Assembly: GCA_026390815.1 (NCBI GenBank)
Contig: JAPLFH010000033.1
Span: 124,001-188,000 of the forward strand
Direction: 5' to 3'
DNA length: 64,000 bases
Origin: Ignavibacteriales bacterium
GTDB lineage: Bacteria; Bacteroidota; Ignavibacteria; Ignavibacteriales; SURF-24
Each line of letters begins with the position of its first letter. Position 1 is the stretch's first letter. Made by a program: the position numbers and the translations under genes. The notes below the pieces were generated by a model. That model had not been told where the DNA came from. It worked only from the letters and a program-made list of their open reading frames with translations, and did not search any database. Positions 1 through 64,000 of the stretch are shown here, piece after piece.

Positions 1-291
1 TTAGCGGCAAACGATAGCTACTACAATCCGATTGGCTATTGGAATGGACCTATTTGGGTTCCGTGGCAGTATTTAATATTCCGTGGATTGATGAATTTTA
101 ATTACACTACCGATGCAAAAGAATTGGTAAATAAAGTACTTGATAATGTTGGCTGGCAGTTAAAAACCAATCATTGGTTCTGGGAATTTTACAGTGCCGA
201 TGATTATCAGGCAGGATGGAATAAGACTTATATCTGGACAGGAATAATTTCAAGAATGCTAATTGATCTTGACAAAATGAATAATAAATGA
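1..291 (+). CDS. Trehalase/GH63-like glycosidase, C-terminal part (5' end outside window)
   Basis: Open in frame from base 1 to a TGA at 289-291, so only about the last 96 residues are present. The visible part begins LAANDSYYNPIGYWNGPIWV and continues through WQY and a run of aromatic residues. The YWNGPIWVPWQ motif is typical of the last helices of (alpha/alpha)6-barrel glycosidases of the GH63/GH37/MGH1-like type, where it lines the active site. The very similar WNGPVWLLWDY occurs in the complete gene at 2977-5142. The end is 13 bp before the GH3 gene, so the two are probably cotranscribed. Substrate cannot be told from this fragment. The ATG at 88 is internal, not the start. Confidence 0.8.
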   Translation, partial: LAANDSYYNPIGYWNGPIWVPWQYLIFRGLMNFNYTTDAKELVNKVLDNVGWQLKTNHWFWEFYSADDYQAGWNKTYIWTGIISRMLIDLDKMNNK

Positions 292-304
292 GCAATGCAA
301 AATT

Positions 305-2911
305 ATGGAGAAAAAAATGAAAGTATTAAAAATCTTTTTATTCCTGCTAATTATTTCAATCGGGCAAGTTTCCGCACAGCAGGAATCACCTCCATTTAAA
401 AATCCAAATCTTTCTATTGAAGAAAGAGTAAATGATCTTGTTGCCAGGATGACACTTGAGGAAAAAATTTCTCAAATGATTTACACTGCACCGGCTATCG
501 ATCGGCTTGGTATACCAGCATACAATTGGTGGAATGAAGCTCTTCACGGGGTTGCGCGTAACGGGCTGGCAACGGTTTTCCCGCAAGCTATCGGATTAGC
601 TGCAATGTGGGATACTGATTTAATGAGCAAAGTTGCAAACGTAATTTCAGATGAAGGACGTGCTAAGTATAATGATGCAGTAAGTAAAAACAAAAGAGGT
701 ATTTACCAGGGAATAACATTCTGGTCTCCTAATATTAATATTTTCAGAGATCCGCGCTGGGGAAGAGGAATGGAAACTTATGGAGAAGATCCTTTCCTCA
801 CCGGCCAACTGGGACTTCAATTTGTAAAAGGTATGCAAGGTTCAGATCCAAAATATTTAAAAGTAGAATCTACTCCAAAACACTTTGCAGTTCACAGTGG
901 ACCGGAACCGGACAGACATACTTTTGATGCACGTGTAAGCGATTACGATTTGCGGGAAACTTATCTTCCGCATTTTAAAAAACTAATTCAGGATGGAAAA
1001 GCAAATTCTGTTATGTGTGCTTATAATCGTTTCCGTGGGGAAGCTTGCTGCGGAAGCAACCAGCTTCTTAAAAGTATTCTCCGCGATGAGTGGGGATTCA
1101 AAGGTTATGTTGTTTCTGATTGCTGGGCTGTGTCTGATATTTATAATTCACATAAGTTGGTCAAAACTCCGGAGGAGGCATCATCGCTTGCTGTTAGAGC
1201 TGGGACTGATCTTGAATGCGGTGACGCTTACCCAAGTTTAGTAAATGCGTATCAGCAAGGATTAATTAAAGAGGATGAAATTACTACTGCAGTAAAAAGA
1301 TTATTTTCTATTCGATTTAAACTCGGGATGTTTGATCCGCCGGAAATGGTTCCTTATTCAAAGCTGGATTTAAGAAATGTCGATACTAAAGAAAATCAGA
1401 AAATCGCACTTGATGCTGCACGAAAGTCAATCGTTCTTTTAAAGAATTACAAAAATATTTTACCACTTGATAAAAAAATTAAAACCGTTGCTGTTATTGG
1501 ACCAAATGCAGATGATGCTGAAGTGCTCCTTGGTAATTACAATGGCTTTCCTTCAAATCCAGTTACTCCGCTTACTGGAATTCTGCAAAAATTATTTAAC
1601 ACAAAAGTAATTTACGAACGCGGTTGCGATGTTGCAGAAAATCTCCCGTCATTTGAAGTAATTCCTAATTCAGCATTGTTTACTACAAAAGCAGAGGAAA
1701 GAGAAAATGGACTGAAAGCAGAATACTTTGATAACCGCGAGTTTAAAGGAAAACCATCTTTTAAACAAATAGATTATTGTATCGATTTTAAATGGTGGAC
1801 TGGAGCTCCTGACCCAAAGTTTGATCCTGATAATTTTGGAATTAGATGGAACGGGATAATTGTTCCTCCACGAACAGGGAAGTATGCTATTGGTGGTTAT
1901 GGTCTAAATGGATTTAGAATTTATTTTGAAGATTCATTGTTGATTAGTTTTGAGGGAACTCACCATCCGGTTAAATCTTATAAGTGGATCGATCTTGTTG
2001 CTGGAAAAGCATATAAGATAAAAGTGGAATTTTACAAAACTATGCGTTACTCATTTATGCAACTGCTCTGGTCCGCACCTGATGAGAACCTGGAACAGAA
2101 AGCAATTGAAGCCGCAAAGAAATCGGATGCAGTTATTATGGTGATGGGGTTATCCCCACGACTTGAAGGCGAAGAGATGGATGTTACTGTAAAAGGATTT
2201 AAAGGAGGAGATAGATTAACCCTGGATTTGCCTGAGACGCAGGAAAATCTGATTAAAAAAATTGCCACTATTGGTAAACCAATTATACTCGTGCTATTGA
2301 ATGGCAGTGCAGTTGCGGTTAATTGGGAGAATAAAAATATCCCTGCAATCATTGAAGCCTGGTACCCCGGACAAGCTGCAGGAACTGCAATTGCTGATGT
2401 AATATTTGGTGATTACAATCCTGCTGGAAGGCTGCCGGTTACATTTTATAAATCAGTAGATCAACTCCCTGAATTTACAGATTACAATATGAGTAACAGA
2501 ACGTACCGCTACTTTAAAGGTGAACCACTATATCCATTTGGATACGGATTAAGCTACACAACTTTCCAATATAAAAATTTGAAACTGAAAAAAAGTAAAA
2601 TCAAATCCGGTGAAACAACGAAAGTTTATGTTGATGTTGAAAATACCGGAAAAATTTTTGGTGATGAAGTTGTTCAACTTTATGTTAAAGCTGGCAAAGA
2701 CAATAAGGCGATAAAGACTTTAAAAGGATTCAATAGAATTTCATTAGATCCAAAAGAAACTAAAACTGTTGAGTTTGAAATTACATCTGAGAAATTATCG
2801 CGTTGGATAGATGGGAAAGGATTTTCAGTCGAACCGGATAATTACACTTTGATGATTGGATCGTCATCAAATGATAAGGATTTAAATAAGATAATTCTTA
2901 AAGTAGAATAA
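305..2911 (+). CDS. GH3 beta-glucosidase/beta-xylosidase with PA14 domain, secreted
   Basis: 868 residues with an N-terminal signal peptide (about 1-24, ending VSAQQ). The GH3 N-terminal TIM-barrel domain spans roughly 35-370. It contains the KHF motif, a YGEDPFLTGQLG motif and the nucleophile Asp272 in GYVVSDCWA. The GH3 C-terminal domain is split by a PA14 domain beginning near residue 468 (GLKAEYFDN). A fibronectin III-like domain forms the last ~100 residues. This arrangement is that of family GH3 enzymes acting on beta-xylosides or beta-glucosides; PA14 in this position usually shapes the +1 subsite. It probably acts in the periplasm on oligosaccharides. Family assignment is secure, exact substrate is not. 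It follows the partial glycosidase by 13 bp. Confidence 0.93.
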   Translation: MEKKMKVLKIFLFLLIISIGQVSAQQESPPFKNPNLSIEERVNDLVARMTLEEKISQMIYTAPAIDRLGIPAYNWWNEALHGVARNGLATVFPQAIGLAAMWDTDLMSKVANVISDEGRAKYNDAVSKNKRGIYQGITFWSPNINIFRDPRWGRGMETYGEDPFLTGQLGLQFVKGMQGSDPKYLKVESTPKHFAVHSGPEPDRHTFDARVSDYDLRETYLPHFKKLIQDGKANSVMCAYNRFRGEACCGSNQLLKSILRDEWGFKGYVVSDCWAVSDIYNSHKLVKTPEEASSLAVRAGTDLECGDAYPSLVNAYQQGLIKEDEITTAVKRLFSIRFKLGMFDPPEMVPYSKLDLRNVDTKENQKIALDAARKSIVLLKNYKNILPLDKKIKTVAVIGPNADDAEVLLGNYNGFPSNPVTPLTGILQKLFNTKVIYERGCDVAENLPSFEVIPNSALFTTKAEERENGLKAEYFDNREFKGKPSFKQIDYCIDFKWWTGAPDPKFDPDNFGIRWNGIIVPPRTGKYAIGGYGLNGFRIYFEDSLLISFEGTHHPVKSYKWIDLVAGKAYKIKVEFYKTMRYSFMQLLWSAPDENLEQKAIEAAKKSDAVIMVMGLSPRLEGEEMDVTVKGFKGGDRLTLDLPETQENLIKKIATIGKPIILVLLNGSAVAVNWENKNIPAIIEAWYPGQAAGTAIADVIFGDYNPAGRLPVTFYKSVDQLPEFTDYNMSNRTYRYFKGEPLYPFGYGLSYTTFQYKNLKLKKSKIKSGETTKVYVDVENTGKIFGDEVVQLYVKAGKDNKAIKTLKGFNRISLDPKETKTVEFEITSEKLSRWIDGKGFSVEPDNYTLMIGSSSNDKDLNKIILKVE

Positions 2912-2976
2912 TTACTAAAAGCTTGTGGTTTTTAATCGACAGAATAAATATGTAATCAACTTTTAAGGAAGGTAAA

Positions 2977-5142
2977 ATGAAAAGGATTTTTCTTCTTCTT
3001 TGTGCGGTAATATTTTTTAATGATATGTTTTCCCAAAGCTTACTTGTAAATGATAATTATCTTTTATTCAAAGCAGCAGCTAAATCTCCTCTCTACACTA
3101 CTTACACAGCCACGATGGAAAGATCACGATTGTATGGAGATAAAGGATATAAAATGGATTACTATTCCGATTGCTTTCCAATCAATTATTCAGGAGATAA
3201 TGCCGGTAAATTTTATGTGGTGTGGAAAGTTAACCAGGTTGTTATAAACAGAATTGAAGAGTATTTCCAGAAGCCTGTAGTTACAAGTTCTTTTCCAGAT
3301 ATGGTTGTAATGGAGTACCAACCATTTCAGGGAGTTCAGGTTCAGGAAACATTTTTTGTTTATAGTTCTACTATTTCTCTGGTTAGCATGCAAATCAAAA
3401 ACATTTCCAAAGTTGATTACAATATCGAGCTTTATCCAGTACTTGAATTGGGGAATGATTCGTTGCTCATTAAAGGTTACGACGAAAAGTACAAAGGATA
3501 TGTTACCAATCATTATGAAACAAGGAAAAGATTAATAAGCAACTTGAATTCCAAATGGTCTTATCCAACAGACTGCAGGGATTTCTTTACAGCAAGCTTC
3601 TCTCCATATTCTTATGGCGGTTACTTTGGTGGTCTTGATAATTTTTACAACATCATTAAAACAGATTTCTATGCTGAGAAAAGAATTGATTCGCTTAATC
3701 TTTTAAAAGTAGGTTTTGTAAATTTTGTTTCGCTGCATGGTAAGTTAAAGCTAAAACCGAGTGAAGAAACAAATGTCCGCTACATACGCGGCTGGCAGGA
3801 TCAGAAAGAGGATTTAGTAAAACTTCAAGAGGAATGTGAAAAACTGAAAACTGAATCGCTGCAGAAATATGTTGATGCTAACGCAAAATTATTTTCTAAA
3901 ATCCCACGCATCAAATTTAAAACTGAAGAAGAAAAACTGGTTTATCTTGGAGCATTCAATCTGGCACGCGGATGCATGTATCCTCCCGCTGATTCAACAA
4001 AAAATAATTTCTATGTCTTCTCCCGCCAGCCATTGTGGGGATGGGGACATGGACACCAGGTTCTGCATGAATCGTTAAGTATGCTTGCATACGCATATCT
4101 CGATCCGCAGTCAGCAGAAGGTTCGCAGCGTGTTTACATTGAACAGCAAGGCAAAGATGGTTTGATCGCTTATCGCCACGGTCCGCGTGGTTTGCAGGAC
4201 TATCCGCATAAAAGCAATGTTACCGGTAAAGATATGTCAACTACTTCTGCCCCATTTTTTAGCTGGATAAATTGGGAGGTTTATAGTGTTAGCAAAGACA
4301 AACAATTTCTGCAGGATGCTTACACATCCGGCGTAAAGTACGTTAATTGGCTGATTGAAAACCGAGACCTAGATAAAGACGGAACATTTGAATGGGGACC
4401 ATATGGAATAATTGAAAACGTGCGCGATTGGTATAATGCTGTCTTCCAGGTTTCAGCAGAAAGATATCTTGATGTTGATAAGGAAGATATTTCTGATGAG
4501 CTTGAATGCGTCGATCTTACTTTTATGGTTATTAAAGAAATGCGCTCACTTTCTTCAATTGCTAAAGAGCTCGACAAAACGAATGAAGCTTTGGGTTGGA
4601 TGAAAAAAGCTGACGAAATTTCCAAATTGGTGAATGAAAGAATGTGGGACGACTCAACCCAGTTTTATTATTCAATAAATAAAACTGATCACTCATTCAA
4701 ATTTAAGACAAGAGATTTACGCCGTGAAGAGATCATCGGTTTTCTTGCTTTGTGGGCAGAAGCTGCTCCCAAGGATAGAGCGGAAAAATTGATAAAGCAT
4801 TTGCTTGATCCTGAAAAATTCTGGCGGAAGTATGGCGTACCAACTCTTTCTGCTAAAGATGAATGGTACAGCGCTTATGTAGATTATTGCTGCAAATGGA
4901 ATGGTCCGGTTTGGCTCCTTTGGGATTACATGGTTTATGATGGTTTGAAAAAATATGGATATAATAAAATTGCGAGTGAGTTAGCTGGTAAAATGATGCT
5001 TGCAGTTACAACCCAGCTTTCTAAGAATCATAATTTCTGGGAATCTTTTAGTCCTGATAATGAGGTGCTGAATTCACCCACAAATTATATCTGGGATTCT
5101 ATAATGGCAAAATTGCTGATTGAAGAAAACAAAAAACAATAG
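2977..5142 (+). CDS. Secreted (alpha/alpha)6-barrel glycosidase, GH63/trehalase-like
   Basis: 721 residues with a signal peptide (about 1-19). The N-terminal ~300 residues look like a beta-sandwich domain; the rest is an (alpha/alpha)6 barrel. Motifs seen: RQPLWGWGHGHQVLHESL near 350, WNGPVWLLWDYMVYDGLKKY near 640 and NYIWDSIMAKLL at the end. These fit the GH63/GH37/MGH1-like group, which cleaves alpha-glucosidic or related linkages by inversion. Preceded by AAGGAAGG as ribosome binding site. The stop codon TAG (5140-5142) lies inside the 16-bp terminal inverted repeat of the GxxExxY element, so the last residues may have been set by that insertion. Substrate unknown. Confidence 0.8.
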   Translation: MKRIFLLLCAVIFFNDMFSQSLLVNDNYLLFKAAAKSPLYTTYTATMERSRLYGDKGYKMDYYSDCFPINYSGDNAGKFYVVWKVNQVVINRIEEYFQKPVVTSSFPDMVVMEYQPFQGVQVQETFFVYSSTISLVSMQIKNISKVDYNIELYPVLELGNDSLLIKGYDEKYKGYVTNHYETRKRLISNLNSKWSYPTDCRDFFTASFSPYSYGGYFGGLDNFYNIIKTDFYAEKRIDSLNLLKVGFVNFVSLHGKLKLKPSEETNVRYIRGWQDQKEDLVKLQEECEKLKTESLQKYVDANAKLFSKIPRIKFKTEEEKLVYLGAFNLARGCMYPPADSTKNNFYVFSRQPLWGWGHGHQVLHESLSMLAYAYLDPQSAEGSQRVYIEQQGKDGLIAYRHGPRGLQDYPHKSNVTGKDMSTTSAPFFSWINWEVYSVSKDKQFLQDAYTSGVKYVNWLIENRDLDKDGTFEWGPYGIIENVRDWYNAVFQVSAERYLDVDKEDISDELECVDLTFMVIKEMRSLSSIAKELDKTNEALGWMKKADEISKLVNERMWDDSTQFYYSINKTDHSFKFKTRDLRREEIIGFLALWAEAAPKDRAEKLIKHLLDPEKFWRKYGVPTLSAKDEWYSAYVDYCCKWNGPVWLLWDYMVYDGLKKYGYNKIASELAGKMMLAVTTQLSKNHNFWESFSPDNEVLNSPTNYIWDSIMAKLLIEENKKQ

Positions 5143-5601
5143 AACGCGGATGATGCGGATAGTGCGGATGAACGCGGAGGAAGAATGTTACATGAAAATA
5201 TCACCGGAAAGATTTTAAATTCTTTCTATAAAGTATTTAATACGCTTGGTTATGGCTTTCTGGAAAAAGTATATGAGAATTCAATGGTTATTGAATTGAA
5301 GAAAGAGGGATGTAGAGTTGAACAACAGAAAAGTATCAATGTATTTTACGATGAAAATCAGGTCGGTAACTATTATGCTGACCTGATAGTTGATGATCTA
5401 GTTATAGTTGAATTGAAAGCAGCCGAAGCATTATGTGAAGAACACGAGGCGCAATTAATAAATTATTTAAAAGCCACAAAAATAGAAGTTGGACTATTAT
5501 TAAATTTTGGTAAGAAACCTGAATTCAGAAGAAAAATTTTTACAAATGAACGAAAAGATCAGCGTGCATCCGCGGTTTCTGCGTAATCCGCGTTCTATTG
5601 T
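5136..5601. mobile_element. 466-bp element with 16-bp terminal inverted repeats carrying a GxxExxY gene
   Basis: The 16 bases at 5136-5151 (acaatagaacgcggat) recur as an exact reverse complement at 5586-5601. Next to the left end are further direct copies of the short unit GCGGAT (5154-5175), and next to the right end ATCCGCGG (5569-5576). The only gene inside is the GxxExxY gene. The left end supplies the stop codon of the upstream glycosidase and the right end runs into the U32 peptidase gene, so the element sits exactly between two genes. No transposase is present; it looks non-autonomous. Confidence 0.7.
5185..5586 (+). CDS. GxxExxY family protein
   Basis: 133 residues. The family name motif is visible as GFLEKVYENSM near residue 27-37, and the pattern YYADLIVDDLVIVELKAAE resembles the core of PDDEXK-type nucleases (D...ExK). 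GxxExxY proteins are very abundant in environmental Bacteroidetes/Chlorobi/Planctomycetes genomes and their role is unknown; a nuclease activity is suggested only by the fold-like motif. Preceded by GCGGAGGAAGA as ribosome binding site. It is the only gene inside the inverted-repeat element, and its stop codon (TAA at 5584-5586) touches the right terminal repeat. It does not belong functionally to the sugar operon. Confidence 0.85.
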   Translation: MLHENITGKILNSFYKVFNTLGYGFLEKVYENSMVIELKKEGCRVEQQKSINVFYDENQVGNYYADLIVDDLVIVELKAAEALCEEHEAQLINYLKATKIEVGLLLNFGKKPEFRRKIFTNERKDQRASAVSA

Positions 5602-7417
5602 CTTAGAGTTACTTTCTCCAGCCAAGGATTTGGAATGTGGAATTGCTGCCATCAACTGCGGTGCGGATGCGGTTTATATTGGCGCACCTAAGTATGGCGC
5701 ACGGGCAGCAGTTGGTAACTTAGTTGCAGACATTGAAAAGCTGATCAACTATGCACATAAATTTTGGGCAAAGGTTTATGTTACTGTAAACACAATTATT
5801 TATGATGAAGAATTAGAAGATGTTCAGAATCTGATTCATCAACTTTATAAAATTGGAACCGATGCAATAATTATTCAGGATATGGGCATTCTGGAAATGG
5901 ATATTCCTCCAATACCTCTGTTTGCTTCAACTCAAGCACACAATTATTCTTTGGAGAAAATTAAATTTCTTGAAGAAGTTGGTTTTCAGAGGATAATTTT
6001 AGCAAGAGAACTTTCACTCGAACAGATAAAAGAAATAAAGGAGAGTGCAAAAGTTGATTTGGAATTTTTTGTTCACGGGTCTTTATGCGTTTGCTTCAGC
6101 GGGCAATGTTATTTCAGTTATGCAACTACGGGACGAAGTGCCAACCGGGGCGAGTGCTCTCAACCTTGCAGATTATTTTATTCACTTGAAGATGCCAATG
6201 GAAAAACAATTATTGAGGATAAATATCTCTTATCATTAAAAGATCTTAATCTATCTTCGCATTTAAAAGAAATGGTAGAAGCTGGAATTACATCTTTTAA
6301 AATTGAAGGACGCCTGAAAGACATTAATTATATTAAGAACATCACAGGTTTCTATCGCCAGAAACTTGATGAAATAATGAATGGAGATAAATCTTTGCAA
6401 AAATCCTCCAGCGGGAAAGTGTTCTTCACTTTCAATCCTGATCCGGATAAAACATTTAATCGAGGATACACAGAATATTTTCTAAAAGGCAACACGAAAA
6501 ATATTGCATCGATAAATACTCAGAAATCACTCGGAAAATATATTGGCAAAGTAAAAATAATTGGGAAAGATTATTTTGAAGTAAATACCACCGAAAAGTT
6601 TGTTAACGATGATGGCATTTGTTTCTTTGATAGCCGGGATGTAATGCAAGGAATGATTTTAAGCAAGGTGATTGATAATCGAATTTATACTAATGAGCTT
6701 GATGGACTTTCTATCGGTACTAAGATTTACCGCAACCGCGATCATCAATTCACCAAGGAATTATCAAGAGATAATACAAAAAGAAAGATCGAAGCATTTA
6801 TTGAGATAGAGGAAGAAGTTGACCGGTTATTGATTTACGCTACTGACGAAGATAATAATAAAATCTCTTACGAGTATATGTTTGAGATAATTCCTGCGAA
6901 AGATCCAGCAAAATTTTTAGAGACAATAGAAAAGCAATTCAAAAAATCTGGCGATTCGATTTTTGAAGTCAAAGATGTAAAAATTATTTTTGCCGAACCA
7001 TTCTTTATTCCAATAGCAAAAATAAATGAAATGCGAAGGGCAGTGTTGGATTTACTGGAAACCGATAGAATTAAAAATTTTCCAAGGCAGATTGTTGAAA
7101 TTCAAAAAACAAATATTCCGTATCCAGAAAGAAAGCTGACTTATCTTGGCAATGTGGTTAATCGAAAAGCAAAACAGTTTTATGAAAGACACGGAGTTGA
7201 GAACATAGAAAATGGTTTTGAGTTGTTAAAGGAAACCAAGGACAAAATAATTTTAACCAGCAAATATTGTATTAAAGAACAGCTTAATCTTTGTCCTTTT
7301 GAAACTGATGGCTTTAATGTTAAGGATATTAAGGAACCATTATTCCTAAAATTTAACAGAAAGAAATACCAGTTGGAATTTAACTGTAAGAAATGTGAAA
7401 TGTCTATAATTCTATAA
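5546..7417 (+). CDS. Peptidase U32 family protein (RlhA/TrhP-like)
   Basis: About 624 residues from the ATG at 5546; a TTG at 5507 or an ATT at 5597 are alternatives. The conserved U32 start LELLSPAKDLE only begins at 5602, immediately after the GxxExxY element, so the first 17-19 codons of the present gene are element sequence. The U32 domain shows the Cys cluster HGSLCVCFSGQC and GECSQPCR (about residues 175-210), typical of members carrying an iron-sulfur cluster, and the SLKDLN and FKIEGRLK motifs. A further cysteine group sits at the C-terminus (CPF...CKKCEM). Family members RlhA/TrhP act in prephenate-dependent RNA hydroxylation; others are called collagenase-like. Which branch this belongs to is open. 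Confidence 0.85.
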   Translation: MNEKISVHPRFLRNPRSIVLELLSPAKDLECGIAAINCGADAVYIGAPKYGARAAVGNLVADIEKLINYAHKFWAKVYVTVNTIIYDEELEDVQNLIHQLYKIGTDAIIIQDMGILEMDIPPIPLFASTQAHNYSLEKIKFLEEVGFQRIILARELSLEQIKEIKESAKVDLEFFVHGSLCVCFSGQCYFSYATTGRSANRGECSQPCRLFYSLEDANGKTIIEDKYLLSLKDLNLSSHLKEMVEAGITSFKIEGRLKDINYIKNITGFYRQKLDEIMNGDKSLQKSSSGKVFFTFNPDPDKTFNRGYTEYFLKGNTKNIASINTQKSLGKYIGKVKIIGKDYFEVNTTEKFVNDDGICFFDSRDVMQGMILSKVIDNRIYTNELDGLSIGTKIYRNRDHQFTKELSRDNTKRKIEAFIEIEEEVDRLLIYATDEDNNKISYEYMFEIIPAKDPAKFLETIEKQFKKSGDSIFEVKDVKIIFAEPFFIPIAKINEMRRAVLDLLETDRIKNFPRQIVEIQKTNIPYPERKLTYLGNVVNRKAKQFYERHGVENIENGFELLKETKDKIILTSKYCIKEQLNLCPFETDGFNVKDIKEPLFLKFNRKKYQLEFNCKKCEMSIIL

Positions 7418-7447
7418 ATCAATATTTATTAAAACAGGATTTCATAA

Positions 7448-10400
7448 ATGAAAAAATTTCTTATTTCGATTTTGTTGCTTATTCAGACAAGTAATTTCCA
7501 GGCTCAATCCGAGAAGAATACAACTGGTTCAATTCCGAAATTCAATTTAAAAGAAAATGATTTACTGATCTCAAGAATCGCCCAGCCGCATCAATATTTT
7601 GATAAGATTGGACAAAAGGCTGCGTTGATGGGATTTGAAAATGGAATGTTTGAAATGTGGGTATGGCCCTGGAAACCACTAAGAAATTTTGAGCTTCGGT
7701 TCTTTACAAATAATTCAACGCAGGCAATCCTTGCTAAAGATATTGTAAGAACAATTGATGCAACACCGGAAGCAACTACAATAACTTATACTTACGAATC
7801 ATTTACGGTAAAAGAAATTTTTATTGTTCCGGTTAAAGATCCGGGATTGATCATTCTTTTAGATATTCATACTGTTGAACCAATTACAATCGTTCCGGGT
7901 TTTCTTCCTGTAATGCAGCCGCAGTGGCCTGCGGGAATTGGTGGTCAATACAGTTATTGGGATGATGATGTTAAAGCATTTGTAATTTCGGAGTCGCAGA
8001 GAAGAGCAATTTTCTTGTGTGGTTCACCGGCTGGCAAAGAAATGTCCGCACCACCGGCACATATGTTTGCGGATAATCCGCTTCAGTTTAAAATTGATGT
8101 GAAGCCGAATGAGACGAGAGAAAAATACATCCCGATTATAATTGCCGGCGGTATAAATACAAAAATGGATTCAGTGAAAACATTGTTCACAAATCTTTCC
8201 CAAAATGCTGAGCAGTATTATTTTGCAAATTATAATTACTATCAGGATTTGCGGAATTCAACAACACAAATAATAACACCGGATAAAAGTTTTAACAGTG
8301 CGTACGAATGGGGGAAGGTTGCACTACGGAATTTATTAGTTGATAATCCAACACTTGGTAAAGGATTAGTCGCTGGGTATGGTTTATCCGGAAGCGGTGG
8401 TCGCCCTGGATTTGCATGGTTCTTTGGCGGAGATGCTTTTGCAAACTCACTTGCATTTAATAGTTTTGGCGATTTTAATACTGTCCGCGAAGCTCTTGAG
8501 TTTACGCAGAAATGGCAGCGGCAGGAAAACTTTCCGATAAGAAAAAAATCTGGTGATGAAATAAACAGAGATGTTGGTAAGATGTCTCACGAACTTTCGC
8601 AAAGCGATGGACTTGTGGATTGGTGGAATGATTATCATTTCGGGTATAATCATGCCGATACTTCTCCGTGGTATATTGTTGCAATGGGTGATTACTTCCA
8701 TAAGAGTGGAGATATTGATTTTATAAAAGAAAGCTGGAACTCAATAAAACAAGCTTACACTTGGTGTCTTGGTAAAGATAGCAACAACGATGGATTAATG
8801 GATTTGAAAAACTCCGGGCTTGGTGTTCTTGAGTTCGGTTCGCTTGTAAAAATTTACAACGACATGTACACCCAGGCTCTTTGGACGCAGTCTATTAAAG
8901 AAGTTATTAATATGGCAGGATATGTTGGTGATAAAGAAATGGAGAAAAGTGCAAGCAGCTTATTAGTTAAAGCTAAAGAATCATTAGAAAAATTATTCTG
9001 GATGGATGATTTAGGATTTTATTCCTTTGGTGCCAATGAAACCGGAGTTCAGGTGAAAGAAAAAAATCCATATCCTTCTATAGCATTTGATTTTGAATTA
9101 ATGGATAAATCCAGAACAGAAAAAAGTCTGGAAGCATTTGCGCATTCGGATTTGCTAACAGATTGGGGTATCCGAAGTCTTTCAAGCAGCTCTAAATTTT
9201 ATGATCCAAGGAATTATAATTATGGCGCAGTTTGGCCTTTCAATTCAATAATGCTTGGAACAGCGCTTTATAAATACAATTACAACCTGGCTGGATTTGC
9301 AAATCTTCAATCAACTTTGCAGCACCAATCAAATTATGGAATTGGTGTTATCCCCGAAGTATTTTCCGGTGATATGAACCAGAAACTTGGGGAGGCATAT
9401 CACGATCAAGGATTTTCTACATCTGGTTTTATGGTGCCATTTCTCCGAGGATTAACTGGACTTGAAGTAGATGCACTGAATATGAAAGTAATATTTAAAC
9501 CACAATTGCCAGCCAACTGGGACAGCTTGATAATAAATAATATTAAAGTAAGGGATGAAAATCTAAACTTAAAATTTTTTAAATCATCAACAGAAATTCG
9601 ATTATTGATTAACAAAAAAGGAGATTCAAAAATTAATTTTGAATTTACCCCGGTTCTTCAAACTGGTGCACAAATAATAAATGTTCAACTTAATGATAAA
9701 CAAATTGTTTACAGCGTAATTAATGATAAAAAAGTTTTTCAACCTAAAATTGAATTTACGTGTACAAATAATGACGTAGTAACAATAAAACTAATTCCTG
9801 TTCCAGAAATATTTTTATTACCACTTAAATCTAAAATCGGAGATGAAAATCATTCACTTAAATTTATCTCACAAAATAAAGAAGGGAACAAAATTCATTT
9901 TAAAGTTGAAGGTATTACCGGAGAGAAGTATGAAGTTGGATTAACAAATCAACAGTTGGTGGGAAAGATTGCCGGAGCAAAATTAAAAGACGGAAAAATG
10001 ATTGTTGAAATTGAGCCGTCGGATAAAAAAGATTTTGCAGAACACGAAATAATAATTGAAACAAAGCAAAATGAACAATTCGTAATTCCAGTTGTGGTTG
10101 TTAAATATTTTCCAGTTGATGGGAAGAATATTGATAAAAAAGCAACGGGTGATTGGGGCGTTTCACTTGAATTTACAAGAACAAAAACTGATAGTATAAC
10201 AAAAGAAGTTATAACTGCGCTTGAAGAAGGATCAAGATATCATGGTTACAAAGATTCATCTTCAAAGCCATCCTTACAGTATAAAGTGCTAAAGACTTAC
10301 GAATTTCTTGAACCATTACCGACCGTTAGCAAACCTTACAGCAAAGAACCAATGACCGACTATTACGAAATAATGAAAAGAATAGATGCGAAGAAATGGG

Positions 10401-11026
10401 TGGAAGAAAACGGCATTAAAGAATTCTGGCTTTGGGGATATCATGGTGGTGTTGTAGGCTTGTGGGAATCAAATATGGCAGGACCGTATGGAGACGTGAG
10501 CAACAGTAATCGTGATGAAAATGATTTGCCTGTTCTTAATAAAACTTATACTGTCTATCATTACAATTATCAGCGGGGAACATCTGAAGCAGTTGAAGAT
10601 CATATGCACCAAACTGAAGCCGTGCTAAATTATATTGATGGAAGAGACACAACGGATGAAGATAGTTGGGGCGATCTTCTTTTCTGGGGTAAGTTTGTAG
10701 GAAGCGATATATCACATAAAATTATTAATCCGCACTGCGGATGGGCGCACTATCCTCCTAATGCCATTAAGGATTATGATTGGAAAAATACAAATTTTGT
10801 TCAAACAGATATTGAGGATTGGAACCCGGAAGGAACCGGAAAAAAGATCACCATCAATTGTAACAGATGGGAGTGCAATAGTTTAAAGTGGTTTGTTTAC
10901 TGGATGCAAAACATTCCAGGTGCTAACAACGGAATTAAATACAATGATAAAAAACTAAATAATTGGTGGCAGTTTATTGGCGATTTTGATAATTCACAAA
11001 AAAATAAAATCAAACTTGTTGAGTAA
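7448..11026 (+). CDS. Large secreted glycosidase: debranching-type (alpha/alpha)6 domain plus unassigned C-terminal domain
   Basis: 1192 residues with a signal peptide (about 1-19). Residues ~20-270 are a beta-sandwich. Residues ~270-700 are an (alpha/alpha)6 barrel resembling amylo-alpha-1,6-glucosidases and related enzymes (GGDAFANSLAF, DTSPWYIVAMGDYF, YNYGAVWPFNSIMLG). Ig-like/linker sequence follows to about 880. Residues ~885-1192 form a separate Trp/His-rich domain (EEGSRYHGYKDSS, WGYHGGVVGLWESNM, HCGWAHYPPNA, DWNPEGTG) that I cannot assign to a family. RBS is weak (AAAACAGGATTTC). It is followed 54 bp later by the LacI regulator. Substrate is not evident. Confidence 0.78.
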   Translation: MKKFLISILLLIQTSNFQAQSEKNTTGSIPKFNLKENDLLISRIAQPHQYFDKIGQKAALMGFENGMFEMWVWPWKPLRNFELRFFTNNSTQAILAKDIVRTIDATPEATTITYTYESFTVKEIFIVPVKDPGLIILLDIHTVEPITIVPGFLPVMQPQWPAGIGGQYSYWDDDVKAFVISESQRRAIFLCGSPAGKEMSAPPAHMFADNPLQFKIDVKPNETREKYIPIIIAGGINTKMDSVKTLFTNLSQNAEQYYFANYNYYQDLRNSTTQIITPDKSFNSAYEWGKVALRNLLVDNPTLGKGLVAGYGLSGSGGRPGFAWFFGGDAFANSLAFNSFGDFNTVREALEFTQKWQRQENFPIRKKSGDEINRDVGKMSHELSQSDGLVDWWNDYHFGYNHADTSPWYIVAMGDYFHKSGDIDFIKESWNSIKQAYTWCLGKDSNNDGLMDLKNSGLGVLEFGSLVKIYNDMYTQALWTQSIKEVINMAGYVGDKEMEKSASSLLVKAKESLEKLFWMDDLGFYSFGANETGVQVKEKNPYPSIAFDFELMDKSRTEKSLEAFAHSDLLTDWGIRSLSSSSKFYDPRNYNYGAVWPFNSIMLGTALYKYNYNLAGFANLQSTLQHQSNYGIGVIPEVFSGDMNQKLGEAYHDQGFSTSGFMVPFLRGLTGLEVDALNMKVIFKPQLPANWDSLIINNIKVRDENLNLKFFKSSTEIRLLINKKGDSKINFEFTPVLQTGAQIINVQLNDKQIVYSVINDKKVFQPKIEFTCTNNDVVTIKLIPVPEIFLLPLKSKIGDENHSLKFISQNKEGNKIHFKVEGITGEKYEVGLTNQQLVGKIAGAKLKDGKMIVEIEPSDKKDFAEHEIIIETKQNEQFVIPVVVVKYFPVDGKNIDKKATGDWGVSLEFTRTKTDSITKEVITALEEGSRYHGYKDSSSKPSLQYKVLKTYEFLEPLPTVSKPYSKEPMTDYYEIMKRIDAKKWVEENGIKEFWLWGYHGGVVGLWESNMAGPYGDVSNSNRDENDLPVLNKTYTVYHYNYQRGTSEAVEDHMHQTEAVLNYIDGRDTTDEDSWGDLLFWGKFVGSDISHKIINPHCGWAHYPPNAIKDYDWKNTNFVQTDIEDWNPEGTGKKITINCNRWECNSLKWFVYWMQNIPGANNGIKYNDKKLNNWWQFIGDFDNSQKNKIKLVE

Positions 11027-11080
11027 AAGCATCTTAAAATTAATTTAAAAATCAACCATTAATAAGTGGACTGAAAAATT

Positions 11081-12121
11081 ATGAATAGGCGCATAACAGT
11101 AAAGCATATTGCTGAGGAATTAGGAATATCAATGATGACCGTTTCGCGCGCTTTAAATAATAGACCAAATGTTGAAGAAGGTACGAAAGAGAAAGTTTTA
11201 GAGACTTCCAAGCGGTTGGGATATATACCAAATTATATAGCAAAAAGTTTGGTTATGCGTAAAACACAAACCATCGGAGTTGTGGTTCCGGAAATTACGC
11301 ACTCATTTTTTCCGGAGGCAATCCGGGGTATTGAGGAGGCAGCTTATAAAAGAGGTTACCAGATAATGCTAACACATTCCGCAGAAGACGCAAAAAGAGA
11401 AAAAGCTGCAATACACACTCTTGCTTCCAAACGCGTAGATGGACTCCTGATTTCCGTTGCGGAATCAGTCCATGATTTTGATGTGTATAAACACATTATT
11501 AAACAACACGGTTTGCCGATTGTCTTTTTCGATAGATGTGTATATGGAATTGGTGCAAGTTGTGTTAGTGTAAATGATGAAGAAAGTTCAAAATTGATCA
11601 CCGAACATTTAATTAATCTTGGATATACTAAAATTGCACATCTCTCTGGTCCTTCTACACTTTCACTTAGCCGGGCAAGATTTAATGGATTTAAAATTGC
11701 ACTTGCTGAGCACAAAATAAAATTTATGCAGGAAGATGTAGTTGAATCTGGTTTTCATGAGGCGGGCGGTTATAAAGCGATGATGAAATTATTGGAGCGA
11801 TCTAAGAACAAACGCCCAAGAGCTATTGTGGCAGTAAATGATCCGGCTGCATTTGGAGCAATGAAAGCTATAAAAGAAAAAAATTTAAGAATACCAGAGG
11901 ACATTGCAATTGTTGGTTTTTCGGATGATATCCGGGCTGAGTGGATGTACACTCCTTTAACAACTGTAAGGCAACCAGCGTACGAAGTAGGTAAAAGGGC
12001 TGCCGAAAAGTTAATTGCCCACATTGAAAACAAAACCGAAATAATTGAAGAAATTAGTGTTCATACTGAACAAATAATCCGCAAGTCGTGCGGTTGGAAA
12101 CTTAAAGGAAAACATCATTGA
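11081..12121 (+). CDS. LacI family transcriptional regulator
   Basis: 346 residues. The N-terminal LacI helix-turn-helix is clear (VKHIAEELGISMMTVSRALN, residues ~8-27, with the hinge helix near 50). It is followed by a periplasmic-binding-protein-like ligand domain (TIGVVVPEITHSFF, VDGLLISVAES, AIVAVNDPAAFGAMKA). Such proteins repress sugar genes until a sugar or sugar phosphate binds. A promoter with a LacI-type palindrome lies just downstream in front of the M24 gene (12199-12212), and a second palindrome of the same type lies before the corrinoid operon at 47237-47250. No such site was seen in front of lacI itself. Confidence 0.93.
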   Translation: MNRRITVKHIAEELGISMMTVSRALNNRPNVEEGTKEKVLETSKRLGYIPNYIAKSLVMRKTQTIGVVVPEITHSFFPEAIRGIEEAAYKRGYQIMLTHSAEDAKREKAAIHTLASKRVDGLLISVAESVHDFDVYKHIIKQHGLPIVFFDRCVYGIGASCVSVNDEESSKLITEHLINLGYTKIAHLSGPSTLSLSRARFNGFKIALAEHKIKFMQEDVVESGFHEAGGYKAMMKLLERSKNKRPRAIVAVNDPAAFGAMKAIKEKNLRIPEDIAIVGFSDDIRAEWMYTPLTTVRQPAYEVGKRAAEKLIAHIENKTEIIEEISVHTEQIIRKSCGWKLKGKHH

Positions 12122-12158
12122 AAATAATAACCGATAGAATTTTATATGTGTATAATGG

Positions 12159-12212
12159 TTGACTTTTTTTAATTTTTAATCTATTATGCACCATAAATTG
12201 TTAACGCTAACA
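12159..12212 (+). promoter_or_regulatory. Promoter with LacI-type operator before the M24/epimerase/symporter genes
   Basis: TTGACT at 12159-12164 and TATTAT at 12182-12187 are separated by 17 bases, a good sigma-70-type promoter. The palindrome TGTTAACGCTAACA (12199-12212) starts 12 bases after the -10 box and would cover the transcription start, the usual place for a repressor. The central CG and arms fit LacI-family operators. The regulator gene ends 38 bp upstream of the -35 box. Confidence 0.75.
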
Positions 12213-12312
12213 GTTTGGATTTTTATTGATAATCACAATTTTGTAATTGAAGTGTACCCGGTAAAAAATATAAAAATTAATATTTTTTCTATTCAATAAG
12301 AGGAAAACAAAA

Positions 12313-13614
12313 ATGAAAAAATTAATTATCTCTCTGTTTGTTATTCCGGTTTTTATTTTAGTCTCCTGCAATAAGCAGGAACAAACGAAAGATGGCGGAA
12401 ATTCTGTGTGGAAGGGAAATGCGCAAACAATTCTAACTAAAGAAGAAATTAATTCAGAAATATCTGAGAAGATGATTAGACTGCAGAAATTTATGGATGA
12501 AAATAAAATAAATGGGATGCTCTTTACGCAGGTTAGAAATGTAAATTGGATTACTGCCGGTTTGGCAAATGTTCAAATTGTGTTGAACAAAGATGTTGGT
12601 GCTGCATCTCTGCTGATAATGAAAGATGGGAAAAAATATCTTATCTGCAGTGGATCAGAAGCTGGCAGAATGATGGATGAATCATTAAAGGACCTGGGTT
12701 ATGAATTAAAAATGTTTAACTGGTACGAAAGCAATCCGGTTAAAGATGTACGCGGAAATATCATCAAGGAATTAGCAACTGGTGGAAAGATTGGAAGTGA
12801 TAATTCTTTTCCGGGGACTGTGTTAATGGCAGATCAGTTTAAACCGTTAAGATTTTCTTTAACAGATTCAGAAATTAAACGATACCGATGGCTTGGAGAA
12901 CAATGTACAGAAGCTGTTCAAGATGTTTGTGAAAAATTAAAACCCGGGATGGATGAATTTGAGATGGAAGCCTTAACATCTGCAGAGCTACGTTCACGTG
13001 GTATTTTACCTACCGTTTTATTAATGGGTGTTGATGATAGAATTTACAAATATCGCCACGCTTTACCTGGTGGTGCAAAACTAAAAGAATATGCAATGGT
13101 AAATATTGTTGCCGAAAAATGGGGAATGCCAATTGCCGTTACCCGTTTCGTTTATTTCGGAAATAAACTGCCGACGGAATTGGAAAATAAATTAAAGCAA
13201 ACAGCAATCGTTATGGCAAAGTATGAAGAAGCAACAAAACCTGGAAAACCAGTTGCGGAAATTTTTGAAGAATGTAAGCAATGGTATAAAGATGCTGGTT
13301 TTGAAGGTGAATGGATGAAGCATCATCAGGGTGGAGCAATTGGATACGATGACCGTGAGTATGTTATTTATCCGGGAGTTCAGGGAATTGTTCAGGAAAA
13401 ACAAGCATTTGCCTGGAACCCAACCATTACTGGCGCAAAGGTAGAAGATACAATCATTTCATTTAAAGACAGCGTTGAAGTTATAACTAAATCCAAAGAT
13501 TGGCCAATGCTGATTGTTAATCTAAACGGAAAAAAATATTTACAACCTGGAATTCTTTTGGTTGATAAATCCTCTGGAAAAATAATACAACAAAAAAATA
13601 TTGAAATTAATTAG
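12313..13614 (+). CDS. M24 (creatinase/Xaa-Pro peptidase-fold) lipoprotein, probably inactive
   Basis: 433 residues with a lipoprotein signal (lipobox LVSC, Cys at about 19), so probably anchored in the periplasm. The C-terminal half has the M24 pita-bread fold. Active M24 enzymes bind two metals with Asp, Asp, His, Glu, Glu. Here the second Asp position is Ala275 (PIAVTRF) and the first Glu position is Asn369 (AWNPTI). The position of the first Asp is also not Asp (VNIVAE). The His region is kept (HHQGGAIG, 337-344), as is Glu378 (KVEDTI). I infer a non-catalytic protein that may bind a ligand. RBS AAGAGGAAAAC is good. First gene after the LacI-controlled promoter. Confidence 0.75.
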   Translation: MKKLIISLFVIPVFILVSCNKQEQTKDGGNSVWKGNAQTILTKEEINSEISEKMIRLQKFMDENKINGMLFTQVRNVNWITAGLANVQIVLNKDVGAASLLIMKDGKKYLICSGSEAGRMMDESLKDLGYELKMFNWYESNPVKDVRGNIIKELATGGKIGSDNSFPGTVLMADQFKPLRFSLTDSEIKRYRWLGEQCTEAVQDVCEKLKPGMDEFEMEALTSAELRSRGILPTVLLMGVDDRIYKYRHALPGGAKLKEYAMVNIVAEKWGMPIAVTRFVYFGNKLPTELENKLKQTAIVMAKYEEATKPGKPVAEIFEECKQWYKDAGFEGEWMKHHQGGAIGYDDREYVIYPGVQGIVQEKQAFAWNPTITGAKVEDTIISFKDSVEVITKSKDWPMLIVNLNGKKYLQPGILLVDKSSGKIIQQKNIEIN

Positions 13615-13626
13615 AAAGAGGATGTT

Positions 13627-14628
13627 GTGATTGATGTTTTTGTTAAGGATGGATTAACTAATATTGTTCTTCAAAACGAATTTATAAAAATTGTTGTGCT
13701 TCCGGAAATCGGGGGGAAAATGATTGAGTTGAAAAACAAGATTACTTCTACTCAATTTCTTCTTGAACCGCAAAATGGAAAAAATAAATATGAACGGATT
13801 GAATATGGAGACGACTTCTCAAAGTTTGATATTAGTGGTTTTGATGAGTGTTTCCCAAACATTTCTAAATCCACAATTAAACTGGAAGACAATGTTGAAG
13901 TAGAATTACCGGATCATGGTGAGCTATGGTCGCGCCCATGGAATTTTAGAATTGAAGACGATAGTATAATCTTGTCGATCTCTGGAATTAAGTTATGCTA
14001 CCAGATGGAAAAAAGAATTTCCATAAACAAAAACAAAATTGTTATTGATTATTTACTTGAAAACACTTCTAAACAAAATATTCCGTACTTGTGGTCATCT
14101 CATCCATTGCTTAAAGTTGAACCGGGCGCTAAAATTATTTTACCATCAAGTGTAAAAGATGTTTTCTTAAATTGGGCATCCGATAAGGAGATTGGAAACT
14201 TTGGTGATATAATTCCATATCCATATTTAACTAATAAAAGAATTGATTATTCAGAAGTTCAGAATCAAGGTTTTGGAAAAGCAGTAAAATTGTTTAGCAG
14301 TAATTTGGATAATGGTTATTGTGCATTATTTTTGCCAGCCAAAAACGAAAGCCTTGTTTTTCAATTTGATGAGAAAGTAATTCCTTATTTAGGAATATGG
14401 CTTTGCTATGGTGGTTGGCCTGAAAACGCAAAGAAGAAACACTTAACTGTTGCATTAGAACCAACAAGCGGTTTTCCGGATGCACTGGATGAAGCTATTA
14501 ATAGAAATACTTGCCAGTGGTTAAAACCTTTTGCACAAAATAACTGGCAGCTAAATATGATCCTGGTAAATGGGAAATCAATTTTTGAAGACGAGGAATT
14601 TTCTTCAACAAATAGTTTTTCTCATTAG
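13627..14628 (+). CDS. Aldose 1-epimerase/galactose-mutarotase-like protein
   Basis: 333 residues, GTG start 12 bp after the M24 gene with AGAGGATG as ribosome binding site. The sequence is an all-beta galactose-mutarotase-like fold. IVVLPEIGGKMIEL near the N-terminus resembles the GA-x-I strand of aldose epimerases, and YLWSSHPLLKVEPG (about 155-168) matches the catalytic-His strand. No signal peptide, so cytoplasmic. It may interconvert anomers of an imported sugar. It could also belong to a related DUF4432-type family; substrate cannot be inferred. Confidence 0.7.
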   Translation: MIDVFVKDGLTNIVLQNEFIKIVVLPEIGGKMIELKNKITSTQFLLEPQNGKNKYERIEYGDDFSKFDISGFDECFPNISKSTIKLEDNVEVELPDHGELWSRPWNFRIEDDSIILSISGIKLCYQMEKRISINKNKIVIDYLLENTSKQNIPYLWSSHPLLKVEPGAKIILPSSVKDVFLNWASDKEIGNFGDIIPYPYLTNKRIDYSEVQNQGFGKAVKLFSSNLDNGYCALFLPAKNESLVFQFDEKVIPYLGIWLCYGGWPENAKKKHLTVALEPTSGFPDALDEAINRNTCQWLKPFAQNNWQLNMILVNGKSIFEDEEFSSTNSFSH

Positions 14629-14675
14629 TATATTAAGCACAAAATTTTTCAGTTCATTTAAAAAAGGAATAAACT

Positions 14676-16352
14676 ATGGTGTCAATCGGACTTACATTTT
14701 TCGACTGGCTTATCATCGCAATCTATTTCGCATTTGTTTTGGGGATTGGATGGTATCTAAAAAAATTCACTAAGAATGAAGAGGATTTTTTTCTTGCGGG
14801 CAGAAGGAATAGTTCCATGGTCGCAGGACTTGCATTCCTTTCTGCAAATCTTGGTGCGCTGGAATTGCTTGGAATGACCGGAAATACATTTCAGTATGGA
14901 ATGTTTGTAACGCACTTTTACTGGATTGGAGCAATACCGGCAATGCTTTTCCTCGGCGTTTATATGATGCCGTTCTATTACAGCGCTAAAATTAAATCAG
15001 TGCCTGGCTATCTTAAACTTCGCTTTGATGAAAAAACAAGAGTGCTTAATGGAATTGCATTTGCAATAATGACGCTGCTTGTATCGGGTATAAATCTTTA
15101 CGCTATGGCTCTGGTACTTCATACATTTCTTGGCTGGGATTGGAACATCAGCATGTGGATTTCTGCATTAACTGTGGCGGGTTATGTTACTTTGTCTGGA
15201 TTAATGTCCGCTATCTTTACAGAAATCATTCAATTTTTTCTTATCTGGTTTGGATTGTTCCTTGTTGCCATTCTTGGAATTGTAGAAGTTGGAAGTATTG
15301 GTGAAATTTTTAGAAGAGTTGATGAACTTTATAGCACCGTTTCTTTTACAACTCTTTGGTCTTCAAGCGGTAGTCCAGCAAATAATGGGATGGCTATAAC
15401 CTGGGGCGGAATAGTTTTAGGATTAGGATTTGTTTTATCATTTGGATATTGGACCACCGACTTTCTTGTAGTACAAAGAGCATTCTCGGCAAAGGATCTT
15501 CGCTCTGCAAGAATGACACCGATACTTGCTTCATTCTTTAAAATGGCGGTTCCATTCATTGTAATATTAACCGGCTTGATTGCAATAGTTCTTGCTAACG
15601 ATCCTAAAAGCGGATTTGCATTGCTGAAGGATGGCAACCAGCTTCGCTACGATTCGGCTTTGCCTTTGTTGATTGTTCGTTACTATCCTGCTGGTTTAGT
15701 TGGTTTGGGAATTACTGCACTGCTTGCAGGATTTATGGCGGGGCAAGCCGGCAACATCAGCGCATTTAATACAGTATGGACTTACGATATTTATAAATCT
15801 GTTATTAATAAAAATGCATCGGATACTCATTTGCTTTGGATGGGCAGAGCTGCAACAATTGTTGGAATCATCATAAGTGTTGGAACTGCTTATTGGGCAA
15901 AAAGCTTTCCAAGCATTATGGATTATATGCAGGCAATCTTTTCCTGGGTTAACGCTCCTCTATTTGCAACAATGCTTCTTGGAATGTTTGTGGTTTGGAT
16001 TACTCCCAACGGTGCATTCTGGGGATTGATAAGCGGTATGACTTCATCTTTTACTTTGTTCATCCTGGATAAAATGAAATGGGGTGATTTAACATTTTTA
16101 ACTTTATCTTCCAAAGCTAGTGATCAGGCAACTAACTTCTGGCGTGCCTGGTGGGCTTGGTTGATTTGCTTCCTTGTAACTATAATCGTCAGTTCGTTCA
16201 CTAAGAAAAAACCTAAAGAGCAATTAGTTGGGTTGGTAAAAGGATTAACTCCGGAAGTTATTGATAAAGATATTGCCATCTACCGTAAGCCCGAATTCGT
16301 TGCTATTATTTCATTAATTGTATTGATCATTTTAAACATTATTTTCTGGTAA
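14676..16352 (+). CDS. Sodium:solute symporter (SSS family)
   Basis: 558 residues, strongly hydrophobic with about 14 membrane segments. Typical SSS features are seen: the N-terminal DWLIIAIYFAFVLGIGWYLKK, the FFLAGRRNSSMVAGLAFLSANLGALE loop split over TM1-2, and the DFLVVQRAFSAKD segment. The family imports sugars, myo-inositol, sialic acid or similar solutes with sodium. Strong AAAAAAGGAATAAACT ribosome binding site. It lies between the epimerase-like gene and a 67-residue membrane protein, in the LacI-controlled operon, so a sugar from glycan breakdown is the likely cargo. Confidence 0.9.
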   Translation: MVSIGLTFFDWLIIAIYFAFVLGIGWYLKKFTKNEEDFFLAGRRNSSMVAGLAFLSANLGALELLGMTGNTFQYGMFVTHFYWIGAIPAMLFLGVYMMPFYYSAKIKSVPGYLKLRFDEKTRVLNGIAFAIMTLLVSGINLYAMALVLHTFLGWDWNISMWISALTVAGYVTLSGLMSAIFTEIIQFFLIWFGLFLVAILGIVEVGSIGEIFRRVDELYSTVSFTTLWSSSGSPANNGMAITWGGIVLGLGFVLSFGYWTTDFLVVQRAFSAKDLRSARMTPILASFFKMAVPFIVILTGLIAIVLANDPKSGFALLKDGNQLRYDSALPLLIVRYYPAGLVGLGITALLAGFMAGQAGNISAFNTVWTYDIYKSVINKNASDTHLLWMGRAATIVGIIISVGTAYWAKSFPSIMDYMQAIFSWVNAPLFATMLLGMFVVWITPNGAFWGLISGMTSSFTLFILDKMKWGDLTFLTLSSKASDQATNFWRAWWAWLICFLVTIIVSSFTKKKPKEQLVGLVKGLTPEVIDKDIAIYRKPEFVAIISLIVLIILNIIFW

Positions 16353-16367
16353 TAGAGGAGATTAAAG

Positions 16368-16571
16368 ATGAAACCAATTTGGTATTTTGTTGGACTATTG
16401 TTGCTTGCGTTGGGTGTAATTATTTTTTTTACCGGAATATATTTTTGGATTAATCCACCACTGCATCAAACTGTTCTTGGAGAAACTCACCCGAGCATTT
16501 GGTGGGGCGCAATTATGGTTATTGCCGGAGGAATTTTCTTAATTAAAAATTGGAATGTTAAAGTGGAATAA
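16368..16571 (+). CDS. Small two-TM membrane protein next to symporter
   Basis: 67 residues with two predicted membrane helices (LLLALGVIIFFTGIYFWI and WGAIMVIAGGIFLIK). It begins 15 bp after the symporter with a strong AGAGGAG ribosome binding site, so translation is well supported. No known family is recognised. Position suggests an accessory subunit of the symporter, but this is inference only. Confidence 0.7.
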   Translation: MKPIWYFVGLLLLALGVIIFFTGIYFWINPPLHQTVLGETHPSIWWGAIMVIAGGIFLIKNWNVKVE

Positions 16572-16680
16572 TTCCTAATAAACCGTGCAGGTAAAAGGAA
16601 ATGTTTTTGTCCGGAGCATAATTTAAAATTAGAGTAAAATAATTGATGCTTAATTAAAATTGATTTAAAGGAATTCAAAA

Positions 16681-17835
16681 TTGAATATAGCGGAAGGTGT
16701 TGAATACCGGTTTGTAAAATATTTTGGGAAGAAACCATTAATTGTTCGTTCACCCGGAAGAGTAAACCTGATTGGTGAACACACTGACTATAACAATGGA
16801 TTTGTTCTTCCTGCTGCTATTGATAAATCAATTATTTTTGCGGTTGCACCACGTACAGATAATAAGTGTAAACTTCACGCGGAAGATTTGAATGCTGATT
16901 ATGAATTTGATTTAACCAATTTTCAAAAATCAAAAAAAACCTGGCCAAATTACTTACTTGGAGTAGTTGATCAACTTAAAAAAAATGGTTATGCTGTTGG
17001 TGGATTTGATTGTGTGTTTGGCGGAGATATTCCGATTGGTGCCGGGCTTTCTTCCTCAGCAGCCATAGAAGCAGGTTTAGCATTTGCGCTTAATGAAATT
17101 TTTCAGCTAAATATTCCAAAGCTGGATATGGTGAAGATGGCGCAAAAAGCTGAACACGAGTTTGCCGGAGTTCTTTGTGGAATAATGGATCAGTTCATAA
17201 ACATTTTTGGGCAGGCAAATAAAGTTTTAAAATTGGATTGCCGTTCGCTGGAATATGAATATTATCCATTCGAGTTGAAAGATGTAAAAATTGTTCTGCT
17301 GGATACACACGTTAAACATTCACTCGGTTCCAGTGAGTACAACATCCGCCGTGCACAATGCGAAGCTGGAGTAAAGATTTTGCAAAAGTATAATCTGGAT
17401 ATTAAAAGTCTGCGCGATGTTTCGCTCGATCTTTTAATTGAACACGAAGGCGAATTTGACGAACTGATTTATAAACGCTGCTCTTATGTATTAAACGAAA
17501 ACATCCGACTTCTTTCCGGCTGTGAGGATTTGAAGAAAAATGATTTGTCATCATTTGGAAAAAGAATGTATCAATCACACGAAGGTTTACGAGATTATTA
17601 CCAGGTAAGCTGCAGTGAGCTTGATGTTTTGGTGGAGATTGCACTTAAGGAATCAGCTGTTTTTGGTGCAAGAATGATGGGTGGTGGTTTTGGCGGCTGT
17701 ACAATAAATCTTGTTAAAGAAAAGGGAATGAATGATTTTATTGCAAAAGCAAAAGATGAATATTTAAGAAAGGTTGGGCAGGAACTGAAAGTTTACGTTA
17801 CTTCAATTAAAGGCGGAACTGAAGTAATTAAATAA
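16681..17835 (+). CDS. galK: Galactokinase
   Basis: 384 residues; phosphorylates galactose at C1 with ATP, the entry step of the Leloir pathway. GHMP-kinase signatures are all present: the galactokinase motif PGRVNLIGEHTDYNNGFVLP (residues ~22-41), the ATP loop IPIGAGLSSSAAIEAG (~118-133), and MMGGGFGGCTI near 336. The length is normal for bacterial GalK. Start is TTG at 16681 with AAAGGA upstream; no better start is seen. No galT or galE is in the window. Confidence 0.93.
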   Translation: MNIAEGVEYRFVKYFGKKPLIVRSPGRVNLIGEHTDYNNGFVLPAAIDKSIIFAVAPRTDNKCKLHAEDLNADYEFDLTNFQKSKKTWPNYLLGVVDQLKKNGYAVGGFDCVFGGDIPIGAGLSSSAAIEAGLAFALNEIFQLNIPKLDMVKMAQKAEHEFAGVLCGIMDQFINIFGQANKVLKLDCRSLEYEYYPFELKDVKIVLLDTHVKHSLGSSEYNIRRAQCEAGVKILQKYNLDIKSLRDVSLDLLIEHEGEFDELIYKRCSYVLNENIRLLSGCEDLKKNDLSSFGKRMYQSHEGLRDYYQVSCSELDVLVEIALKESAVFGARMMGGGFGGCTINLVKEKGMNDFIAKAKDEYLRKVGQELKVYVTSIKGGTEVIK

Positions 17836-17840
17836 TATTT

Positions 17841-17928
17841 TAGCACGCAGATTAATAAGATGCCAATAAACATAAATTGTTTTTGCAAATCAGCGTTAAT
17901 CAAAATTATCCGCGTCATCCGCGTGCTA
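17841..17928. repeat. 88-bp miniature inverted-repeat element related to the GxxExxY element ends
   Basis: TAGCACGCAGAT at 17841-17852 and ATCCGCGTGCTA at 17917-17928 are inverted copies matching at 11 of 12 positions. The inner sequence includes ATCCGCGTC and AATCAGCGTTAAT, units like those at the ends of the 5136-5601 element. There is no gene inside. It lies between galK and the ABC transporter genes. Confidence 0.6.
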
Positions 17929-17972
17929 TTCTTTAACGATAAAATTTTGTGGACCAACTAAAAAGGTTGAAT

Positions 17973-18893
17973 ATGAAAATCAAAATATTTATAGCTCTGT
18001 TAATCACCGCATCCATCATTTCATTTTTTTTCTGTAACAAAAAAGAAGAAAAGAAAACCAACAAAGTTATAGGTGTAACTTTACTTAAACGCGGAGATGT
18101 TTTCTATCTTGATCTGGAAGAAGCTCTAAAGAAGGAAGCCGCTAAAAACAATTATGAATTAATTGTCACTTCGGCTGATTTCGATCTTGGAAAACAAATT
18201 GCCCAAATAGAAGATTTCATTTCCCGCAAGGTTGATGCAATCATCGTTTGCCCGGTTGATTCCAAAGGTATTGGACAGGGAATTATCGAAGCTAATAAAG
18301 CCAACATTCCAATCTTTACTGCCGATATTGCAGCGCAGGATGGAAAAGTTGTTGCCCACATCGCTTCTGATAATATTGCAGGTGGAAGACTTGCCGGTGA
18401 GTATCTTGCAAAAATGCTAAATGGAAAAGGAAAAGTTGCTGTAATAAATCAACCGGCAATTACTTCCGTTCTCGATAGAGTTCAGGGATTCAAAGAAGCG
18501 ATTTCAAAATATCCTGATATAAAACTTGTTGCTGATATAAACGGGCAAGGTGTTCGCGATAGATCTCTCCAGGTTACTGCAGATGTTCTGCAATCAAATC
18601 CAGATTTAACTGGAATATTTGGAATCAATGACGAATCCGCTCTTGGCGCACTTGATGCAGTTCAGCAATTTAAGAAAATGAATCTAACTATTGTTGGCTA
18701 TGATGCAACTCCACCTGCAGTTGACGCAATTTTGAAAGGGACAGCTCTTAAAGCTGATGTTATTCAAAAACCAGGATTGATTGGCGAAACAACTATACAA
18801 AAAATAAAAGATTACTTTGAAGGGAAACCGGTTCCTGCAGTTGTACCGGTAGCAGTTGGAATTGTAGATAAAGAATCATTAGATAAAAAATAA
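17973..18893 (+). CDS. Ribose-type ABC transporter, sugar-binding lipoprotein
   Basis: 306 residues from the ATG at 17973, chosen over the GTG at 17949 because AAAAAGGTTGAAT precedes it and the signal sequence then has normal form (KIKIFIALLITASII...FFFC lipobox). The mature part is a periplasmic-binding-protein type I fold (VIGVTLLKRGDVFY, VDAIIVCPVDSKG, GIFGINDESALGALDA). It would bind a monosaccharide in the periplasm and deliver it to the ATPase and permease encoded directly downstream. Similar to RbsB/XylF/LsrB proteins; the sugar is not known. Confidence 0.9.
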   Translation: MKIKIFIALLITASIISFFFCNKKEEKKTNKVIGVTLLKRGDVFYLDLEEALKKEAAKNNYELIVTSADFDLGKQIAQIEDFISRKVDAIIVCPVDSKGIGQGIIEANKANIPIFTADIAAQDGKVVAHIASDNIAGGRLAGEYLAKMLNGKGKVAVINQPAITSVLDRVQGFKEAISKYPDIKLVADINGQGVRDRSLQVTADVLQSNPDLTGIFGINDESALGALDAVQQFKKMNLTIVGYDATPPAVDAILKGTALKADVIQKPGLIGETTIQKIKDYFEGKPVPAVVPVAVGIVDKESLDKK

Positions 18894-18895
18894 TA

Positions 18896-20383
18896 ATGTC
18901 TATCCTTCTCCTGATGCAAAATATTTGCAAGAGCTATCCTGGCGTTAAAGCTTTGGATGATGTTACATTTCAACTTAATGCCGGCGAGGTTCATTGCCTT
19001 GTTGGCGAGAATGGTGCCGGTAAATCAACATTGATGAAAATTCTTTCTGGTGCTATTAAAAAAGATTCTGGAAAAATATTTATCGATGAAAAAGAAACGG
19101 AGATAAATTCGCCATTTCATTCTCAACGGATTGGCATCAGCATGATCTATCAGGATTTCAAGCTCGTGCCGGAATTAACAGTTGCCGAAAATATTTTTCT
19201 TGGTAACGAGCCGGTAGCTGGTAAAATATCTTTCATCGATAAAAAGCAGCAAAAACAAAAAGCAGCAGAACTGCTTGCACGACTTGGTGAAAAAATAAAT
19301 GTAGATCTTCCTGTAAAAAATTTAAGTGTTGCTCAGCGCCAGATGATTGAAATAGCAAAAGCCATTTCCCGAAAAGTTAACATTATTGCTATGGATGAGC
19401 CAACCGCTTCGCTTACACAGTCAGAAACCGAGAATCTTTTTAGTGTAATTCAAAAGCTTAAACTGGATGGAGTTGGAATAATTTATATTTCCCACCGGCT
19501 TGAAGAAATATTTAAAATTGCCGATAGAATAACTGTTCTACGTGATGGCAAATTAATTACAACTTGTTTAGCATCTGAAGCAAACCGAAATAAATTAATC
19601 AAATGGATGGTTGGGCGGGAACTGGAAGATGAATATCCACACATAGCAATAAAACGCGGAAGAGAAATTTTACGGATCGATAATTTATGTTCCAATCGAT
19701 TGAAAGACATAAATATTTCGCTTTATGAAGGAGAAATTCTTGGATTAGCTGGATTAGTTGGAGCCGGCAGAAGTGAATTAGCCAATATCATTTTCGGTGC
19801 GGCGAAAAAAAACTCGGGGAAAATATTTCTTCATGGTAAAGAAGTAAATTTCAAATCACCGCGCGAAGCCATTGATGCTGGAATTGCATTACTAACTGAA
19901 GACCGCAATCTTTACGGATTATTAATGCAAATGTCGGTTAAAGAAAACATCACAATTTCAAATTTAATTTCTCTTCTTAAAGGTCCATTCATTCAAGCAC
20001 AGCAGGAAAATAAAGCTGCTGAAGAATATTTGGCAAAGCTTAAAATAAAAGCTCCATCAATTGAAACGAAAGTAGAAAACTTAAGCGGCGGTAACAGGCA
20101 AAAAGTTGTTCTTGCACGATGGCTTTACTCGGATGCAAAAGTGATTATATTTGATGAACCTACGGTTGGAATTGATGTTGGTGTTAAGTATGAAATTTAT
20201 AATCTCATCAATCAACTTGTTAAGGATGGAATTGGAGTAATTGTAATTTCTTCTGATTTGCCGGAACTGATCGGGATTTCCCATCGCATTGCAGTTTTTA
20301 GTGATGGACAAATAACCGGAATATTGGAAGGTTCAGGAATCGCTCAAGAAAATATTATGGAGATGGCTGTTAGTAATTTATGA
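18896..20383 (+). CDS. Ribose-type ABC transporter, duplicated ATPase
   Basis: 495 residues with two ABC domains, as in RbsA/XylG/MglA. The first has a complete Walker A (GENGAGKST, residues ~40-48), signature LSVAQRQ and Walker B IIAMDEPTAS. The second has the degenerate Walker A GLVGAGRSE and a complete signature LSGGNRQKV with VIIFDEPTVG, the usual pattern in this family. It starts two bases after the binding protein stop and overlaps the permease start by four bases, so all three are translationally coupled. Confidence 0.94.
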   Translation: MSILLLMQNICKSYPGVKALDDVTFQLNAGEVHCLVGENGAGKSTLMKILSGAIKKDSGKIFIDEKETEINSPFHSQRIGISMIYQDFKLVPELTVAENIFLGNEPVAGKISFIDKKQQKQKAAELLARLGEKINVDLPVKNLSVAQRQMIEIAKAISRKVNIIAMDEPTASLTQSETENLFSVIQKLKLDGVGIIYISHRLEEIFKIADRITVLRDGKLITTCLASEANRNKLIKWMVGRELEDEYPHIAIKRGREILRIDNLCSNRLKDINISLYEGEILGLAGLVGAGRSELANIIFGAAKKNSGKIFLHGKEVNFKSPREAIDAGIALLTEDRNLYGLLMQMSVKENITISNLISLLKGPFIQAQQENKAAEEYLAKLKIKAPSIETKVENLSGGNRQKVVLARWLYSDAKVIIFDEPTVGIDVGVKYEIYNLINQLVKDGIGVIVISSDLPELIGISHRIAVFSDGQITGILEGSGIAQENIMEMAVSNL

Positions 20384-21330
20384 AAAAGTATTTATTAAAA
20401 GTTTTATCTGATTACGGAATCGGTTTAGCGCTGGTTGTTGAAATAATTTTATTCTCACAGTTATCCCAATACTTCTTTACTGCTGATAACCTGCTGAATG
20501 TTTCTCTGCAAACTTCAATCACAGCGATCATTGCTGTAGGAATGACATTCGTAATTTTAACCGGTGGAATTGATCTTTCAGTCGGTTCTTTAGTAGCACT
20601 TGCGGGAATTGTAGCTACAACCATCATCAAATTAAATATCTCCGCTTCCCCGCTTCTTCTTTTAGCCGGTGCACTTATCGTTGCGCTGCTATTCGGTTTT
20701 CTTAGCGGTGCATCCGCGGGATTGTTCATTACAAAATTCAAAGTTACTCCGTTTATAATTACTCTTGCGCTAATGACGATCTGGCGTGGAGCTGCATTTG
20801 TTTATACCGATGGAAGACCGGTATGGGGATTACCGGAATTATTTAGTGTGCTTGGCGGAGGAAGATTTATTGGAATCCCAATTCCCTCAATTATAATGAT
20901 CATCATTTTTGTTATTGCTCATATCGTTTTAACTAAAACTCGGTTTGGAAGATACGTTTATGCAGTTGGTGGCAATGCTGAAGCGGCAAGATTAGTCGGG
21001 ATAAAAACTAATAATATTCTTATTGCAGTTTACTCAATCTGCGGAGTTCTTTCTGCATTAAGCGGAATCTTGCTTGCGTCTCGAATGAACTCCGGACAAC
21101 CAAATGCTGGGATGATGTACGAACTCGATGTGATTGCAGCAGTGGTTGTTGGCGGTACAAGCCTAAATGGCGGAAGAGGTACTATACTCGGAACGTTCTT
21201 TGGAGCGATGCTTATTGCAATTTTGCGGAACGGACTTAATCTTTTAAATGTAAATTCGTATGTTCAGCAGGTTATTGTTGGTGTTGTAATTCTCCTGGCA
21301 GTGTTGATGGATAGGCAGAGGATAAAATAA
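20380..21330 (+). CDS. Ribose-type ABC transporter, permease
   Basis: 316 residues, hydrophobic with about 8-10 membrane segments; TGGIDLSVGSLVALAG (about 66-81) is the hallmark of RbsC/XylH/LsrC permeases, and DVIAAVVVGGTSLNGGRGT is the cytoplasmic coupling-loop region. The start overlaps the ATPase stop as ATGA. Together with the two preceding genes it makes a complete monosaccharide importer. Confidence 0.94.
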   Translation: MKKYLLKVLSDYGIGLALVVEIILFSQLSQYFFTADNLLNVSLQTSITAIIAVGMTFVILTGGIDLSVGSLVALAGIVATTIIKLNISASPLLLLAGALIVALLFGFLSGASAGLFITKFKVTPFIITLALMTIWRGAAFVYTDGRPVWGLPELFSVLGGGRFIGIPIPSIIMIIIFVIAHIVLTKTRFGRYVYAVGGNAEAARLVGIKTNNILIAVYSICGVLSALSGILLASRMNSGQPNAGMMYELDVIAAVVVGGTSLNGGRGTILGTFFGAMLIAILRNGLNLLNVNSYVQQVIVGVVILLAVLMDRQRIK

Positions 21331-21357
21331 ATATTGAAATAAATAATTAGGTGAGAT

Positions 21358-22140
21358 ATGGAAACTAATTTTACTTTTCCATTTGGAGAAAAGGTAAATA
21401 CTGTTGAGCAGAAAGATCGAACAGAAAAGATAGCATTTGTTTTGGGAGTGTACGCAAGCGCAGTTCACGCGAGATGGATTGATAACCAAGGAAGAAAAAA
21501 AGTTAGTGCCCTTGCCGTTGCAAGTGAGCCATACATTTTTTGGAAAGGTGAGGATGCTGATTCTATAATAAAAAGGATTCATATTCCCGAAGAATTAGGA
21601 AAACTTGTACCGGCTTCAGATAATTTTAATGGACCATCGGGAAATAAACTTGATGAAAATATTTTATCTCCTCTTGGATTAAATAGAGAACATACTTGGC
21701 TTTGTGATTTAGTCCCACATAGCTGTAAGAATTCTAGACAGGAAGCAGCAATTAAACGAGAATATGAACCATTGGTAGAAAAGTATAACCTTCCTATTGA
21801 CACATTACCAAAAGTCCCAAGTCAATTAACAAATGAAAATAGAATAAGAGAAATTTTAACTGAATTAGAAATCGCAAACTCTGAATATCTAATTTTATTA
21901 GGGGATGAACCAATAAAGTGGTTCCTTAATTCTTTTGATAGTAAATGGAAATCCCTTTCTGATTTTAGTAAAGACTTAAATCCTTATGGTAAAGCTAAGG
22001 CAATAAAAATTAACGGAAAATTAATTCAAGTTATTCCGCTCGCTCATCCACGACAATCCGGAAAACTTGGCATTTATAGCCCAAAATGGTATGAGTTACA
22101 TTCTCAATGGATGAAAAGTAATGGCAAGAATCTAATCTAA
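21358..22140 (+). CDS. Uracil-DNA-glycosylase-superfamily-like protein
   Basis: 260 residues, no signal peptide or membrane segments. GLNREHTWLCDLVPHS (about 108-123) and LAHPRQSGKLGIYSPKWYELHSQW near the C-terminus resemble the two active-site motifs of the UDG superfamily. There, the C-terminal HPS-type motif enters the minor groove and is followed by a conserved helix. YLILLGDEPIKWFL matches the central strand leading to that loop. Base excision or an unrelated base-recognition role are possible; homology is judged by eye only. Strong AGGTGAGAT ribosome binding site. It lies between a sugar importer and an alpha-mannosidase, an unexpected place for such a gene. Confidence 0.6.
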   Translation: METNFTFPFGEKVNTVEQKDRTEKIAFVLGVYASAVHARWIDNQGRKKVSALAVASEPYIFWKGEDADSIIKRIHIPEELGKLVPASDNFNGPSGNKLDENILSPLGLNREHTWLCDLVPHSCKNSRQEAAIKREYEPLVEKYNLPIDTLPKVPSQLTNENRIREILTELEIANSEYLILLGDEPIKWFLNSFDSKWKSLSDFSKDLNPYGKAKAIKINGKLIQVIPLAHPRQSGKLGIYSPKWYELHSQWMKSNGKNLI

Positions 22141-22151
22141 GGAGTAATTTT

Positions 22152-25100
22152 ATGAAATTATTAAAAGCATTCTCACTGATTCTATTTATTTCAGAAATTT
22201 TGTTTTCTCAAACTCCCGTTGATAAAATCTCTCAGAAGCTTGAATTCCTAAGCACACTCTCCTTTAATGATTGGAAGATAAGCGAAGATCTTACCAAGAC
22301 AAAAGTGATTGGCGATCCGACACAAAAAGATTTTGATGACTCGCAATGGAAAACAGTTAAGCTTGATGAGCAGGTTCGTTTCGATTCCTGTTGGTTAAGA
22401 AAAGAAATTACAATTCCCACAATGTTCCTGGGCAAACCTCTAACCGGAAAAATAAAACTTCTTGTTTCAGTTGATGATTTTGGTTATATGTTCATCAATG
22501 GGGTAAGCAAAGGTTACTTTCCGTGGGATGGTGAGTTTGTACTTTCTGAAAATGTAAAACCCGGTGATAAATTTTTAATAGCAATAAAAGCAATCAATAC
22601 TGGTGGACCGCTCCGGCTAATCCGTGCACAACCAGACCTTGAAAAGTTAAAACCAATTCAGCAGAAAATTCAGGATTTTGCCTTGAGCTTACAAACCGGA
22701 CAAAAACTTCTTAGCTTCGATACTTACCAGCAAAACTCAAACGCCAAAGTTGATCCGGGAATTGATAAATCAACAATTAGCCGTGATGAAAAAGAAAAGC
22801 TAAATAAACTTTTGCAAGAGCAAGTTCAGAAATTAGAAATAGAAAAATTGGAATCCGGGGATTTGGAAGGATTTGAAAAATCTTTAGATGAAGTCCGCGT
22901 TGCCTTAAAACCGGTAAGTGAGTTTGCAAGACGATTTATTCTTTACTTCGATTCCAATGCACACATCGATGCTGCATGGTTGTGGCGGTCAAAAGAAACA
23001 ATTGAAGTCTGCCACAAAACATTCAACTCAGTCTTTAACATAATGGATGCTAAACCTGATTTTACTTACACGCAAAGCGCCGCTGCTTATTACGACTGGA
23101 TGGAAAAACTTTATCCCGATGTTTACCAGAAAATTAAAGACAGAATAAAAGATGCACGATGGGAAGTTATTGGTGGAATGTGGATTGAACCGGACTGCAA
23201 TTTAATTGGTGGTGAAAGCTGGATGAGACAAATCCTGTTAGCAAAGAAATATTTCAAAGAAAAACTTGGGCAGGATGTTCGGATCGGTTGGAACCCGGAT
23301 TCATTCGGTTACAACTGGAATATGCCGATGTTCTACAAAAATGCTGGCATAGATGCATTCATTACTCAAAAGATAAGTTGGAATGAAACAAATGTTTTTC
23401 CTTATCGTGTTTTCTGGTGGGAATCTCCCGATGGCTCGCGTATTCTTACTTACTTTCCATTCGATTATACCAACTCCATTACACAGGCATTTCAATTCAT
23501 CGATTGGATGAGACAATATGAAGCAAATACCGGGTACAGAAAGTTGATGGTTTTGTTTGGAGTTGGAGATCATGGCGGCGGACCAACCATAGATATGATT
23601 GATAGAATTGAACGGTTACAAAAACTTGATATCTATCCAACAATTGAATACGGAACAGCCACTAAATATTTGGATTGGTTAAAAGAACATGATCTTACAA
23701 AACTTCCTGTATGGAAGAACGAACTATATCTCGAATATCACCAGGGAACGTTTACAACGCAAGCTAAGAATAAAGAGTACAACCGCAAAAGTGAAGTGCT
23801 GCTAACCAATACAGAAAAGTTTTCTTCCTTTGCCAAACTGTTTGGAGCAAAATACAACGCTGCGGATTTGCAGGACGCATGGAAGACAACTTTGTTCAAT
23901 CAATTCCACGATATACTTCCTGGCTCCGGCATACGGGAGGTGTATATAGATGCAATTGAAGAATACAAGGAAGTTGAGAAAGTTGGGATTTTTATTCTTC
24001 AAAATTCCCTTAAAGAAATTAATGGCAAAATCAACACAACAAAAATTACAAAAGGAATTCCGTTAACTGTTTTCAATTCTCTTAATTGGAATAGAACGGA
24101 TGTTGTGAAGCTGCAGCTTTCTGATGGAGAGGTGAAGGATTATTCTGTATTTGACTTGGATGGAAAAGAGATTCCATCTCAAACTGTCCGGAATGATAAA
24201 CTAAGCAAAGAAATAATCTTCATTGCCAAAGATGTTCCTTCGCTTGGATACAAAACCTATGAACTTAGAGTGAAGAATGAAGAACGAAGAGATCAAATTC
24301 AACTTGATTCAAAAAATAGTTTGGAAAATGAGTTCTTCAAAATAAATATTGATCTTAAATCAGGTTGGATTAATAGCATTGTTGATAAAAGAAATGGAAA
24401 AGAAATTTTAAAAGGTGATGGTAACGAACTTCAACTGCTTGAAGATAAACCACGCGCCTGGGATGCTTGGAATGTCGGTCTGACTGGAGTAAAATATCCG
24501 TCAACTTTCCAGAAAACAGAATTAATTGAAGACGGGAGCGTTCGCACTGTAATCAGATTGTTTAGAAATTATCTTAAACCCGGTGTTCAGAAAGATTTTC
24601 CTACTGAAAATTTCCCGTCATCATTTTTTACGCAAGATATTATTCTATACAAGGATTTGGCAAGAATTGATTTTAAAACTGATGTTGACTGGTGGGAGGA
24701 TAAGACAATGCTTAAGGTTGCCTTCCCGCTATCGTTTAGTGATTCTGTTGCAACGTATGAAATTCCTTACGGAACAATAACCCGCTCTACAGGAAATACT
24801 ACAAGCTGGGAAAAAGCTCAATACGAAGTTCCTGCTATTCGTTGGGCAGATGTTTCTTCCGGTAACTATGGAGTAAGCTTGATAAACAACTCAAAATATG
24901 GTTACGATATTAAAGGCAATGTTATGCGGCTTTCTCTCTTGCGTTCGCCAAAATGGCCTGATCCAACTGCAGACAGAGGGAAGCATTCGATTGAATATTC
25001 TCTTTATCCGCACCAGGGAAATTGGAAAGAAGCAAACACTGTTAGAACAGGATATGAATTTAATTATCCGTTGATTGCAGTAGTTAATGATTTGCATAAA

Positions 25101-25379
25101 GGAGAGTTGCCGGATTCAAAATCATTTGTTCAACTTGATGCTGATAATTTAATTCTAACACAAATTAAGAAGGCAGAAGATTCTGATGCATGGGTTCTTC
25201 AGTGGTACGAATCCAAAGGAAAAGATACTGATGCAAAATTAATTTTACCTGTTACTCCAAAGAAAATAGTGCTGTCAAATTTTCTTGAAGACGATAAAGA
25301 GCAAGTTCTATTTGAAAAGAATTTAGTGGTTGTTCCAACTAAAAAGAATGAAGTGAAAACAATTAAAATTTATTTCTAA
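22152..25379 (+). CDS. GH38 alpha-mannosidase, secreted
   Basis: 1075 residues with a signal peptide (about 1-20). The catalytic domain starts near 260: SNAHIDAAWLWRSKE gives the zinc-binding His and Asp, WNPDSFGYNWNMPMF gives the nucleophile/zinc ligand Asp383, and FNQFHDILPGSG gives the last zinc His. A helical middle domain and the C-terminal beta-sandwich domains are present at normal length. The enzyme would release alpha-mannose (or related) residues by retention, probably in the periplasm. An N-terminal extra domain (~25-190) resembles a carbohydrate-binding jelly roll (LLVSVDDFGYMFINGV). Start 12 bp after the UDG-like gene with AAGGAG. Confidence 0.93.
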   Translation: MKLLKAFSLILFISEILFSQTPVDKISQKLEFLSTLSFNDWKISEDLTKTKVIGDPTQKDFDDSQWKTVKLDEQVRFDSCWLRKEITIPTMFLGKPLTGKIKLLVSVDDFGYMFINGVSKGYFPWDGEFVLSENVKPGDKFLIAIKAINTGGPLRLIRAQPDLEKLKPIQQKIQDFALSLQTGQKLLSFDTYQQNSNAKVDPGIDKSTISRDEKEKLNKLLQEQVQKLEIEKLESGDLEGFEKSLDEVRVALKPVSEFARRFILYFDSNAHIDAAWLWRSKETIEVCHKTFNSVFNIMDAKPDFTYTQSAAAYYDWMEKLYPDVYQKIKDRIKDARWEVIGGMWIEPDCNLIGGESWMRQILLAKKYFKEKLGQDVRIGWNPDSFGYNWNMPMFYKNAGIDAFITQKISWNETNVFPYRVFWWESPDGSRILTYFPFDYTNSITQAFQFIDWMRQYEANTGYRKLMVLFGVGDHGGGPTIDMIDRIERLQKLDIYPTIEYGTATKYLDWLKEHDLTKLPVWKNELYLEYHQGTFTTQAKNKEYNRKSEVLLTNTEKFSSFAKLFGAKYNAADLQDAWKTTLFNQFHDILPGSGIREVYIDAIEEYKEVEKVGIFILQNSLKEINGKINTTKITKGIPLTVFNSLNWNRTDVVKLQLSDGEVKDYSVFDLDGKEIPSQTVRNDKLSKEIIFIAKDVPSLGYKTYELRVKNEERRDQIQLDSKNSLENEFFKINIDLKSGWINSIVDKRNGKEILKGDGNELQLLEDKPRAWDAWNVGLTGVKYPSTFQKTELIEDGSVRTVIRLFRNYLKPGVQKDFPTENFPSSFFTQDIILYKDLARIDFKTDVDWWEDKTMLKVAFPLSFSDSVATYEIPYGTITRSTGNTTSWEKAQYEVPAIRWADVSSGNYGVSLINNSKYGYDIKGNVMRLSLLRSPKWPDPTADRGKHSIEYSLYPHQGNWKEANTVRTGYEFNYPLIAVVNDLHKGELPDSKSFVQLDADNLILTQIKKAEDSDAWVLQWYESKGKDTDAKLILPVTPKKIVLSNFLEDDKEQVLFEKNLVVVPTKKNEVKTIKIYF

Positions 25380-25426
25380 AATTAAATTCCTTCTTTCTTT
25401 TAGAGAAGATTAAGAGTGGGTTTATT

Positions 25427-26956
25427 ATGAGTTTATTGCTGGGCATCGATGTAGGTACAACCGGAATCAAGGCAATTTTGATTAATGAAAAAGGTGAATT
25501 GATTTCCAGTGTAATAACAGAATATCAATTCTTTACTCCTTTCCCACTGTGGGCTGAACAAGCTCCACAAGACTGGTGGAACGCAGCAAAACAAAGCATC
25601 AATAAAGTTTTGGAAAAAGCCGGCGCTAAAGGAAAAGATATAAAAGGAATTGGACTTACCGGACAAATGCACGGTTTAGTACTTCTTGACAAATTCAACA
25701 AAGTAACCCGCCCTTGCATTATGTGGAATGATCAGCGCTCAGCGCCACAGTGCGCTTCCTTAACAGAAAAAATTGGCGCTGAAAAAGTTTTAGAATTAAC
25801 AGGAAATAAAATCCTTCCGGGATTTACACTTCCAAAATTAATTTGGGTGAAAGAAAACGAACCGCAGGTTTATGAGCGCATCTCCAAAATTCTTTTACCA
25901 AAAGATTATTTAAGATTTTGCCTAAGCGGCAAATTCTTTTCTGATGTTTCCGATTCTTCCGGTACTTCAATGTTCAATGTTGGCAAGAGAGAATGGTCAA
26001 CAGAAATTTTGAATGAACTTAACATTCCTATTGAATGGCTACCAACTGTTACTGAATCTACAATCATCAGTTCTTATGTTAACAAGTTTGCATCAGAGGA
26101 AACAGATTTGCTTGAAGGAACTCCAATAGTAAGCGGAGCTGGAGATCAGGCAGCACAGGCATTCGGTTCAGGAATATTTTCGGAAGGAACAATTTCTGTA
26201 ACTATTGGTACATCGGGAGTTGTGTTTGCTGCCGCCGATAAATTTTATTATGAACCAGAAGGAAGATTGCATGCATTCTGTCATTCGGTACCGGACAAGT
26301 GGCATTATATGGGCGTAATGCTTTCCGCAGGTGGAAGTTTGAAATGGTACCGTGATACATTCTGTAATGAAGAAAAGCTTCTTGCAAAAGAAAAAGGAAT
26401 TGATGCTTACGATTTGATGATGAACGATGCTGAAAAAATTCCTGCCGGTTCAGATGGATTAATCTTTCTTCCTTACCTAAGCGGAGAACGCACACCATAT
26501 CCAAATCCAAATGCACGCGGAGTTTTTTTTGGTGCTACTATTCGTCATACAAAAGCACATTTTACACGCGCAGTTGTAGAAGGAGTTACATTCGGTTTGC
26601 TTGATTCTCTTGAATTGTTAAAAGAACAAAATATTTCTATAAAACAAGCAAGAGCCTCCGGCGGCGGGGCGCAGAGCAAATTGTGGCGGCAGATTCTGGC
26701 AGATGTTTTTAATACTGAGATAGTAACTGTTAATGTAACTGAAGGAGCAGCTTATGGAGCAGCGCTTCTGGCGGGAATCGGAACCAAGGTGATTCCTGAT
26801 ATAGATTATATTTCAAATAATATTATCAAGGTAACCTCATCAACACAGCCGAGTGCTAATTCAGAAATCTATAAAAAGTATTATCCCCGTTATCGCAATT
26901 TATATAAATCATTAGAAAAGGAATTTGATTTAATAACTGAGCTTAATGCTAAGTAA
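25427..26956 (+). CDS. xylB: Xylulokinase (FGGY family)
   Basis: 509 residues. N-terminal phosphate-binding loop LLGIDVGTTGIKAILIN, the xylulokinase motif IGLTGQMHGLVLLD (about 80-93), CIMWNDQRSAPQC, DQAAQAFGSG and the C-terminal ASGGGAQSKLWRQILAD motif are all in place. It phosphorylates D-xylulose to D-xylulose 5-phosphate for the pentose phosphate pathway. No xylose isomerase gene is in the window, so xylulose would have to be formed elsewhere. Follows the GH38 gene by 47 bp. Confidence 0.9.
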   Translation: MSLLLGIDVGTTGIKAILINEKGELISSVITEYQFFTPFPLWAEQAPQDWWNAAKQSINKVLEKAGAKGKDIKGIGLTGQMHGLVLLDKFNKVTRPCIMWNDQRSAPQCASLTEKIGAEKVLELTGNKILPGFTLPKLIWVKENEPQVYERISKILLPKDYLRFCLSGKFFSDVSDSSGTSMFNVGKREWSTEILNELNIPIEWLPTVTESTIISSYVNKFASEETDLLEGTPIVSGAGDQAAQAFGSGIFSEGTISVTIGTSGVVFAAADKFYYEPEGRLHAFCHSVPDKWHYMGVMLSAGGSLKWYRDTFCNEEKLLAKEKGIDAYDLMMNDAEKIPAGSDGLIFLPYLSGERTPYPNPNARGVFFGATIRHTKAHFTRAVVEGVTFGLLDSLELLKEQNISIKQARASGGGAQSKLWRQILADVFNTEIVTVNVTEGAAYGAALLAGIGTKVIPDIDYISNNIIKVTSSTQPSANSEIYKKYYPRYRNLYKSLEKEFDLITELNAK

Positions 26957-27041
26957 ATATTTGATCCAGATAAAATGGATTATACTTATTCAATTTAAAA
27001 ATATGGCGCTTCTCTAAATAGATAAAACCGCGAGGCAGGAA

Positions 27042-28814
27042 ATGAATCTTCATCAGGTTGATATTATTATTATTGCAGCTTATATGCTGGCAATGATTCT
27101 TCTTGGATTTATAATTCAAAAGAAAGCTACTAAACATCCTGAAGCATATTATCTTGGAGACAGGAATATTCCCTGGTGGATGCTTGGACTTTCCGGCTGC
27201 TCAAGCTACATTGATATTGGTGGAACGATGGCGTTGGTTGGTGCAATGTTTTATCTTGGATTAAAGTCAATTTGGATGACTCACATATTTTGGGGTTGGC
27301 TAATAATATGTTTTTATATGGCGTTCCAGGCAAAATATATTCGGCGTTCCGGTGTTATGACTTTTGCTGAATGGAATGAAACCCGCTTTGGTACAACTAA
27401 AGATGCAGAGTTTGCAAGAATTGCAGCAGCATCTTTTCTGCTTGTATTAATGGTTTGCAATCTAATGTTCATGGCAGTAGGAACAGGAAAATTTGCCGAA
27501 GAGTTTTTACCGTTTGGGAAAATCGAGTCCACCGCAATTGTATTTGCTGTAGTAGGAATATATGTAACGATGGGCGGATTTTTTGGCGTTATTCTTACAG
27601 ATATTTTTCAAACAATGCTGATTGCAATTGGGGCAATTGTACTTACGGTTCTTGCATTCCAGAGTGGCGGGAATGATTTTATCTTAGCAAAAAATCCAGA
27701 ATGGTATTCACTTATGCCAAGCTGGCAGCTTTGGGGTGGTTATTTAAAAGAAGCGGCACCGGCTTATCATCATTTTAATATGTTTGGACCGGTAATGCTT
27801 GCTGGATTTTCCTGGCTTATATTCCGTGTGCTTGCTGGTCCAAATGTCTGGGATTTTCAATTCTTTCTTACAACAAAAAGTCCCAGAGATGCATCTCTTG
27901 CTGCTGGGATGTGGACTGTCGGTTACACACTTCGCTGGATTATTGCCTGCGCTTTTCTTGCACTCGGTATCCATTACTTTGGAGAACAGGCGGCAACAAA
28001 TCCGCAATCCTTCGATGCGGAGAAAATCATGCCCTTTGTTTTGAAGAAACTTCCTGTTGGAATGCAGGGATTATTTATGGCGGTTCTGCTTGCTGCTTTA
28101 ATGTCTACACTTAGCGCAATGATAAATGTTACCAGTTCAGTGGTTACAAATGATTTTCTAAAAAGATATTTTGCAACCAAGCTTAAACCAAAACAGGTTG
28201 TTAGATATGGGCAAGTTGCCTCGGTATTTGCGATTGTTCTCGGATTTATTTTCAGTCTTTTATTTAAAGATATTATTACAGCCTGGGAAACGATGATCTT
28301 TGTTGTAGTAACAATGATTCTTGTTCCAGCTACTTTCCGTTGGCATTGGTGGCGGTTCAGCGCTAAAGCATTTGTGTGGGGAATGATATCCTCGGCAATT
28401 ATTATTATGCTTCAAAAGTTATTTTTTGCTGAATGGTCTTCGGCGCTTACACTTGCTGTAGATACCATTGGATCATTTATAGCAACTACTATAATCTGTT
28501 TTCTTTTCAAACCAACTGATATGGAAGTGCTTGTTAAATTTTATTCAAGAGTCCGCCCGTTTGGATTTTGGAAACCAGTTCGGTTGGAAGCTGAGAAACG
28601 CGGTTTGGTTCCGCTTAATGATAAAATGCCTGCAATGGATGGACTGAATGGAATAATAACCATTTTTTTCCAAATGTCACTTGCACTAATTCCGTTTTAC
28701 TTGATTCTCCAATTTTGGGGAAATATGCTTATTGTAATTGGAATATTTTTAATCTTAAGCGTTGTCCTTTATTTCACATGGTACAAAAATCTGCCATCGA
28801 AAGATGAAGTGTAA
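27042..28814 (+). CDS. Sodium:solute symporter (SSS family), second copy
   Basis: 590 residues with about 14 membrane segments. SSS-family features: DIIIIAAYMLAMILLGFIIQ at the N-terminus, EAYYLGDRNIPWWMLGLSGCSSYIDIGG after TM1, and MQGLFMAVLLAALMSTLSAMINVTSSVV in the centre. It is not a close copy of the symporter at 14676-16352. Ribosome binding site GAGGCAGGAA. Probably imports a sugar produced by the neighbouring glycosidases. Confidence 0.9.
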   Translation: MNLHQVDIIIIAAYMLAMILLGFIIQKKATKHPEAYYLGDRNIPWWMLGLSGCSSYIDIGGTMALVGAMFYLGLKSIWMTHIFWGWLIICFYMAFQAKYIRRSGVMTFAEWNETRFGTTKDAEFARIAAASFLLVLMVCNLMFMAVGTGKFAEEFLPFGKIESTAIVFAVVGIYVTMGGFFGVILTDIFQTMLIAIGAIVLTVLAFQSGGNDFILAKNPEWYSLMPSWQLWGGYLKEAAPAYHHFNMFGPVMLAGFSWLIFRVLAGPNVWDFQFFLTTKSPRDASLAAGMWTVGYTLRWIIACAFLALGIHYFGEQAATNPQSFDAEKIMPFVLKKLPVGMQGLFMAVLLAALMSTLSAMINVTSSVVTNDFLKRYFATKLKPKQVVRYGQVASVFAIVLGFIFSLLFKDIITAWETMIFVVVTMILVPATFRWHWWRFSAKAFVWGMISSAIIIMLQKLFFAEWSSALTLAVDTIGSFIATTIICFLFKPTDMEVLVKFYSRVRPFGFWKPVRLEAEKRGLVPLNDKMPAMDGLNGIITIFFQMSLALIPFYLILQFWGNMLIVIGIFLILSVVLYFTWYKNLPSKDEV

Positions 28815-28858
28815 AATGAAATCCCCAAAAACAATTTTGTTGAAGAAATCAGATCCAA

Positions 28859-28930
28859 AAAATTGGAAATTGGAAATTGGAAAATGGAAATTAGAAATTA
28901 GAAATTGGAAAATGGAAATTGGAAATTGAA
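28859..28930 (+). repeat. Left repeat arm, tandem TTGGAAA-type units
   Basis: Tandem copies of a 7-9 base unit (ttggaaattggaaattgg, then variants with aaaatgg and ttagaaa). The same unit appears in reverse complement at 29476-29511, so the two arms bracket the four-helix-bundle gene. Confidence 0.7.
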
Positions 28931-28985
28931 GATTGAGCTTCTATACAATGGAATAATTCACTAAAAATTAAATAATGAGTTTATT

Positions 28986-29378
28986 ATGAGTGAATCAGGT
29001 GCTGTAAAATATTTTACTGATTTAGAGTGTTGGAAATTAGGAAGAAAGGTCAGACAAGAAATTTATAAAGTTGTTCGTATTCTTCCAGACGAGGAAAAAT
29101 TTGATCTTGCTCCACAGTTGAGAAGAGCTGGAGTATCAATAACCGCCAACATTGCCGAAGGATTTGGAAGATATCATTATCAGGAGAACATTCAATTCTG
29201 TAGACATAGCCGAGGCTCACTTTATGAAACACACGATCATCTAACCACTTGTCTTGATGAAAACTATATTGATAAAAATAAATTTGATGAATTAACTATA
29301 TTAATTGAACAAACAGCAAAAACCTTAAACGGTTATATCCGTTGGTTAAACAAGCAAAAGGGGAAATTGGTAAAATAG
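28986..29378 (+). CDS. Four-helix-bundle protein (23S rRNA intervening-sequence protein family)
   Basis: 130 residues, all-helical. The family pattern is clear: YFTDLECWKLGRKVRQEIY at the start, PQLRRAGVSITANIAEGFGRY in helix 2-3 and RGSLYETHDHLTTC in helix 3-4. Members (S23/IVP family) were first found inside intervening sequences of 23S rRNA genes, but solo copies like this one are common in environmental Bacteroidetes/Chlorobi; their function is unknown. It lies between inverted repeat arms at 28859-28930 and 29476-29511, unrelated in function to the flanking symporter and mannosidase genes. Confidence 0.85.
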   Translation: MSESGAVKYFTDLECWKLGRKVRQEIYKVVRILPDEEKFDLAPQLRRAGVSITANIAEGFGRYHYQENIQFCRHSRGSLYETHDHLTTCLDENYIDKNKFDELTILIEQTAKTLNGYIRWLNKQKGKLVK

Positions 29379-29475
29379 AAATTTGAATTTGGAATTATAG
29401 ACTAAGAATTCGAACTTAAGCTGATTAGAATTGTTTTTTAAAAATATAATTTGGTATTCAATTTTATCGATATCT

Positions 29476-29511
29476 GGTTTCCAATTTCCAATTTCTAATT
29501 TCCAATTTCCA
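29476..29511 (-). repeat. Right repeat arm, inverted copy of the TTGGAAA-type units
   Basis: ttccaatttccaatttctaa and following units are the reverse complement of the arm at 28859-28930. A hairpin between the arms would expose the four-helix-bundle gene in the loop. The remaining sequence between 29379 and 29475 shows nothing recognisable. Confidence 0.65.
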
Positions 29512-29536
29512 GATTCAAATTGTTTTCAGGATAATC

Positions 29537-31978
29537 ATGAAGAAATACAAGGTTCACCTAATCTGCAATGCGCATCTCGATCCGGTCTGGCAATGGCGGT
29601 GGGAAGAAGGATGCGCGGAAGCATTGGCAACATTCAGCAATGCGGTTCAAATTCTTAAAGAGCATAATGAATTAATTTTCAACCATAATGAAGCGGTGCT
29701 TTATCAGTGGGTGAAGAAATATAATCCAAAGTTATTTATTGAAATTCAGAAGCTGGTTGAAGCTGGACGATGGTGCATAAGCGGTGGATGGTATTTACAG
29801 CCCGATGTAAATATGCCTGGAATTGAATCTATCATTCGGAATATAATTGAAGGAAGAAGATTCTTTAATGATCATTTTAATGTCGTTCCAAAAGTTGCTT
29901 ACAATTTTGATTCTTTCGGTCATTCTGGTGGTTTACCTCAAGTGCTTAAACTTGCTGGATACAAAATGTACATCCATATGCGTCCACAGCATCCGGATTT
30001 AATTCTTCCTTCTAACATCTATCAGTGGCAGGGAGTTGATGGTTCTGAAATTCTTGGTTACAGGATTGAAGTTGGACTTTATCATACAGAGTATGAAAAC
30101 ATTGAACAAAGATTGAAAGAAGGAGTAGATCTCTCACTTAAATTAAATCGTGATGTACCATTATTTTGGGGAATTGGAAATCACGGTGGTGGTGCAACCA
30201 GAGAAGATTTAAGAAAGATTGATGAGTTTATAAAGAGAGAAAACAGAGTTGAGATTATTCACAGTACCACAGAAAAATTTTATGAGGCTATAAAAGAATT
30301 TGTTGCGGAAGCACCAGTTGTTAAAGGAGATTTGCAAAAAATATTTACCGGCTGCTACACTTCACTTTCAAGATTAAAGCGAGGTGAACAAAAAAGTTTA
30401 GCTCAACTTCTTCAAGCAGAAAAATTATCATCAGCATCGTGGTGGCTAAATAATGCAAAATATCCTGCAGATGTTTTACAGGAGATGTGGAATGATCATC
30501 TCTTCAATGATTTCCATGATATTCTCCCCGGCAGTTGTATTGAGCCTGCGGAAAAAGATGCTCTCGATTTATATGGAAAGGTTTCGGAACAATCCAGACG
30601 ATTGATGCTCGCTGCAGCAAACTCATTTAATCAGGGCGAATATCAAAGTTTATATTTACCTGTAACTGTTCTCAATTCTAATTTTTCATTAACAAAACTT
30701 CCTGTTGAAGTTGAATGTATGATTTCCTATCGACCAAAGTGGGAAGGTGTGTGGCATTTAAAATTGTTTGATCTTGCCGGAAAAGAAATTGACTGTCAGG
30801 AAGAACAACCCGAAGCTTTGCTTCCGTTTAATGGCTGGCGAAGGAAAATATCTTTTATGGCAGAGCTGCCTAATGTTGGCGTTTCAAATTATAAGATTGA
30901 AGTATTGCCGGGTGAAAAGAAAAAGGCGGAAGCGAAACCTAAAATAAATTATCAGTTTGATGAAACAACTGGATTGATTAATCAATTGTTTATTGACGAA
31001 GTAAATTGTCTTTCGGGAAATCTTTTTGAACCGATGGTTATTGAAGATAATGCTGATTCCTGGGGAACAAACCAATGGAGTTACAGAAATGTAATCGGCA
31101 AATTCAAGCTAATAAATGGAAGTCATCGTGAAATAGAAAATGGTTCCATCAGAAAAATTACCCAATCCATTCTTGAGTACAACCACAGTAAGATTGTATT
31201 TCATACAATAGCTTATTCTGATTGGAATGTGTTGGAATTTAGATTAAGAATTTATTGGAATGAAGAAAGAAAAAGATTAAAACTTTCCATACCAACCATC
31301 TTTAAAAATGAAAAGTTGCTTTGCGAAGTTCCCGGTGGAGCTATAGAGCGACCGGCAGATGGAGAAGAACATGTTAATGGAAGATGGATAATGGTTAACC
31401 CACCTGACGGCAAGACGGGTGGAAATCGAGAAACTGAGAATGATATTGAAGATTTTGGCTTTGCGATAGTTCATAATGGTCAGCACGGATTTGATAATAA
31501 AGATGGTGAAATACGGTTATCTGTTCTTCGAAGTTCAGCTTACTGCCACGAGCAGGGATTTAAGATTGAACAATTTCCCAGCAGAAAATTCAGCGATATT
31601 GGTGTACACGAAGTAAGGTTGCTATTAACTGTTGGTGAAAAGAACAAGGTTTTGAAATCCTTATCCTCTCTTGTCGATTGGCTGAATGCTCCACCGATTG
31701 CTTATGCTCATTTACCAATTGGAAAGTCATTATCAAATAACAAGCTGCTTTCAATTTCTCAATCACACATTCAACTGCATGCTATAAAAAAATCTTTTGA
31801 GGGTGAAGCATTGATTTTAAGATTGCAGAATTCTGTTGGCAACCAATCCGATGCAGATATTGAATTCTTTAAACCAAAGTTAAAATTTCATTTGAACTTT
31901 GAACCGTTCGAAATAAAAACCATCAGGTTAGAAAAAGATGGAAGATGGAAAGAAGTAAACTTAATTACAGAAGAATAA
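29537..31978 (+). CDS. GH38 alpha-mannosidase, cytoplasmic type
   Basis: 813 residues, no signal peptide. ICNAHLDPVWQWRWEEG at the N-terminus carries the zinc-binding His and Asp, YNFDSFGHSGGLPQVLK carries the nucleophile Asp125, and FNDFHDILPGSCIEP carries the last zinc His. HLYHTEY and IGNHGGGATREDL are further family motifs. It lacks the N-terminal module of the first GH38 enzyme and is probably cytoplasmic, acting on imported oligosaccharides or mannosides. Start ATG at 29537 follows CAGGATAATC, a weak site. It lies 4 bp before the GH2-like gene. Confidence 0.92.
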   Translation: MKKYKVHLICNAHLDPVWQWRWEEGCAEALATFSNAVQILKEHNELIFNHNEAVLYQWVKKYNPKLFIEIQKLVEAGRWCISGGWYLQPDVNMPGIESIIRNIIEGRRFFNDHFNVVPKVAYNFDSFGHSGGLPQVLKLAGYKMYIHMRPQHPDLILPSNIYQWQGVDGSEILGYRIEVGLYHTEYENIEQRLKEGVDLSLKLNRDVPLFWGIGNHGGGATREDLRKIDEFIKRENRVEIIHSTTEKFYEAIKEFVAEAPVVKGDLQKIFTGCYTSLSRLKRGEQKSLAQLLQAEKLSSASWWLNNAKYPADVLQEMWNDHLFNDFHDILPGSCIEPAEKDALDLYGKVSEQSRRLMLAAANSFNQGEYQSLYLPVTVLNSNFSLTKLPVEVECMISYRPKWEGVWHLKLFDLAGKEIDCQEEQPEALLPFNGWRRKISFMAELPNVGVSNYKIEVLPGEKKKAEAKPKINYQFDETTGLINQLFIDEVNCLSGNLFEPMVIEDNADSWGTNQWSYRNVIGKFKLINGSHREIENGSIRKITQSILEYNHSKIVFHTIAYSDWNVLEFRLRIYWNEERKRLKLSIPTIFKNEKLLCEVPGGAIERPADGEEHVNGRWIMVNPPDGKTGGNRETENDIEDFGFAIVHNGQHGFDNKDGEIRLSVLRSSAYCHEQGFKIEQFPSRKFSDIGVHEVRLLLTVGEKNKVLKSLSSLVDWLNAPPIAYAHLPIGKSLSNNKLLSISQSHIQLHAIKKSFEGEALILRLQNSVGNQSDADIEFFKPKLKFHLNFEPFEIKTIRLEKDGRWKEVNLITEE

Positions 31979-31982
31979 TTTT

Positions 31983-34900
31983 ATGAAATATTTATTTGCG
32001 AGAAATATAACCAGGAAATTTAATTTCCTTTATCAGCAATTTTCATTTACAATTCTGGTTAATAGAAAATTCTTAGTCAATCTGCAATCTTCATATTTCC
32101 AATTTCTAATTCCTAATCTTGTGATTTTATTTTTTAGTTGCACTACAGTCTTTGCCCAGGAAGTAATCAAAATTCCCGATGATGGTTGGCGGTTGTGGTG
32201 CGATACTTCTGCACAATGGCAGAACGATAAACTTTATCTTCCGGATGAATTTGAATTAAAAGATCTTCTGGCAAATCCACCAAGCGGAGGCTGGGATGTA
32301 TTGAATGATAATTCCGGGATCCCGGTTAAACTACCTTCCACGATAGAAGAACATTACTGGGGCAAATTTGGATATAAACCTTACACGGATGGCGAGTATT
32401 GGTTTGGTAGAGAAGACAATCAGGTTAAGAATGGAAATTACCTTGGGGTTTCCTGGTGGTGGACTAACATTGATATTCCTAAAAGTTTTGAAAGTAAAAA
32501 AGTAATTCTTTTTATTCGCGGAGCACGACTAAGAGCGGAGGTATATCTTAATCAAAAATTGGTCGGTTACAATATTATAAACGAAGTTTCGTTTAAGTGT
32601 GATTTAACTGAAGCGATTAATCCTGGCAAAAAAAATCTTCTGGCGATCCGGATTACAAATCCCGGCGGCAGGCTTGATTGGGCGGACACTCAATTACTTA
32701 AATGGGGAGAATACAGTTTTCAAAAAAGCCATGGCTTTGGTGGATTAGACAGAGGAATTAAAATAACTGCACACAATCCAATTTATTTTGATGACCTATA
32801 TGTTTTGAACAATCAAACTGTAAATAGGATATCGGTAATTTCAAAAATTCAGAATTCTACAGCAGAAGATTTTAAATGTAAACTTCAGATAGAAGTGATT
32901 GATCCTGCAAAATCAAATCAAGTTGTTGCTACTACAGAAAAAGAATTATTTGTAAAAGCAAAAGAGCAAGAAGTTATTTCCACTGATATTGTTTATGATA
33001 AAGCTGAATTGTGGAGCGACAAAAATCCAAAGCTTTATAAACTAAAAACAAAAATTGTTACTGATAAAAAAGAAGGTGAAGTAGAAGAGATCAATTTTGG
33101 TTTCCGCTGGTTTGAAGCTGATGGAATTGGAACCAACGCTATGCTGCGGCTAAATAAAAATCGTATCAGGTTGTATTCTGCAATATCGTGGGGATTCTGG
33201 GGTTACAATGGTTTATGGCCCACGCCAGAACTTGCAGAAAAAGAAGTAAAAGCCGCTAAAGAATTAGGAATGAATTGTATTCAATTTCATCGCAATGTTG
33301 GCAAAGCCGAAGTTTTAGATGCTCAGGATCGTTTGGGGCTGCTACGTTATATGGAGCCGGGTGGTGGACAATCAGCGCTTGGAGAAAAATATTCTATGTA
33401 TGCAAAATCACCCACAGAAAAAATTGATGATTCCGGAAAAAATGGTGATTCAAATTCATTTGCTGAAAAATATATGGAAGAGAAAATAGTTCGTATGATA
33501 CAGGATCACCGCAATCATCCATCATTGATTTTGTATTGTGTGCAGAATGAAATAAATCCCGACTTAAAAAATCCGCGCATCTTTCATCTTATAAAGAGAA
33601 TGCACCAGGAAGATCCAAGTAGAATTGTAATTTTAAAATCAGGAATCCCACCTAACAACCAGGTTTGGATGAAACCATATGATGATAGAGTTTATTATGA
33701 CAGCGGAAATGGATTCAGCGGTTGGTGGGATCAGCACACAGTTGGTGGTCCTGGTGTTTGGCGCGATGATATGTATAAAAATCCAGAAGACTTTACTCAT
33801 CGTTCAACAAACCAAAAAGAAATTGTTACCTGGGGAGAAATGCTTGGTTGCGCTGTTCCGGATAATCATCCAATATTGATTGAGCAAATAAAAAATCATG
33901 GCAGCAGTTACGATTTGGAAGATCATGAAGTTGTACTGGAAGCATACGAAAAGTTTATTGATAAGTGGAATTTCCGTTCAGCTTTCAAAACAACAGAAAA
34001 TCTTTTTAAGGATATTGGAAACAAGAGTTATGATTTTTGGGGAAGAGTCGTTGAATCGGCAAGGTTATCTGATGAAAATGATTTTCTTGTAATGAGCGGA
34101 TGGGAATCGACAGCAATCGAAAATCATTCTGGCTTGGTGGATAATTTGCGCAACTTCAAAGGTGATCCGAACCTAATCAAATCAAGATTAGCTTTAGCTA
34201 AACCAACAATTAAGTTTAGATCTTTGGTAATCCCAATAGGTGGTAAAGCTGTTTTTGATATTTACTGGATGAATGAATTGAACCATCCACTTGGAACGCG
34301 GCTGCATTTCTTTATGACTGATCCTTCTGGTAAACGGGAAGATCTAAAAAAATATGAAGTGCTAAATTTTATTAAAGATCAGTTCGTTTATAAAATTGCT
34401 GTTGGTGAAGAAACGCCGGTTCTTAACCAAGTGGGCAAATACAAATTCGTGCTTGAACGAGGTGCAGATACATCAATGAGAGCGGAGGAGGAAATTCTTG
34501 TTGTTGATCCTACAGGTGAAGGAAAGCTGCCCAACTCTGTTGCAGTAATAAGTGATGATGAAAAATTTATTCAAGCAGTAGGTTCACTTCCTGGAGTTCT
34601 GGCTGAGAAATATAATCCTCAAAAAAAATATGAAGCCGCAATAATAACAACGCGATTGAAATATGGTTGGCGCTCAGAGGTCGACTCAACAACAGAAATT
34701 CAAAACACTGATGACGATGTGCTGTTCCATACTGAAAGCTGGGGGTATTGGGAAAACCTGGAATATGTATTTAGCGATCTGCCGAAGGGAAAAGCAAAAG
34801 TTACTCTTCGCTTTGCGGAAGTAACTTTGAACAAACCTAAAGCAAGAATATTTGATGTTGCTATTAACGGAGATACTGTTTTGAAAAATTTCGACATCTT

Positions 34901-35606
34901 TTCTGAATCAGGCGGAAGAAATATTGCGATAGATAAAATTTTTACAATCGATGTGCCGGATGGTGTAATTAAAATTACAGTTCCAAAGCTTACTACTAAT
35001 TATGGAAAATTCAGCGCACTAAAAATTGAAGCGGGTGAAGCTGTAATTGCAATTAATTGTGGAGGGAAACCTTACAAAGATAAAAATGGTTTGATCTGGA
35101 AAAAGTATGAGGCAAAATTAAATCTGGATGAAAAGATTTTAGAAAAAGTAAAAGAAGGAATGTCTCTGCTTGTATTACCAGAAGGCGAAGATGCCTCGCT
35201 TGCTTACGGAAGGAAGTTGGGTGATGCCGGGGCTTTTAATTTTATTGGTCACGTTGGTGAAACACGTGCCCCCTGGATGGGTTCCTGGTATTTTGTCCGA
35301 AGCCATCCGGTTTATAGCGGCTTACCGGTTAATTGTGCAATGGGAAGTTATTATCAAGTTCCGGTAGATGGAGCAGATGGAATTTTACTTGATGGTGAAA
35401 ACGTAGAAGTGTTTGCAGGATATGGAAGAGATCACGATAGAAACATAGGTGCAGCTAGTTTTTCATCTAAACTTGGGAAGGGCAAAATCTTATTCCATAC
35501 AATTCCGGGAATAATTTCTGGAATGAAAGGAACTCCGGAAGGAATACATCCGGTGATGTTAAAAAGGTTAATGATGAATTCTTTGAGATATTTGAGTGAA
35601 AAGTGA
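31983..35606 (+). CDS. Secreted GH2-like beta-glycosidase with malectin-like region
   Basis: 1207 residues. The GH2 sugar-binding (jelly-roll) domain starts near 110, the immunoglobulin-like domain near 270, and the TIM barrel near 380. LYCVQNEINPDL carries the Asn-Glu acid/base pair and IVTWGEMLG a candidate nucleophile Glu. Residues ~900-1030 (HTESWGYWENLEYVFSDL, FDVAINGDTVLKNFDI) look like a malectin-type carbohydrate-binding module. The 5' end is unusual: the signal peptide lies after ~40 extra residues, part of which (32088-32118) is encoded by a dispersed TTCCAATTTCTAATT repeat. A true start further inside is possible but none has a clear ribosome binding site. Substrate (galactoside, glucuronide, mannoside) is not decided. 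Confidence 0.82.
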   Translation: MKYLFARNITRKFNFLYQQFSFTILVNRKFLVNLQSSYFQFLIPNLVILFFSCTTVFAQEVIKIPDDGWRLWCDTSAQWQNDKLYLPDEFELKDLLANPPSGGWDVLNDNSGIPVKLPSTIEEHYWGKFGYKPYTDGEYWFGREDNQVKNGNYLGVSWWWTNIDIPKSFESKKVILFIRGARLRAEVYLNQKLVGYNIINEVSFKCDLTEAINPGKKNLLAIRITNPGGRLDWADTQLLKWGEYSFQKSHGFGGLDRGIKITAHNPIYFDDLYVLNNQTVNRISVISKIQNSTAEDFKCKLQIEVIDPAKSNQVVATTEKELFVKAKEQEVISTDIVYDKAELWSDKNPKLYKLKTKIVTDKKEGEVEEINFGFRWFEADGIGTNAMLRLNKNRIRLYSAISWGFWGYNGLWPTPELAEKEVKAAKELGMNCIQFHRNVGKAEVLDAQDRLGLLRYMEPGGGQSALGEKYSMYAKSPTEKIDDSGKNGDSNSFAEKYMEEKIVRMIQDHRNHPSLILYCVQNEINPDLKNPRIFHLIKRMHQEDPSRIVILKSGIPPNNQVWMKPYDDRVYYDSGNGFSGWWDQHTVGGPGVWRDDMYKNPEDFTHRSTNQKEIVTWGEMLGCAVPDNHPILIEQIKNHGSSYDLEDHEVVLEAYEKFIDKWNFRSAFKTTENLFKDIGNKSYDFWGRVVESARLSDENDFLVMSGWESTAIENHSGLVDNLRNFKGDPNLIKSRLALAKPTIKFRSLVIPIGGKAVFDIYWMNELNHPLGTRLHFFMTDPSGKREDLKKYEVLNFIKDQFVYKIAVGEETPVLNQVGKYKFVLERGADTSMRAEEEILVVDPTGEGKLPNSVAVISDDEKFIQAVGSLPGVLAEKYNPQKKYEAAIITTRLKYGWRSEVDSTTEIQNTDDDVLFHTESWGYWENLEYVFSDLPKGKAKVTLRFAEVTLNKPKARIFDVAINGDTVLKNFDIFSESGGRNIAIDKIFTIDVPDGVIKITVPKLTTNYGKFSALKIEAGEAVIAINCGGKPYKDKNGLIWKKYEAKLNLDEKILEKVKEGMSLLVLPEGEDASLAYGRKLGDAGAFNFIGHVGETRAPWMGSWYFVRSHPVYSGLPVNCAMGSYYQVPVDGADGILLDGENVEVFAGYGRDHDRNIGAASFSSKLGKGKILFHTIPGIISGMKGTPEGIHPVMLKRLMMNSLRYLSEK
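32088..32118 (-). repeat. Dispersed repeat unit inside the 5' coding end of the GH2-like gene
   Basis: The stretch atttccaatttctaattcct repeats the right-arm units found at 29476-29511. It is read in frame as FQFLIPN just before the hydrophobic signal-peptide core. Confidence 0.55.
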
Positions 35607-35748
35607 AAGGGAAAGTGAAGGGGACGAGTGAAAAGGGAAAGGGAAAAGGGAAAAGTGAAAGGGACGAGGGAAAGGGAAAAGTGAAAGGGGAAAGGGAAAA
35701 GTGAAGGGGCGAGTGAAAGAAAAATTTGAAAGAGGAAAAAGATGTGGA
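35593..35748 (+). repeat. Purine-only tandem repeat after the GH2-like gene
   Basis: About 150 bases of degenerate units such as gtgaaagggaaa and gggacgag, almost pure A+G on the + strand. It starts within the last codons of the GH2-like gene and fills most of the space before the next gene. The units differ from the TTGGAAA type but have similar short period. Confidence 0.7.
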
Positions 35749-35779
35749 AAGTTAAAAGAGGGGAGCAAAGGAGAAATTA

Positions 35780-35863
35780 ATGAATAATATTCTTAAACCC
35801 GTTCCTTTAAAATCCGGAATCCTAAATCCCCAATCTCAAATAAATGATGTTGGTTTAATATGA
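35780..35863 (+). CDS. Possible 27-residue leader peptide
   Basis: ATG at 35780 has a good ribosome binding site (AAAGGAGAAATTA). The 27-codon frame ends with TGA at 35861-35863, overlapping the ATG of the following methyltransferase gene as ATGA, which would allow translational coupling. The peptide has no recognisable family and part of it (aatcctaaatccccaatctc) looks like dispersed-repeat sequence. It may be chance. Confidence 0.3.
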   Translation: MNNILKPVPLKSGILNPQSQINDVGLI

Positions 35864-36882
35864 AATTGAACATGAATGACTGGAAGAAAAGTATTATTGA
35901 AAGCAAAGAACGGAAAGCTATGCCAGTTATGACACATCCAGGCATTGAAATAATTGGCGCAAAAATAAAAGATGCAGTTCAAAACGGAACAGTTCACTAT
36001 AATGCAGTAAAAGCTGTTGCAGAAAAATATCCTTCCGCTGCCACCACAATGATAATGGATCTTTCAGTTGAAGCAGAAGCATTTGGTGCAGAAATAAAAT
36101 TTAGTGATAATGAAGTTCCTGCTGTTATATCTAGAGTTGTGTACGATGAAAGATCAATCACCAATTTAAAAGTACCAGATTTAGATTGCGGAAGATTTGG
36201 ACAGTATATTACTGCCGCAAAATTAGCTTCTGAGAATATTAAAGACAGACCGGTATTTGCTGGATGTATTGGACCGTTTTCATTAGCAAGCAGGTTATAT
36301 GATATTACTGAGATAATGACCGCGTTGCTGCTTGAACCGGAATCAATTTGTTTCCTTTTAGAAAAATGTTCGCAGCTTCTTATAAATTATTGCAGCGCTT
36401 TTAAAAAAGTTGGAGCAAATGGGATTTTTATGGCAGAGCCTGCCGCTGGTATGCTTTCTCCGGATTCTTGCACAGAATTTTCCTCTGACTTCATTAAAAA
36501 AATTGTTGCAGAAGTGCAGGATGAAAATTTCCTGGTTATACTTCACAATTGTGGCAATACAAATTCTCTTTTGGATACAATGCAATCTACCAATGCGGCT
36601 GCCCTTCATTTTGGTAACCAGAATGATATTGTAAAATCTTTGAAGCATATTGAAAAGGACAAATTGGTTTTAGGAAACATTGATCCCGCCAGGGTTTTTA
36701 CGATGTCTGATGCCGAGCAGGTTTATAATATTACTTATAACTTATTGGAAAAAACTTCTTCATTTAAAAATTTTATTTTATCTTCTGGCTGCGATATTCC
36801 ACCAAACGTTCCAATGGATAACATTGATTCGTTTTATAAAGCTCTGGAAGATTATAATTGCAAAAGAAACGCCGGAAATTAA
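35860..36882 (+). CDS. URO-D-fold methyltransferase with full zinc site (MtaA/MtbA-like)
   Basis: 340 residues, uroporphyrinogen-decarboxylase fold. The zinc ligands of methylcobamide:coenzyme M methyltransferases (His-x-Cys and a distant Cys) are all present: His229 and Cys231 in ILHNCGNT and Cys311 in LSSGCDIPP, with spacing very close to that in MtaA/MtbA. It is therefore the best candidate in the window for a true corrinoid methyltransferase, either removing a methyl group from a substrate or passing it from the corrinoid protein to an acceptor thiol. ATG at 35860 overlaps a short upstream frame; ATG at 35872 is an alternative. First of three such genes on this strand. Confidence 0.85.
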   Translation: MKLNMNDWKKSIIESKERKAMPVMTHPGIEIIGAKIKDAVQNGTVHYNAVKAVAEKYPSAATTMIMDLSVEAEAFGAEIKFSDNEVPAVISRVVYDERSITNLKVPDLDCGRFGQYITAAKLASENIKDRPVFAGCIGPFSLASRLYDITEIMTALLLEPESICFLLEKCSQLLINYCSAFKKVGANGIFMAEPAAGMLSPDSCTEFSSDFIKKIVAEVQDENFLVILHNCGNTNSLLDTMQSTNAAALHFGNQNDIVKSLKHIEKDKLVLGNIDPARVFTMSDAEQVYNITYNLLEKTSSFKNFILSSGCDIPPNVPMDNIDSFYKALEDYNCKRNAGN

Positions 36883-36915
36883 AAGTGAGATCAAAATAAA
36901 AATTAGGAATAAAAA

Positions 36916-37941
36916 ATGCGCCCAGACATTCAAACATTTATTACAACATTAAAACGCGGTAAAGGAAAACATATTCCGCTTTGTGAATTGGGAATTCATC
37001 CAATCATTAAAGCAATGCTGATTGGTAGAACTGTAAACGAACTGAAAGATGATGTTGAGTTCTGGTATAAAGCGGGTTATGATTATATCAAACTTCAACC
37101 GAAAGCGGATTTTAATCCAGCACAAATTGGATTATCGAAAAACGTTACCTTCAACGAAGACGGTACGATTTTTAGAAAGTGGGCTTCGGAAAGTAAGGGA
37201 GTAATAACAAGCTTTGAAGAATTTGAACGCTACGTTTTTCCGAACAAGGAAGATTTTAATTATGAAAATTTTGGAAAAGTAAAATCTCTTCTTCCAGATG
37301 GTATGGGAGTTATCGGTCAGTACGGTGATATTTTTACAATGACCTGGGAGATGATGGGCTTTGAAACTTTTTCAATCAGTTTGTTTGAAAATCCTGAGTT
37401 GATTGAAGCACTGAACAACAAAGTTGGTGAGCTTGTTCTTAGTATGTTTGAAAATATGGTTCAGCAAGAAAACGTTGATGTACTATGGTACAGTGATGAC
37501 ATAGCTTATACAAACGGGCTGCTTGTTTCGCCAATAATTCTTGATCAGCTATTTTTTCCCTGGTTAAAGAAGATTGGTGATTTGGCAAAACAATACAACA
37601 AACCGCTGATTTATCATACAGATGGAATTTTGTATGATGTATTTGATAAAATTATTGAGTGCGGTGTTGACGCCATTCATCCGATAGAACCCAAGTCAAT
37701 GGATATACTTGAAGTTAAAAAACGTTATGGAGATAAACTTTGTGTTATCGGTAATGTTGAAGTTGATTTGCTTGCACGTGGTACGGTTGAGGAAATTGAA
37801 AATAGTGTAAAAGAAAAAATTAAGTCTGTTGGGCAGAGTGGCGGGTACTGCTTAGGTTCAAGCAATAGCATTCCGGAATATGTGAAGTATGAAAACTACC
37901 TGGCAATGCTCAGGGCAACGAAAGAATATGGAGATTTGTAA
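36916..37941 (+). CDS. URO-D-fold methyltransferase, variant zinc site (His-x-Asp)
   Basis: 341 residues, uroporphyrinogen-decarboxylase fold. Where the related enzymes have His-x-Cys this one has His234 and Asp236 (YHTDGIL), and the distal motif reads YCLGSSNSIP with a Cys one position pair earlier. The metal site would differ from that of the MtaA type, or the protein may bind another substrate. WYSDDIAYTNGLLVSP is typical of this URO-D-like group. Real heme URO-D is unlikely because the gene lies among sugar and corrinoid genes and has paralogs. ATG start after AAAATTAGGAAT. Confidence 0.82.
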   Translation: MRPDIQTFITTLKRGKGKHIPLCELGIHPIIKAMLIGRTVNELKDDVEFWYKAGYDYIKLQPKADFNPAQIGLSKNVTFNEDGTIFRKWASESKGVITSFEEFERYVFPNKEDFNYENFGKVKSLLPDGMGVIGQYGDIFTMTWEMMGFETFSISLFENPELIEALNNKVGELVLSMFENMVQQENVDVLWYSDDIAYTNGLLVSPIILDQLFFPWLKKIGDLAKQYNKPLIYHTDGILYDVFDKIIECGVDAIHPIEPKSMDILEVKKRYGDKLCVIGNVEVDLLARGTVEEIENSVKEKIKSVGQSGGYCLGSSNSIPEYVKYENYLAMLRATKEYGDL

Positions 37942-38057
37942 ATGAATCGAAGTATCCATCCATTTAAGACGTGTTGATATTAGAAGATTAATCTTATACT
38001 GAAATATCGATTCACAAAATCAACAAATGAAAATTTGACAAAGAAAAATTACCCGGT

Positions 38058-38246
38058 TTATTTTTCTTTAATTACCAAATATTTTCCAATTCCCCAGGCA
38101 ATTGCAAACAGCAGACTGGTTTGAGCAAACATATGCCAGGTAGAATTTGAAAAGTAAATGTTGTAAGACGTTAGTTTTCCAATTAAACCGAGTGCAAGAC
38201 TTACAACTGCAAGAATTAAAGAAATGAGAATAATTCTGTCTTTCAT
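38058..38246 (-). CDS. Small two-TM membrane protein
   Basis: 62 residues with two hydrophobic helices (IILISLILAVVSLALGLIG and FAQTSLLFAIAWGIGKYLVI). Ribosome binding site AAAGAGAG six bases before the ATG. It is alone on this strand between two URO-D-like genes. No family recognised. Its position gives no clear function. Confidence 0.6.
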   Translation of the reverse strand: MKDRIILISLILAVVSLALGLIGKLTSYNIYFSNSTWHMFAQTSLLFAIAWGIGKYLVIKEK

Positions 38247-38331
38247 AAAACTCTCTTTTGGTTATGCAACTGCAAATTGTAATAAAATTTTATCACTGTC
38301 AATAAGTTTTTTTCATTTAAGATAAAAGAAT

Positions 38332-39348
38332 ATGAACAGCAGAGATAGAGTTAAAAACATTATTATGCGTAAACCAGCGGAGCGCAATGGCTTCTGGCTT
38401 GGTAATCCTCATCCTGATACCTGGAATATTCTTCATAAATATTTTTGGACTACAAATGAAGAAGAACTCAGACAAAAACTGAATGATGATTTTCGGTGGA
38501 TTACTCCGCAATATTTGGACTCTACTTATCAGCATCCAATGGGTAAGGGAATTTTTGACATTTGGAAAAGAAAACTTGCACATGGTGAATTAGGACCACT
38601 TGCCAATTGTATAAGTGTAAATGAAGTTGAAGATTTTGAGTGGCCCAATTTAGATTACTTGAATTTTGATGAATGTCTATCGATTTTGAAAAACATTGGT
38701 GATTATTATCGTGCTAGCGGTTTCTGGGCACCTTTCTTTCACGATATAATCGACCTGTTCGGGATGGAAAATTATTTCCTTAAGATGTATACCAACCCCG
38801 AAGTTGTTCACGCTGTTACGGAAAAAGTTTGTACATTCTACCTTGAAGCAAACAAGAAGTTTTATTCTCAAGCTGGCGATTTGATTGATGCATATTTTTT
38901 TGGTAACGATTTCGGGACACAATTCGATTTGTTATTAAGTCCGGAACAGCTTGAGGAATTTATTATGCCCTGGTTCAGGAAGTTTACCAATCAGGCGCAT
39001 CAATATGGTTACCAGGTTATTCTTCATTCGTGCGGATCGATATTTAAAGTGATTGAGAAATTAATTGATGCAGGAGTTGATTGCCTTCACCCTTTACAGG
39101 CTAAGGCAAAAGATATGAATGCCGAAAATCTTGCCGAGCATTTTAAAGACAGAATTGCTTTTATGGGTGGAATAGATACACAGGATCTTTTAGTGAATGC
39201 ATCACCGGCTGAAGTTAAGAAAGAAGTAAAAAGAATTAAGGAACTACTTGGACCAAATTTAATTATCAGTCCAAGTCACGAGGCTTTACTTCCGAACGTT
39301 CCACCGTGCAATGTTGCGGCGATGGCAGAAGCAGCGGTTGAAATCTGA
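38332..39348 (+). CDS. URO-D-fold methyltransferase, third copy on + strand
   Basis: 338 residues, starting NSRDRVKNIIMRKPAERNGF, the usual N-terminus of URO-D-like methyltransferases. His232 and Cys234 are present in ILHSCGSIF; at the distal position SPSHEALLP carries His instead of Cys, so a His-Cys-His site is possible. NDFGTQFDLLLSPEQLEEF is the substrate-side helix found in this group. Ends 10 bp before the convergent GH31 gene, so the two operons meet here. Confidence 0.84.
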   Translation: MNSRDRVKNIIMRKPAERNGFWLGNPHPDTWNILHKYFWTTNEEELRQKLNDDFRWITPQYLDSTYQHPMGKGIFDIWKRKLAHGELGPLANCISVNEVEDFEWPNLDYLNFDECLSILKNIGDYYRASGFWAPFFHDIIDLFGMENYFLKMYTNPEVVHAVTEKVCTFYLEANKKFYSQAGDLIDAYFFGNDFGTQFDLLLSPEQLEEFIMPWFRKFTNQAHQYGYQVILHSCGSIFKVIEKLIDAGVDCLHPLQAKAKDMNAENLAEHFKDRIAFMGGIDTQDLLVNASPAEVKKEVKRIKELLGPNLIISPSHEALLPNVPPCNVAAMAEAAVEI

Positions 39349-39358
39349 AGTCAAGTTT

Positions 39359-41755
39359 CTATCTGGTTATTATTATTTTTCCATTACTAAGTTTTGGAAG
39401 ATAAAACTGACAGATATTTTCTGCTGTAACTTCTGCCAGAATTTCTTCCGATTCTTTTCCACTCATTAATTTTGCTTTAGTAAATGAAACTGTGTGCCTG
39501 AATCTTAAAAAATAATTCCTTTCGTTACCACTCTTAATCTCTACTACCATATTCGCATCACTTCTTTTACAAATAAATTCAGTTTCTCCTTCATCTTCAT
39601 ACAAAATATATTTGCTTTCATTGTCAGGATAAATTTCAATTATCAACGGATCGATGAATGATTCCGGAATTCGGTTTGCCGGCTGCATCATCGGGATGGT
39701 TGAACCTCTCTTTACAAATATCGGCATATCTTCCATCGGCATTTCAACTCTAACATTCGCAGTTCCTTTGTAAACTACACCACTGTGATAATCTATCCAT
39801 TCTCCTTTTGGGAAATATACTATTCTGGAATTGCTGCCATCATATATTGGAGCAATTAACAAAGATGGTCCGAACATATATTCCAAATCCTTATTAAAAG
39901 TATTTGGATCATCCGGAAAGATAAGCGGCAGTGCGCGCATCACCGGCATACCGGTTCTACTTGCTTCTATCGCTGTACTGTAGATGTATGGAAAAAGCTG
40001 GTAACGCAGATTGATATATTTACGAACATATGCAAGTGCAATTTCTCCAAAATACCATGGTTCTCGCGGGCTATCACCGTGCATCCGACTGTGTGAGCAG
40101 AACAATCCAAACTGTGCCCAACGTATATACAATTCCGGTGATGGCATTCCCCTGTAACCGCCAATATCATTGCTCCAGAAAGGAACTCCGCTTAAACCAA
40201 TTGATAAACCTCCGCGGATTGTGCAGGCTAAGCTTTCAAAATCAGCAGCCGGATCGCCGGACCAACAAGTCGGGTACCTTTGATTTCCTGCTGTACCAGA
40301 GCGGCTCCAAACGATGCCATATTTTTTTTCTTCCTTAGTAACTTCAAAAACGGCTTTGTTATAAAGAAGCGGGTAAAGATTGTGCATCGTCTTTCCGGTT
40401 TCTCCGTTAAAGAAAATGGCATCTTCCGGAATGTCTTCGCCAAAATCTGTTTTGAAAACATCTGCGCCATCTTTAAAGATTGGACGATGTAAATTCTTGA
40501 ACCAATCGTAAGCATCAGGATTTGTTAAATCAATTATTACAACTCTTGCGTTCCAGGAATTTTCACTTGATGCTGTTCTAACAATACCATCAGGAAGAGG
40601 AACTAATGACAGACCATAATCAATTACGTAAACTTTTCCATTGGAGTGTTTGATAAAATAATTATTTGTAATTCCTTCCCTGTAAAGATCGCTTTCAATA
40701 GATATATACGGATGCTCCCACAAACAAACTTTCAATCCTTTTCTGTGAAGACCTTCAATAAAATTCTCTATTTGCGGAAAGGCTTCACGGTTCCATTTGA
40801 AGTTACAATATTCTCTCCATTTCATCCACCAGGGATCGATATGAACAACGTCTGCTGGTATATTATAATCTTCAAGTCCTGAAACAAGTTTTTCCATTGC
40901 TTCCTGATCGCGGTAAGTTCCACCGGAAGAAATCCACAAACCGAAGGACCATTTTGGTGGTACTGGAGCGTAACCTGTAATATCAGAATATCTTTTTAAA
41001 ATTTCTTTGGGATTCGGACCATAAATTACAAACACGTCGAGAGTGTTCGCTTCCTGTTTGATTGTATAAGACTGGCATGATTCTGTTCCAATCTCCCAGG
41101 TAATTCTTGCGCCGCTGTTAATCAGTAATCCATATCCTATCGTGCTCCAAAGAAAAGGAATATTTTTATACGATCTTTCACTTGTTGATCCGAGCGCATC
41201 AACTGTCCAGGATGTTATCTTTTGTCCAACTTTATTAAGCGGAGTAAATTTTTCTCCCAATCCAAAAATGGCTTCATCCTGATTAAGGTTGAAGGATTGT
41301 GTAATAACGACAACTTCGTCATTCTCTTTTGCATAACCTAACGGTAGAACAAACTTTCTTCCTAAACCGTCTACGTCTTTATTATTCTCACCAAATACTT
41401 CTTTTCCTGTTACATCAAAGAAGTGAATTGAAAAAGGATCTCTGCAAACGGATAATCTTAAGGATGTGCCTGTTACTTCAATTCCATCACCATTGTCAAT
41501 CACAGTAAGACTAATCGGTTTAATATAATCTTCATTTACAAATTGAGATGGAATAACAATTTTAGCATTTGGCGGGATAAAAGTATAATTCCAAACATCT
41601 TTGGAAGCTGCGCGGAAGAGAATCGAGGCTTCCCAACCGTTGGCGGTTATGCAGGAAAGTATCAGAGCATTTCCATTAAGTTTCCAGTCTTTTAGTTTTA
41701 CGATCCAATCGAAATTATTAGGAGCGTTATAAGGGATTAACATTGTGTAACTCAA
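39359..41755 (-). CDS. GH31 alpha-xylosidase/alpha-glucosidase (YicI-like)
   Basis: 798 residues, no signal peptide. GH31 catalytic core with nucleophile Asp437 in DVFKTDFGEDIP; the KTDFGE motif is that of YicI-type alpha-xylosidases rather than the WxDMNE of alpha-glucosidases. An N-terminal beta-sandwich (GLGEKFTPLNKVGQ) and C-terminal beta domains complete the usual layout, and WSGDPAADFESL carries the acid/base Asp region. It would remove alpha-xylose from xyloglucan-type or similar oligosaccharides in the cytoplasm. Last gene of the corrinoid operon, 37 bp after the preceding URO-D-like gene. Confidence 0.9.
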   Translation of the reverse strand: MSYTMLIPYNAPNNFDWIVKLKDWKLNGNALILSCITANGWEASILFRAASKDVWNYTFIPPNAKIVIPSQFVNEDYIKPISLTVIDNGDGIEVTGTSLRLSVCRDPFSIHFFDVTGKEVFGENNKDVDGLGRKFVLPLGYAKENDEVVVITQSFNLNQDEAIFGLGEKFTPLNKVGQKITSWTVDALGSTSERSYKNIPFLWSTIGYGLLINSGARITWEIGTESCQSYTIKQEANTLDVFVIYGPNPKEILKRYSDITGYAPVPPKWSFGLWISSGGTYRDQEAMEKLVSGLEDYNIPADVVHIDPWWMKWREYCNFKWNREAFPQIENFIEGLHRKGLKVCLWEHPYISIESDLYREGITNNYFIKHSNGKVYVIDYGLSLVPLPDGIVRTASSENSWNARVVIIDLTNPDAYDWFKNLHRPIFKDGADVFKTDFGEDIPEDAIFFNGETGKTMHNLYPLLYNKAVFEVTKEEKKYGIVWSRSGTAGNQRYPTCWSGDPAADFESLACTIRGGLSIGLSGVPFWSNDIGGYRGMPSPELYIRWAQFGLFCSHSRMHGDSPREPWYFGEIALAYVRKYINLRYQLFPYIYSTAIEASRTGMPVMRALPLIFPDDPNTFNKDLEYMFGPSLLIAPIYDGSNSRIVYFPKGEWIDYHSGVVYKGTANVRVEMPMEDMPIFVKRGSTIPMMQPANRIPESFIDPLIIEIYPDNESKYILYEDEGETEFICKRSDANMVVEIKSGNERNYFLRFRHTVSFTKAKLMSGKESEEILAEVTAENICQFYLPKLSNGKIIITR

Positions 41756-41792
41756 ATATTAAAGTTCAAAAATCAGAATCAAATCTTTGATT

Positions 41793-42944
41793 TTATTTAT
41801 TATCTATTATGATCCGGTAAATTTCATCCAGATCTGTTTCTTGCCAATCGATACCAAGCAATCCGTTGGCGATATCCACATTAATAAACATTCCACAATT
41901 CGTTTTACTTGCTTTCAAAATTCGCATTACAAAATCTTTCATACTATTAAATTTAATATCGCGATTGAAACCAATCCGGCAAGCTAATGGTATTCTTCCG
42001 CTAAAATGATCAAGAACTTTTTCATAACCCGCTTCACTTGCGCCAAACTCAAGTCCACGCAAGTTTTTTATTTTGTCTAAGCTGCTGAATTGGTGAAGCC
42101 AGTTACCACAGGAGTGAATATAGATTCCACCAAACTCTTCAGAAAGTTGATTCAGGTACGGTACATTAAACTCATCGTGCATTTCAGAAGAAATCATTAC
42201 AGATTCATCGTTGGAGATTGAAATTCCAAATCCATCCGGAAGCCAAGGTTGGAACATACTTGGAACGAATTCTACACCAGATTTTTTTACAATTTCTCTC
42301 TGCGTTTTTATAAAGTCAATCATTATTTCCGTTACTATTTTTAGCAGGTAATGTACTTCTTCAGGATTTGTATGCATCGCCATTAGTAAGTTGCTGTGTC
42401 CAAAAATCAATGCGGCATTATCAAGTGGTCCCTGAACATCAGTTAACCTAATCGGAATTTTTCCATTAGTCTTTTCAATAAAATATTTAGTGTAATCAAG
42501 AATTCTTCCCAATTCACCATCGGTAACGGATGGTTTGTTTATTTCATAAACTTTCATTGGATCATCATTTATTATTGCTTTAACGGAAGGGAAATCTTTT
42601 TCCCACCACATTACCTGACAGCCGAAAGCAGACGGGAAGGCAATTACTCCAAGTGAAGGACAAAGTGAAGGAATATAATCGCCTTTTAATTTAAGTTGTC
42701 CGGATATTTCTTCTAACTGAGCATTCAAATATTTTTCCGGATCGAGTAATCGATCTTTAACTGTATCGGTTCCATCTGTAGAAAACAGTGCACTCTTAAC
42801 TGATTTCCCACCTTTAATTTTTGGACCTACATAACCAATCATATATGCAGGGCGCTCAATGTTTTCTAAATTCCAAAAAAGATTTAAATAATCTTTGCTG
42901 GAATTTATTTGCTGATTGAAAATTGTAAGATCAAATTTTTCTAT
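41793..42944 (-). CDS. URO-D-fold methyltransferase, probably starting at ATA
   Basis: 349 residues from the first usual start (ATG at 42842), but the same frame continues upstream for 34 codons with convincing protein sequence (SKDYLNLFWNLENIERPAYM) to a stop at 42945-42947. AGGAGG lies five bases before an ATA at 42944-42942, which overlaps the TAG of the upstream gene as ATAG. That mirrors the common ATGA coupling, so ATA is the likely start. Zinc motif His-x-Cys is in IHSCGNWLHQ (His277 counted from ATA). A distal Cys is seen in TNCGMFINVD. The longer start puts the His at the same place as in the two neighbouring paralogs (273-274), which supports it. Confidence 0.8.
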   Translation of the reverse strand: MEKFDLTIFNQQINSSKDYLNLFWNLENIERPAYMIGYVGPKIKGGKSVKSALFSTDGTDTVKDRLLDPEKYLNAQLEEISGQLKLKGDYIPSLCPSLGVIAFPSAFGCQVMWWEKDFPSVKAIINDDPMKVYEINKPSVTDGELGRILDYTKYFIEKTNGKIPIRLTDVQGPLDNAALIFGHSNLLMAMHTNPEEVHYLLKIVTEIMIDFIKTQREIVKKSGVEFVPSMFQPWLPDGFGISISNDESVMISSEMHDEFNVPYLNQLSEEFGGIYIHSCGNWLHQFSSLDKIKNLRGLEFGASEAGYEKVLDHFSGRIPLACRIGFNRDIKFNSMKDFVMRILKASKTNCGMFINVDIANGLLGIDWQETDLDEIYRIIIDNK

Positions 42945-44086
42945 TTATTCCTCCTGTATTGTTCAGCAGCTTCCATCATAGCGTTTATATTCTCAATCGG
43001 AGTACCGGGTGGAATGTTATTTCCATCCTGAAGAATGAATCCATTATATGAAGACAACTTTTCTATTACTCGTTTGCATTCATTTTTAATTTGTTCTGGT
43101 GTACCTGAATGAATTAACATCGGATTAACATTACCAACCAGAACAACCTTTCCTCCCATAACTTCAGCGATATAATCGAGATCAACCTGGTAACCAAAAC
43201 CCTGGAGTTCGTTTATTCTAAGTTCATCTCTAAAGATTTTTAAAAGGTGATCGCTCTTTCCGCACATATGCAGGGAAAGATAACCATCAAAATTATTGCG
43301 TAGTTTTTTTTCATAAGGAAGAACAATATTTCTAAACTGTTCTTCTGAAAGTGATACTGCCAGATCATCCGTCCAGGCAAAATCTTTTGGTTGCGGTAAT
43401 TTTTCTTCTTCCCAACAAAAGTTTAAGTATTCAATCATTTTATCAGTTACAATTCGCAGTAACTCTTTAACAAACTCTGGTCTTTCGTGAACAGCTTCGA
43501 ATATTTCCGTGTTACCCATCAGGTCGCCAGCAACACCAAAGGGACCATCGGATGTGTGAGTGAGCGAAGGATTCTCGCCCGGATATAATATATCTCCACC
43601 AAGAAAACGAACCGGATATTTATCAGCTACATCTATCATCTCTTTCCTGTATTCAAGCTGCTTAAAGTTTATTCCGTTGTGAATATATTCTATTGCCTCT
43701 AATTTCTGTAAATCTATTTCATCTTTAATCCAACCTTTGCCAACCCAGGGGATATCATCATCAGGAAAAATAATTTCGCATCCAAGGCTTCCAGATTCAA
43801 ATGTATTTTGAAAATCTGTCCACGCTCCAACCCAAGGTCCTGTAATTGAATATGCGTCAGTTTTAATATTTTCTAATAACCACTTTTGGGCAAGGATTTG
43901 TGATCGCAGCATTGTTTCCGGGTTGCCGTAATAATCTTTGAAGTTAACACCAACTTGTGGAATTAGGAATCTGTGAGCTATTGCAGGTATAACCGGAACA
44001 CGATCTGTCGATTGAAAACTCTTTGCTTTGGTAATCCTTTCTTTCCGGTTCGCAAGTTCTTCAACAGAAATGTTTATTTCAATCAT
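42941..44086 (-). CDS. URO-D-fold methyltransferase, variant without distal Cys
   Basis: 381 residues, uroporphyrinogen-decarboxylase fold. His273 and Cys275 are present in LHMCGKSD; the distal motif ILQDGNNIPPGTP has Asp/Asn instead of Cys. FAWTDDLAVSLSEEQF is the substrate-side motif. Its stop codon overlaps the proposed ATA start of the next gene. It begins 17 bp after the preceding paralog, so the three form a tight tandem set; pairwise similarity is low by eye, suggesting different substrates rather than recent duplication. Confidence 0.84.
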   Translation of the reverse strand: MIEINISVEELANRKERITKAKSFQSTDRVPVIPAIAHRFLIPQVGVNFKDYYGNPETMLRSQILAQKWLLENIKTDAYSITGPWVGAWTDFQNTFESGSLGCEIIFPDDDIPWVGKGWIKDEIDLQKLEAIEYIHNGINFKQLEYRKEMIDVADKYPVRFLGGDILYPGENPSLTHTSDGPFGVAGDLMGNTEIFEAVHERPEFVKELLRIVTDKMIEYLNFCWEEEKLPQPKDFAWTDDLAVSLSEEQFRNIVLPYEKKLRNNFDGYLSLHMCGKSDHLLKIFRDELRINELQGFGYQVDLDYIAEVMGGKVVLVGNVNPMLIHSGTPEQIKNECKRVIEKLSSYNGFILQDGNNIPPGTPIENINAMMEAAEQYRRNK

Positions 44087-44103
44087 AAATTAATTTCGAT
44101 GTT

Positions 44104-45270
44104 TCATTTAGAAAAATCATAAATGCACTTTTGTGCTTCATCGGCAAACGCTTTAAGTAATTCCAAATCAGCGTCAAAAAAATGATCGGATGGTGAAAGA
44201 ATAAAACCGCCGCCTTCGCCGGCATCTCTAAAACATTTGCGCACTGCTTTCCTGGTTTCCTCCGGTGAGCAATCCTTGAAGAAATGAAATTGATCGAAAC
44301 CACCGATCATGCAAACTTTATTACCAATGCGTTTCTTTGCTTCGCTCAAGACTGTATCTCCACCCATTTCTGTTGGAGTAAAAGTTTCCATCGCGTCTGG
44401 ATTCATATCTGCAATCAATTCAAGGAAAGGCATCATTCCACCACAAGTGTGGTAAACAATACGTTGCCCTGCTTGGTGAGCAAGATCGATTAATGGTGCA
44501 TCGTATGGTGCAACAAATTCTTCAAATATATTTGGTGAAATAACTGTGCTTGAAGCATCTCCACCGCCATGTTCAATTAAATCGTATTTAGCACCTTTAA
44601 GAGATTGAACATAAACTTTCTTTTTTTCAAACAGGATTTTAAGAAATGTGTGAACCCATTCCGGATCTTCAAATGTTGCCATTATTAAATTTTCAATTCC
44701 GTATAGTACCGAAGCATCCTGCCAGCAACCAGATTGACCATAGACATCAAAGAAATTTATTAAACCGCGTATCAATCCTCTTTCACCGAATGCATCGGCT
44801 TGTTTATTTATTTGTTCAACATCGCACTTCGGTGCAACCGCATACTCAGCAATAATTTCTATATCCGATTTTTCTTTTATCAGTCGTTCAGAAACCCAAG
44901 AAGTATATTGATTGCTCTGAAGAACCATGGAAAGCTTTTTTTTTGGAGTAACAAAATTATAGCGGATTGTTTTATAAACATCATCCTCAATTTCTTTAGT
45001 GAATATTCTCCAGTTATCAGTCGAGATTCTTCTTGCCTCCAGGTAGCCTGGAGTATGGTTAGGATCGTAATATTCACCAACAGCTTCATCGGGTTTGTAT
45101 GCCTGCACCCAGCAAATTGGATCCAAACCAAAATGATCAAAGAAATCCTGGTTAGAAATTCCGTTCATATATGTATTTAGAAAATACTCCATTATATGGT
45201 GGGTGGTTACAGGAAGTCTGTCCGGTACTTTTCTGGCAAGAGCTGTTAAGAATCTTTGCTTCGATGTCAT
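44104..45270 (-). CDS. URO-D-fold methyltransferase, first of the minus-strand set
   Basis: 388 residues. N-terminus MTSKQRFLTALARKVPDRLP is the classic beginning of URO-D-like methyltransferases (substrate-binding region near the N-terminus). His274 and Cys276 in YHTCGGMMPF are present; the distal motif ILSPSDHFFD has Asp/His in place of Cys. GGDASSTVISPNIFEEFVAPYDAP is the typical central helix. Located 47 bp after the RbsD-like gene in the corrinoid operon. The catalytic role is inferred from fold and neighbours. Confidence 0.85.
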   Translation of the reverse strand: MTSKQRFLTALARKVPDRLPVTTHHIMEYFLNTYMNGISNQDFFDHFGLDPICWVQAYKPDEAVGEYYDPNHTPGYLEARRISTDNWRIFTKEIEDDVYKTIRYNFVTPKKKLSMVLQSNQYTSWVSERLIKEKSDIEIIAEYAVAPKCDVEQINKQADAFGERGLIRGLINFFDVYGQSGCWQDASVLYGIENLIMATFEDPEWVHTFLKILFEKKKVYVQSLKGAKYDLIEHGGGDASSTVISPNIFEEFVAPYDAPLIDLAHQAGQRIVYHTCGGMMPFLELIADMNPDAMETFTPTEMGGDTVLSEAKKRIGNKVCMIGGFDQFHFFKDCSPEETRKAVRKCFRDAGEGGGFILSPSDHFFDADLELLKAFADEAQKCIYDFSK

Positions 45271-45317
45271 TTTAAGTTGCCATTTTTAAAAGAATGGATT
45301 TTTTCATTAGACTGTGT

Positions 45318-45722
45318 TTAAAAAATTACTCCGGCTGTTAAAACTAAATTTGCAAAAGGAGTCGCTTCGCCTGTTTTAACAAAAGTAATGTTTTTTTCTA
45401 ATGCATTAACTTCCAGAAATTCTTTATGCGAAATTTTTTGAATCTTTATTCCTTCAGGAATAAGATCCGTAATTCCCTTCAGAATATGCGGACTTCTAAT
45501 TTCCATTTCGTTGGTAACCAGCGCACCTTCAATCTTCAATTCTTCAAGGATTACTTTTAATGTATCTAAAACCCTTGGAATATTTACTGTTAAAGAAACA
45601 TCAACTATTCTTGCACCGAAGGGAATTGGATAACCGCTATCGCATATTGCTAATTTGTGTCCATGACCTGTACCAGCAATAACAGATGCAAGTTGTGAAT
45701 TAAGGATTCCACCCTTTTTCAT
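45318..45722 (-). CDS. rbsD: RbsD/FucU-family sugar mutarotase
   Basis: 134 residues, close to the usual RbsD length. MKKGGILNSQLASVIAGTGHGHKL at the N-terminus includes the catalytic His (GHGH) and CDSGYPIP is the second signature. RbsD/FucU enzymes interconvert pyranose and furanose or alpha and beta forms of free sugars such as ribose and fucose. Its place between the MetH-activation protein and the URO-D-like methyltransferases in one operon directly ties the corrinoid genes to sugar metabolism. RBS is not strong. Confidence 0.88.
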   Translation of the reverse strand: MKKGGILNSQLASVIAGTGHGHKLAICDSGYPIPFGARIVDVSLTVNIPRVLDTLKVILEELKIEGALVTNEMEIRSPHILKGITDLIPEGIKIQKISHKEFLEVNALEKNITFVKTGEATPFANLVLTAGVIF

Positions 45723-45820
45723 TTTATTACTCCGAAAAAAAATTATTTAAACTTACAGAGTTAATTCAAATAACTAAGTTTAGTAAATATTTGAACAGGA
45801 ACTCACTCAAACAAACTAAT

Positions 45821-46516
45821 TTATTTTTCTTTTCTTCTAAAGCAGGATTCCATTTCGCAAATAGAGCATTGATAATCAAGTTTCTTAACCTGATTTCCCA
45901 GACCAATTACACCGCTGACGGATTTTATTGGAATCATCAAAGCGCTGCTTGTAAGTGTAATTCCACAAAAGTTTTTGGGTAAAAGAGAAAATAATTTATG
46001 CTGTTCCTGAACCTTCCAGCCGCAGTAACCGGGGCTATACCTGTTAGTTGATTTTAATCCCTTGTCATCAATTACATTTTGTAATTTTATCTCCAAAAGA
46101 TCAACCGCACCTTCAACAACCTCTGAACCAATGGCATCAATTATATATCCCTTAAGAATGTCTTCTCCTTTTAATAATTCTTTGGACCATTGTTCTAAAA
46201 GATGTCCAGCGGTTGCTGTAAATATTGCCACGCTTGTACTTTTCTTAAGCTGCTTTGCAATGATGGATCCTGAGTTGAATGAAATATTATCAATTGTGAA
46301 CGAATCTTTTTTTTCTGAAATTTCAAAAGAATTAATGATTCGAAATCCCGCACGGATTTTTAAATAACCAGGTAAAACTGTAAGTATTTCTTCTATTGAA
46401 CGAATAACGGGTTGGGGAACAGAATTATTTTTATAACCTAAAGCTCTAACAATTATTGATGGAGAAATAACAATGTCCGAGATGGAAAATGAAAATTCGA
46501 ATATATCTTTTAACAT
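45821..46516 (-). CDS. MetH activation-domain protein (corrinoid reactivation)
   Basis: 231 residues, related to the C-terminal S-adenosylmethionine-binding activation domain of cobalamin-dependent methionine synthase. The key motif is seen as NRYSPGYCGWKVQEQHKLFSLL (about 150-171), where RxxPGY contacts SAM in MetH. It is followed by GITLTSSALMIPIKSVSGVIG, the usual end. The C-terminus adds a Cys pair pattern (CSICEMESCF) not found in MetH, which might hold a metal or Fe-S cluster. Solo proteins of this kind occur next to corrinoid methyltransferase genes and are thought to reactivate oxidised cobalt. No RamA/RACo-type activase is in the window. Confidence 0.82.
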   Translation of the reverse strand: MLKDIFEFSFSISDIVISPSIIVRALGYKNNSVPQPVIRSIEEILTVLPGYLKIRAGFRIINSFEISEKKDSFTIDNISFNSGSIIAKQLKKSTSVAIFTATAGHLLEQWSKELLKGEDILKGYIIDAIGSEVVEGAVDLLEIKLQNVIDDKGLKSTNRYSPGYCGWKVQEQHKLFSLLPKNFCGITLTSSALMIPIKSVSGVIGLGNQVKKLDYQCSICEMESCFRRKEK

Positions 46517-46545
46517 GCAATAAAAACTTCTCTTTGAATTAATTT

Positions 46546-47214
46546 CTATGCTACCATCGAATTTAAATATTCCAATGCACCTTGCGGATCCGGTGAATAA
46601 ACGTCCGCGCCAATTTTATTCGCGAACTCGTTTGTTAATGGTGCGCCTCCAACCAATACTTTAACTTCAGGGTGAGCTTCCTTTATTTTATGAGCGATTG
46701 TTTCCATATTTTGCATCGTGGTTGTAAGAAGTGCGCTTAATCCAACAGCATTAACTTTAAATTCATTTATTGCATTAATAAATTTATCTGCACCGGCATC
46801 CACTCCAAGATCAATAACTTTCCATCCACCGCCCTCGATAACCATCGATACAATATTTTTCCCGATGTCGTGCAAGTCGCCTGTAACCGTACCAAGCACT
46901 ATCGAACCTTTATGTTTAACTTCACCACTTTGGAAATATGGCTTAAGCAATTCCATTGCAGCCTTCATTGCTTTGGCAGAGATCAATACATCGGGGACAA
47001 AGATTTTATTTTCCCTAAATTTTTCACCAATATGCTTCATACCAATCATCAATCCATCGTTTAGAATTGATTGTGGTGGCAATCCTATTTCTAATGCTTT
47101 TTTTGTTAATTCAAAAGCGCCATCTTGCCCTTTCAGGTCCGGCGGGTAAGGTGATTGAGCATTAATTTTTCCCCGCTCTACACACACAGAGATTTTTTCA
47201 AGAAGTTCATTCAT
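46546..47214 (-). CDS. Corrinoid (B12-binding) methyl-carrier protein, MtaC/MtbC type
   Basis: 222 residues with the two-domain layout of methyl-carrier corrinoid proteins: a helical cap domain (~1-90) and a Rossmann B12-binding domain. GTVTGDLHDIGKNIV carries the cobalt ligand His115 in the DxHxxG motif; GLSALLTTTMQNM and VLVGGAPLTNEFANKIGAD are the remaining B12-binding signatures. It would carry the methyl group between a substrate methyltransferase and an acceptor methyltransferase. First gene of the - strand operon, directly behind the promoter and LacI-type operator at 47237-47294. The only corrinoid protein in the window, so it must serve all six URO-D-like proteins if they use one. 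Confidence 0.92.
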   Translation of the reverse strand: MNELLEKISVCVERGKINAQSPYPPDLKGQDGAFELTKKALEIGLPPQSILNDGLMIGMKHIGEKFRENKIFVPDVLISAKAMKAAMELLKPYFQSGEVKHKGSIVLGTVTGDLHDIGKNIVSMVIEGGGWKVIDLGVDAGADKFINAINEFKVNAVGLSALLTTTMQNMETIAHKIKEAHPEVKVLVGGAPLTNEFANKIGADVYSPDPQGALEYLNSMVA

Positions 47215-47236
47215 TTAGCAGCTCTATTTTGTGAAT

Positions 47237-47294
47237 TGTTATCGTTAACATAAAATTCATTTGCAATTCTAACACTAAGAAGTAAAAGAATCAA
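47237..47294 (-). promoter_or_regulatory. Promoter with LacI-type operator before the corrinoid operon
   Basis: On the - strand TTGATT (47294-47289) and TAGAAT (47271-47266) are separated by 17 bases. The palindrome TGTTATCGTTAACA lies at 47237-47250, 15 bases after the -10 box and 23 bases before the corrinoid gene. It differs from the 12199-12212 operator at two positions, and its placement relative to the -10 box is nearly the same. The two operons are thus probably controlled by the same LacI protein (11081-12121). Confidence 0.72.
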
Positions 47295-47342
47295 CACTAT
47301 AATTAAAAAAAATAGTAACTGGTAAAATTGGATTTTGGAGGA

Positions 47343-47368
47343 AAACCCACGACCTGTATCGTGGGTTT
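47343..47368 (-). terminator. Rho-independent terminator of the stomatin/NfeD operon
   Basis: AAACCCACGA (47343-47352) and TCGTGGGTTT (47359-47368) form a perfect 10-bp stem with a 6-base loop; on the - strand it is followed by TTCCTCC and lies 32 bases after the stop of the SPFH gene. Confidence 0.75.
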
Positions 47369-47399
47369 ATTTGTAATTTAAATCAGAAGATATTTAAAT

Positions 47400-48326
47400 T
47401 TAGCTCTTTACATTTTGTTCTTTAATTACCGTCATGGCAGAAGCAATCATACCTGCAATATCGGAAAAGTTAGCAGGAATAATAACAGAATTATTTGTCT
47501 TAGCTAAATTTGCAAATGCACCAATATATTGTTCTGCAACTCTTAGGTTAACAGCATTCATTCCGCCATGTTCATTAATTGCGGTGGCTATTTCTCTAAT
47601 TCCCTTTGCGGTTGCAAAGGCAACACGCTCAATTTCCTGTCCGCGTCCTTCAGCTTCATTAATTCTTTTTTGTTTTTCACCTTCAGATTTAGCAATCATT
47701 TCCTGTTTATCACCTTCAGCACGATTTATCTTTGCCTGTTTATCACCTTCCGATTCAGCAATCAATGCCCGCTTCTCCCGTTCTGCGCGCATCTGTTTTT
47801 CCATTGCATCTTTAATGCTTTGTGGAGGAACGATGTTTTTTACTTCGTAGCGGGTTACTTTTACTCCCCATGGCTCGGAGGCTTTATCAACCGCTTCCAC
47901 AATAGTTACGTTTATTGTATCCCGTTCTTCAAAAGTTTTATCCAATTCCAGCTTTCCAATTACACTTCTCATTGTAGTTTGAGCTAACTGTGTAGCGGCA
48001 AACTGGTAGTTATTAATTCCGTAGGATGCCTTCATCGGATCAATAACCTGAAGATATAAAATTCCATCTACTTCAACTGAAATATTATCCCTGGTAATGC
48101 ACATTTGAGATGGAACATCGAGCGCCTGTTCTTTAAGTGTAAGTTTGTATGCAATTTTATCTACAAAAGGAATTAGAATATGAAAACCTGCTTCAAGAGT
48201 TGCGTTGTATTTGCCAAGTCGTTCAACAATGAAAGCTGAGCGCTGGGGAACAGTTCGAATAGTTTTTAGAAAAACTATGAACGCAAAGAATATTATACCA
48301 ATTAGAATAAAAGTGATTGGATCCAT
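47400..48326 (-). CDS. SPFH/Band 7 (stomatin-like) membrane protein, QmcA type
   Basis: 308 residues with one N-terminal membrane helix (ITFILIGIIFFAFIVFLKTI). The Band 7 domain follows: RTVPQRSAFIVERLGKYNATLEAGFHILIPFVDKI is cut here as its core, then the long helix rich in Glu/Ala/Lys (AEGDKQ repeats, ~190-240). Such proteins oligomerise in membrane microdomains and are involved in membrane quality control and protease regulation. Downstream partner of the NfeD gene at 48392, the usual pairing. Confidence 0.9.
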   Translation of the reverse strand: MDPITFILIGIIFFAFIVFLKTIRTVPQRSAFIVERLGKYNATLEAGFHILIPFVDKIAYKLTLKEQALDVPSQMCITRDNISVEVDGILYLQVIDPMKASYGINNYQFAATQLAQTTMRSVIGKLELDKTFEERDTINVTIVEAVDKASEPWGVKVTRYEVKNIVPPQSIKDAMEKQMRAEREKRALIAESEGDKQAKINRAEGDKQEMIAKSEGEKQKRINEAEGRGQEIERVAFATAKGIREIATAINEHGGMNAVNLRVAEQYIGAFANLAKTNNSVIIPANFSDIAGMIASAMTVIKEQNVKS

Positions 48327-48391
48327 TTTAACTCCTAAAATTTATTGTAAATTTTTTGAATTGACGCAAGAATGATCCGAAAGTATTCCAT

Positions 48392-48838
48392 TTAAACTGT
48401 CTTTACTTTTAAAGTTAAACTTTCCTTGCTGATTATTTCCACGGTTGACCCCGCTTTAATTTCATTATCAGCATCTGCATTCCAATAAGTACCATGCAGT
48501 TCAACTTTTCCTTTTTTGGGTGGAGAGATTGTTTCAACAACAATTACAGTTTCTCCAATATAATCCTCTTGATTTTCACCTTTGTTGATTTCAGTTTGTT
48601 TTTTTCCGCTGAAAAGTTTGTTAACATATTTTCTAAGCGTAACTAAAAATAAAACTGAAGAAAGTATAAATACCATTAGTTGAACATCGATTGAAAAACC
48701 AAACACCAGAAATAGCAATGCGGTTAACCATGCCCCCATTCCAAAAAACATTAAAACTAATCCTGGAACGGCTAATTCTAAAAGAAATAAAACTAAACCA
48801 ATGATAAACCAGATTATAGCAGGATTATTCCAATCCAT
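48392..48838 (-). CDS. NfeD-family membrane protein
   Basis: 148 residues with membrane helices in the first ~75 residues (IIWFIIGLVLFLLELAVPGLVLMFFGMGAWLTAL) and a C-terminal OB-fold domain (YIGETVIVVETISPPKKGKVELHGTYW). This is the short NfeD form, which partners with stomatin-like proteins; the gene is 65 bp before the SPFH gene. Its upstream region was changed by insertion of the ORF6N module (direct repeat at 48886-48921). Confidence 0.87.
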   Translation of the reverse strand: MDWNNPAIIWFIIGLVLFLLELAVPGLVLMFFGMGAWLTALLFLVFGFSIDVQLMVFILSSVLFLVTLRKYVNKLFSGKKQTEINKGENQEDYIGETVIVVETISPPKKGKVELHGTYWNADADNEIKAGSTVEIISKESLTLKVKTV

Positions 48839-48885
48839 AATAACTCCCAGTTAGTTTGTTTTGATAACGCATAAATAATACCAAG

Positions 48886-48921
48886 AGAAAATTACAAAGA
48901 ATAAATGATGGACACAATTAG
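48886..48921 (+). repeat. 36-bp direct repeat, copy 1 (ORF6N module)
   Basis: Bases 48886-48921 are identical to 49556-49591 (36 of 36). They begin agaaaattacaaagaataaa. The copies bracket the ORF6N gene with a period of 670 bp. Confidence 0.85.
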
Positions 48922-48971
48922 TATAGCTATATCTGAAATTTTGTGCTTCTTGTTTTATCTTTCACAAGTTA

Positions 48972-49514
48972 TCAAAATCCAATTCTTCTTCTTTTTGGTT
49001 CAGGCAAAGAAGGTGGCGGCATAAGTTTTTTAATTTCATCAAGTATATGCAAAATTGCTTTTTCATGAATGTTTAATCGGTCAGTCAAATTTTTTTCTAA
49101 CTCTTCCAACTTGTTGGATAAAACTTTGCTTGCTGAAAATGTTTGACGCATTTTGATAAAAGCTCTTACAATGAATAGACTCATTTGAATTGCCCTATGA
49201 CTATTCAAGACGTTTGCCGCCATAATTGTTCCATGTTCTGTAAAAGCATAGGGAAATGTACGTCTGCCACCTCGACCAGTTTTTGACATCGCAATTTGCG
49301 ATTTCAAAGAATTATACTCATCCTTTGTTAACTGAAATAAGAAGTCTTCAGGAAACCGCTCACGATTACGTTTAACTGCTTCATTAAGACGGTAGGTGGG
49401 AATCCCATAAATTTTCGCCAAATCAAAATCTAAGATTACTTTTTCTTCGCGTAGATTAAAAATAATTGTGTCGATATTAATAAGAAGTTCAGTTGTGTTG
49501 TGCTTAGATTTCAT
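48972..49514 (-). CDS. ORF6N domain protein
   Basis: About 180 residues from the ATG at 49514 (GGGGAAATATTT upstream); an ATG at 49553 would add 13 residues without a good ribosome binding site. The ORF6N domain is clear: REEKVILDFDLAKIYGIPTYRLNEAVKRN (shortened here to its core LAKIYGIPTYRLNEAVKRN), then RFPEDFLFQLTKDEYNSLKS and GRGGRRTFPYAFTEHG. ORF6N/KilA-N domains are DNA-binding modules of phage origin. Solo copies are widespread in environmental Bacteroidetes/Chlorobi. It sits between 36-bp direct repeats and is foreign to the neighbouring genes. Confidence 0.88.
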   Translation of the reverse strand: MKSKHNTTELLINIDTIIFNLREEKVILDFDLAKIYGIPTYRLNEAVKRNRERFPEDFLFQLTKDEYNSLKSQIAMSKTGRGGRRTFPYAFTEHGTIMAANVLNSHRAIQMSLFIVRAFIKMRQTFSASKVLSNKLEELEKNLTDRLNIHEKAILHILDEIKKLMPPPSLPEPKRRRIGF

Positions 49515-49555
49515 AAATATTTCCCCAAAAGTTTTAAAAATGTTTAATAACACTA

Positions 49556-49591
49556 AGAAAATTACAAAGAATAAATGATGGACACAATTAG
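49556..49591 (+). repeat. 36-bp direct repeat, copy 2 (ORF6N module)
   Basis: Exact copy of 48886-48921. One base outside the left edge and the base after the right edge differ, so the repeat is exactly 36 bp. Confidence 0.85.
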
Positions 49592-49635
49592 AAAGGGAAT
49601 TATAGGTTGATGAGGATATTTCCGTTCTTCATTCT

Positions 49636-49687
49636 GGTATTTTAATACCACCGTCAGTTATTCCAAATTATATATCCAACGGTGGTA
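49636..49687 (-). terminator. Possible terminator of the acetate transporter gene
   Basis: TACCACCGT (49646-49654) and ACGGTGGTA (49679-49687) form a 9-bp stem with a 24-base AT-rich loop, followed on the - strand by the palindrome GGTATTAAAATACC. It lies 33 bases after the transporter stop. The long loop makes it doubtful. Confidence 0.35.
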
Positions 49688-49719
49688 GAAAAAATATACC
49701 TAAATAGTTTTGCTTGTTT

Positions 49720-50295
49720 TTATTTCTCCAATATCTGCGAAAAAGCTGCGTAGATAGCAGATGCCCCACAAATTAATCCTTCGAAGCCGGCAATCGTTTT
49801 AATTGTAGTGTTACCGGTAATATCAGAAAGTGCCAGAAGGAAATAGAGTATTGTTAGGGACGCAAACACAAATTGCAATTTTTTTGAAAGTTTTAAGGTG
49901 CCAATGAACATAAAGGCAGTGAATATTCCCCAAAGTAAAAGGAAGGCTGCCATTGCGATATTATCAGGAGCAGTTCCCCAACCAATTTTTGGCATTACCA
50001 ATAATGCCACTAAAGATAACCAGAAAAATCCGTATGATGTAAAAGCTGTTGTTCCAAATGTATTTCCTTTTTTCCATTCCATCATTCCGGCTATAACTTG
50101 TGCAATTCCTCCATAAAAAATTCCCATTCCAAGAATCATTGTATCCAGCGGAAAGAATCCAGCATTATGAAGATTTAATAGAACGGTTGTCATTCCGAAT
50201 CCAAGTAAACCAAGTGGAGCGGGATTTGCCGTTGTATCTTTAATTATTGTCAGTTCATTTTTGGAATTTGATTTACTGGAATCATTCTGCGCCAC
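49720..50295 (-). CDS. satP: Acetate/succinate transporter (GPR1/FUN34/YaaH family)
   Basis: 191 residues with six predicted membrane helices. The family signature [21 protein letters not shown] (core [11 protein letters not shown]) follows the hydrophilic N-terminus, and [28 protein letters not shown] is the second conserved block. Members take up acetate and other short acids, probably as proton symporters. Single gene with GGAGGCTTC-type ribosome binding site. Length is normal. Confidence 0.9.
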
Positions 50296-50466
50296 TGAAG
50301 CCTCCTTTGCTTTTTATATTATTTTGCTGTTAAAATATTGCTTGGCAAAATATACTGTTTACAAGTTAAAGTCAATTTCGGCTTTTGCGATAGTAAAATA
50401 AATTTTTAGTTTTTCCCCAATTGATTTTTTGTTATTAATAATCCCCCCCAAAAAATTGTTGGAAAC

Positions 50467-51279
50467 TCAAAATGGATGTTCGAAAGAAAGATATAAAAAC
50501 AATCCGGTTCTTGCCTCTGCATTAGTAATACTTATTGGAACAGCAATTCCAGGAACAACCTGGAGATCACCTATATCAATCGCATAACGTAATCCAGGAC
50601 TAATAATATTTTCGCTGGTATGAACAGTTTTACCATCTTCGTTTATTTCAGCAAAGTAATTGAAAAGATATTCCATCATAACATTAAAATTATTTTTTGC
50701 TAACCAGATTAAACTAATACCGGAAAAGTACGAAACCAGATTCTGTTTTACCGACTGACCCAAAGTATTATAACCTTTAGCATTTGGAATATAAGTTAAT
50801 CCAACATTGAAATGAGCAATCCAATAATTTGTTAGCCTTTTACTAACCGGCAAATTAAATTGAATTCCAGTTACATCATTTCCTAATCCCTTTTTATAAT
50901 TTCCAGTGGGAAAAATAATGGAAACGCGTGGGGAAGCGGAAGCCCAATCTTCTTTATAAAATAATTGGTAGCGGTAGTTAACCAGAATATCACCAATACC
51001 GGAAACCGAATTGGAATTGTAACTATAGAATGGAATTGTGTAGCTGAGTTGATGCTTTTGACTAAAGAATGGCCACTCCTGAGTGAATGAAAATGTGAAA
51101 TCTTTTTGAGGTTTGCTGTTGTACAAACCATTGGTTATATGCTGAACGACTCTATCTTCCTGGTTGTAAGCTTCTTCAATAAAAAAAGAATTATCCTCTA
51201 TGGCTTCTGAAAACTGTTGTGCAAAAGCAAACGATGCACAGGTTATCAAAACAAAAAGTAATATGTAAAAACGATTCAT
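50467..51279 (-). CDS. Outer-membrane beta-barrel protein (MetA-pathway/transporter-like family)
   Basis: 270 residues with a signal peptide (about 1-20, ending FAFAQQ). The mature part consists of alternating short beta-strands (FTFSFTQEWPFF, ISPGLRYAIDIGDLQVVPGIAVPI) and ends in ...LSFEHPF with terminal Phe, typical of outer-membrane barrels. It resembles the family annotated as putative MetA-pathway or transporter outer-membrane proteins, whose cargo is unknown. No operon partner. Confidence 0.7.
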   Translation of the reverse strand: MNRFYILLFVLITCASFAFAQQFSEAIEDNSFFIEEAYNQEDRVVQHITNGLYNSKPQKDFTFSFTQEWPFFSQKHQLSYTIPFYSYNSNSVSGIGDILVNYRYQLFYKEDWASASPRVSIIFPTGNYKKGLGNDVTGIQFNLPVSKRLTNYWIAHFNVGLTYIPNAKGYNTLGQSVKQNLVSYFSGISLIWLAKNNFNVMMEYLFNYFAEINEDGKTVHTSENIISPGLRYAIDIGDLQVVPGIAVPISITNAEARTGLFLYLSFEHPF

Positions 51280-51303
51280 TTACCATCTACTTTTTTTAAT
51301 TAA

Positions 51304-51421
51304 TAAGTCACGTTACGCATCGTTAGATATTTGAGCCAAAAAACTCATCTCCTTAGTCCCCTTCTCTTTCAAAGAGAAGGGGATTTGGGGTAGAGTTCAA
51401 AATGCTGCGTAACGTGACTTA
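51304..51421. mobile_element. 118-bp MITE-like palindromic element
   Basis: Terminal inverted repeats of 16 bp: taagtcacgttacgca at 51304-51319 and its exact reverse complement at 51406-51421. Near the centre is a second perfect hairpin, CCCCTTCTCTTT (51358-51369) with AAAGAGAAGGGG (51371-51382) and a one-base loop. No open frame inside. It separates the outer-membrane protein gene from the FeoB-associated gene. Confidence 0.7.
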
Positions 51422-51473
51422 ATAAATTATTGGCAAACCATCACACAATTGTTTATTTGAATGTCAACGCTGC

Positions 51474-51641
51474 CTATTTCATTTTCGATTGGTTTAAGAG
51501 AATTAATTTTGCTGCAGTACAGTTACAATCTCCGGCACATGGAAGTATTTTCCTAAGTTTGTGTCTTTTGATTCTGGAACGAATCATAATAACTGTTGTT
51601 ATTGCAACAAGCATAAAGGATATTATTTCCTGCCAGTTCAT
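51474..51641 (-). CDS. FeoB-associated Cys-rich membrane protein
   Basis: 55 residues from the ATG at 51641 (GAGG five bases upstream). One membrane helix (IISFMLVAITTVIMIRS) followed by basic residues and the Cys motif PCAGDCNCTA. Small proteins of this type follow feoB in many Bacteroidetes/Firmicutes and may serve the ferrous iron transporter, in place of FeoC. It begins 7 bp after the FeoB stop. Confidence 0.8.
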   Translation of the reverse strand: MNWQEIISFMLVAITTVIMIRSRIKRHKLRKILPCAGDCNCTAAKLILLNQSKMK

Positions 51642-51648
51642 AAAAACC

Positions 51649-53751
51649 TCATATAAAATACAATCCAACCCGGTAAACAATAAATGTAACTATGTATGCC
51701 AATGCGGTCATATACCCCAACTGAAACAAAGGCCATTTCCACCCATTTGTTTCCCTCCTCATTACAGCAAGTGTGGACATGCATTGCATAGCCAGTACAT
51801 AATAAACCATTATGCAAATTGCTGTAAGTACGTTAAACAGAGGCAGCCCGGTTGTGGGATCAATATCTTTCTGAATCTGTTTGCGTAAAGAAACTGTGTT
51901 ATCATTTGAGTTTTGGATATTATAAATTGTACTGATTGTACTAACAAAAACTTCCCTTTGAAGAAGTGAAGTTAAAATTCCTATACCAACTTTCCAATCA
52001 AACCCAAGCGGCTTAATTACTGGTTCAATGATATGTCCGGCTTTTCCAACAAAACTATAGGATAGTTTTTCGGATGGAGTTCCGTGTTCCAGTTTTGGAT
52101 ACGTTGCAAGAAACCAAAGAATAATTGACACACCAAGAATGATTGTCCCCGCTCGTTTTAAAAACAGTAATGATCGTTCCCACATCTGAATAAAAGTGCT
52201 TTTCATGGATGGTATACGAAATGGTGGTAGTTCAAGAATAAATGGCGGAGTTTTTCCTTTTAAAATTGTTTTCTTAAAAATCCATGCCATCACCAATGCC
52301 ATTATCAAACCGAGAAGGTACAGTGAAATCATTACGATACCCTGAAGATTCCAAAACCCAAAGATAAGTGTAGCCGGAATAAATGCGGCGATTAGAAGTG
52401 AATAAACAGGCAGTCGTGCACTACAACTCATTAATGGAACTACCAGCATTGTAACAAGTCTATCGCGTGGATTTTCGATTGTTCGTGTTGACATTATTCC
52501 AGGAATGGCGCAGGCAAATGAACTAAGCATCGGAATGAATGCTTTTCCATGTAGACCAACTTTATTCATCAACCGATCCATTATGAATGCGGCACGAGCC
52601 ATATATCCGGTGTCTTCAAGAATTCCGAGAAAGAGGAAAAGCAATAAAATTTGCGGAAGAAAAGTTACAACTGCACCAACACCACTGATGACACCAAAAA
52701 TTATTAAATCGTGCAAATCTCCCGGCGGAAGTAATGTTCCAACTTGTACTCCAAGCCAATCAAACATTTTACCTATAAAATTCATCGGTACGGTTGCCCA
52801 GGTAAAAATAGATTGAAACATTACAACCATCAAGACAAAGAAAATTATGTAACCCCAGAACTTATGTGTAACAACTGCATCAATCTTATCTGTATAATTT
52901 ACTTTCCTTTTTCCAGCCGTACTTACTTCGCTGTATATTGAACGAATCCATTGATATCGCGACTCAACAAAAATAGAGTGGCGGTCATAACCGAGCGAAT
53001 TTAATCTTTCATAATCCTTACTTACATGATCCAGAACTTCTTTAGTTATTTCGTGATTGAATTCCTGTAACTGGCGTGGTGTGGAAAGAAGCGTTGTTGC
53101 TTGATGAAAAGCTACATCTTCTTGTAAATGATCGTTAGTTATAAGAAGTCCAACAAGTTCTTCCTGCTCTTCACGAACCGCATCCGGTAAACTCCATTTT
53201 CGCACTGAAGGGGAAACTGCAAATCCGGAACGAAATGCAGATTTCAATTCTTTAATTCCAATTCGTTTACTGCCAATTGTGGGAATAACTTTTACACCTA
53301 AGGATTTAGAAAGTTTTTCGATATCGATCTTGATTCCGGCGCGCTCAGCAACATCAACCATATTAAGAACGATGATGAGAGGGTATCGTTGATCTATAAT
53401 TTGGGAAACTAAATAGAGGTTACGTTCTAGATTGCTTGCATCAACAACGCAAACTACACCATCCGGGCGGGTTGTATCTGTGCGTTTTCCTAATAGAATG
53501 TCTGTAACAACTTTTTCATCCGGGGAATTTGCTGATAAACTATATGTGCCTGGCAAATCAAGCAGAGTAATCTCAAACCCGTCTTCATATGGAATCCTTC
53601 CTTCCTTTTTTTCAACGGTAACACCAGGATAGTTTCCAACTTTTTGCCGAAGGCCGGTTAGTTCATTAAAAATTGTTGTTTTACCACAGTTAGGATTTCC
53701 AATAATAACAATGTATTTAAGTTTTGAATTGTTCGAAATCATATTGATCAT
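51649..53751 (-). CDS. feoB: Ferrous iron transport protein B
   Basis: 700 residues. The N-terminal G-domain has G1 GNPNCGKTTIFN (about 18-29), G3 DLPGTYSL and G4 NMVD. The C-terminal half has the paired gate regions (PMLSSFACAIPGIMSTRTI, GFDWKVGIGILTSLLQREVFV) and about ten membrane helices. It moves Fe2+ into the cytoplasm with GTP hydrolysis. Normal length and all main motifs are present. Preceded by feoA, 10 bp upstream. Confidence 0.96.
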   Translation of the reverse strand: MINMISNNSKLKYIVIIGNPNCGKTTIFNELTGLRQKVGNYPGVTVEKKEGRIPYEDGFEITLLDLPGTYSLSANSPDEKVVTDILLGKRTDTTRPDGVVCVVDASNLERNLYLVSQIIDQRYPLIIVLNMVDVAERAGIKIDIEKLSKSLGVKVIPTIGSKRIGIKELKSAFRSGFAVSPSVRKWSLPDAVREEQEELVGLLITNDHLQEDVAFHQATTLLSTPRQLQEFNHEITKEVLDHVSKDYERLNSLGYDRHSIFVESRYQWIRSIYSEVSTAGKRKVNYTDKIDAVVTHKFWGYIIFFVLMVVMFQSIFTWATVPMNFIGKMFDWLGVQVGTLLPPGDLHDLIIFGVISGVGAVVTFLPQILLLFLFLGILEDTGYMARAAFIMDRLMNKVGLHGKAFIPMLSSFACAIPGIMSTRTIENPRDRLVTMLVVPLMSCSARLPVYSLLIAAFIPATLIFGFWNLQGIVMISLYLLGLIMALVMAWIFKKTILKGKTPPFILELPPFRIPSMKSTFIQMWERSLLFLKRAGTIILGVSIILWFLATYPKLEHGTPSEKLSYSFVGKAGHIIEPVIKPLGFDWKVGIGILTSLLQREVFVSTISTIYNIQNSNDNTVSLRKQIQKDIDPTTGLPLFNVLTAICIMVYYVLAMQCMSTLAVMRRETNGWKWPLFQLGYMTALAYIVTFIVYRVGLYFI

Positions 53752-53761
53752 TTCACATCAA

Positions 53762-54025
53762 TTAATTCTCGGATGAAACGATAATATCTTTTGCAATACG
53801 ATGATGAATACCAATGCGGGTGTTGTGGACTTCACAAATAAGCTGGGAGGAACCATTTACAATATTGCGGATAACGGCATTTTCAGTAAATCCAAGTTCC
53901 CGTAACCGCAGACAAATTTCCGGTGATGATTGAATTTCATTAATAAAAAAATCGGTGCCTGTTTTAACTTCAGAAAGTTTTTTCTTTTTCCTTAACAATT
54001 CAAATTCTCCATTAGTCAATATCAA
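53762..54025 (-). CDS. feoA: Ferrous iron transport protein A
   Basis: 87 residues, SH3-like FeoA fold: TDFFINEIQSSPEICLRLRELGFTENAVI (core LRELGFTENAVIR) and ICEVHNTRIGIHHRIAKDIIV. FeoA binds FeoB and is needed for iron uptake. Start appears to be TTG at 54025, with another TTG six bases on; no ATG in frame is better placed. Cotranscribed with feoB. Confidence 0.85.
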   Translation of the reverse strand: MILTNGEFELLRKKKKLSEVKTGTDFFINEIQSSPEICLRLRELGFTENAVIRNIVNGSSQLICEVHNTRIGIHHRIAKDIIVSSEN

Positions 54026-54129
54026 AATATTTCTGGATTAAAATTACCATCCTTAATAGGATTGATACAATCCCCATTTATAGTGATTTTGGCTGTGCAT
54101 TTGGAGGAGCAAATTGCTTAAAAAAAAGA

Positions 54130-54699
54130 TTATTCTATTTCTTTTGAGGAGACCAAGCCATTTAATAGAGCATAAACAGTTAAACCTGAAAGTGTTTTAA
54201 TTCCAAGTTTGCGCGTAATATTTTTCCGGTGGGAGATTACGGTGTGCTGACTAATAGAAAGTTTATCTGCAATTTGTTTGTTTATGTAACCACGGGCAAC
54301 AAGTTTAAGCACGTCAGTTTCTCGTAAAGTAAGTTCTTCCTGATGAGCTGTGTTTTTATCTTTTGAATATTTCTGAAAAATAGTTTTAAGGCGATCAATC
54401 AAATCTTCTTGCGTAAGTGTTACATTCAACATATCCGGTGCTTCCTGCAACTGTTCTTCAACTTCATAATTAGTAAAAATGATGATCTTACTTTTGATTA
54501 CCTGAACATACCTGTGATGAGCAAGGTAAACGTCAGAAGGCATAAATATATAATCAGCAGTAGAATGATGAGTTGTATTTTCAAAAATGCTGGCAATAGA
54601 AATACTTTCCGGTGAAAAAAAATCCTCCAGAATTGTTTTCAATCCTAAGCAGAGTAACTGATTTGGAGAAATGATTAATACATGTTTTCTGGTAAGCAT
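54130..54699 (-). CDS. LuxR-type response regulator with degenerate receiver
   Basis: 189 residues. The N-terminal ~115 residues look like a receiver fold (VLIISPNQLLCLGLKTIL) but the usual acidic pocket and phospho-Asp are not seen (ADYIFMPSDV has an Asp at a shifted place). The C-terminal LuxR/NarL helix-turn-helix is complete: ELTLRETDVLKLVARGYINKQ then ADKLSISQHTVISHRKNI. Four bases after the RIC/hemerythrin gene, so probably cotranscribed with it; it may control the response to nitric oxide or iron. Confidence 0.82.
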   Translation of the reverse strand: MLTRKHVLIISPNQLLCLGLKTILEDFFSPESISIASIFENTTHHSTADYIFMPSDVYLAHHRYVQVIKSKIIIFTNYEVEEQLQEAPDMLNVTLTQEDLIDRLKTIFQKYSKDKNTAHQEELTLRETDVLKLVARGYINKQIADKLSISQHTVISHRKNITRKLGIKTLSGLTVYALLNGLVSSKEIE

Positions 54700-54703
54700 T
54701 GGC

Positions 54704-55435
54704 TTACACCTTCTTTAGGTTAAGTGATTTTTCCATCTCAGTAACAAGCGGCAACAGGATATTAGTTTCGATGCGCGCATGATCCATTATGTCTTTTTCA
54801 AGTCGGAAAAGTTCAAAAATGATTGTATTGCATGTAACCTCATCAAAATTACCGCTGATGTACTTGATAAGAATATTTTTAAGATCGTAAAGTTTATCGT
54901 CAACCTCGTCATGCTCCGCCTCATACATTTTCATCGAATAATTGAGATTAGATTTCTGCTTACGATTTTTTTGTTGAGAATTATACAACCTATAAACTTC
55001 TTCGATGTATGGAAATGTAATAGTTTCCTCATATTTCAAGTGTGTTAGCAATTCCTTTTTATAAACTAAAAAGAATTTTTTTAAAAGCTGAAGACTTTTA
55101 TTTCGGCTGGAGGCTCCTTGTAAAAAAACTTTCAAATGCTTTTCAATAATTGGTATTTGAACTTCACGGTAATATTTGTGCGTCTTTTTTAAATACTCCA
55201 CAATCATTAAAACATTGAAGGTTTGCATTTTCTTTTCAGGAAAGTAGTTTTCGTTGCTGAAAGCATTAATAATAGAAAGAAAAAAATCAATATCAATACC
55301 ATGTTCTGTACAAACAGTGCGGATGGTATTTTCCCCAAATCCCAAAGGAATTCCAAAACGGTTTACCACTGGTATCAATAAGTAATTGCTATGGATTACA
55401 TCAGCCATTTTTACATTTGGTGTTAATAGTTTCAT
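54704..55435 (-). CDS. RIC/ScdA-like di-iron protein (DUF542 plus hemerythrin domain)
   Basis: 243 residues. The N-terminal ~75 residues match the ScdA-N/DUF542 region (VVNRFGIPLGFGENTIRTVC) but lack its usual Cys pair near the start. The rest is a hemerythrin bundle with His/Glu ligands (YEETITFPYIEEVY, EAEHDEVDDKL, DHARIETNILLPLV). RIC proteins repair iron-sulfur clusters after nitrosative or oxidative stress. The feoAB genes lie just beyond the LuxR gene, which fits an iron/NO stress group. Confidence 0.8.
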   Translation of the reverse strand: MKLLTPNVKMADVIHSNYLLIPVVNRFGIPLGFGENTIRTVCTEHGIDIDFFLSIINAFSNENYFPEKKMQTFNVLMIVEYLKKTHKYYREVQIPIIEKHLKVFLQGASSRNKSLQLLKKFFLVYKKELLTHLKYEETITFPYIEEVYRLYNSQQKNRKQKSNLNYSMKMYEAEHDEVDDKLYDLKNILIKYISGNFDEVTCNTIIFELFRLEKDIMDHARIETNILLPLVTEMEKSLNLKKV

Positions 55436-55461
55436 ATCATTCCTTAAGATTTTTCACTATG

Positions 55462-55821
55462 CTATTTTTCTAAAAATAATTTAATTGCATAGAATAGTAA
55501 TAAGACAGCAAAACCTTTCTTAAGCCAGTATTCAGGTAAATCAATTGCCGCTTTTGAAGAGAAGTAGCTTCCGATTACAAAAGTTATTGTCATTATTCCT
55601 ACTGCCCTCAAGTCGACTAATCCAGCTTTATAATAATTAAGAACCGCAAGAATTCCAATTGGCAGCAGAAGAAAACCAATGGATGTTCCCTGTGCTTGCT
55701 TTTGTGAAAAACCAAGCAATGCAACTAATGCGGGGATAATAATAATTCCACCGCCGACACCTAAAAAACCACTTAATATTCCTGCGGCTAAACCGATTAA
55801 CAATAGAATAGCTATATCCAT
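55462..55821 (-). CDS. Half-size TauE/SafE (TSUP) membrane protein
   Basis: 119 residues with four predicted membrane helices. IGLAAGILSGFLGVGGGIIIIPALV is the TSUP signature (core GFLGVGGGIIIIPAL). Full TSUP transporters have two such halves, so this one would work as a dimer or belongs to the short subfamily. GGAGAAAAC ribosome binding site. Cargo (sulfite, other anions) unknown. Confidence 0.85.
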   Translation of the reverse strand: MDIAILLLIGLAAGILSGFLGVGGGIIIIPALVALLGFSQKQAQGTSIGFLLLPIGILAVLNYYKAGLVDLRAVGIMTITFVIGSYFSSKAAIDLPEYWLKKGFAVLLLFYAIKLFLEK

Positions 55822-55875
55822 GTTTTCTCCATAAATAATAATTTATTCTTTGAACGCAAAGTTAATAAAAAGTAA

Positions 55876-55968
55876 TCAAATGTTTGATGTTTGACGTTTG
55901 ATGAATAATGGATAAAATCGAATTTATTAAGTTTCTTTCATCCATCAACTATTAACCATCATACATCA
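55876..55968. repeat. Short-period repeat pair in inverted orientation
   Basis: TTTGATG-type units (tgtttgatgtttgacgtttg) on the left and catccatcaa...catcatacatcat on the right are imperfect reverse complements. No gene inside. Same short-period style as the arms at 28859-28930. Confidence 0.4.
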
Positions 55969-56292
55969 TTTTACTTTGTAATCAGTTTTAGCAAGATTCT
56001 CTTTTACTTCTGCAACAGTAAATTCTTCCAGATTCATTTTACAAGTTGGGCAAGTATTAGGCTTATCATCAATGACGTTATAATCCATTGGGCATTCATA
56101 AACTTTTCCATCTTTATTCACATCAATTGCGGCAACATCAATAATTCCTTCGCGGACTATTTTATCATCAGTCTTTTTCTCAATTTGCGTTTGTTTAATT
56201 GCCTGCTCATCCTTCTTTTGCCCACAACCATCAATAAATAAATTAACTGCTATTAGAACAACAACTATAAAAAATATTTTTCCTGATTTCAT
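55966..56292 (-). CDS. Metal-binding-domain lipoprotein
   Basis: 108 residues with a lipoprotein signal (lipobox ...LFIDGC, Cys at about 22). The C-terminal half is a heavy-metal-binding domain: KVYECPMDYNVIDDKPNTCP and CKMNLEEF, with Cys and Met/His-type ligands in a YxCPM...CPxCxM pattern. The same domain is in the CusB-like protein (59900s) and in the 132-residue protein at 58351. Probably binds copper or a similar metal in the periplasm. Confidence 0.8.
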   Translation of the reverse strand: MKSGKIFFIVVVLIAVNLFIDGCGQKKDEQAIKQTQIEKKTDDKIVREGIIDVAAIDVNKDGKVYECPMDYNVIDDKPNTCPTCKMNLEEFTVAEVKENLAKTDYKVK

Positions 56293-56339
56293 ATTTGTCT
56301 CCTTTGAATAAATAAATATTCTGTAAACAATATATTCTT

Positions 56340-56444
56340 TTAGAACTTATAATTTGTTAAAACAACAATCAACATTACAATTACAATAATTAATGAAATC
56401 CAGCTACCAAAAGTAGAACATTTTGATTTTGGTTCGCACTGCAT
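56340..56444 (-). CDS. 34-residue single-pass membrane peptide with N-terminal Cys pair
   Basis: A short frame with a strong ribosome binding site (GGAG, 7 bases before ATG at 56444) and TAA stop. The peptide begins MQCEPKSKCSTFGSW and continues as one membrane helix (ISLIIVIVMLIVVL), ending TNYKF. The Cys pair and position in a metal-efflux locus suggest metal or sensor function, but no family is recognised. Confidence 0.6.
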   Translation of the reverse strand: MQCEPKSKCSTFGSWISLIIVIVMLIVVLTNYKF

Positions 56445-56576
56445 TTTTTCTCCGATTGATTAAGAATAAATAATAATTTTCTTTCCGTTGTTTACATCAG
56501 TTAGATGTACTTTTTGCTAAAAAGATTTTATAATCCTTACTTAATTTACTCAACTAATTTTCTGGAGCAGTTAATA

Positions 56577-56694
56577 TTAATATTTGAAGCAAAAGAATCT
56601 GCAAAATTTATTTTCAGGTTGAACTTTTATTTCTTTACCATCAGATTTAACCAATCCGAATGAAAAATTATTTTTATTCCAAATTGTATTTTTA
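56577..56694 (-). pseudogene. Possible C-terminal gene remnant
   Basis: On the - strand, about 38 codons without start read FKNTIWNKNNFSFGLVKSDG and on to KFCRFFCFKY and a TAA at 56577. The composition looks like real protein, but no start or RBS exists and it begins at the terminator hairpin. The rest of 56445-56727 shows nothing else besides that hairpin. Confidence 0.25.
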
Positions 56695-56695
56695 A

Positions 56696-56723
56696 AAAGG
56701 ACAGACATTTCTGTCTGTCCTTT
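56696..56723 (-). terminator. Rho-independent terminator of the T9SS cargo gene
   Basis: AAAGGACAGACA (56696-56707) pairs with TGTCTGTCCTTT (56712-56723), a perfect 12-bp stem with a 4-base loop, followed by TTTTT on the - strand, five bases after the stop codon. Confidence 0.85.
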
Positions 56724-56727
56724 AAAC

Positions 56728-58251
56728 TTATCTAAGCAAATTCATCTTCTTAATTAAGCTATTACCATCAACACGCAATTCATAAAAATAAATTCCGGAT
56801 GATAAAGCACCAGCATTAAAATTTGCTATGTGTAGTCCGGCTTCCATTTGTTTATTTATTAGTACTGCAACTTCTTGCCCTAATACATTATAAACTTTTA
56901 GGTTGATAAATGAATTGTTTTTTGTTTCGAATTCAATTGTAGTGGAAGGGTTGAACGGATTAGGATAATTTTGTTTAAGTGAATAGCCACCAGGAATGAT
57001 TTCAGTATTCTTAACACCAGTTACATTATCAGAAGTTAAAATATAAAAACTGCTCATCTGGTTGGTGGAAAATGTAACAGTATTAGAAGTTAAATTAATA
57101 ACTGCATCAGATATAACCTTCCATTTACTGTTTTGATCATCCCAGTACTTAACTTTAATAGTATTTTTATCTGTACCGTAAGCTTGCATCTGTTTATCAT
57201 CAAAATGGAATTGGAAGTGACTGCTTGAACCGAAATTCATCATGCCTCCGCAACTACCACCTTGCATCATTCCGTTTGATCCTTTTGGATTAAACATCCC
57301 GAACTCATATCCCTTAAAAATATGTTCACCATTTCTGTTAGGAATATTAATAGGATTTAATTCCAGCATTCTACCGAATAAAGAATCCGACATCATTCCA
57401 CCCATATTCCAACCACTATCCATCATCATAAAATCATTCTCATCAAATGGATTAAATACTTTATCATTTGGTTTGTTTTTGTGCATCCATCCGCCGCCGA
57501 AGTTTTTTCCAATTAATGTTGAATCCCGCCATACTTTATCATTTATCATATACACAATTACTACTGGTAATCCGGACGATTGTAACTTACCGCCAACTAT
57601 TGTTATTGCATCACCGTTCTTTGGTCTGATAACTCCGGAATTTGGTTCATACCACCATGGACCGAAATTCAAATAATAATTCGGTTTCCCATCATTATTC
57701 TCATCAAGGTAATATTGATTCATGAAAAAAGTTGTATCCACTAATGCTAAGCCGGTTATGGTTACCTTGTGTGGGTTTGTGCCATTTGAACCAAAAGCAT
57801 AACCCATGCAATTACCGGAGTGGTGTCCCATCATATGTGTACTATCGCCAAAGTCATTCCACATTGGATCAAATGGATCTCTCCATAGCTGACCGTTGAT
57901 TTGATATACTATTATCATCGGCAAACCACCCATATTCATAATACTGTCGAGCTGCCCACCTTTAATTGTTACCTGATCTCCATTCTTTGGTCTTGTTGCA
58001 GTAGAATTATCCGGTTTATACCAAATGGGACCGAAGTTAAGATAGTATTCATTTGTTTCGTCCCCGTTTAAATCAAGATAATAAATAGGCATTACATGTA
58101 GTGTATCAACAGTTATCTTGCCGGATAGAGTAACTTGTTTTAATGTATCAGGAAACATAAAGCCTGTTCCACCGCCCATCATTGTTTGGGCAAAAACTGG
58201 AATTGCTGAAACCAGTATAAATAGTAACAAATTTATATATAGCTTTTTCAT
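56728..58251 (-). CDS. Met/His-rich secreted protein with type IX sorting domain
   Basis: 507 residues with a signal peptide (about 1-21). Two internal repeats of ~110 residues (about 40-125 and 155-245) share YYLDLNGDETNEYYLNFGPIW and YYLDENNDGKPNYYLNFGPWW-like sequence plus RPKNGDQVTI/RPKNGDAITI. The middle is rich in Met, Gly and His (HMMGHHSGNCMG, SNGMMQGGSCGGMMNFG). The C-terminus is a type A sorting domain (NYPNPFNPSTTIEF ... GIYFYELRVDGN), so it is exported by the type IX system. Given the operon, it likely binds copper or a similar metal at the surface. The gene ends at a clear terminator. Confidence 0.82.
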   Translation of the reverse strand: MKKLYINLLLFILVSAIPVFAQTMMGGGTGFMFPDTLKQVTLSGKITVDTLHVMPIYYLDLNGDETNEYYLNFGPIWYKPDNSTATRPKNGDQVTIKGGQLDSIMNMGGLPMIIVYQINGQLWRDPFDPMWNDFGDSTHMMGHHSGNCMGYAFGSNGTNPHKVTITGLALVDTTFFMNQYYLDENNDGKPNYYLNFGPWWYEPNSGVIRPKNGDAITIVGGKLQSSGLPVVIVYMINDKVWRDSTLIGKNFGGGWMHKNKPNDKVFNPFDENDFMMMDSGWNMGGMMSDSLFGRMLELNPINIPNRNGEHIFKGYEFGMFNPKGSNGMMQGGSCGGMMNFGSSSHFQFHFDDKQMQAYGTDKNTIKVKYWDDQNSKWKVISDAVINLTSNTVTFSTNQMSSFYILTSDNVTGVKNTEIIPGGYSLKQNYPNPFNPSTTIEFETKNNSFINLKVYNVLGQEVAVLINKQMEAGLHIANFNAGALSSGIYFYELRVDGNSLIKKMNLLR

Positions 58252-58350
58252 TTTTTCTCCTTTAATAAATAATAATAATTCAAATACAACCTTGCCTTTC
58301 TCAAAAAAATATAATAGACAATTCGCTTCTTTAAAGTAAAGAATTGTTTT

Positions 58351-58749
58351 CTATTGCTTAACCTTAAAATCATTTTTCTTTAGATTCGTTTTTGCTTCTT
58401 TAAGTGTAACTTCCTTTAAAGTCATTTTGCAAAGCGGGCACTTTCCTGCTTTATCTGAAATAACATTCCAGTGCATTTGGTCCTGGAAAACTTTGCCATC
58501 CTTATTTGCATCAATTACTTTCAAATCAATTACTCCTTCATGGATAATTCCGGTTGTATCTGTCATTTTATTTCCCTTCATATCCATTTTCATTCCCATA
58601 TGATGGTGCATACCGTGTTTCATTTCCATCTTTTTGGTTTTTGTGGTGTCACCAAATGATTTTGCACTGACACTATTATTAGCCATAGTTATTAAAGCGA
58701 ACATTAATAGTACAGTTAAGACTGAAAATGATTTATTCGTCGTTTTCAT
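58351..58749 (-). CDS. Periplasmic metal-binding-domain protein, His/Met-rich
   Basis: 132 residues with a signal peptide (about 1-28). A His/Met-rich stretch (MKHGMHHHMGMKMDMKGN) is followed by the heavy-metal-binding domain (FQDQMHWNVISDKAGKCPLC and KMTLKEVTL). It is a paralog of the lipoprotein at 55966-56292. It probably chelates copper or silver in the periplasm beside the efflux pump. Confidence 0.82.
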   Translation of the reverse strand: MKTTNKSFSVLTVLLMFALITMANNSVSAKSFGDTTKTKKMEMKHGMHHHMGMKMDMKGNKMTDTTGIIHEGVIDLKVIDANKDGKVFQDQMHWNVISDKAGKCPLCKMTLKEVTLKEAKTNLKKNDFKVKQ

Positions 58750-58804
58750 TTATTACTCCTTTTTTTTGTTAAACAATGTATTTTATTTTTAACGTTTTTA
58801 ATTT

Positions 58805-60112
58805 TTATTTTGTCATGTTCATTCCTTTCATATCATCTGATGAAGACTTCTTTTGCTCTGTTGAAGTTGAACCACCATGCTGATGACCGGTTGGCATTCC
58901 GGTTTTAAGTTGGCTTTCAGAATCAATCAAGAAACCGCCGGTTGCTGCGATTTCATCACCTTCATTTAAACCTGAGAGTATTTGATATTTATCTCCGAAT
59001 CGGTTACCAATTTGAACACTTCGGGCTTCGAACATTCCACCTGCCTGACCGGTAGGCAGGTCTCCAGTTTTTGACCAAACAACCGCTCTCTTTCCAGCAA
59101 ATATAATCGCATCCGCCGGAACAAGTAAGCCTTGTCCGCTTGCGCGATTAAAAACAGTTTCGCCATACATCTGTGGTTTTAGCTTTCCGCCGTAGCTTGA
59201 AAATGCGCTTCTTACTTTTACGGTTCTGGTTTGAGAGTTGATTACCGGATAAATGAAGGTAACTCTTCCGTTAAATTCTTCGCCAGGATAAGCACGTAAG
59301 CGTAGTTTGACCGGACTCCCAACTTTTACATTTGATAAATTTTTCTCATATACCTCAGCAACATTCCAGAGAGTTGAAAGTTCAGCAACATCATAAATTT
59401 CAGTACCTTCATTCACATATACTCCTTCCTGCACTTTCTTTTCAATCACTGTTCCGCTAATTGGAGAAAAGTATGTTAGAGTAATATTTATCTCTCTTGT
59501 TTTCTCAAGTGTTTGAATTTGTTCTGAAGTCAATCCTAAGATTTCCAATTTCTTTTTAGTTGCTTTCAAAAGAGAAATCGAGTATGATGAATTGTTTAAT
59601 GCAATTATATATTCATTCTGCGCTTGCACTAAATCAGGACTGTAAATTTCAAATAATGGCTGACCCTTCTTAATATAATCTCCGGTTTTATCAACCAACA
59701 GTTTCTCTATCCTTCCGTTGAACCGCGCCGAAATTGTTTTGCGATTGTTTTCAACAAAATCCAAATAGCTGTAAGCGGTTACTTGTTCCTGAAGATTTTC
59801 TTTCTTAACTACTATTGTGGAAACATTTGCGAGAATCATTTTTTTAGCGCTGAGTGTAACCATATTAGACATATCTTTATCATTTACTGGTTCTTCATTT
59901 TCATCTGCAACTTTTTTGATAAGATCCATTCCGCATATCGGGCAGGCGCCGGGTCTATCCATATGAACTTGTGGGTGCATGGTGCAGGTCCAATAATCTT
60001 TTTGTTTTACTACTGTGTGTTCATGCTTGCCTCTATCATCCGATTTTGAGCATCCGGATAAAACGAGAAAAATGGTAATAAACGGAATGAATAAATATCT
60101 GGCTGTTTTCAT
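58805..60112 (-). CDS. cusB: Cus-type efflux periplasmic adaptor with metal-binding domain
   Basis: About 435 residues from the ATG at 60112, chosen for its GAGGAACAAAA site; an ATG at 60148 is less likely. Lipoprotein signal (LVLSGC). A heavy-metal-binding domain (YWTCTMHPQVHMDRPGACP and CGMDLIKK, ~40-75) precedes the membrane-fusion-protein core. The core has the barrel-sandwich hybrid (RIEKLLVDKTGDYIKKGQPL) and alpha-hairpin (DLVQAQNEYI). A seven- to eight-residue stretch LPTGQAGG (59039-59061) is an in-frame palindromic insertion. A Met/His-containing tail ends ...GMPTGHQHGGST and DDMKGMNMTK. It links the CusA-like pump to the TolC-like channel. Confidence 0.88.
   Translation of the reverse strand: MKTARYLFIPFITIFLVLSGCSKSDDRGKHEHTVVKQKDYWTCTMHPQVHMDRPGACPICGMDLIKKVADENEEPVNDKDMSNMVTLSAKKMILANVSTIVVKKENLQEQVTAYSYLDFVENNRKTISARFNGRIEKLLVDKTGDYIKKGQPLFEIYSPDLVQAQNEYIIALNNSSYSISLLKATKKKLEILGLTSEQIQTLEKTREINITLTYFSPISGTVIEKKVQEGVYVNEGTEIYDVAELSTLWNVAEVYEKNLSNVKVGSPVKLRLRAYPGEEFNGRVTFIYPVINSQTRTVKVRSAFSSYGGKLKPQMYGETVFNRASGQGLLVPADAIIFAGKRAVVWSKTGDLPTGQAGGMFEARSVQIGNRFGDKYQILSGLNEGDEIAATGGFLIDSESQLKTGMPTGHQHGGSTSTEQKKSSSDDMKGMNMTK
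59039..59061. repeat. In-frame palindromic insert in the cusB-like gene
   Basis: ACCTGCCTGACCGGTAGGCA followed by GGT: imperfect palindrome of 23 bases, translated on the - strand as LPTGQAGG. It matches the two inserts in the cusA-like gene. Confidence 0.65.
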
Positions 60113-60156
60113 TTTTGTTCCTCTATTTAAACTTCTAATATTTTTCATGTTACCAC

Positions 60157-61551
60157 CTAAAACTTTTTGAGTGTTGTTCCAACCATCATTTCAATCTCCG
60201 CTAGCGACATTTGCATGTCGGCTTGAGACATATAATAATTCATCTGCTGCATTAATAACATTCGGTAAGAATCAATTACGGTTGTAACGCTGGTTCTGTT
60301 ATTTTGAAATGCCGAGACTTGCGATTCAGCTGCTTTGCTGTAAAGCGGAATTACTTTGTCTCTGTAGAGTTTTGATAAATCAACAGCAGTATTATATTTA
60401 ACAAGAGTTGCTTTCAATTGAGATGTCATCTCGCGCTGCATATCGTTTTTTTCAAACTCAATGCTGCTGATTCCGGCATATAACTCTTCTTCCTTTGCCT
60501 CGTATTTATTTATTGACCAAGGAGCAAACGGAAGATTGATGGAGAACATTAATGAATACATATACTCGGTCTTAGGTGATTCCATCCAATCCATAGCCAA
60601 ATAATTTTTTGAAGTTAGAATCATTCCCATCGGCATTCGCATAAACATTCCTTGAACCATTAAGTCTGGAATTAACTCACGGTTGTTTGCATTAATCATT
60701 GCTTTGTTCATTTCAATCATACTGCCCATTTTTTTTAGTGATGGATTAGAATAACCGAGCAACTCTTCCAATTTTGATTGAGAAGAAGAAAGCGTATCAA
60801 CAGAAAAATCTGCAGCTACATAAACATCTTTTGAATCAAGATTGCGCCCGAGAAGTTTGTTGAGTTTATAAATCTCAGCCTCTTTTTGTTTTTCCAGAAT
60901 CAAAAGCTGGGTTTCGTTAGAGGCAATTTCACTTTGTAGTGTAAGAACGTCTGCTTGATTGATCTTGTTTGTATAGTAAGATGATTCAATCGATTTGACA
61001 ACCTCATTTATGAAAGAAATATTTTTCTTTTGAACTTCTATTTTTCTATCAATCAGCCAAAGTGAATAGTAAGACATTTTTACTTGTGCAGTAAGATTGA
61101 TCTTATATATTTCATAATTATTTCCTTCCACCAAAGTATTCTTCTTTTCAACTTCTGCCATTGCATTCAACTTTCCGCCAATTGGAAACATTTGCGATAG
61201 AGCAAAGTTGTTTGAAATGGATTGATTGAGAATATCTATTGAGCTTGTTGGAACTTGAGAAAACTCAACGGACAAATTTGGCGCTGAAAGAGTGTTGATT
61301 GACTCGGTTCTCTTTTCTGATGCAGTAATTTTGTATTGCAATGATTTCAACTGCGGATTATTTCTTACCGCTTCATTTACCAAGGAATCAACAGACTGCG
61401 AATATGAAGTAGCAGACAAACTAATATATAATAGAGGAGCATACAACAAAATGCACAGAGATTGCACAGAGTACCAAAAAGAATTCTGGCTCCTGACCCC
61501 CGACTTCTTACTTCTAAATTCTACATTCTTCATTCTACATTCTACATTCAT
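60157..61551 (-). CDS. TolC-family outer-membrane efflux protein
   Basis: 464 residues. ATG at 61551 has the strong site GGAGGGAGAATAAA, which overlaps the end of the cusA-like gene (stop TAA at 61553-61555). The first ~40 codons are unusual: they read NVECRMKNVEFRSKKSGVRS and then a signal-peptide-like stretch ending SATSYSQ. This part is encoded by dispersed repeat sequence (ATTCTAC units, CTCTGTGCAATCTCTGTGC). The mature protein is long alpha-helical (DSLVNEAVRNNPQLKSLQYK, ...), typical of TolC-type channels. It forms the outer-membrane part of the metal pump. Confidence 0.85.
   Translation of the reverse strand: MNVECRMKNVEFRSKKSGVRSQNSFWYSVQSLCILLYAPLLYISLSATSYSQSVDSLVNEAVRNNPQLKSLQYKITASEKRTESINTLSAPNLSVEFSQVPTSSIDILNQSISNNFALSQMFPIGGKLNAMAEVEKKNTLVEGNNYEIYKINLTAQVKMSYYSLWLIDRKIEVQKKNISFINEVVKSIESSYYTNKINQADVLTLQSEIASNETQLLILEKQKEAEIYKLNKLLGRNLDSKDVYVAADFSVDTLSSSQSKLEELLGYSNPSLKKMGSMIEMNKAMINANNRELIPDLMVQGMFMRMPMGMILTSKNYLAMDWMESPKTEYMYSLMFSINLPFAPWSINKYEAKEEELYAGISSIEFEKNDMQREMTSQLKATLVKYNTAVDLSKLYRDKVIPLYSKAAESQVSAFQNNRTSVTTVIDSYRMLLMQQMNYYMSQADMQMSLAEIEMMVGTTLKKF
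61514..61551 (+). repeat. ATTCTAC-type tandem repeat in the 5' coding end of the TolC-like gene
   Basis: Repeated units attctacattcttcattcta on the + strand. Read on the - strand they give NVECRMKNVEFR at the protein start. Confidence 0.6.
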
Positions 61552-61552
61552 T

Positions 61553-64000
61553 TTATTCTCCCTCCTTCATCCAATCAGCCATTTTAGATAATTCTAATGT
61601 TCCTTTTTTTAGTGCGTGTTCTTTCATCATTGTAAAAAGAATTGGTGTAACAACAAGAACGTGAATAGCACTTGTAAGCAAGCCGCCAATCATTGGCGCT
61701 GTTAGCGGTTTCATAACATCGGAACCGGTTCCGGTAGACCACATTATCGGAATTAGTCCAACCATTGCTGTAAAAACAGTCATCAACTTTGGTCTTAATC
61801 TTAGAACGGAACCTTCAACGGTTGCATCATAAATATCTTCATTTGTAATTGGTCCGCGTAATCCTTTTTGATGCGCACGTAATTTTTTGTCGAGTGCTTC
61901 ATGCAAATAAACAACCATTATAACACCGGTTTCCGTTGCAATGCCATATAAAGCGATAAATCCAACCCAAACAGCAACTGAAAAATTGTAACCAAGAATG
62001 TAGATCATATACATTCCACCGATAAGCGCGAAAGGAACAGAGAGCATTACAACTCCGGCTTCAACATAATTTTTAAGAGTGAAGAAGAGAAGGAAAAAGA
62101 TTATCAGGAATACAACCGGCATAATAATTTCAATTGTCTGCTGTGCGCGGACTTTGCTTTCATATTGTCCGCTCCACGTATAAGAATAACCTGCGGGAAG
62201 TTTCAATCCATTTTCAATTATTTTTTTTGCATCAACCATTACGCTGCCCATATCACGTCCGCGTGTATTCATAAAAACTATTGATCGGAGCATTCCATTT
62301 TCGCTGCTTATCATTGGCGGACCGGTTACTAAGTTTATATCAGCTAATTCAGAAAGAGGTAAATAAGTAACGGCATTTTGATTTACACTCGTGAGCGAAA
62401 AATCATTTTGTGTATTAGATGCTTGGGGAATAATGCTTGCCTGGTTTGAACTTCCCATTGAAGAAGACATACCGCCTGAGTTGCCTTTTCCAACTCCACC
62501 ACCGCTCATAGAGCTTGAGGAAGATTGTGCCGCCATTGGACCTGCCTGTCCGGCAGGCATGTTTGATAATGCAACAGGTACGATTAGGCTTTTCAGTTCT
62601 TCTATGTTATCACGGTAATCTTTTTGATAACGCATTCTAATTGGAAAGCGCATTCTTCCTTCTATAACAATTCCAAGATTTTGTCCGCCTATAGCAGTTT
62701 CAATTATATCCTGAAGATCGCGGATGTTAACACCATAACGTGCAGCAATATCGCGTTTGACATTTATGTCCAAGTAATAACCATTCTGGACTCTTTCAGC
62801 AACAACATCTGCAGCTCCATTTACTGTCTTCAATAGTTTTTCTGCATTTATTGCGTAAGCTTCTAGGGTATCGAGATTAGGACCGAATATTTTAAATCCA
62901 ATATCCGTTCTTACACCAGTGGAAAGCATATTGATTCTATTGATGATCGGTTGAGTCCATCCGTTACGCACACCGGGTATTTGTAATTTGGAATCAAGTT
63001 CTGCAACGATGTCTTGCTTTGTAATACCGGGTCGCCACTCACTTTTTGGTTTTAGCAAAATAATCGTTTCGATCATACTCAATGGGGCATTATCGGTTGC
63101 AGTTTCAGCACGTCCGGTTTTTCCTAATACGTGATGAACTTCTGGAATCGATTTTATAATTTTGTCCTGTTCCTGTAAAATCCTATTCACCTCAGCAATA
63201 GAAGCGCCGGGCAAAGTTACCGGCATATAAAGAATTGAACCTTCATCAAGTGGGGGCATAAACTCACTGCCCGTATTTAGTATCATAGGAATAGTTATTA
63301 AAAGAGCGATTACATTAATTGCAATTGTAATTTTTCTGTGTTTAAGCACCCAATGAATTACCGGCGCATAAAGTTTAATGAAAAAGCGCGTGGTTGGATT
63401 TTTATCTTCCGGCTTGAACTTGCCGCGCATTAGCATCGTCATTAAAACTGGAATTAGAGTAATAACCACCAATGCAGATCCGATTAGTGCAAAAGATTTT
63501 GTGTAAGCCAATGGATGAAATAATTTTCCTTCCTGTCCGGTTAACATAAATACCGGAAGAAAAGAAACCAGAATTATTAATTCTGAAAAGAAAATTGCTC
63601 TACCGACTTGCTTTGCAGAATCAATTGAAATTCTTTTGTATTCATCCGGCGTTAAGCCTTGCTTACCGGCAGGCAGGTGTTTCTTTTCCTCCAACGCTTT
63701 AGCAAGATTGCGGTAGGCGTTTTCCACCAGAACAATTGAGGAATCTACTATCACTCCAACTGCTAAGATTATTCCACCAAGGGACATTATATTGGAGGAG
63801 ATTCCGAAGAGGTACATTAATATGAATGCAATTAGAATTGAAATTGGAAGCTCAATAAGAATTCTTACAATGCTTCTAAAGTGAAGAAGAAAAATCATAA
63901 CCATTATAGAAACCGTGATTGATGCTTCTACCAAAGCTCTTTCCAAAGTTCCAACAGCTTCTTTAATCAGGGTGCTTCTATCATACGAAGTTATTATTTC
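61553..64000 (-). CDS. cusA: CusA-type heavy-metal RND efflux pump, partial (5' end outside window)
   Basis: Open in frame to the right window edge, at least 815 residues present. HME-RND features: TM segments, the IVLVENAYRN loop, LPGASIAEVNRILQEQ and MPPLDEGSILYMP, GRMRFPIRMRY in the porter domain, and GLIPIMWSTGTGSDVMKPL near the C-terminus. Two in-frame palindromic inserts are present (LPAGKQGL near 63657-63678 and MPAGQAG near 62540-62562), the second before a Ser/Gly-rich loop. It exports copper, silver or another metal from the periplasm or cytoplasm with proton flow. Confidence 0.92.
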   Translation of the reverse strand, partial: EIITSYDRSTLIKEAVGTLERALVEASITVSIMVMIFLLHFRSIVRILIELPISILIAFILMYLFGISSNIMSLGGIILAVGVIVDSSIVLVENAYRNLAKALEEKKHLPAGKQGLTPDEYKRISIDSAKQVGRAIFFSELIILVSFLPVFMLTGQEGKLFHPLAYTKSFALIGSALVVITLIPVLMTMLMRGKFKPEDKNPTTRFFIKLYAPVIHWVLKHRKITIAINVIALLITIPMILNTGSEFMPPLDEGSILYMPVTLPGASIAEVNRILQEQDKIIKSIPEVHHVLGKTGRAETATDNAPLSMIETIILLKPKSEWRPGITKQDIVAELDSKLQIPGVRNGWTQPIINRINMLSTGVRTDIGFKIFGPNLDTLEAYAINAEKLLKTVNGAADVVAERVQNGYYLDINVKRDIAARYGVNIRDLQDIIETAIGGQNLGIVIEGRMRFPIRMRYQKDYRDNIEELKSLIVPVALSNMPAGQAGPMAAQSSSSSMSGGGVGKGNSGGMSSSMGSSNQASIIPQASNTQNDFSLTSVNQNAVTYLPLSELADINLVTGPPMISSENGMLRSIVFMNTRGRDMGSVMVDAKKIIENGLKLPAGYSYTWSGQYESKVRAQQTIEIIMPVVFLIIFFLLFFTLKNYVEAGVVMLSVPFALIGGMYMIYILGYNFSVAVWVGFIALYGIATETGVIMVVYLHEALDKKLRAHQKGLRGPITNEDIYDATVEGSVLRLRPKLMTVFTAMVGLIPIMWSTGTGSDVMKPLTAPMIGGLLTSAIHVLVVTPILFTMMKEHALKKGTLELSKMADWMKEGE
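62540..62562. repeat. In-frame palindromic insert in the cusA-like gene, copy 1
   Basis: ACCTGCCTGTCCGGCAGGCA followed by TGT; the core TGCCTGTCCGGCAGGCA is nearly palindromic. Translated on the - strand as MPAGQAG. Confidence 0.7.
63657..63678. repeat. In-frame palindromic insert in the cusA-like gene, copy 2
   Basis: CCTTGCTTACCGGCAGGCAG and following G; same unit as at 59039 and 62540. Translated on the - strand as LPAGKQG within KHLPAGKQGLTPDEYK. Confidence 0.65.

Follow-up and report, generated by a model that had tools for sequence, protein, structure and literature searches.

Gene content of the locus

The window, a 64,000-nucleotide stretch from the 4.52-Mb genome of an uncultured Ignavibacteriales-type bacterium, carries at positions 35860-47214 six genes for URO-D-fold proteins (U1 to U6), one corrinoid protein (Corr), an activation-domain protein (Act), an RbsD-type protein and a GH31 glycosidase. 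Profile and score searches of the genome's proteins recovered this whole set as the initial annotation had described it, including the placement of three URO-D genes on the + strand and three on the - strand around GH31. The main features of the window are as follows.

11081-12121, + strand: LacI-family regulator (PF00356 4.2e-13; Peripla_BP_1 1.1e-35), candidate binder of both operators below
12199-12212: LacI-type operator TGTTAACGCTAACA, before the M24-mutarotase-symporter-GalK genes
12313-17835, + strand: M24 protein, mutarotase-like protein, sodium/solute symporter, galactokinase
17949-21330, + strand: ribose-type ABC transporter (binding protein, double ATPase, permease)
22152-35606, + strand: GH38, xylulokinase, symporter, GH38 and malectin-GH2, glycan-degradation genes ahead of U1
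35860-36882, + strand: U1, MtaA-like URO-D-fold putative methyltransferase with a complete H-x-C...C zinc motif (PF01208 3.3e-56; alignment to MtaA 4ay7)
36916-37941, + strand: U2, URO-D-fold putative methyltransferase, HxD motif (PF01208 7.6e-24)
38332-39348, + strand: U3, URO-D-fold putative methyltransferase, HxC motif (PF01208 2.5e-23)
39359-41755, - strand: GH31 glycosidase, alpha-xylosidase-like, final gene of the Corr operon (PF01055 1.1e-91; PRK10658 alpha-xylosidase 583 bits, slightly below the cut-off of 606)
41793-42842, - strand: U4, URO-D-fold putative methyltransferase, HxC motif (PF01208 1.5e-16; H243 and C245 conserved)
42941-44086, - strand: U5, URO-D-fold putative methyltransferase, HxC motif (PF01208 7.2e-39; H273 and C275 conserved)
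44104-45270, - strand: U6, URO-D-fold putative methyltransferase, HxC motif (PF01208 2e-24; H274 and C276 conserved in 69 homologues; model pLDDT 91)
45318-45722, - strand: RbsD-type sugar pyranase/mutarotase (RbsD_FucU 8e-33; PRK11797 121 bits, cut-off 93)
45821-46516, - strand: Act, stand-alone MetH-type protein for SAM-dependent corrinoid reactivation (PF02965, Met_synt_B12, 9.9e-10)
46546-47214, - strand: Corr, MtaC/MtbC-type corrinoid methyl carrier (PF02607, B12-binding_2, 1.3e-18; PF02310, B12-binding, 7e-27)
47237-47250: LacI-type operator TGTTATCGTTAACA, 23-36 bp upstream of the Corr start codon

Corr has the composition of a small carrier, with PF02607, PF02310 and a DxHxxG motif whose histidine, His115, lies within DLHDIGKN, the residue and motif singled out in the earlier reading; its top PDB match is 1y80 (3e-51). 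The PF02965 domain marks Act as the reactivation protein, and the only PDB entry that it matches, 1j6r, is a chain of 214 residues carrying the name methionine synthase. The Corr operon itself contains donor methyltransferases of known fold (U4-U6), with U1-U3 alongside.

The genome encodes seven URO-D proteins, one HemE-like on another contig and the remaining six being U1-U6; the clustering of these six is beyond chance, since all the non-HemE URO-D genes of the genome sit in this locus. A HemE-like function for any of them is ruled out by scores and genome context: the best score among U1-U6 was 76 bits against a hemE equivalog cut-off of 303, and a separate protein on contig C24 reached 471 bits with PF01208. 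A role restricted to tetrapyrrole metabolism, raised beforehand as a possible objection, is not supported, as none of the six scores as HemE. MtaA/CmuA-type models were among the top matches of the URO-D proteins, and the zinc ligands of MtaA are kept in U1. The fold comparison of U6 gave Z values of 26-28 with both MtaA and UROD and does not discriminate between them.

Conservation and a shared operator

The initial annotation had suggested looking for co-occurrence of corrinoid, URO-D-like and GH genes in related genomes, and this co-occurrence was found. Within six genes of the Corr orthologues (23 loci), URO-D genes were present at 20, Act at 17 and a homocysteine S-methyltransferase (HcyMT, PF02574) at 13. 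The order Corr-Act-(HcyMT)-RbsD-U6-U5-U4-GH31 is kept in genome G028 and, lacking HcyMT, in G001, and synteny is conserved with GH31, GH2, GH38, RbsD and ribokinase genes. The URO-D protein most often beside Corr in relatives is U2 (eight loci).

The 4.52-Mb genome contains exactly three copies of the LacI-type operator TGTTANCGNTAACA, all on the window's contig: one ahead of the Corr operon, one ahead of the operon for the symporter and galactokinase, and one ahead of an operon with a TonB receptor. The pattern was picked after two intergenic palindromes had been noticed, and the genome-wide count and the relatives serve as independent checks. It recurs upstream of the Corr gene in G001, G028 and G140, which represent three other genera; in G140 Corr and the M24-mutarotase-symporter-GalK set are arranged divergently around two of these operators. 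The LacI protein at 11081-12121 is the candidate binder predicted for the operators at 12199 and 47237.

Conservation also bears on whether every URO-D protein takes part in methyl transfer. U6, and perhaps others, could be corrinoid-free URO-D-fold enzymes of sugar metabolism, leaving methyl transfer to Corr, Act and some of the URO-D proteins. Such a division would agree with the strong conservation of U6 (at least 303 loci, the best 80 of which show 63-83% identity) and with its commonest neighbours, a lyxose-isomerase-like protein and ribokinase, a corrinoid gene lying within 10 kb of a U6 homologue at only 12 of 71 loci. However, U6 retains the HxC motif and sits inside the Corr operon in the window genome, G001, G028 and G140, and a stand-alone corrinoid protein (E<1e-40) was detected in 47 of 50 genomes with U6, compared with 33 of 59 relatives of the window genome; at this cut-off it was missing from three of the 50. 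We therefore consider a corrinoid-free U6 unlikely, and favor its participation in corrinoid-dependent methyl transfer.

Regarding the methyl acceptor, the earlier statement that the window lacks a pterin-type acceptor methyltransferase was confirmed, and the suggestion that came with it, an acceptor enzyme of that type encoded elsewhere, had to be revised. Genome-wide, Pterin_bind (PF00809) was found only in a FolP-like protein and an intact MetH, both on other contigs, and the acceptor enzyme linked to Corr in relatives is HcyMT. In the window and in G001 alike, Corr has neither HcyMT nor a pterin enzyme as a neighbor; stand-alone PF02574 genes are present elsewhere in the window genome. One of them, on contig C40, is 64% identical to a Corr-linked HcyMT and falls near a corrinoid-linked one in the HcyMT tree, with weak support. 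This C40 gene probably encodes the acceptor enzyme, the alternatives being the MtaA-like U1 or MetH, and homocysteine would most likely be the thiol acceptor, giving methionine. An MttB-type pair was also considered as partner of Corr and rejected, this pair forming a separate locus on contig C34 with its own corrinoid gene.

Sister modules at xylan loci

Glucuronoxylan and the glycans of algae and cyanobacteria commonly contain O-methylated sugars, whose methyl ether can obstruct normal sugar catabolism. In six relatives, sister modules directly adjoin a GH115 alpha-glucuronidase in xylan loci. Ten genomes with GH115 were found in the class of the window genome, and all of them have the URO-D member of this module; conversely, GH115 occurs in 10 of the 11 class genomes with that URO-D protein (Fisher p 2.5e-7, calculated on the genomes listed). 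In three genomes, URO-D genes other than hemE occur only at the GH115 locus. The product of the neighboring GH115, 4-O-methylglucuronate, is proposed as the matched substrate of the sister module. GH115 is absent from the window genome, so the xylan evidence backs the kind of system and not the exact enzymes of the window.

The same loci bear on the possibility that the URO-D proteins act on methoxylated aromatics of plant polysaccharides, such as ferulate, in the manner of OdmB/VdmB, and not on sugars. URO-D-fold phenolic O-demethylases do exist (PMC10418091), and CE1-like esterases able to free ferulate lie near URO-D or GH115 genes at four loci, but this reading is improbable, as at most xylan loci the stretch read contains no esterase of this type, whereas GH115, the enzyme that releases 4-O-methylglucuronate, accompanies the module in nearly all the genomes counted above, no aromatic-degradation gene was found among the scanned proteins of the window locus, and the operator ties this locus to sugar uptake.

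Predicted pathway and relation to known systems

The locus resembles MtaABC, MtbBC and OdmB/VdmB-type systems in combining donor methyltransferases with a small corrinoid protein and a reactivation protein, U1 being similar to MtaA with its zinc site. It differs from them in having six URO-D genes to one corrinoid protein, no identified folate- or CoM-specific methyltransferase in the window cluster, a MetH-type reactivation domain, a LacI-type glycan regulon and proposed sugar substrates. Similar in composition are the Type 1 mlp clusters of Kountz and Balskus, in which several UroD-family proteins likewise accompany a single corrinoid protein and a folate methyltransferase is missing; these clusters, mostly from Firmicutes, carry a RACE activase and were proposed to act on methyl-sulfur or selenide compounds (PMC10418091). 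A function drawn from this likeness, in place of sugar demethylation, could accommodate the MtaA-like U1 with its full zinc motif, and the HcyMT of relatives would be compatible with methionine salvage. Against it stand the operator common to the Corr operon and the sugar operons, the repeated linkage to GH31, GH2, RbsD, ribokinase and lyxose isomerase genes across several genera and phyla, the co-occurrence with GH115, and reactivation by a MetH-type domain instead of a RACE protein (no family match to a RACE-type activase at E<=0.001 among the ten cluster proteins). The window cluster, with its PF02965 protein, glycosidases, sugar transport and shared operator, is thus a poor candidate for an mlp-type role.

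In MtgBCDE, a split methionine synthase system, a corrinoid protein is common to a demethylating enzyme and a PF02574 HcyMT, MtgB being an MttB-family protein (pfam06253) for glycine betaine and MtgD pterin-binding (PMC12478193). The relatives described here similarly carry Corr, HcyMT and Act, but the donors are URO-D-fold proteins and the pterin module is absent; the pterin-binding module of a split MetH does not accompany Corr in the window genome, where PF00809 is confined to the two proteins named above. Demethylation of an O-methyl sugar within a polysaccharide-utilization locus is also known from porphyran degraders, in which a P450 with ferredoxin and reductase demethylates 6-O-methyl-D-galactose in an oxygen-dependent reaction that releases formaldehyde (PMC10033563). 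The profile search gave no P450 match among the window cluster genes.

Given the genes present, their motifs, the shared operator, the conserved synteny and the co-occurrence with GH115, the locus is likely to encode a corrinoid-dependent O-demethylation system that needs no oxygen and is built into a glycan-utilization regulon. Demethylation of O-methyl sugars, as first suggested, stands as the best explanation of the shared operator, the synteny and the GH115-linked sister modules, while catalysis, substrates and acceptor are put forward as predictions. The operator, the HcyMT genes beside Corr orthologues and the sister modules came to light only after the initial annotation. O-methylated sugars would be delivered by the glycosidases and transporters, and URO-D-fold methyltransferases, each specific for its substrate (U2-U6 and perhaps U1), would transfer the ether methyl to Co(I) of Corr, with oxidized Corr rescued by Act and SAM. 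The demethylated sugar could then enter RbsD, pentose-kinase or galactokinase routes, and the methyl group would pass from Corr to a thiol, most likely homocysteine, through a PF02574 HcyMT to give methionine. The methyl groups of methylated sugars are thus probably stripped off without oxygen by a vitamin-B12 methyl-transfer kit. An algal N-glycan with O-methyl-mannose and xylose would fit the GH38, GH31 and xylulokinase genes, and O-methyl-galactose would fit GalK/GalT.

We also offer, more tentatively and with the balance tipped slightly against it, a wider proposal: that bacteria of several phyla share an anaerobic pathway built from modules, whose URO-D-fold enzymes are interchangeable and each serve one O-methylated sugar of plant or algal polysaccharides, passing methyl groups through one corrinoid protein to homocysteine to give methionine, with the GH115-linked member acting as a 4-O-methylglucuronate demethylase. 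In the literature searched, which covered few subscription papers, sugar O-demethylation is described only as oxygen-dependent (P450-type), and no corrinoid-dependent case was found. The present analysis points to particular genes, to 4-O-methylglucuronate as the matched substrate proposed for the sister module and to a predicted acceptor. If true, it would give a function to one branch of the URO-D superfamily, which is large and mostly uncharacterized, and glycan methyl ethers would represent a new methyl source for methionine.

Organization of the Methyltransferase Operon and Its Glycan Locus

The genes named in the initial annotation, which had proposed demethylation of O-methyl sugars by a corrinoid protein and six URO-D-fold putative methyltransferases (U1–U3 on the + strand, U4–U6 on the - strand), were all found, in the frame and order described. 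On the - strand, transcription begins with two genes:

46546–47214, - strand: Corr, MtaC/MtbC-type corrinoid protein, first in transcription order
45821–46516, - strand: Act, stand-alone MetH-type activation protein (PF02965), second, directly after Corr

These are followed by RbsD, U6, U5, U4, and GH31, and since the intergenic gaps are only 17–98 bp, the set from Corr to GH31 reads as one operon. U1, U2, and U3 lie downstream of a malectin-GH2 gene, and a purine-rich GGGAAAAG-like repeat tract (35607–35859) is found immediately 5′ of U1.

Corr carries His115 within DLHDIG, and its nearest PDB matches are corrinoid methyl carriers, namely 1y80, the trimethylamine and monomethylamine corrinoid proteins, and MetH; the single PDB sequence match of Act is 1j6r, a 214-residue chain named methionine synthase. 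Alignment of U1 with MtaA (4ay7) showed that both parts of the H-x-C...C motif are retained. HxC is also kept in the U3, U4, U5, and U6 families (69 aligned sequences for U6), with HxD instead in U2. The genome (4.52 Mb, 99.96% complete) encodes seven URO-D proteins, these six and a separate HemE-like protein on contig C24. All six score below the hemE cut-off (best 76 vs. 303 bits), which argues against a HemE-like function; MtaA/CmuA-family models are among their top matches, every one below cut-off.

A glycan locus occupies the left half of the window. Besides glycosidases (GH3, GH63-like, two GH38, and GH2), it encodes three transport systems, namely a ribose-type ABC transporter and two sodium/solute symporters, as well as galactokinase, xylulokinase, a mutarotase-like protein, and a regulator of the LacI family. 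It runs about 30 kb further left, with GalT, a TonB receptor, an FGE-sulfatase-type domain protein, and additional glycosidase-like genes. Within the window it also includes an M24 creatinase/prolidase-like gene (12313–13614; also in loci L079/L093), which belongs to the symporter-galactokinase set. The permease gene of the ribose-type ABC transporter and GH38 are separated by a gene (21358–22140) for a member of the uracil-DNA-glycosylase superfamily (PF03167, 3.7e-6), and between a symporter and GH38 lies a small gene (28986–29378) whose product by eye resembles the four-helix-bundle-type, 23S rRNA intervening-sequence-like proteins, with ATTGGAAATTGGAAA-like repeats on both sides.

Conservation in Relatives and a Common Operator

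Corr orthologues (at least 53% identity) occur in 22 of 58 relatives. Among 23 orthologue loci, the window's own excluded, a URO-D gene lies within six genes of Corr in 20, Act in 17, and a homocysteine S-methyltransferase (HcyMT, PF02574) in 13. The linkage of U5, U4, and GH31 is kept in Ignavibacteria, a Caldithrix MAG, and an Anaerolineae MAG. The co-occurrence that the initial annotation had proposed to look for is conserved in relatives. The gene order in relative G028 is Corr-Act-HcyMT-PfkB fragment-RbsD-LyxIso-U6-U5-U4-GH31, and in G140, of a different family, GalK-symporter-mutarotase-M24 is divergent from Corr-Act-ribokinase-U5-lyxose isomerase-U6-PhyH-RbsD. A CobW-like GTPase sits between Corr, two URO-D genes, and Act in L038 (G047).

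A LacI-type palindrome occurs at two positions of the window:

47237–47250: 23–36 bp 5′ of the Corr start
12199–12212: between the LacI gene and the M24-mutarotase-symporter-GalK genes

Genome-wide, the exact pattern TGTTANCGNTAACA has only three copies, each of them on this contig; the third precedes genes that encode a LamG-domain protein and a TonB receptor. With up to one mismatch, three sites were observed in the window vs. 0.15 in the shuffled window. The exact pattern is also present 5′ of Corr in G001, G028, and G140, with seven of the eight sites of G028 on the contig carrying Corr and both sites of G140 in the interval that separates Corr from the divergent M24-mutarotase-symporter-GalK genes. 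This common operator links the methyltransferase operon with sugar uptake by evidence that does not depend on gene order, and the LacI protein encoded at 11081 would be the candidate binder.

U6 may work with different corrinoid proteins or have another role: its homologues span many phyla, far outnumbering Corr orthologues, a corrinoid gene lies within 10 kb in just 12 of 71 loci (many on short contigs), and 3 of 50 U6 genomes showed no stand-alone corrinoid protein at E<1e-40. The AlphaFold2 model of U6 (pLDDT 91) is a URO-D barrel, and since UROD and MtaA match it with similar scores (Z 26–28), the fold does not settle its function. A PhyH-type Fe/2-oxoglutarate dioxygenase gene adjoins U2 in L042 and L058 and U6 in L079, L092, L099, and L105; an oxygen-dependent partner in several unrelated loci is hard to reconcile with an entirely anaerobic pathway.

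GH115-Linked Sister Modules in Xylan Loci

Enzymes of the GH115 family release 4-O-methylglucuronate. This is the O-methyl sugar of glucuronoxylan, from which GH115 enzymes free it (PMC4472178, PMC4870768). In six relatives, a Corr-(HcyMT)-(Act)-URO-D module begins two genes downstream of a GH115 alpha-glucuronidase, in xylan loci (L040, L045, L046, L048, L053, L059) that contain GH10, GH8, or GH43 genes; its URO-D member, distinct from U1–U6, is a candidate 4-O-methylglucuronate demethylase. Of 395 genomes from the phylum, 11 were found to encode this URO-D and 52 to encode GH115. Within the window's class, all ten GH115 genomes found have it, and ten of the 11 URO-D genomes have GH115 (Fisher p = 2.5e-7 for the 31 tabulated class genomes only, treated as independent). 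In the remaining one, G395, Corr-HcyMT-Act still adjoin the URO-D gene, and distant versions (32–37% identity) in G166 and G263 likewise adjoin a Corr homologue. Besides hemE, the only URO-D genes of G034, G045, and G057 are the GH115-linked one and one MtaA-like companion, which in G057 is on a separate contig. Outside the class, 42 Bacteroidota genomes have GH115 and none has this URO-D, so they would use other routes or none. The GH115 linkage is an independent test of the sugar-demethylation idea; because neither GH115 nor its linked URO-D was found in the window genome, it backs this type of system and not a particular substrate for the window's enzymes.

Proposed Pathway and Relation to Known Systems

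In the best reading, O-methyl sugars would be freed by glycosidases, URO-D enzymes would move the methyl group onto Co(I)-Corr, Act would repair the Co(II) form using SAM, a homocysteine methyltransferase would form methionine, and the demethylated sugar would then be phosphorylated. The uncertain step is the acceptor enzyme in the window genome: no HcyMT was found beside Corr in the window or G001, a PF02574 protein on contig C40 is 64% identical to the corrinoid-linked one of G037, and an intact MetH is also encoded. By analogy with MtaA, U1 could be a thiol methylator. RbsD, xylulokinase, and the alpha-xylosidase-like GH31, together with ribokinase and lyxose isomerase in relatives, point to a pentose substrate, and GalK and GalT point to galactose. 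The genome contains a second corrinoid methyltransferase pair on C34 (L054:8182–9633), an MttB-family protein (TIGR02369, 381 bits, below cut-off) with an adjacent corrinoid protein that shares about 41% identity with Corr.

The nearest described systems are the three-component methyltransferases; the type 1 mlp clusters, proposed for methyl-S/Se, which also combine multiple UroD-family proteins with a corrinoid protein, and RACE (PMC10418091); and MtgBCDE, a shared demethylation/methionine system (PMC12478193). In the literature searched, openly licensed papers only, the sole type of sugar demethylation found was a P450 reaction (PMC10033563), and no description of a corrinoid-dependent one was found. 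The machinery is thus already known, and what is new is probably the substrate class, along with the glycan-regulon setting and the folate-free acceptor module in relatives.
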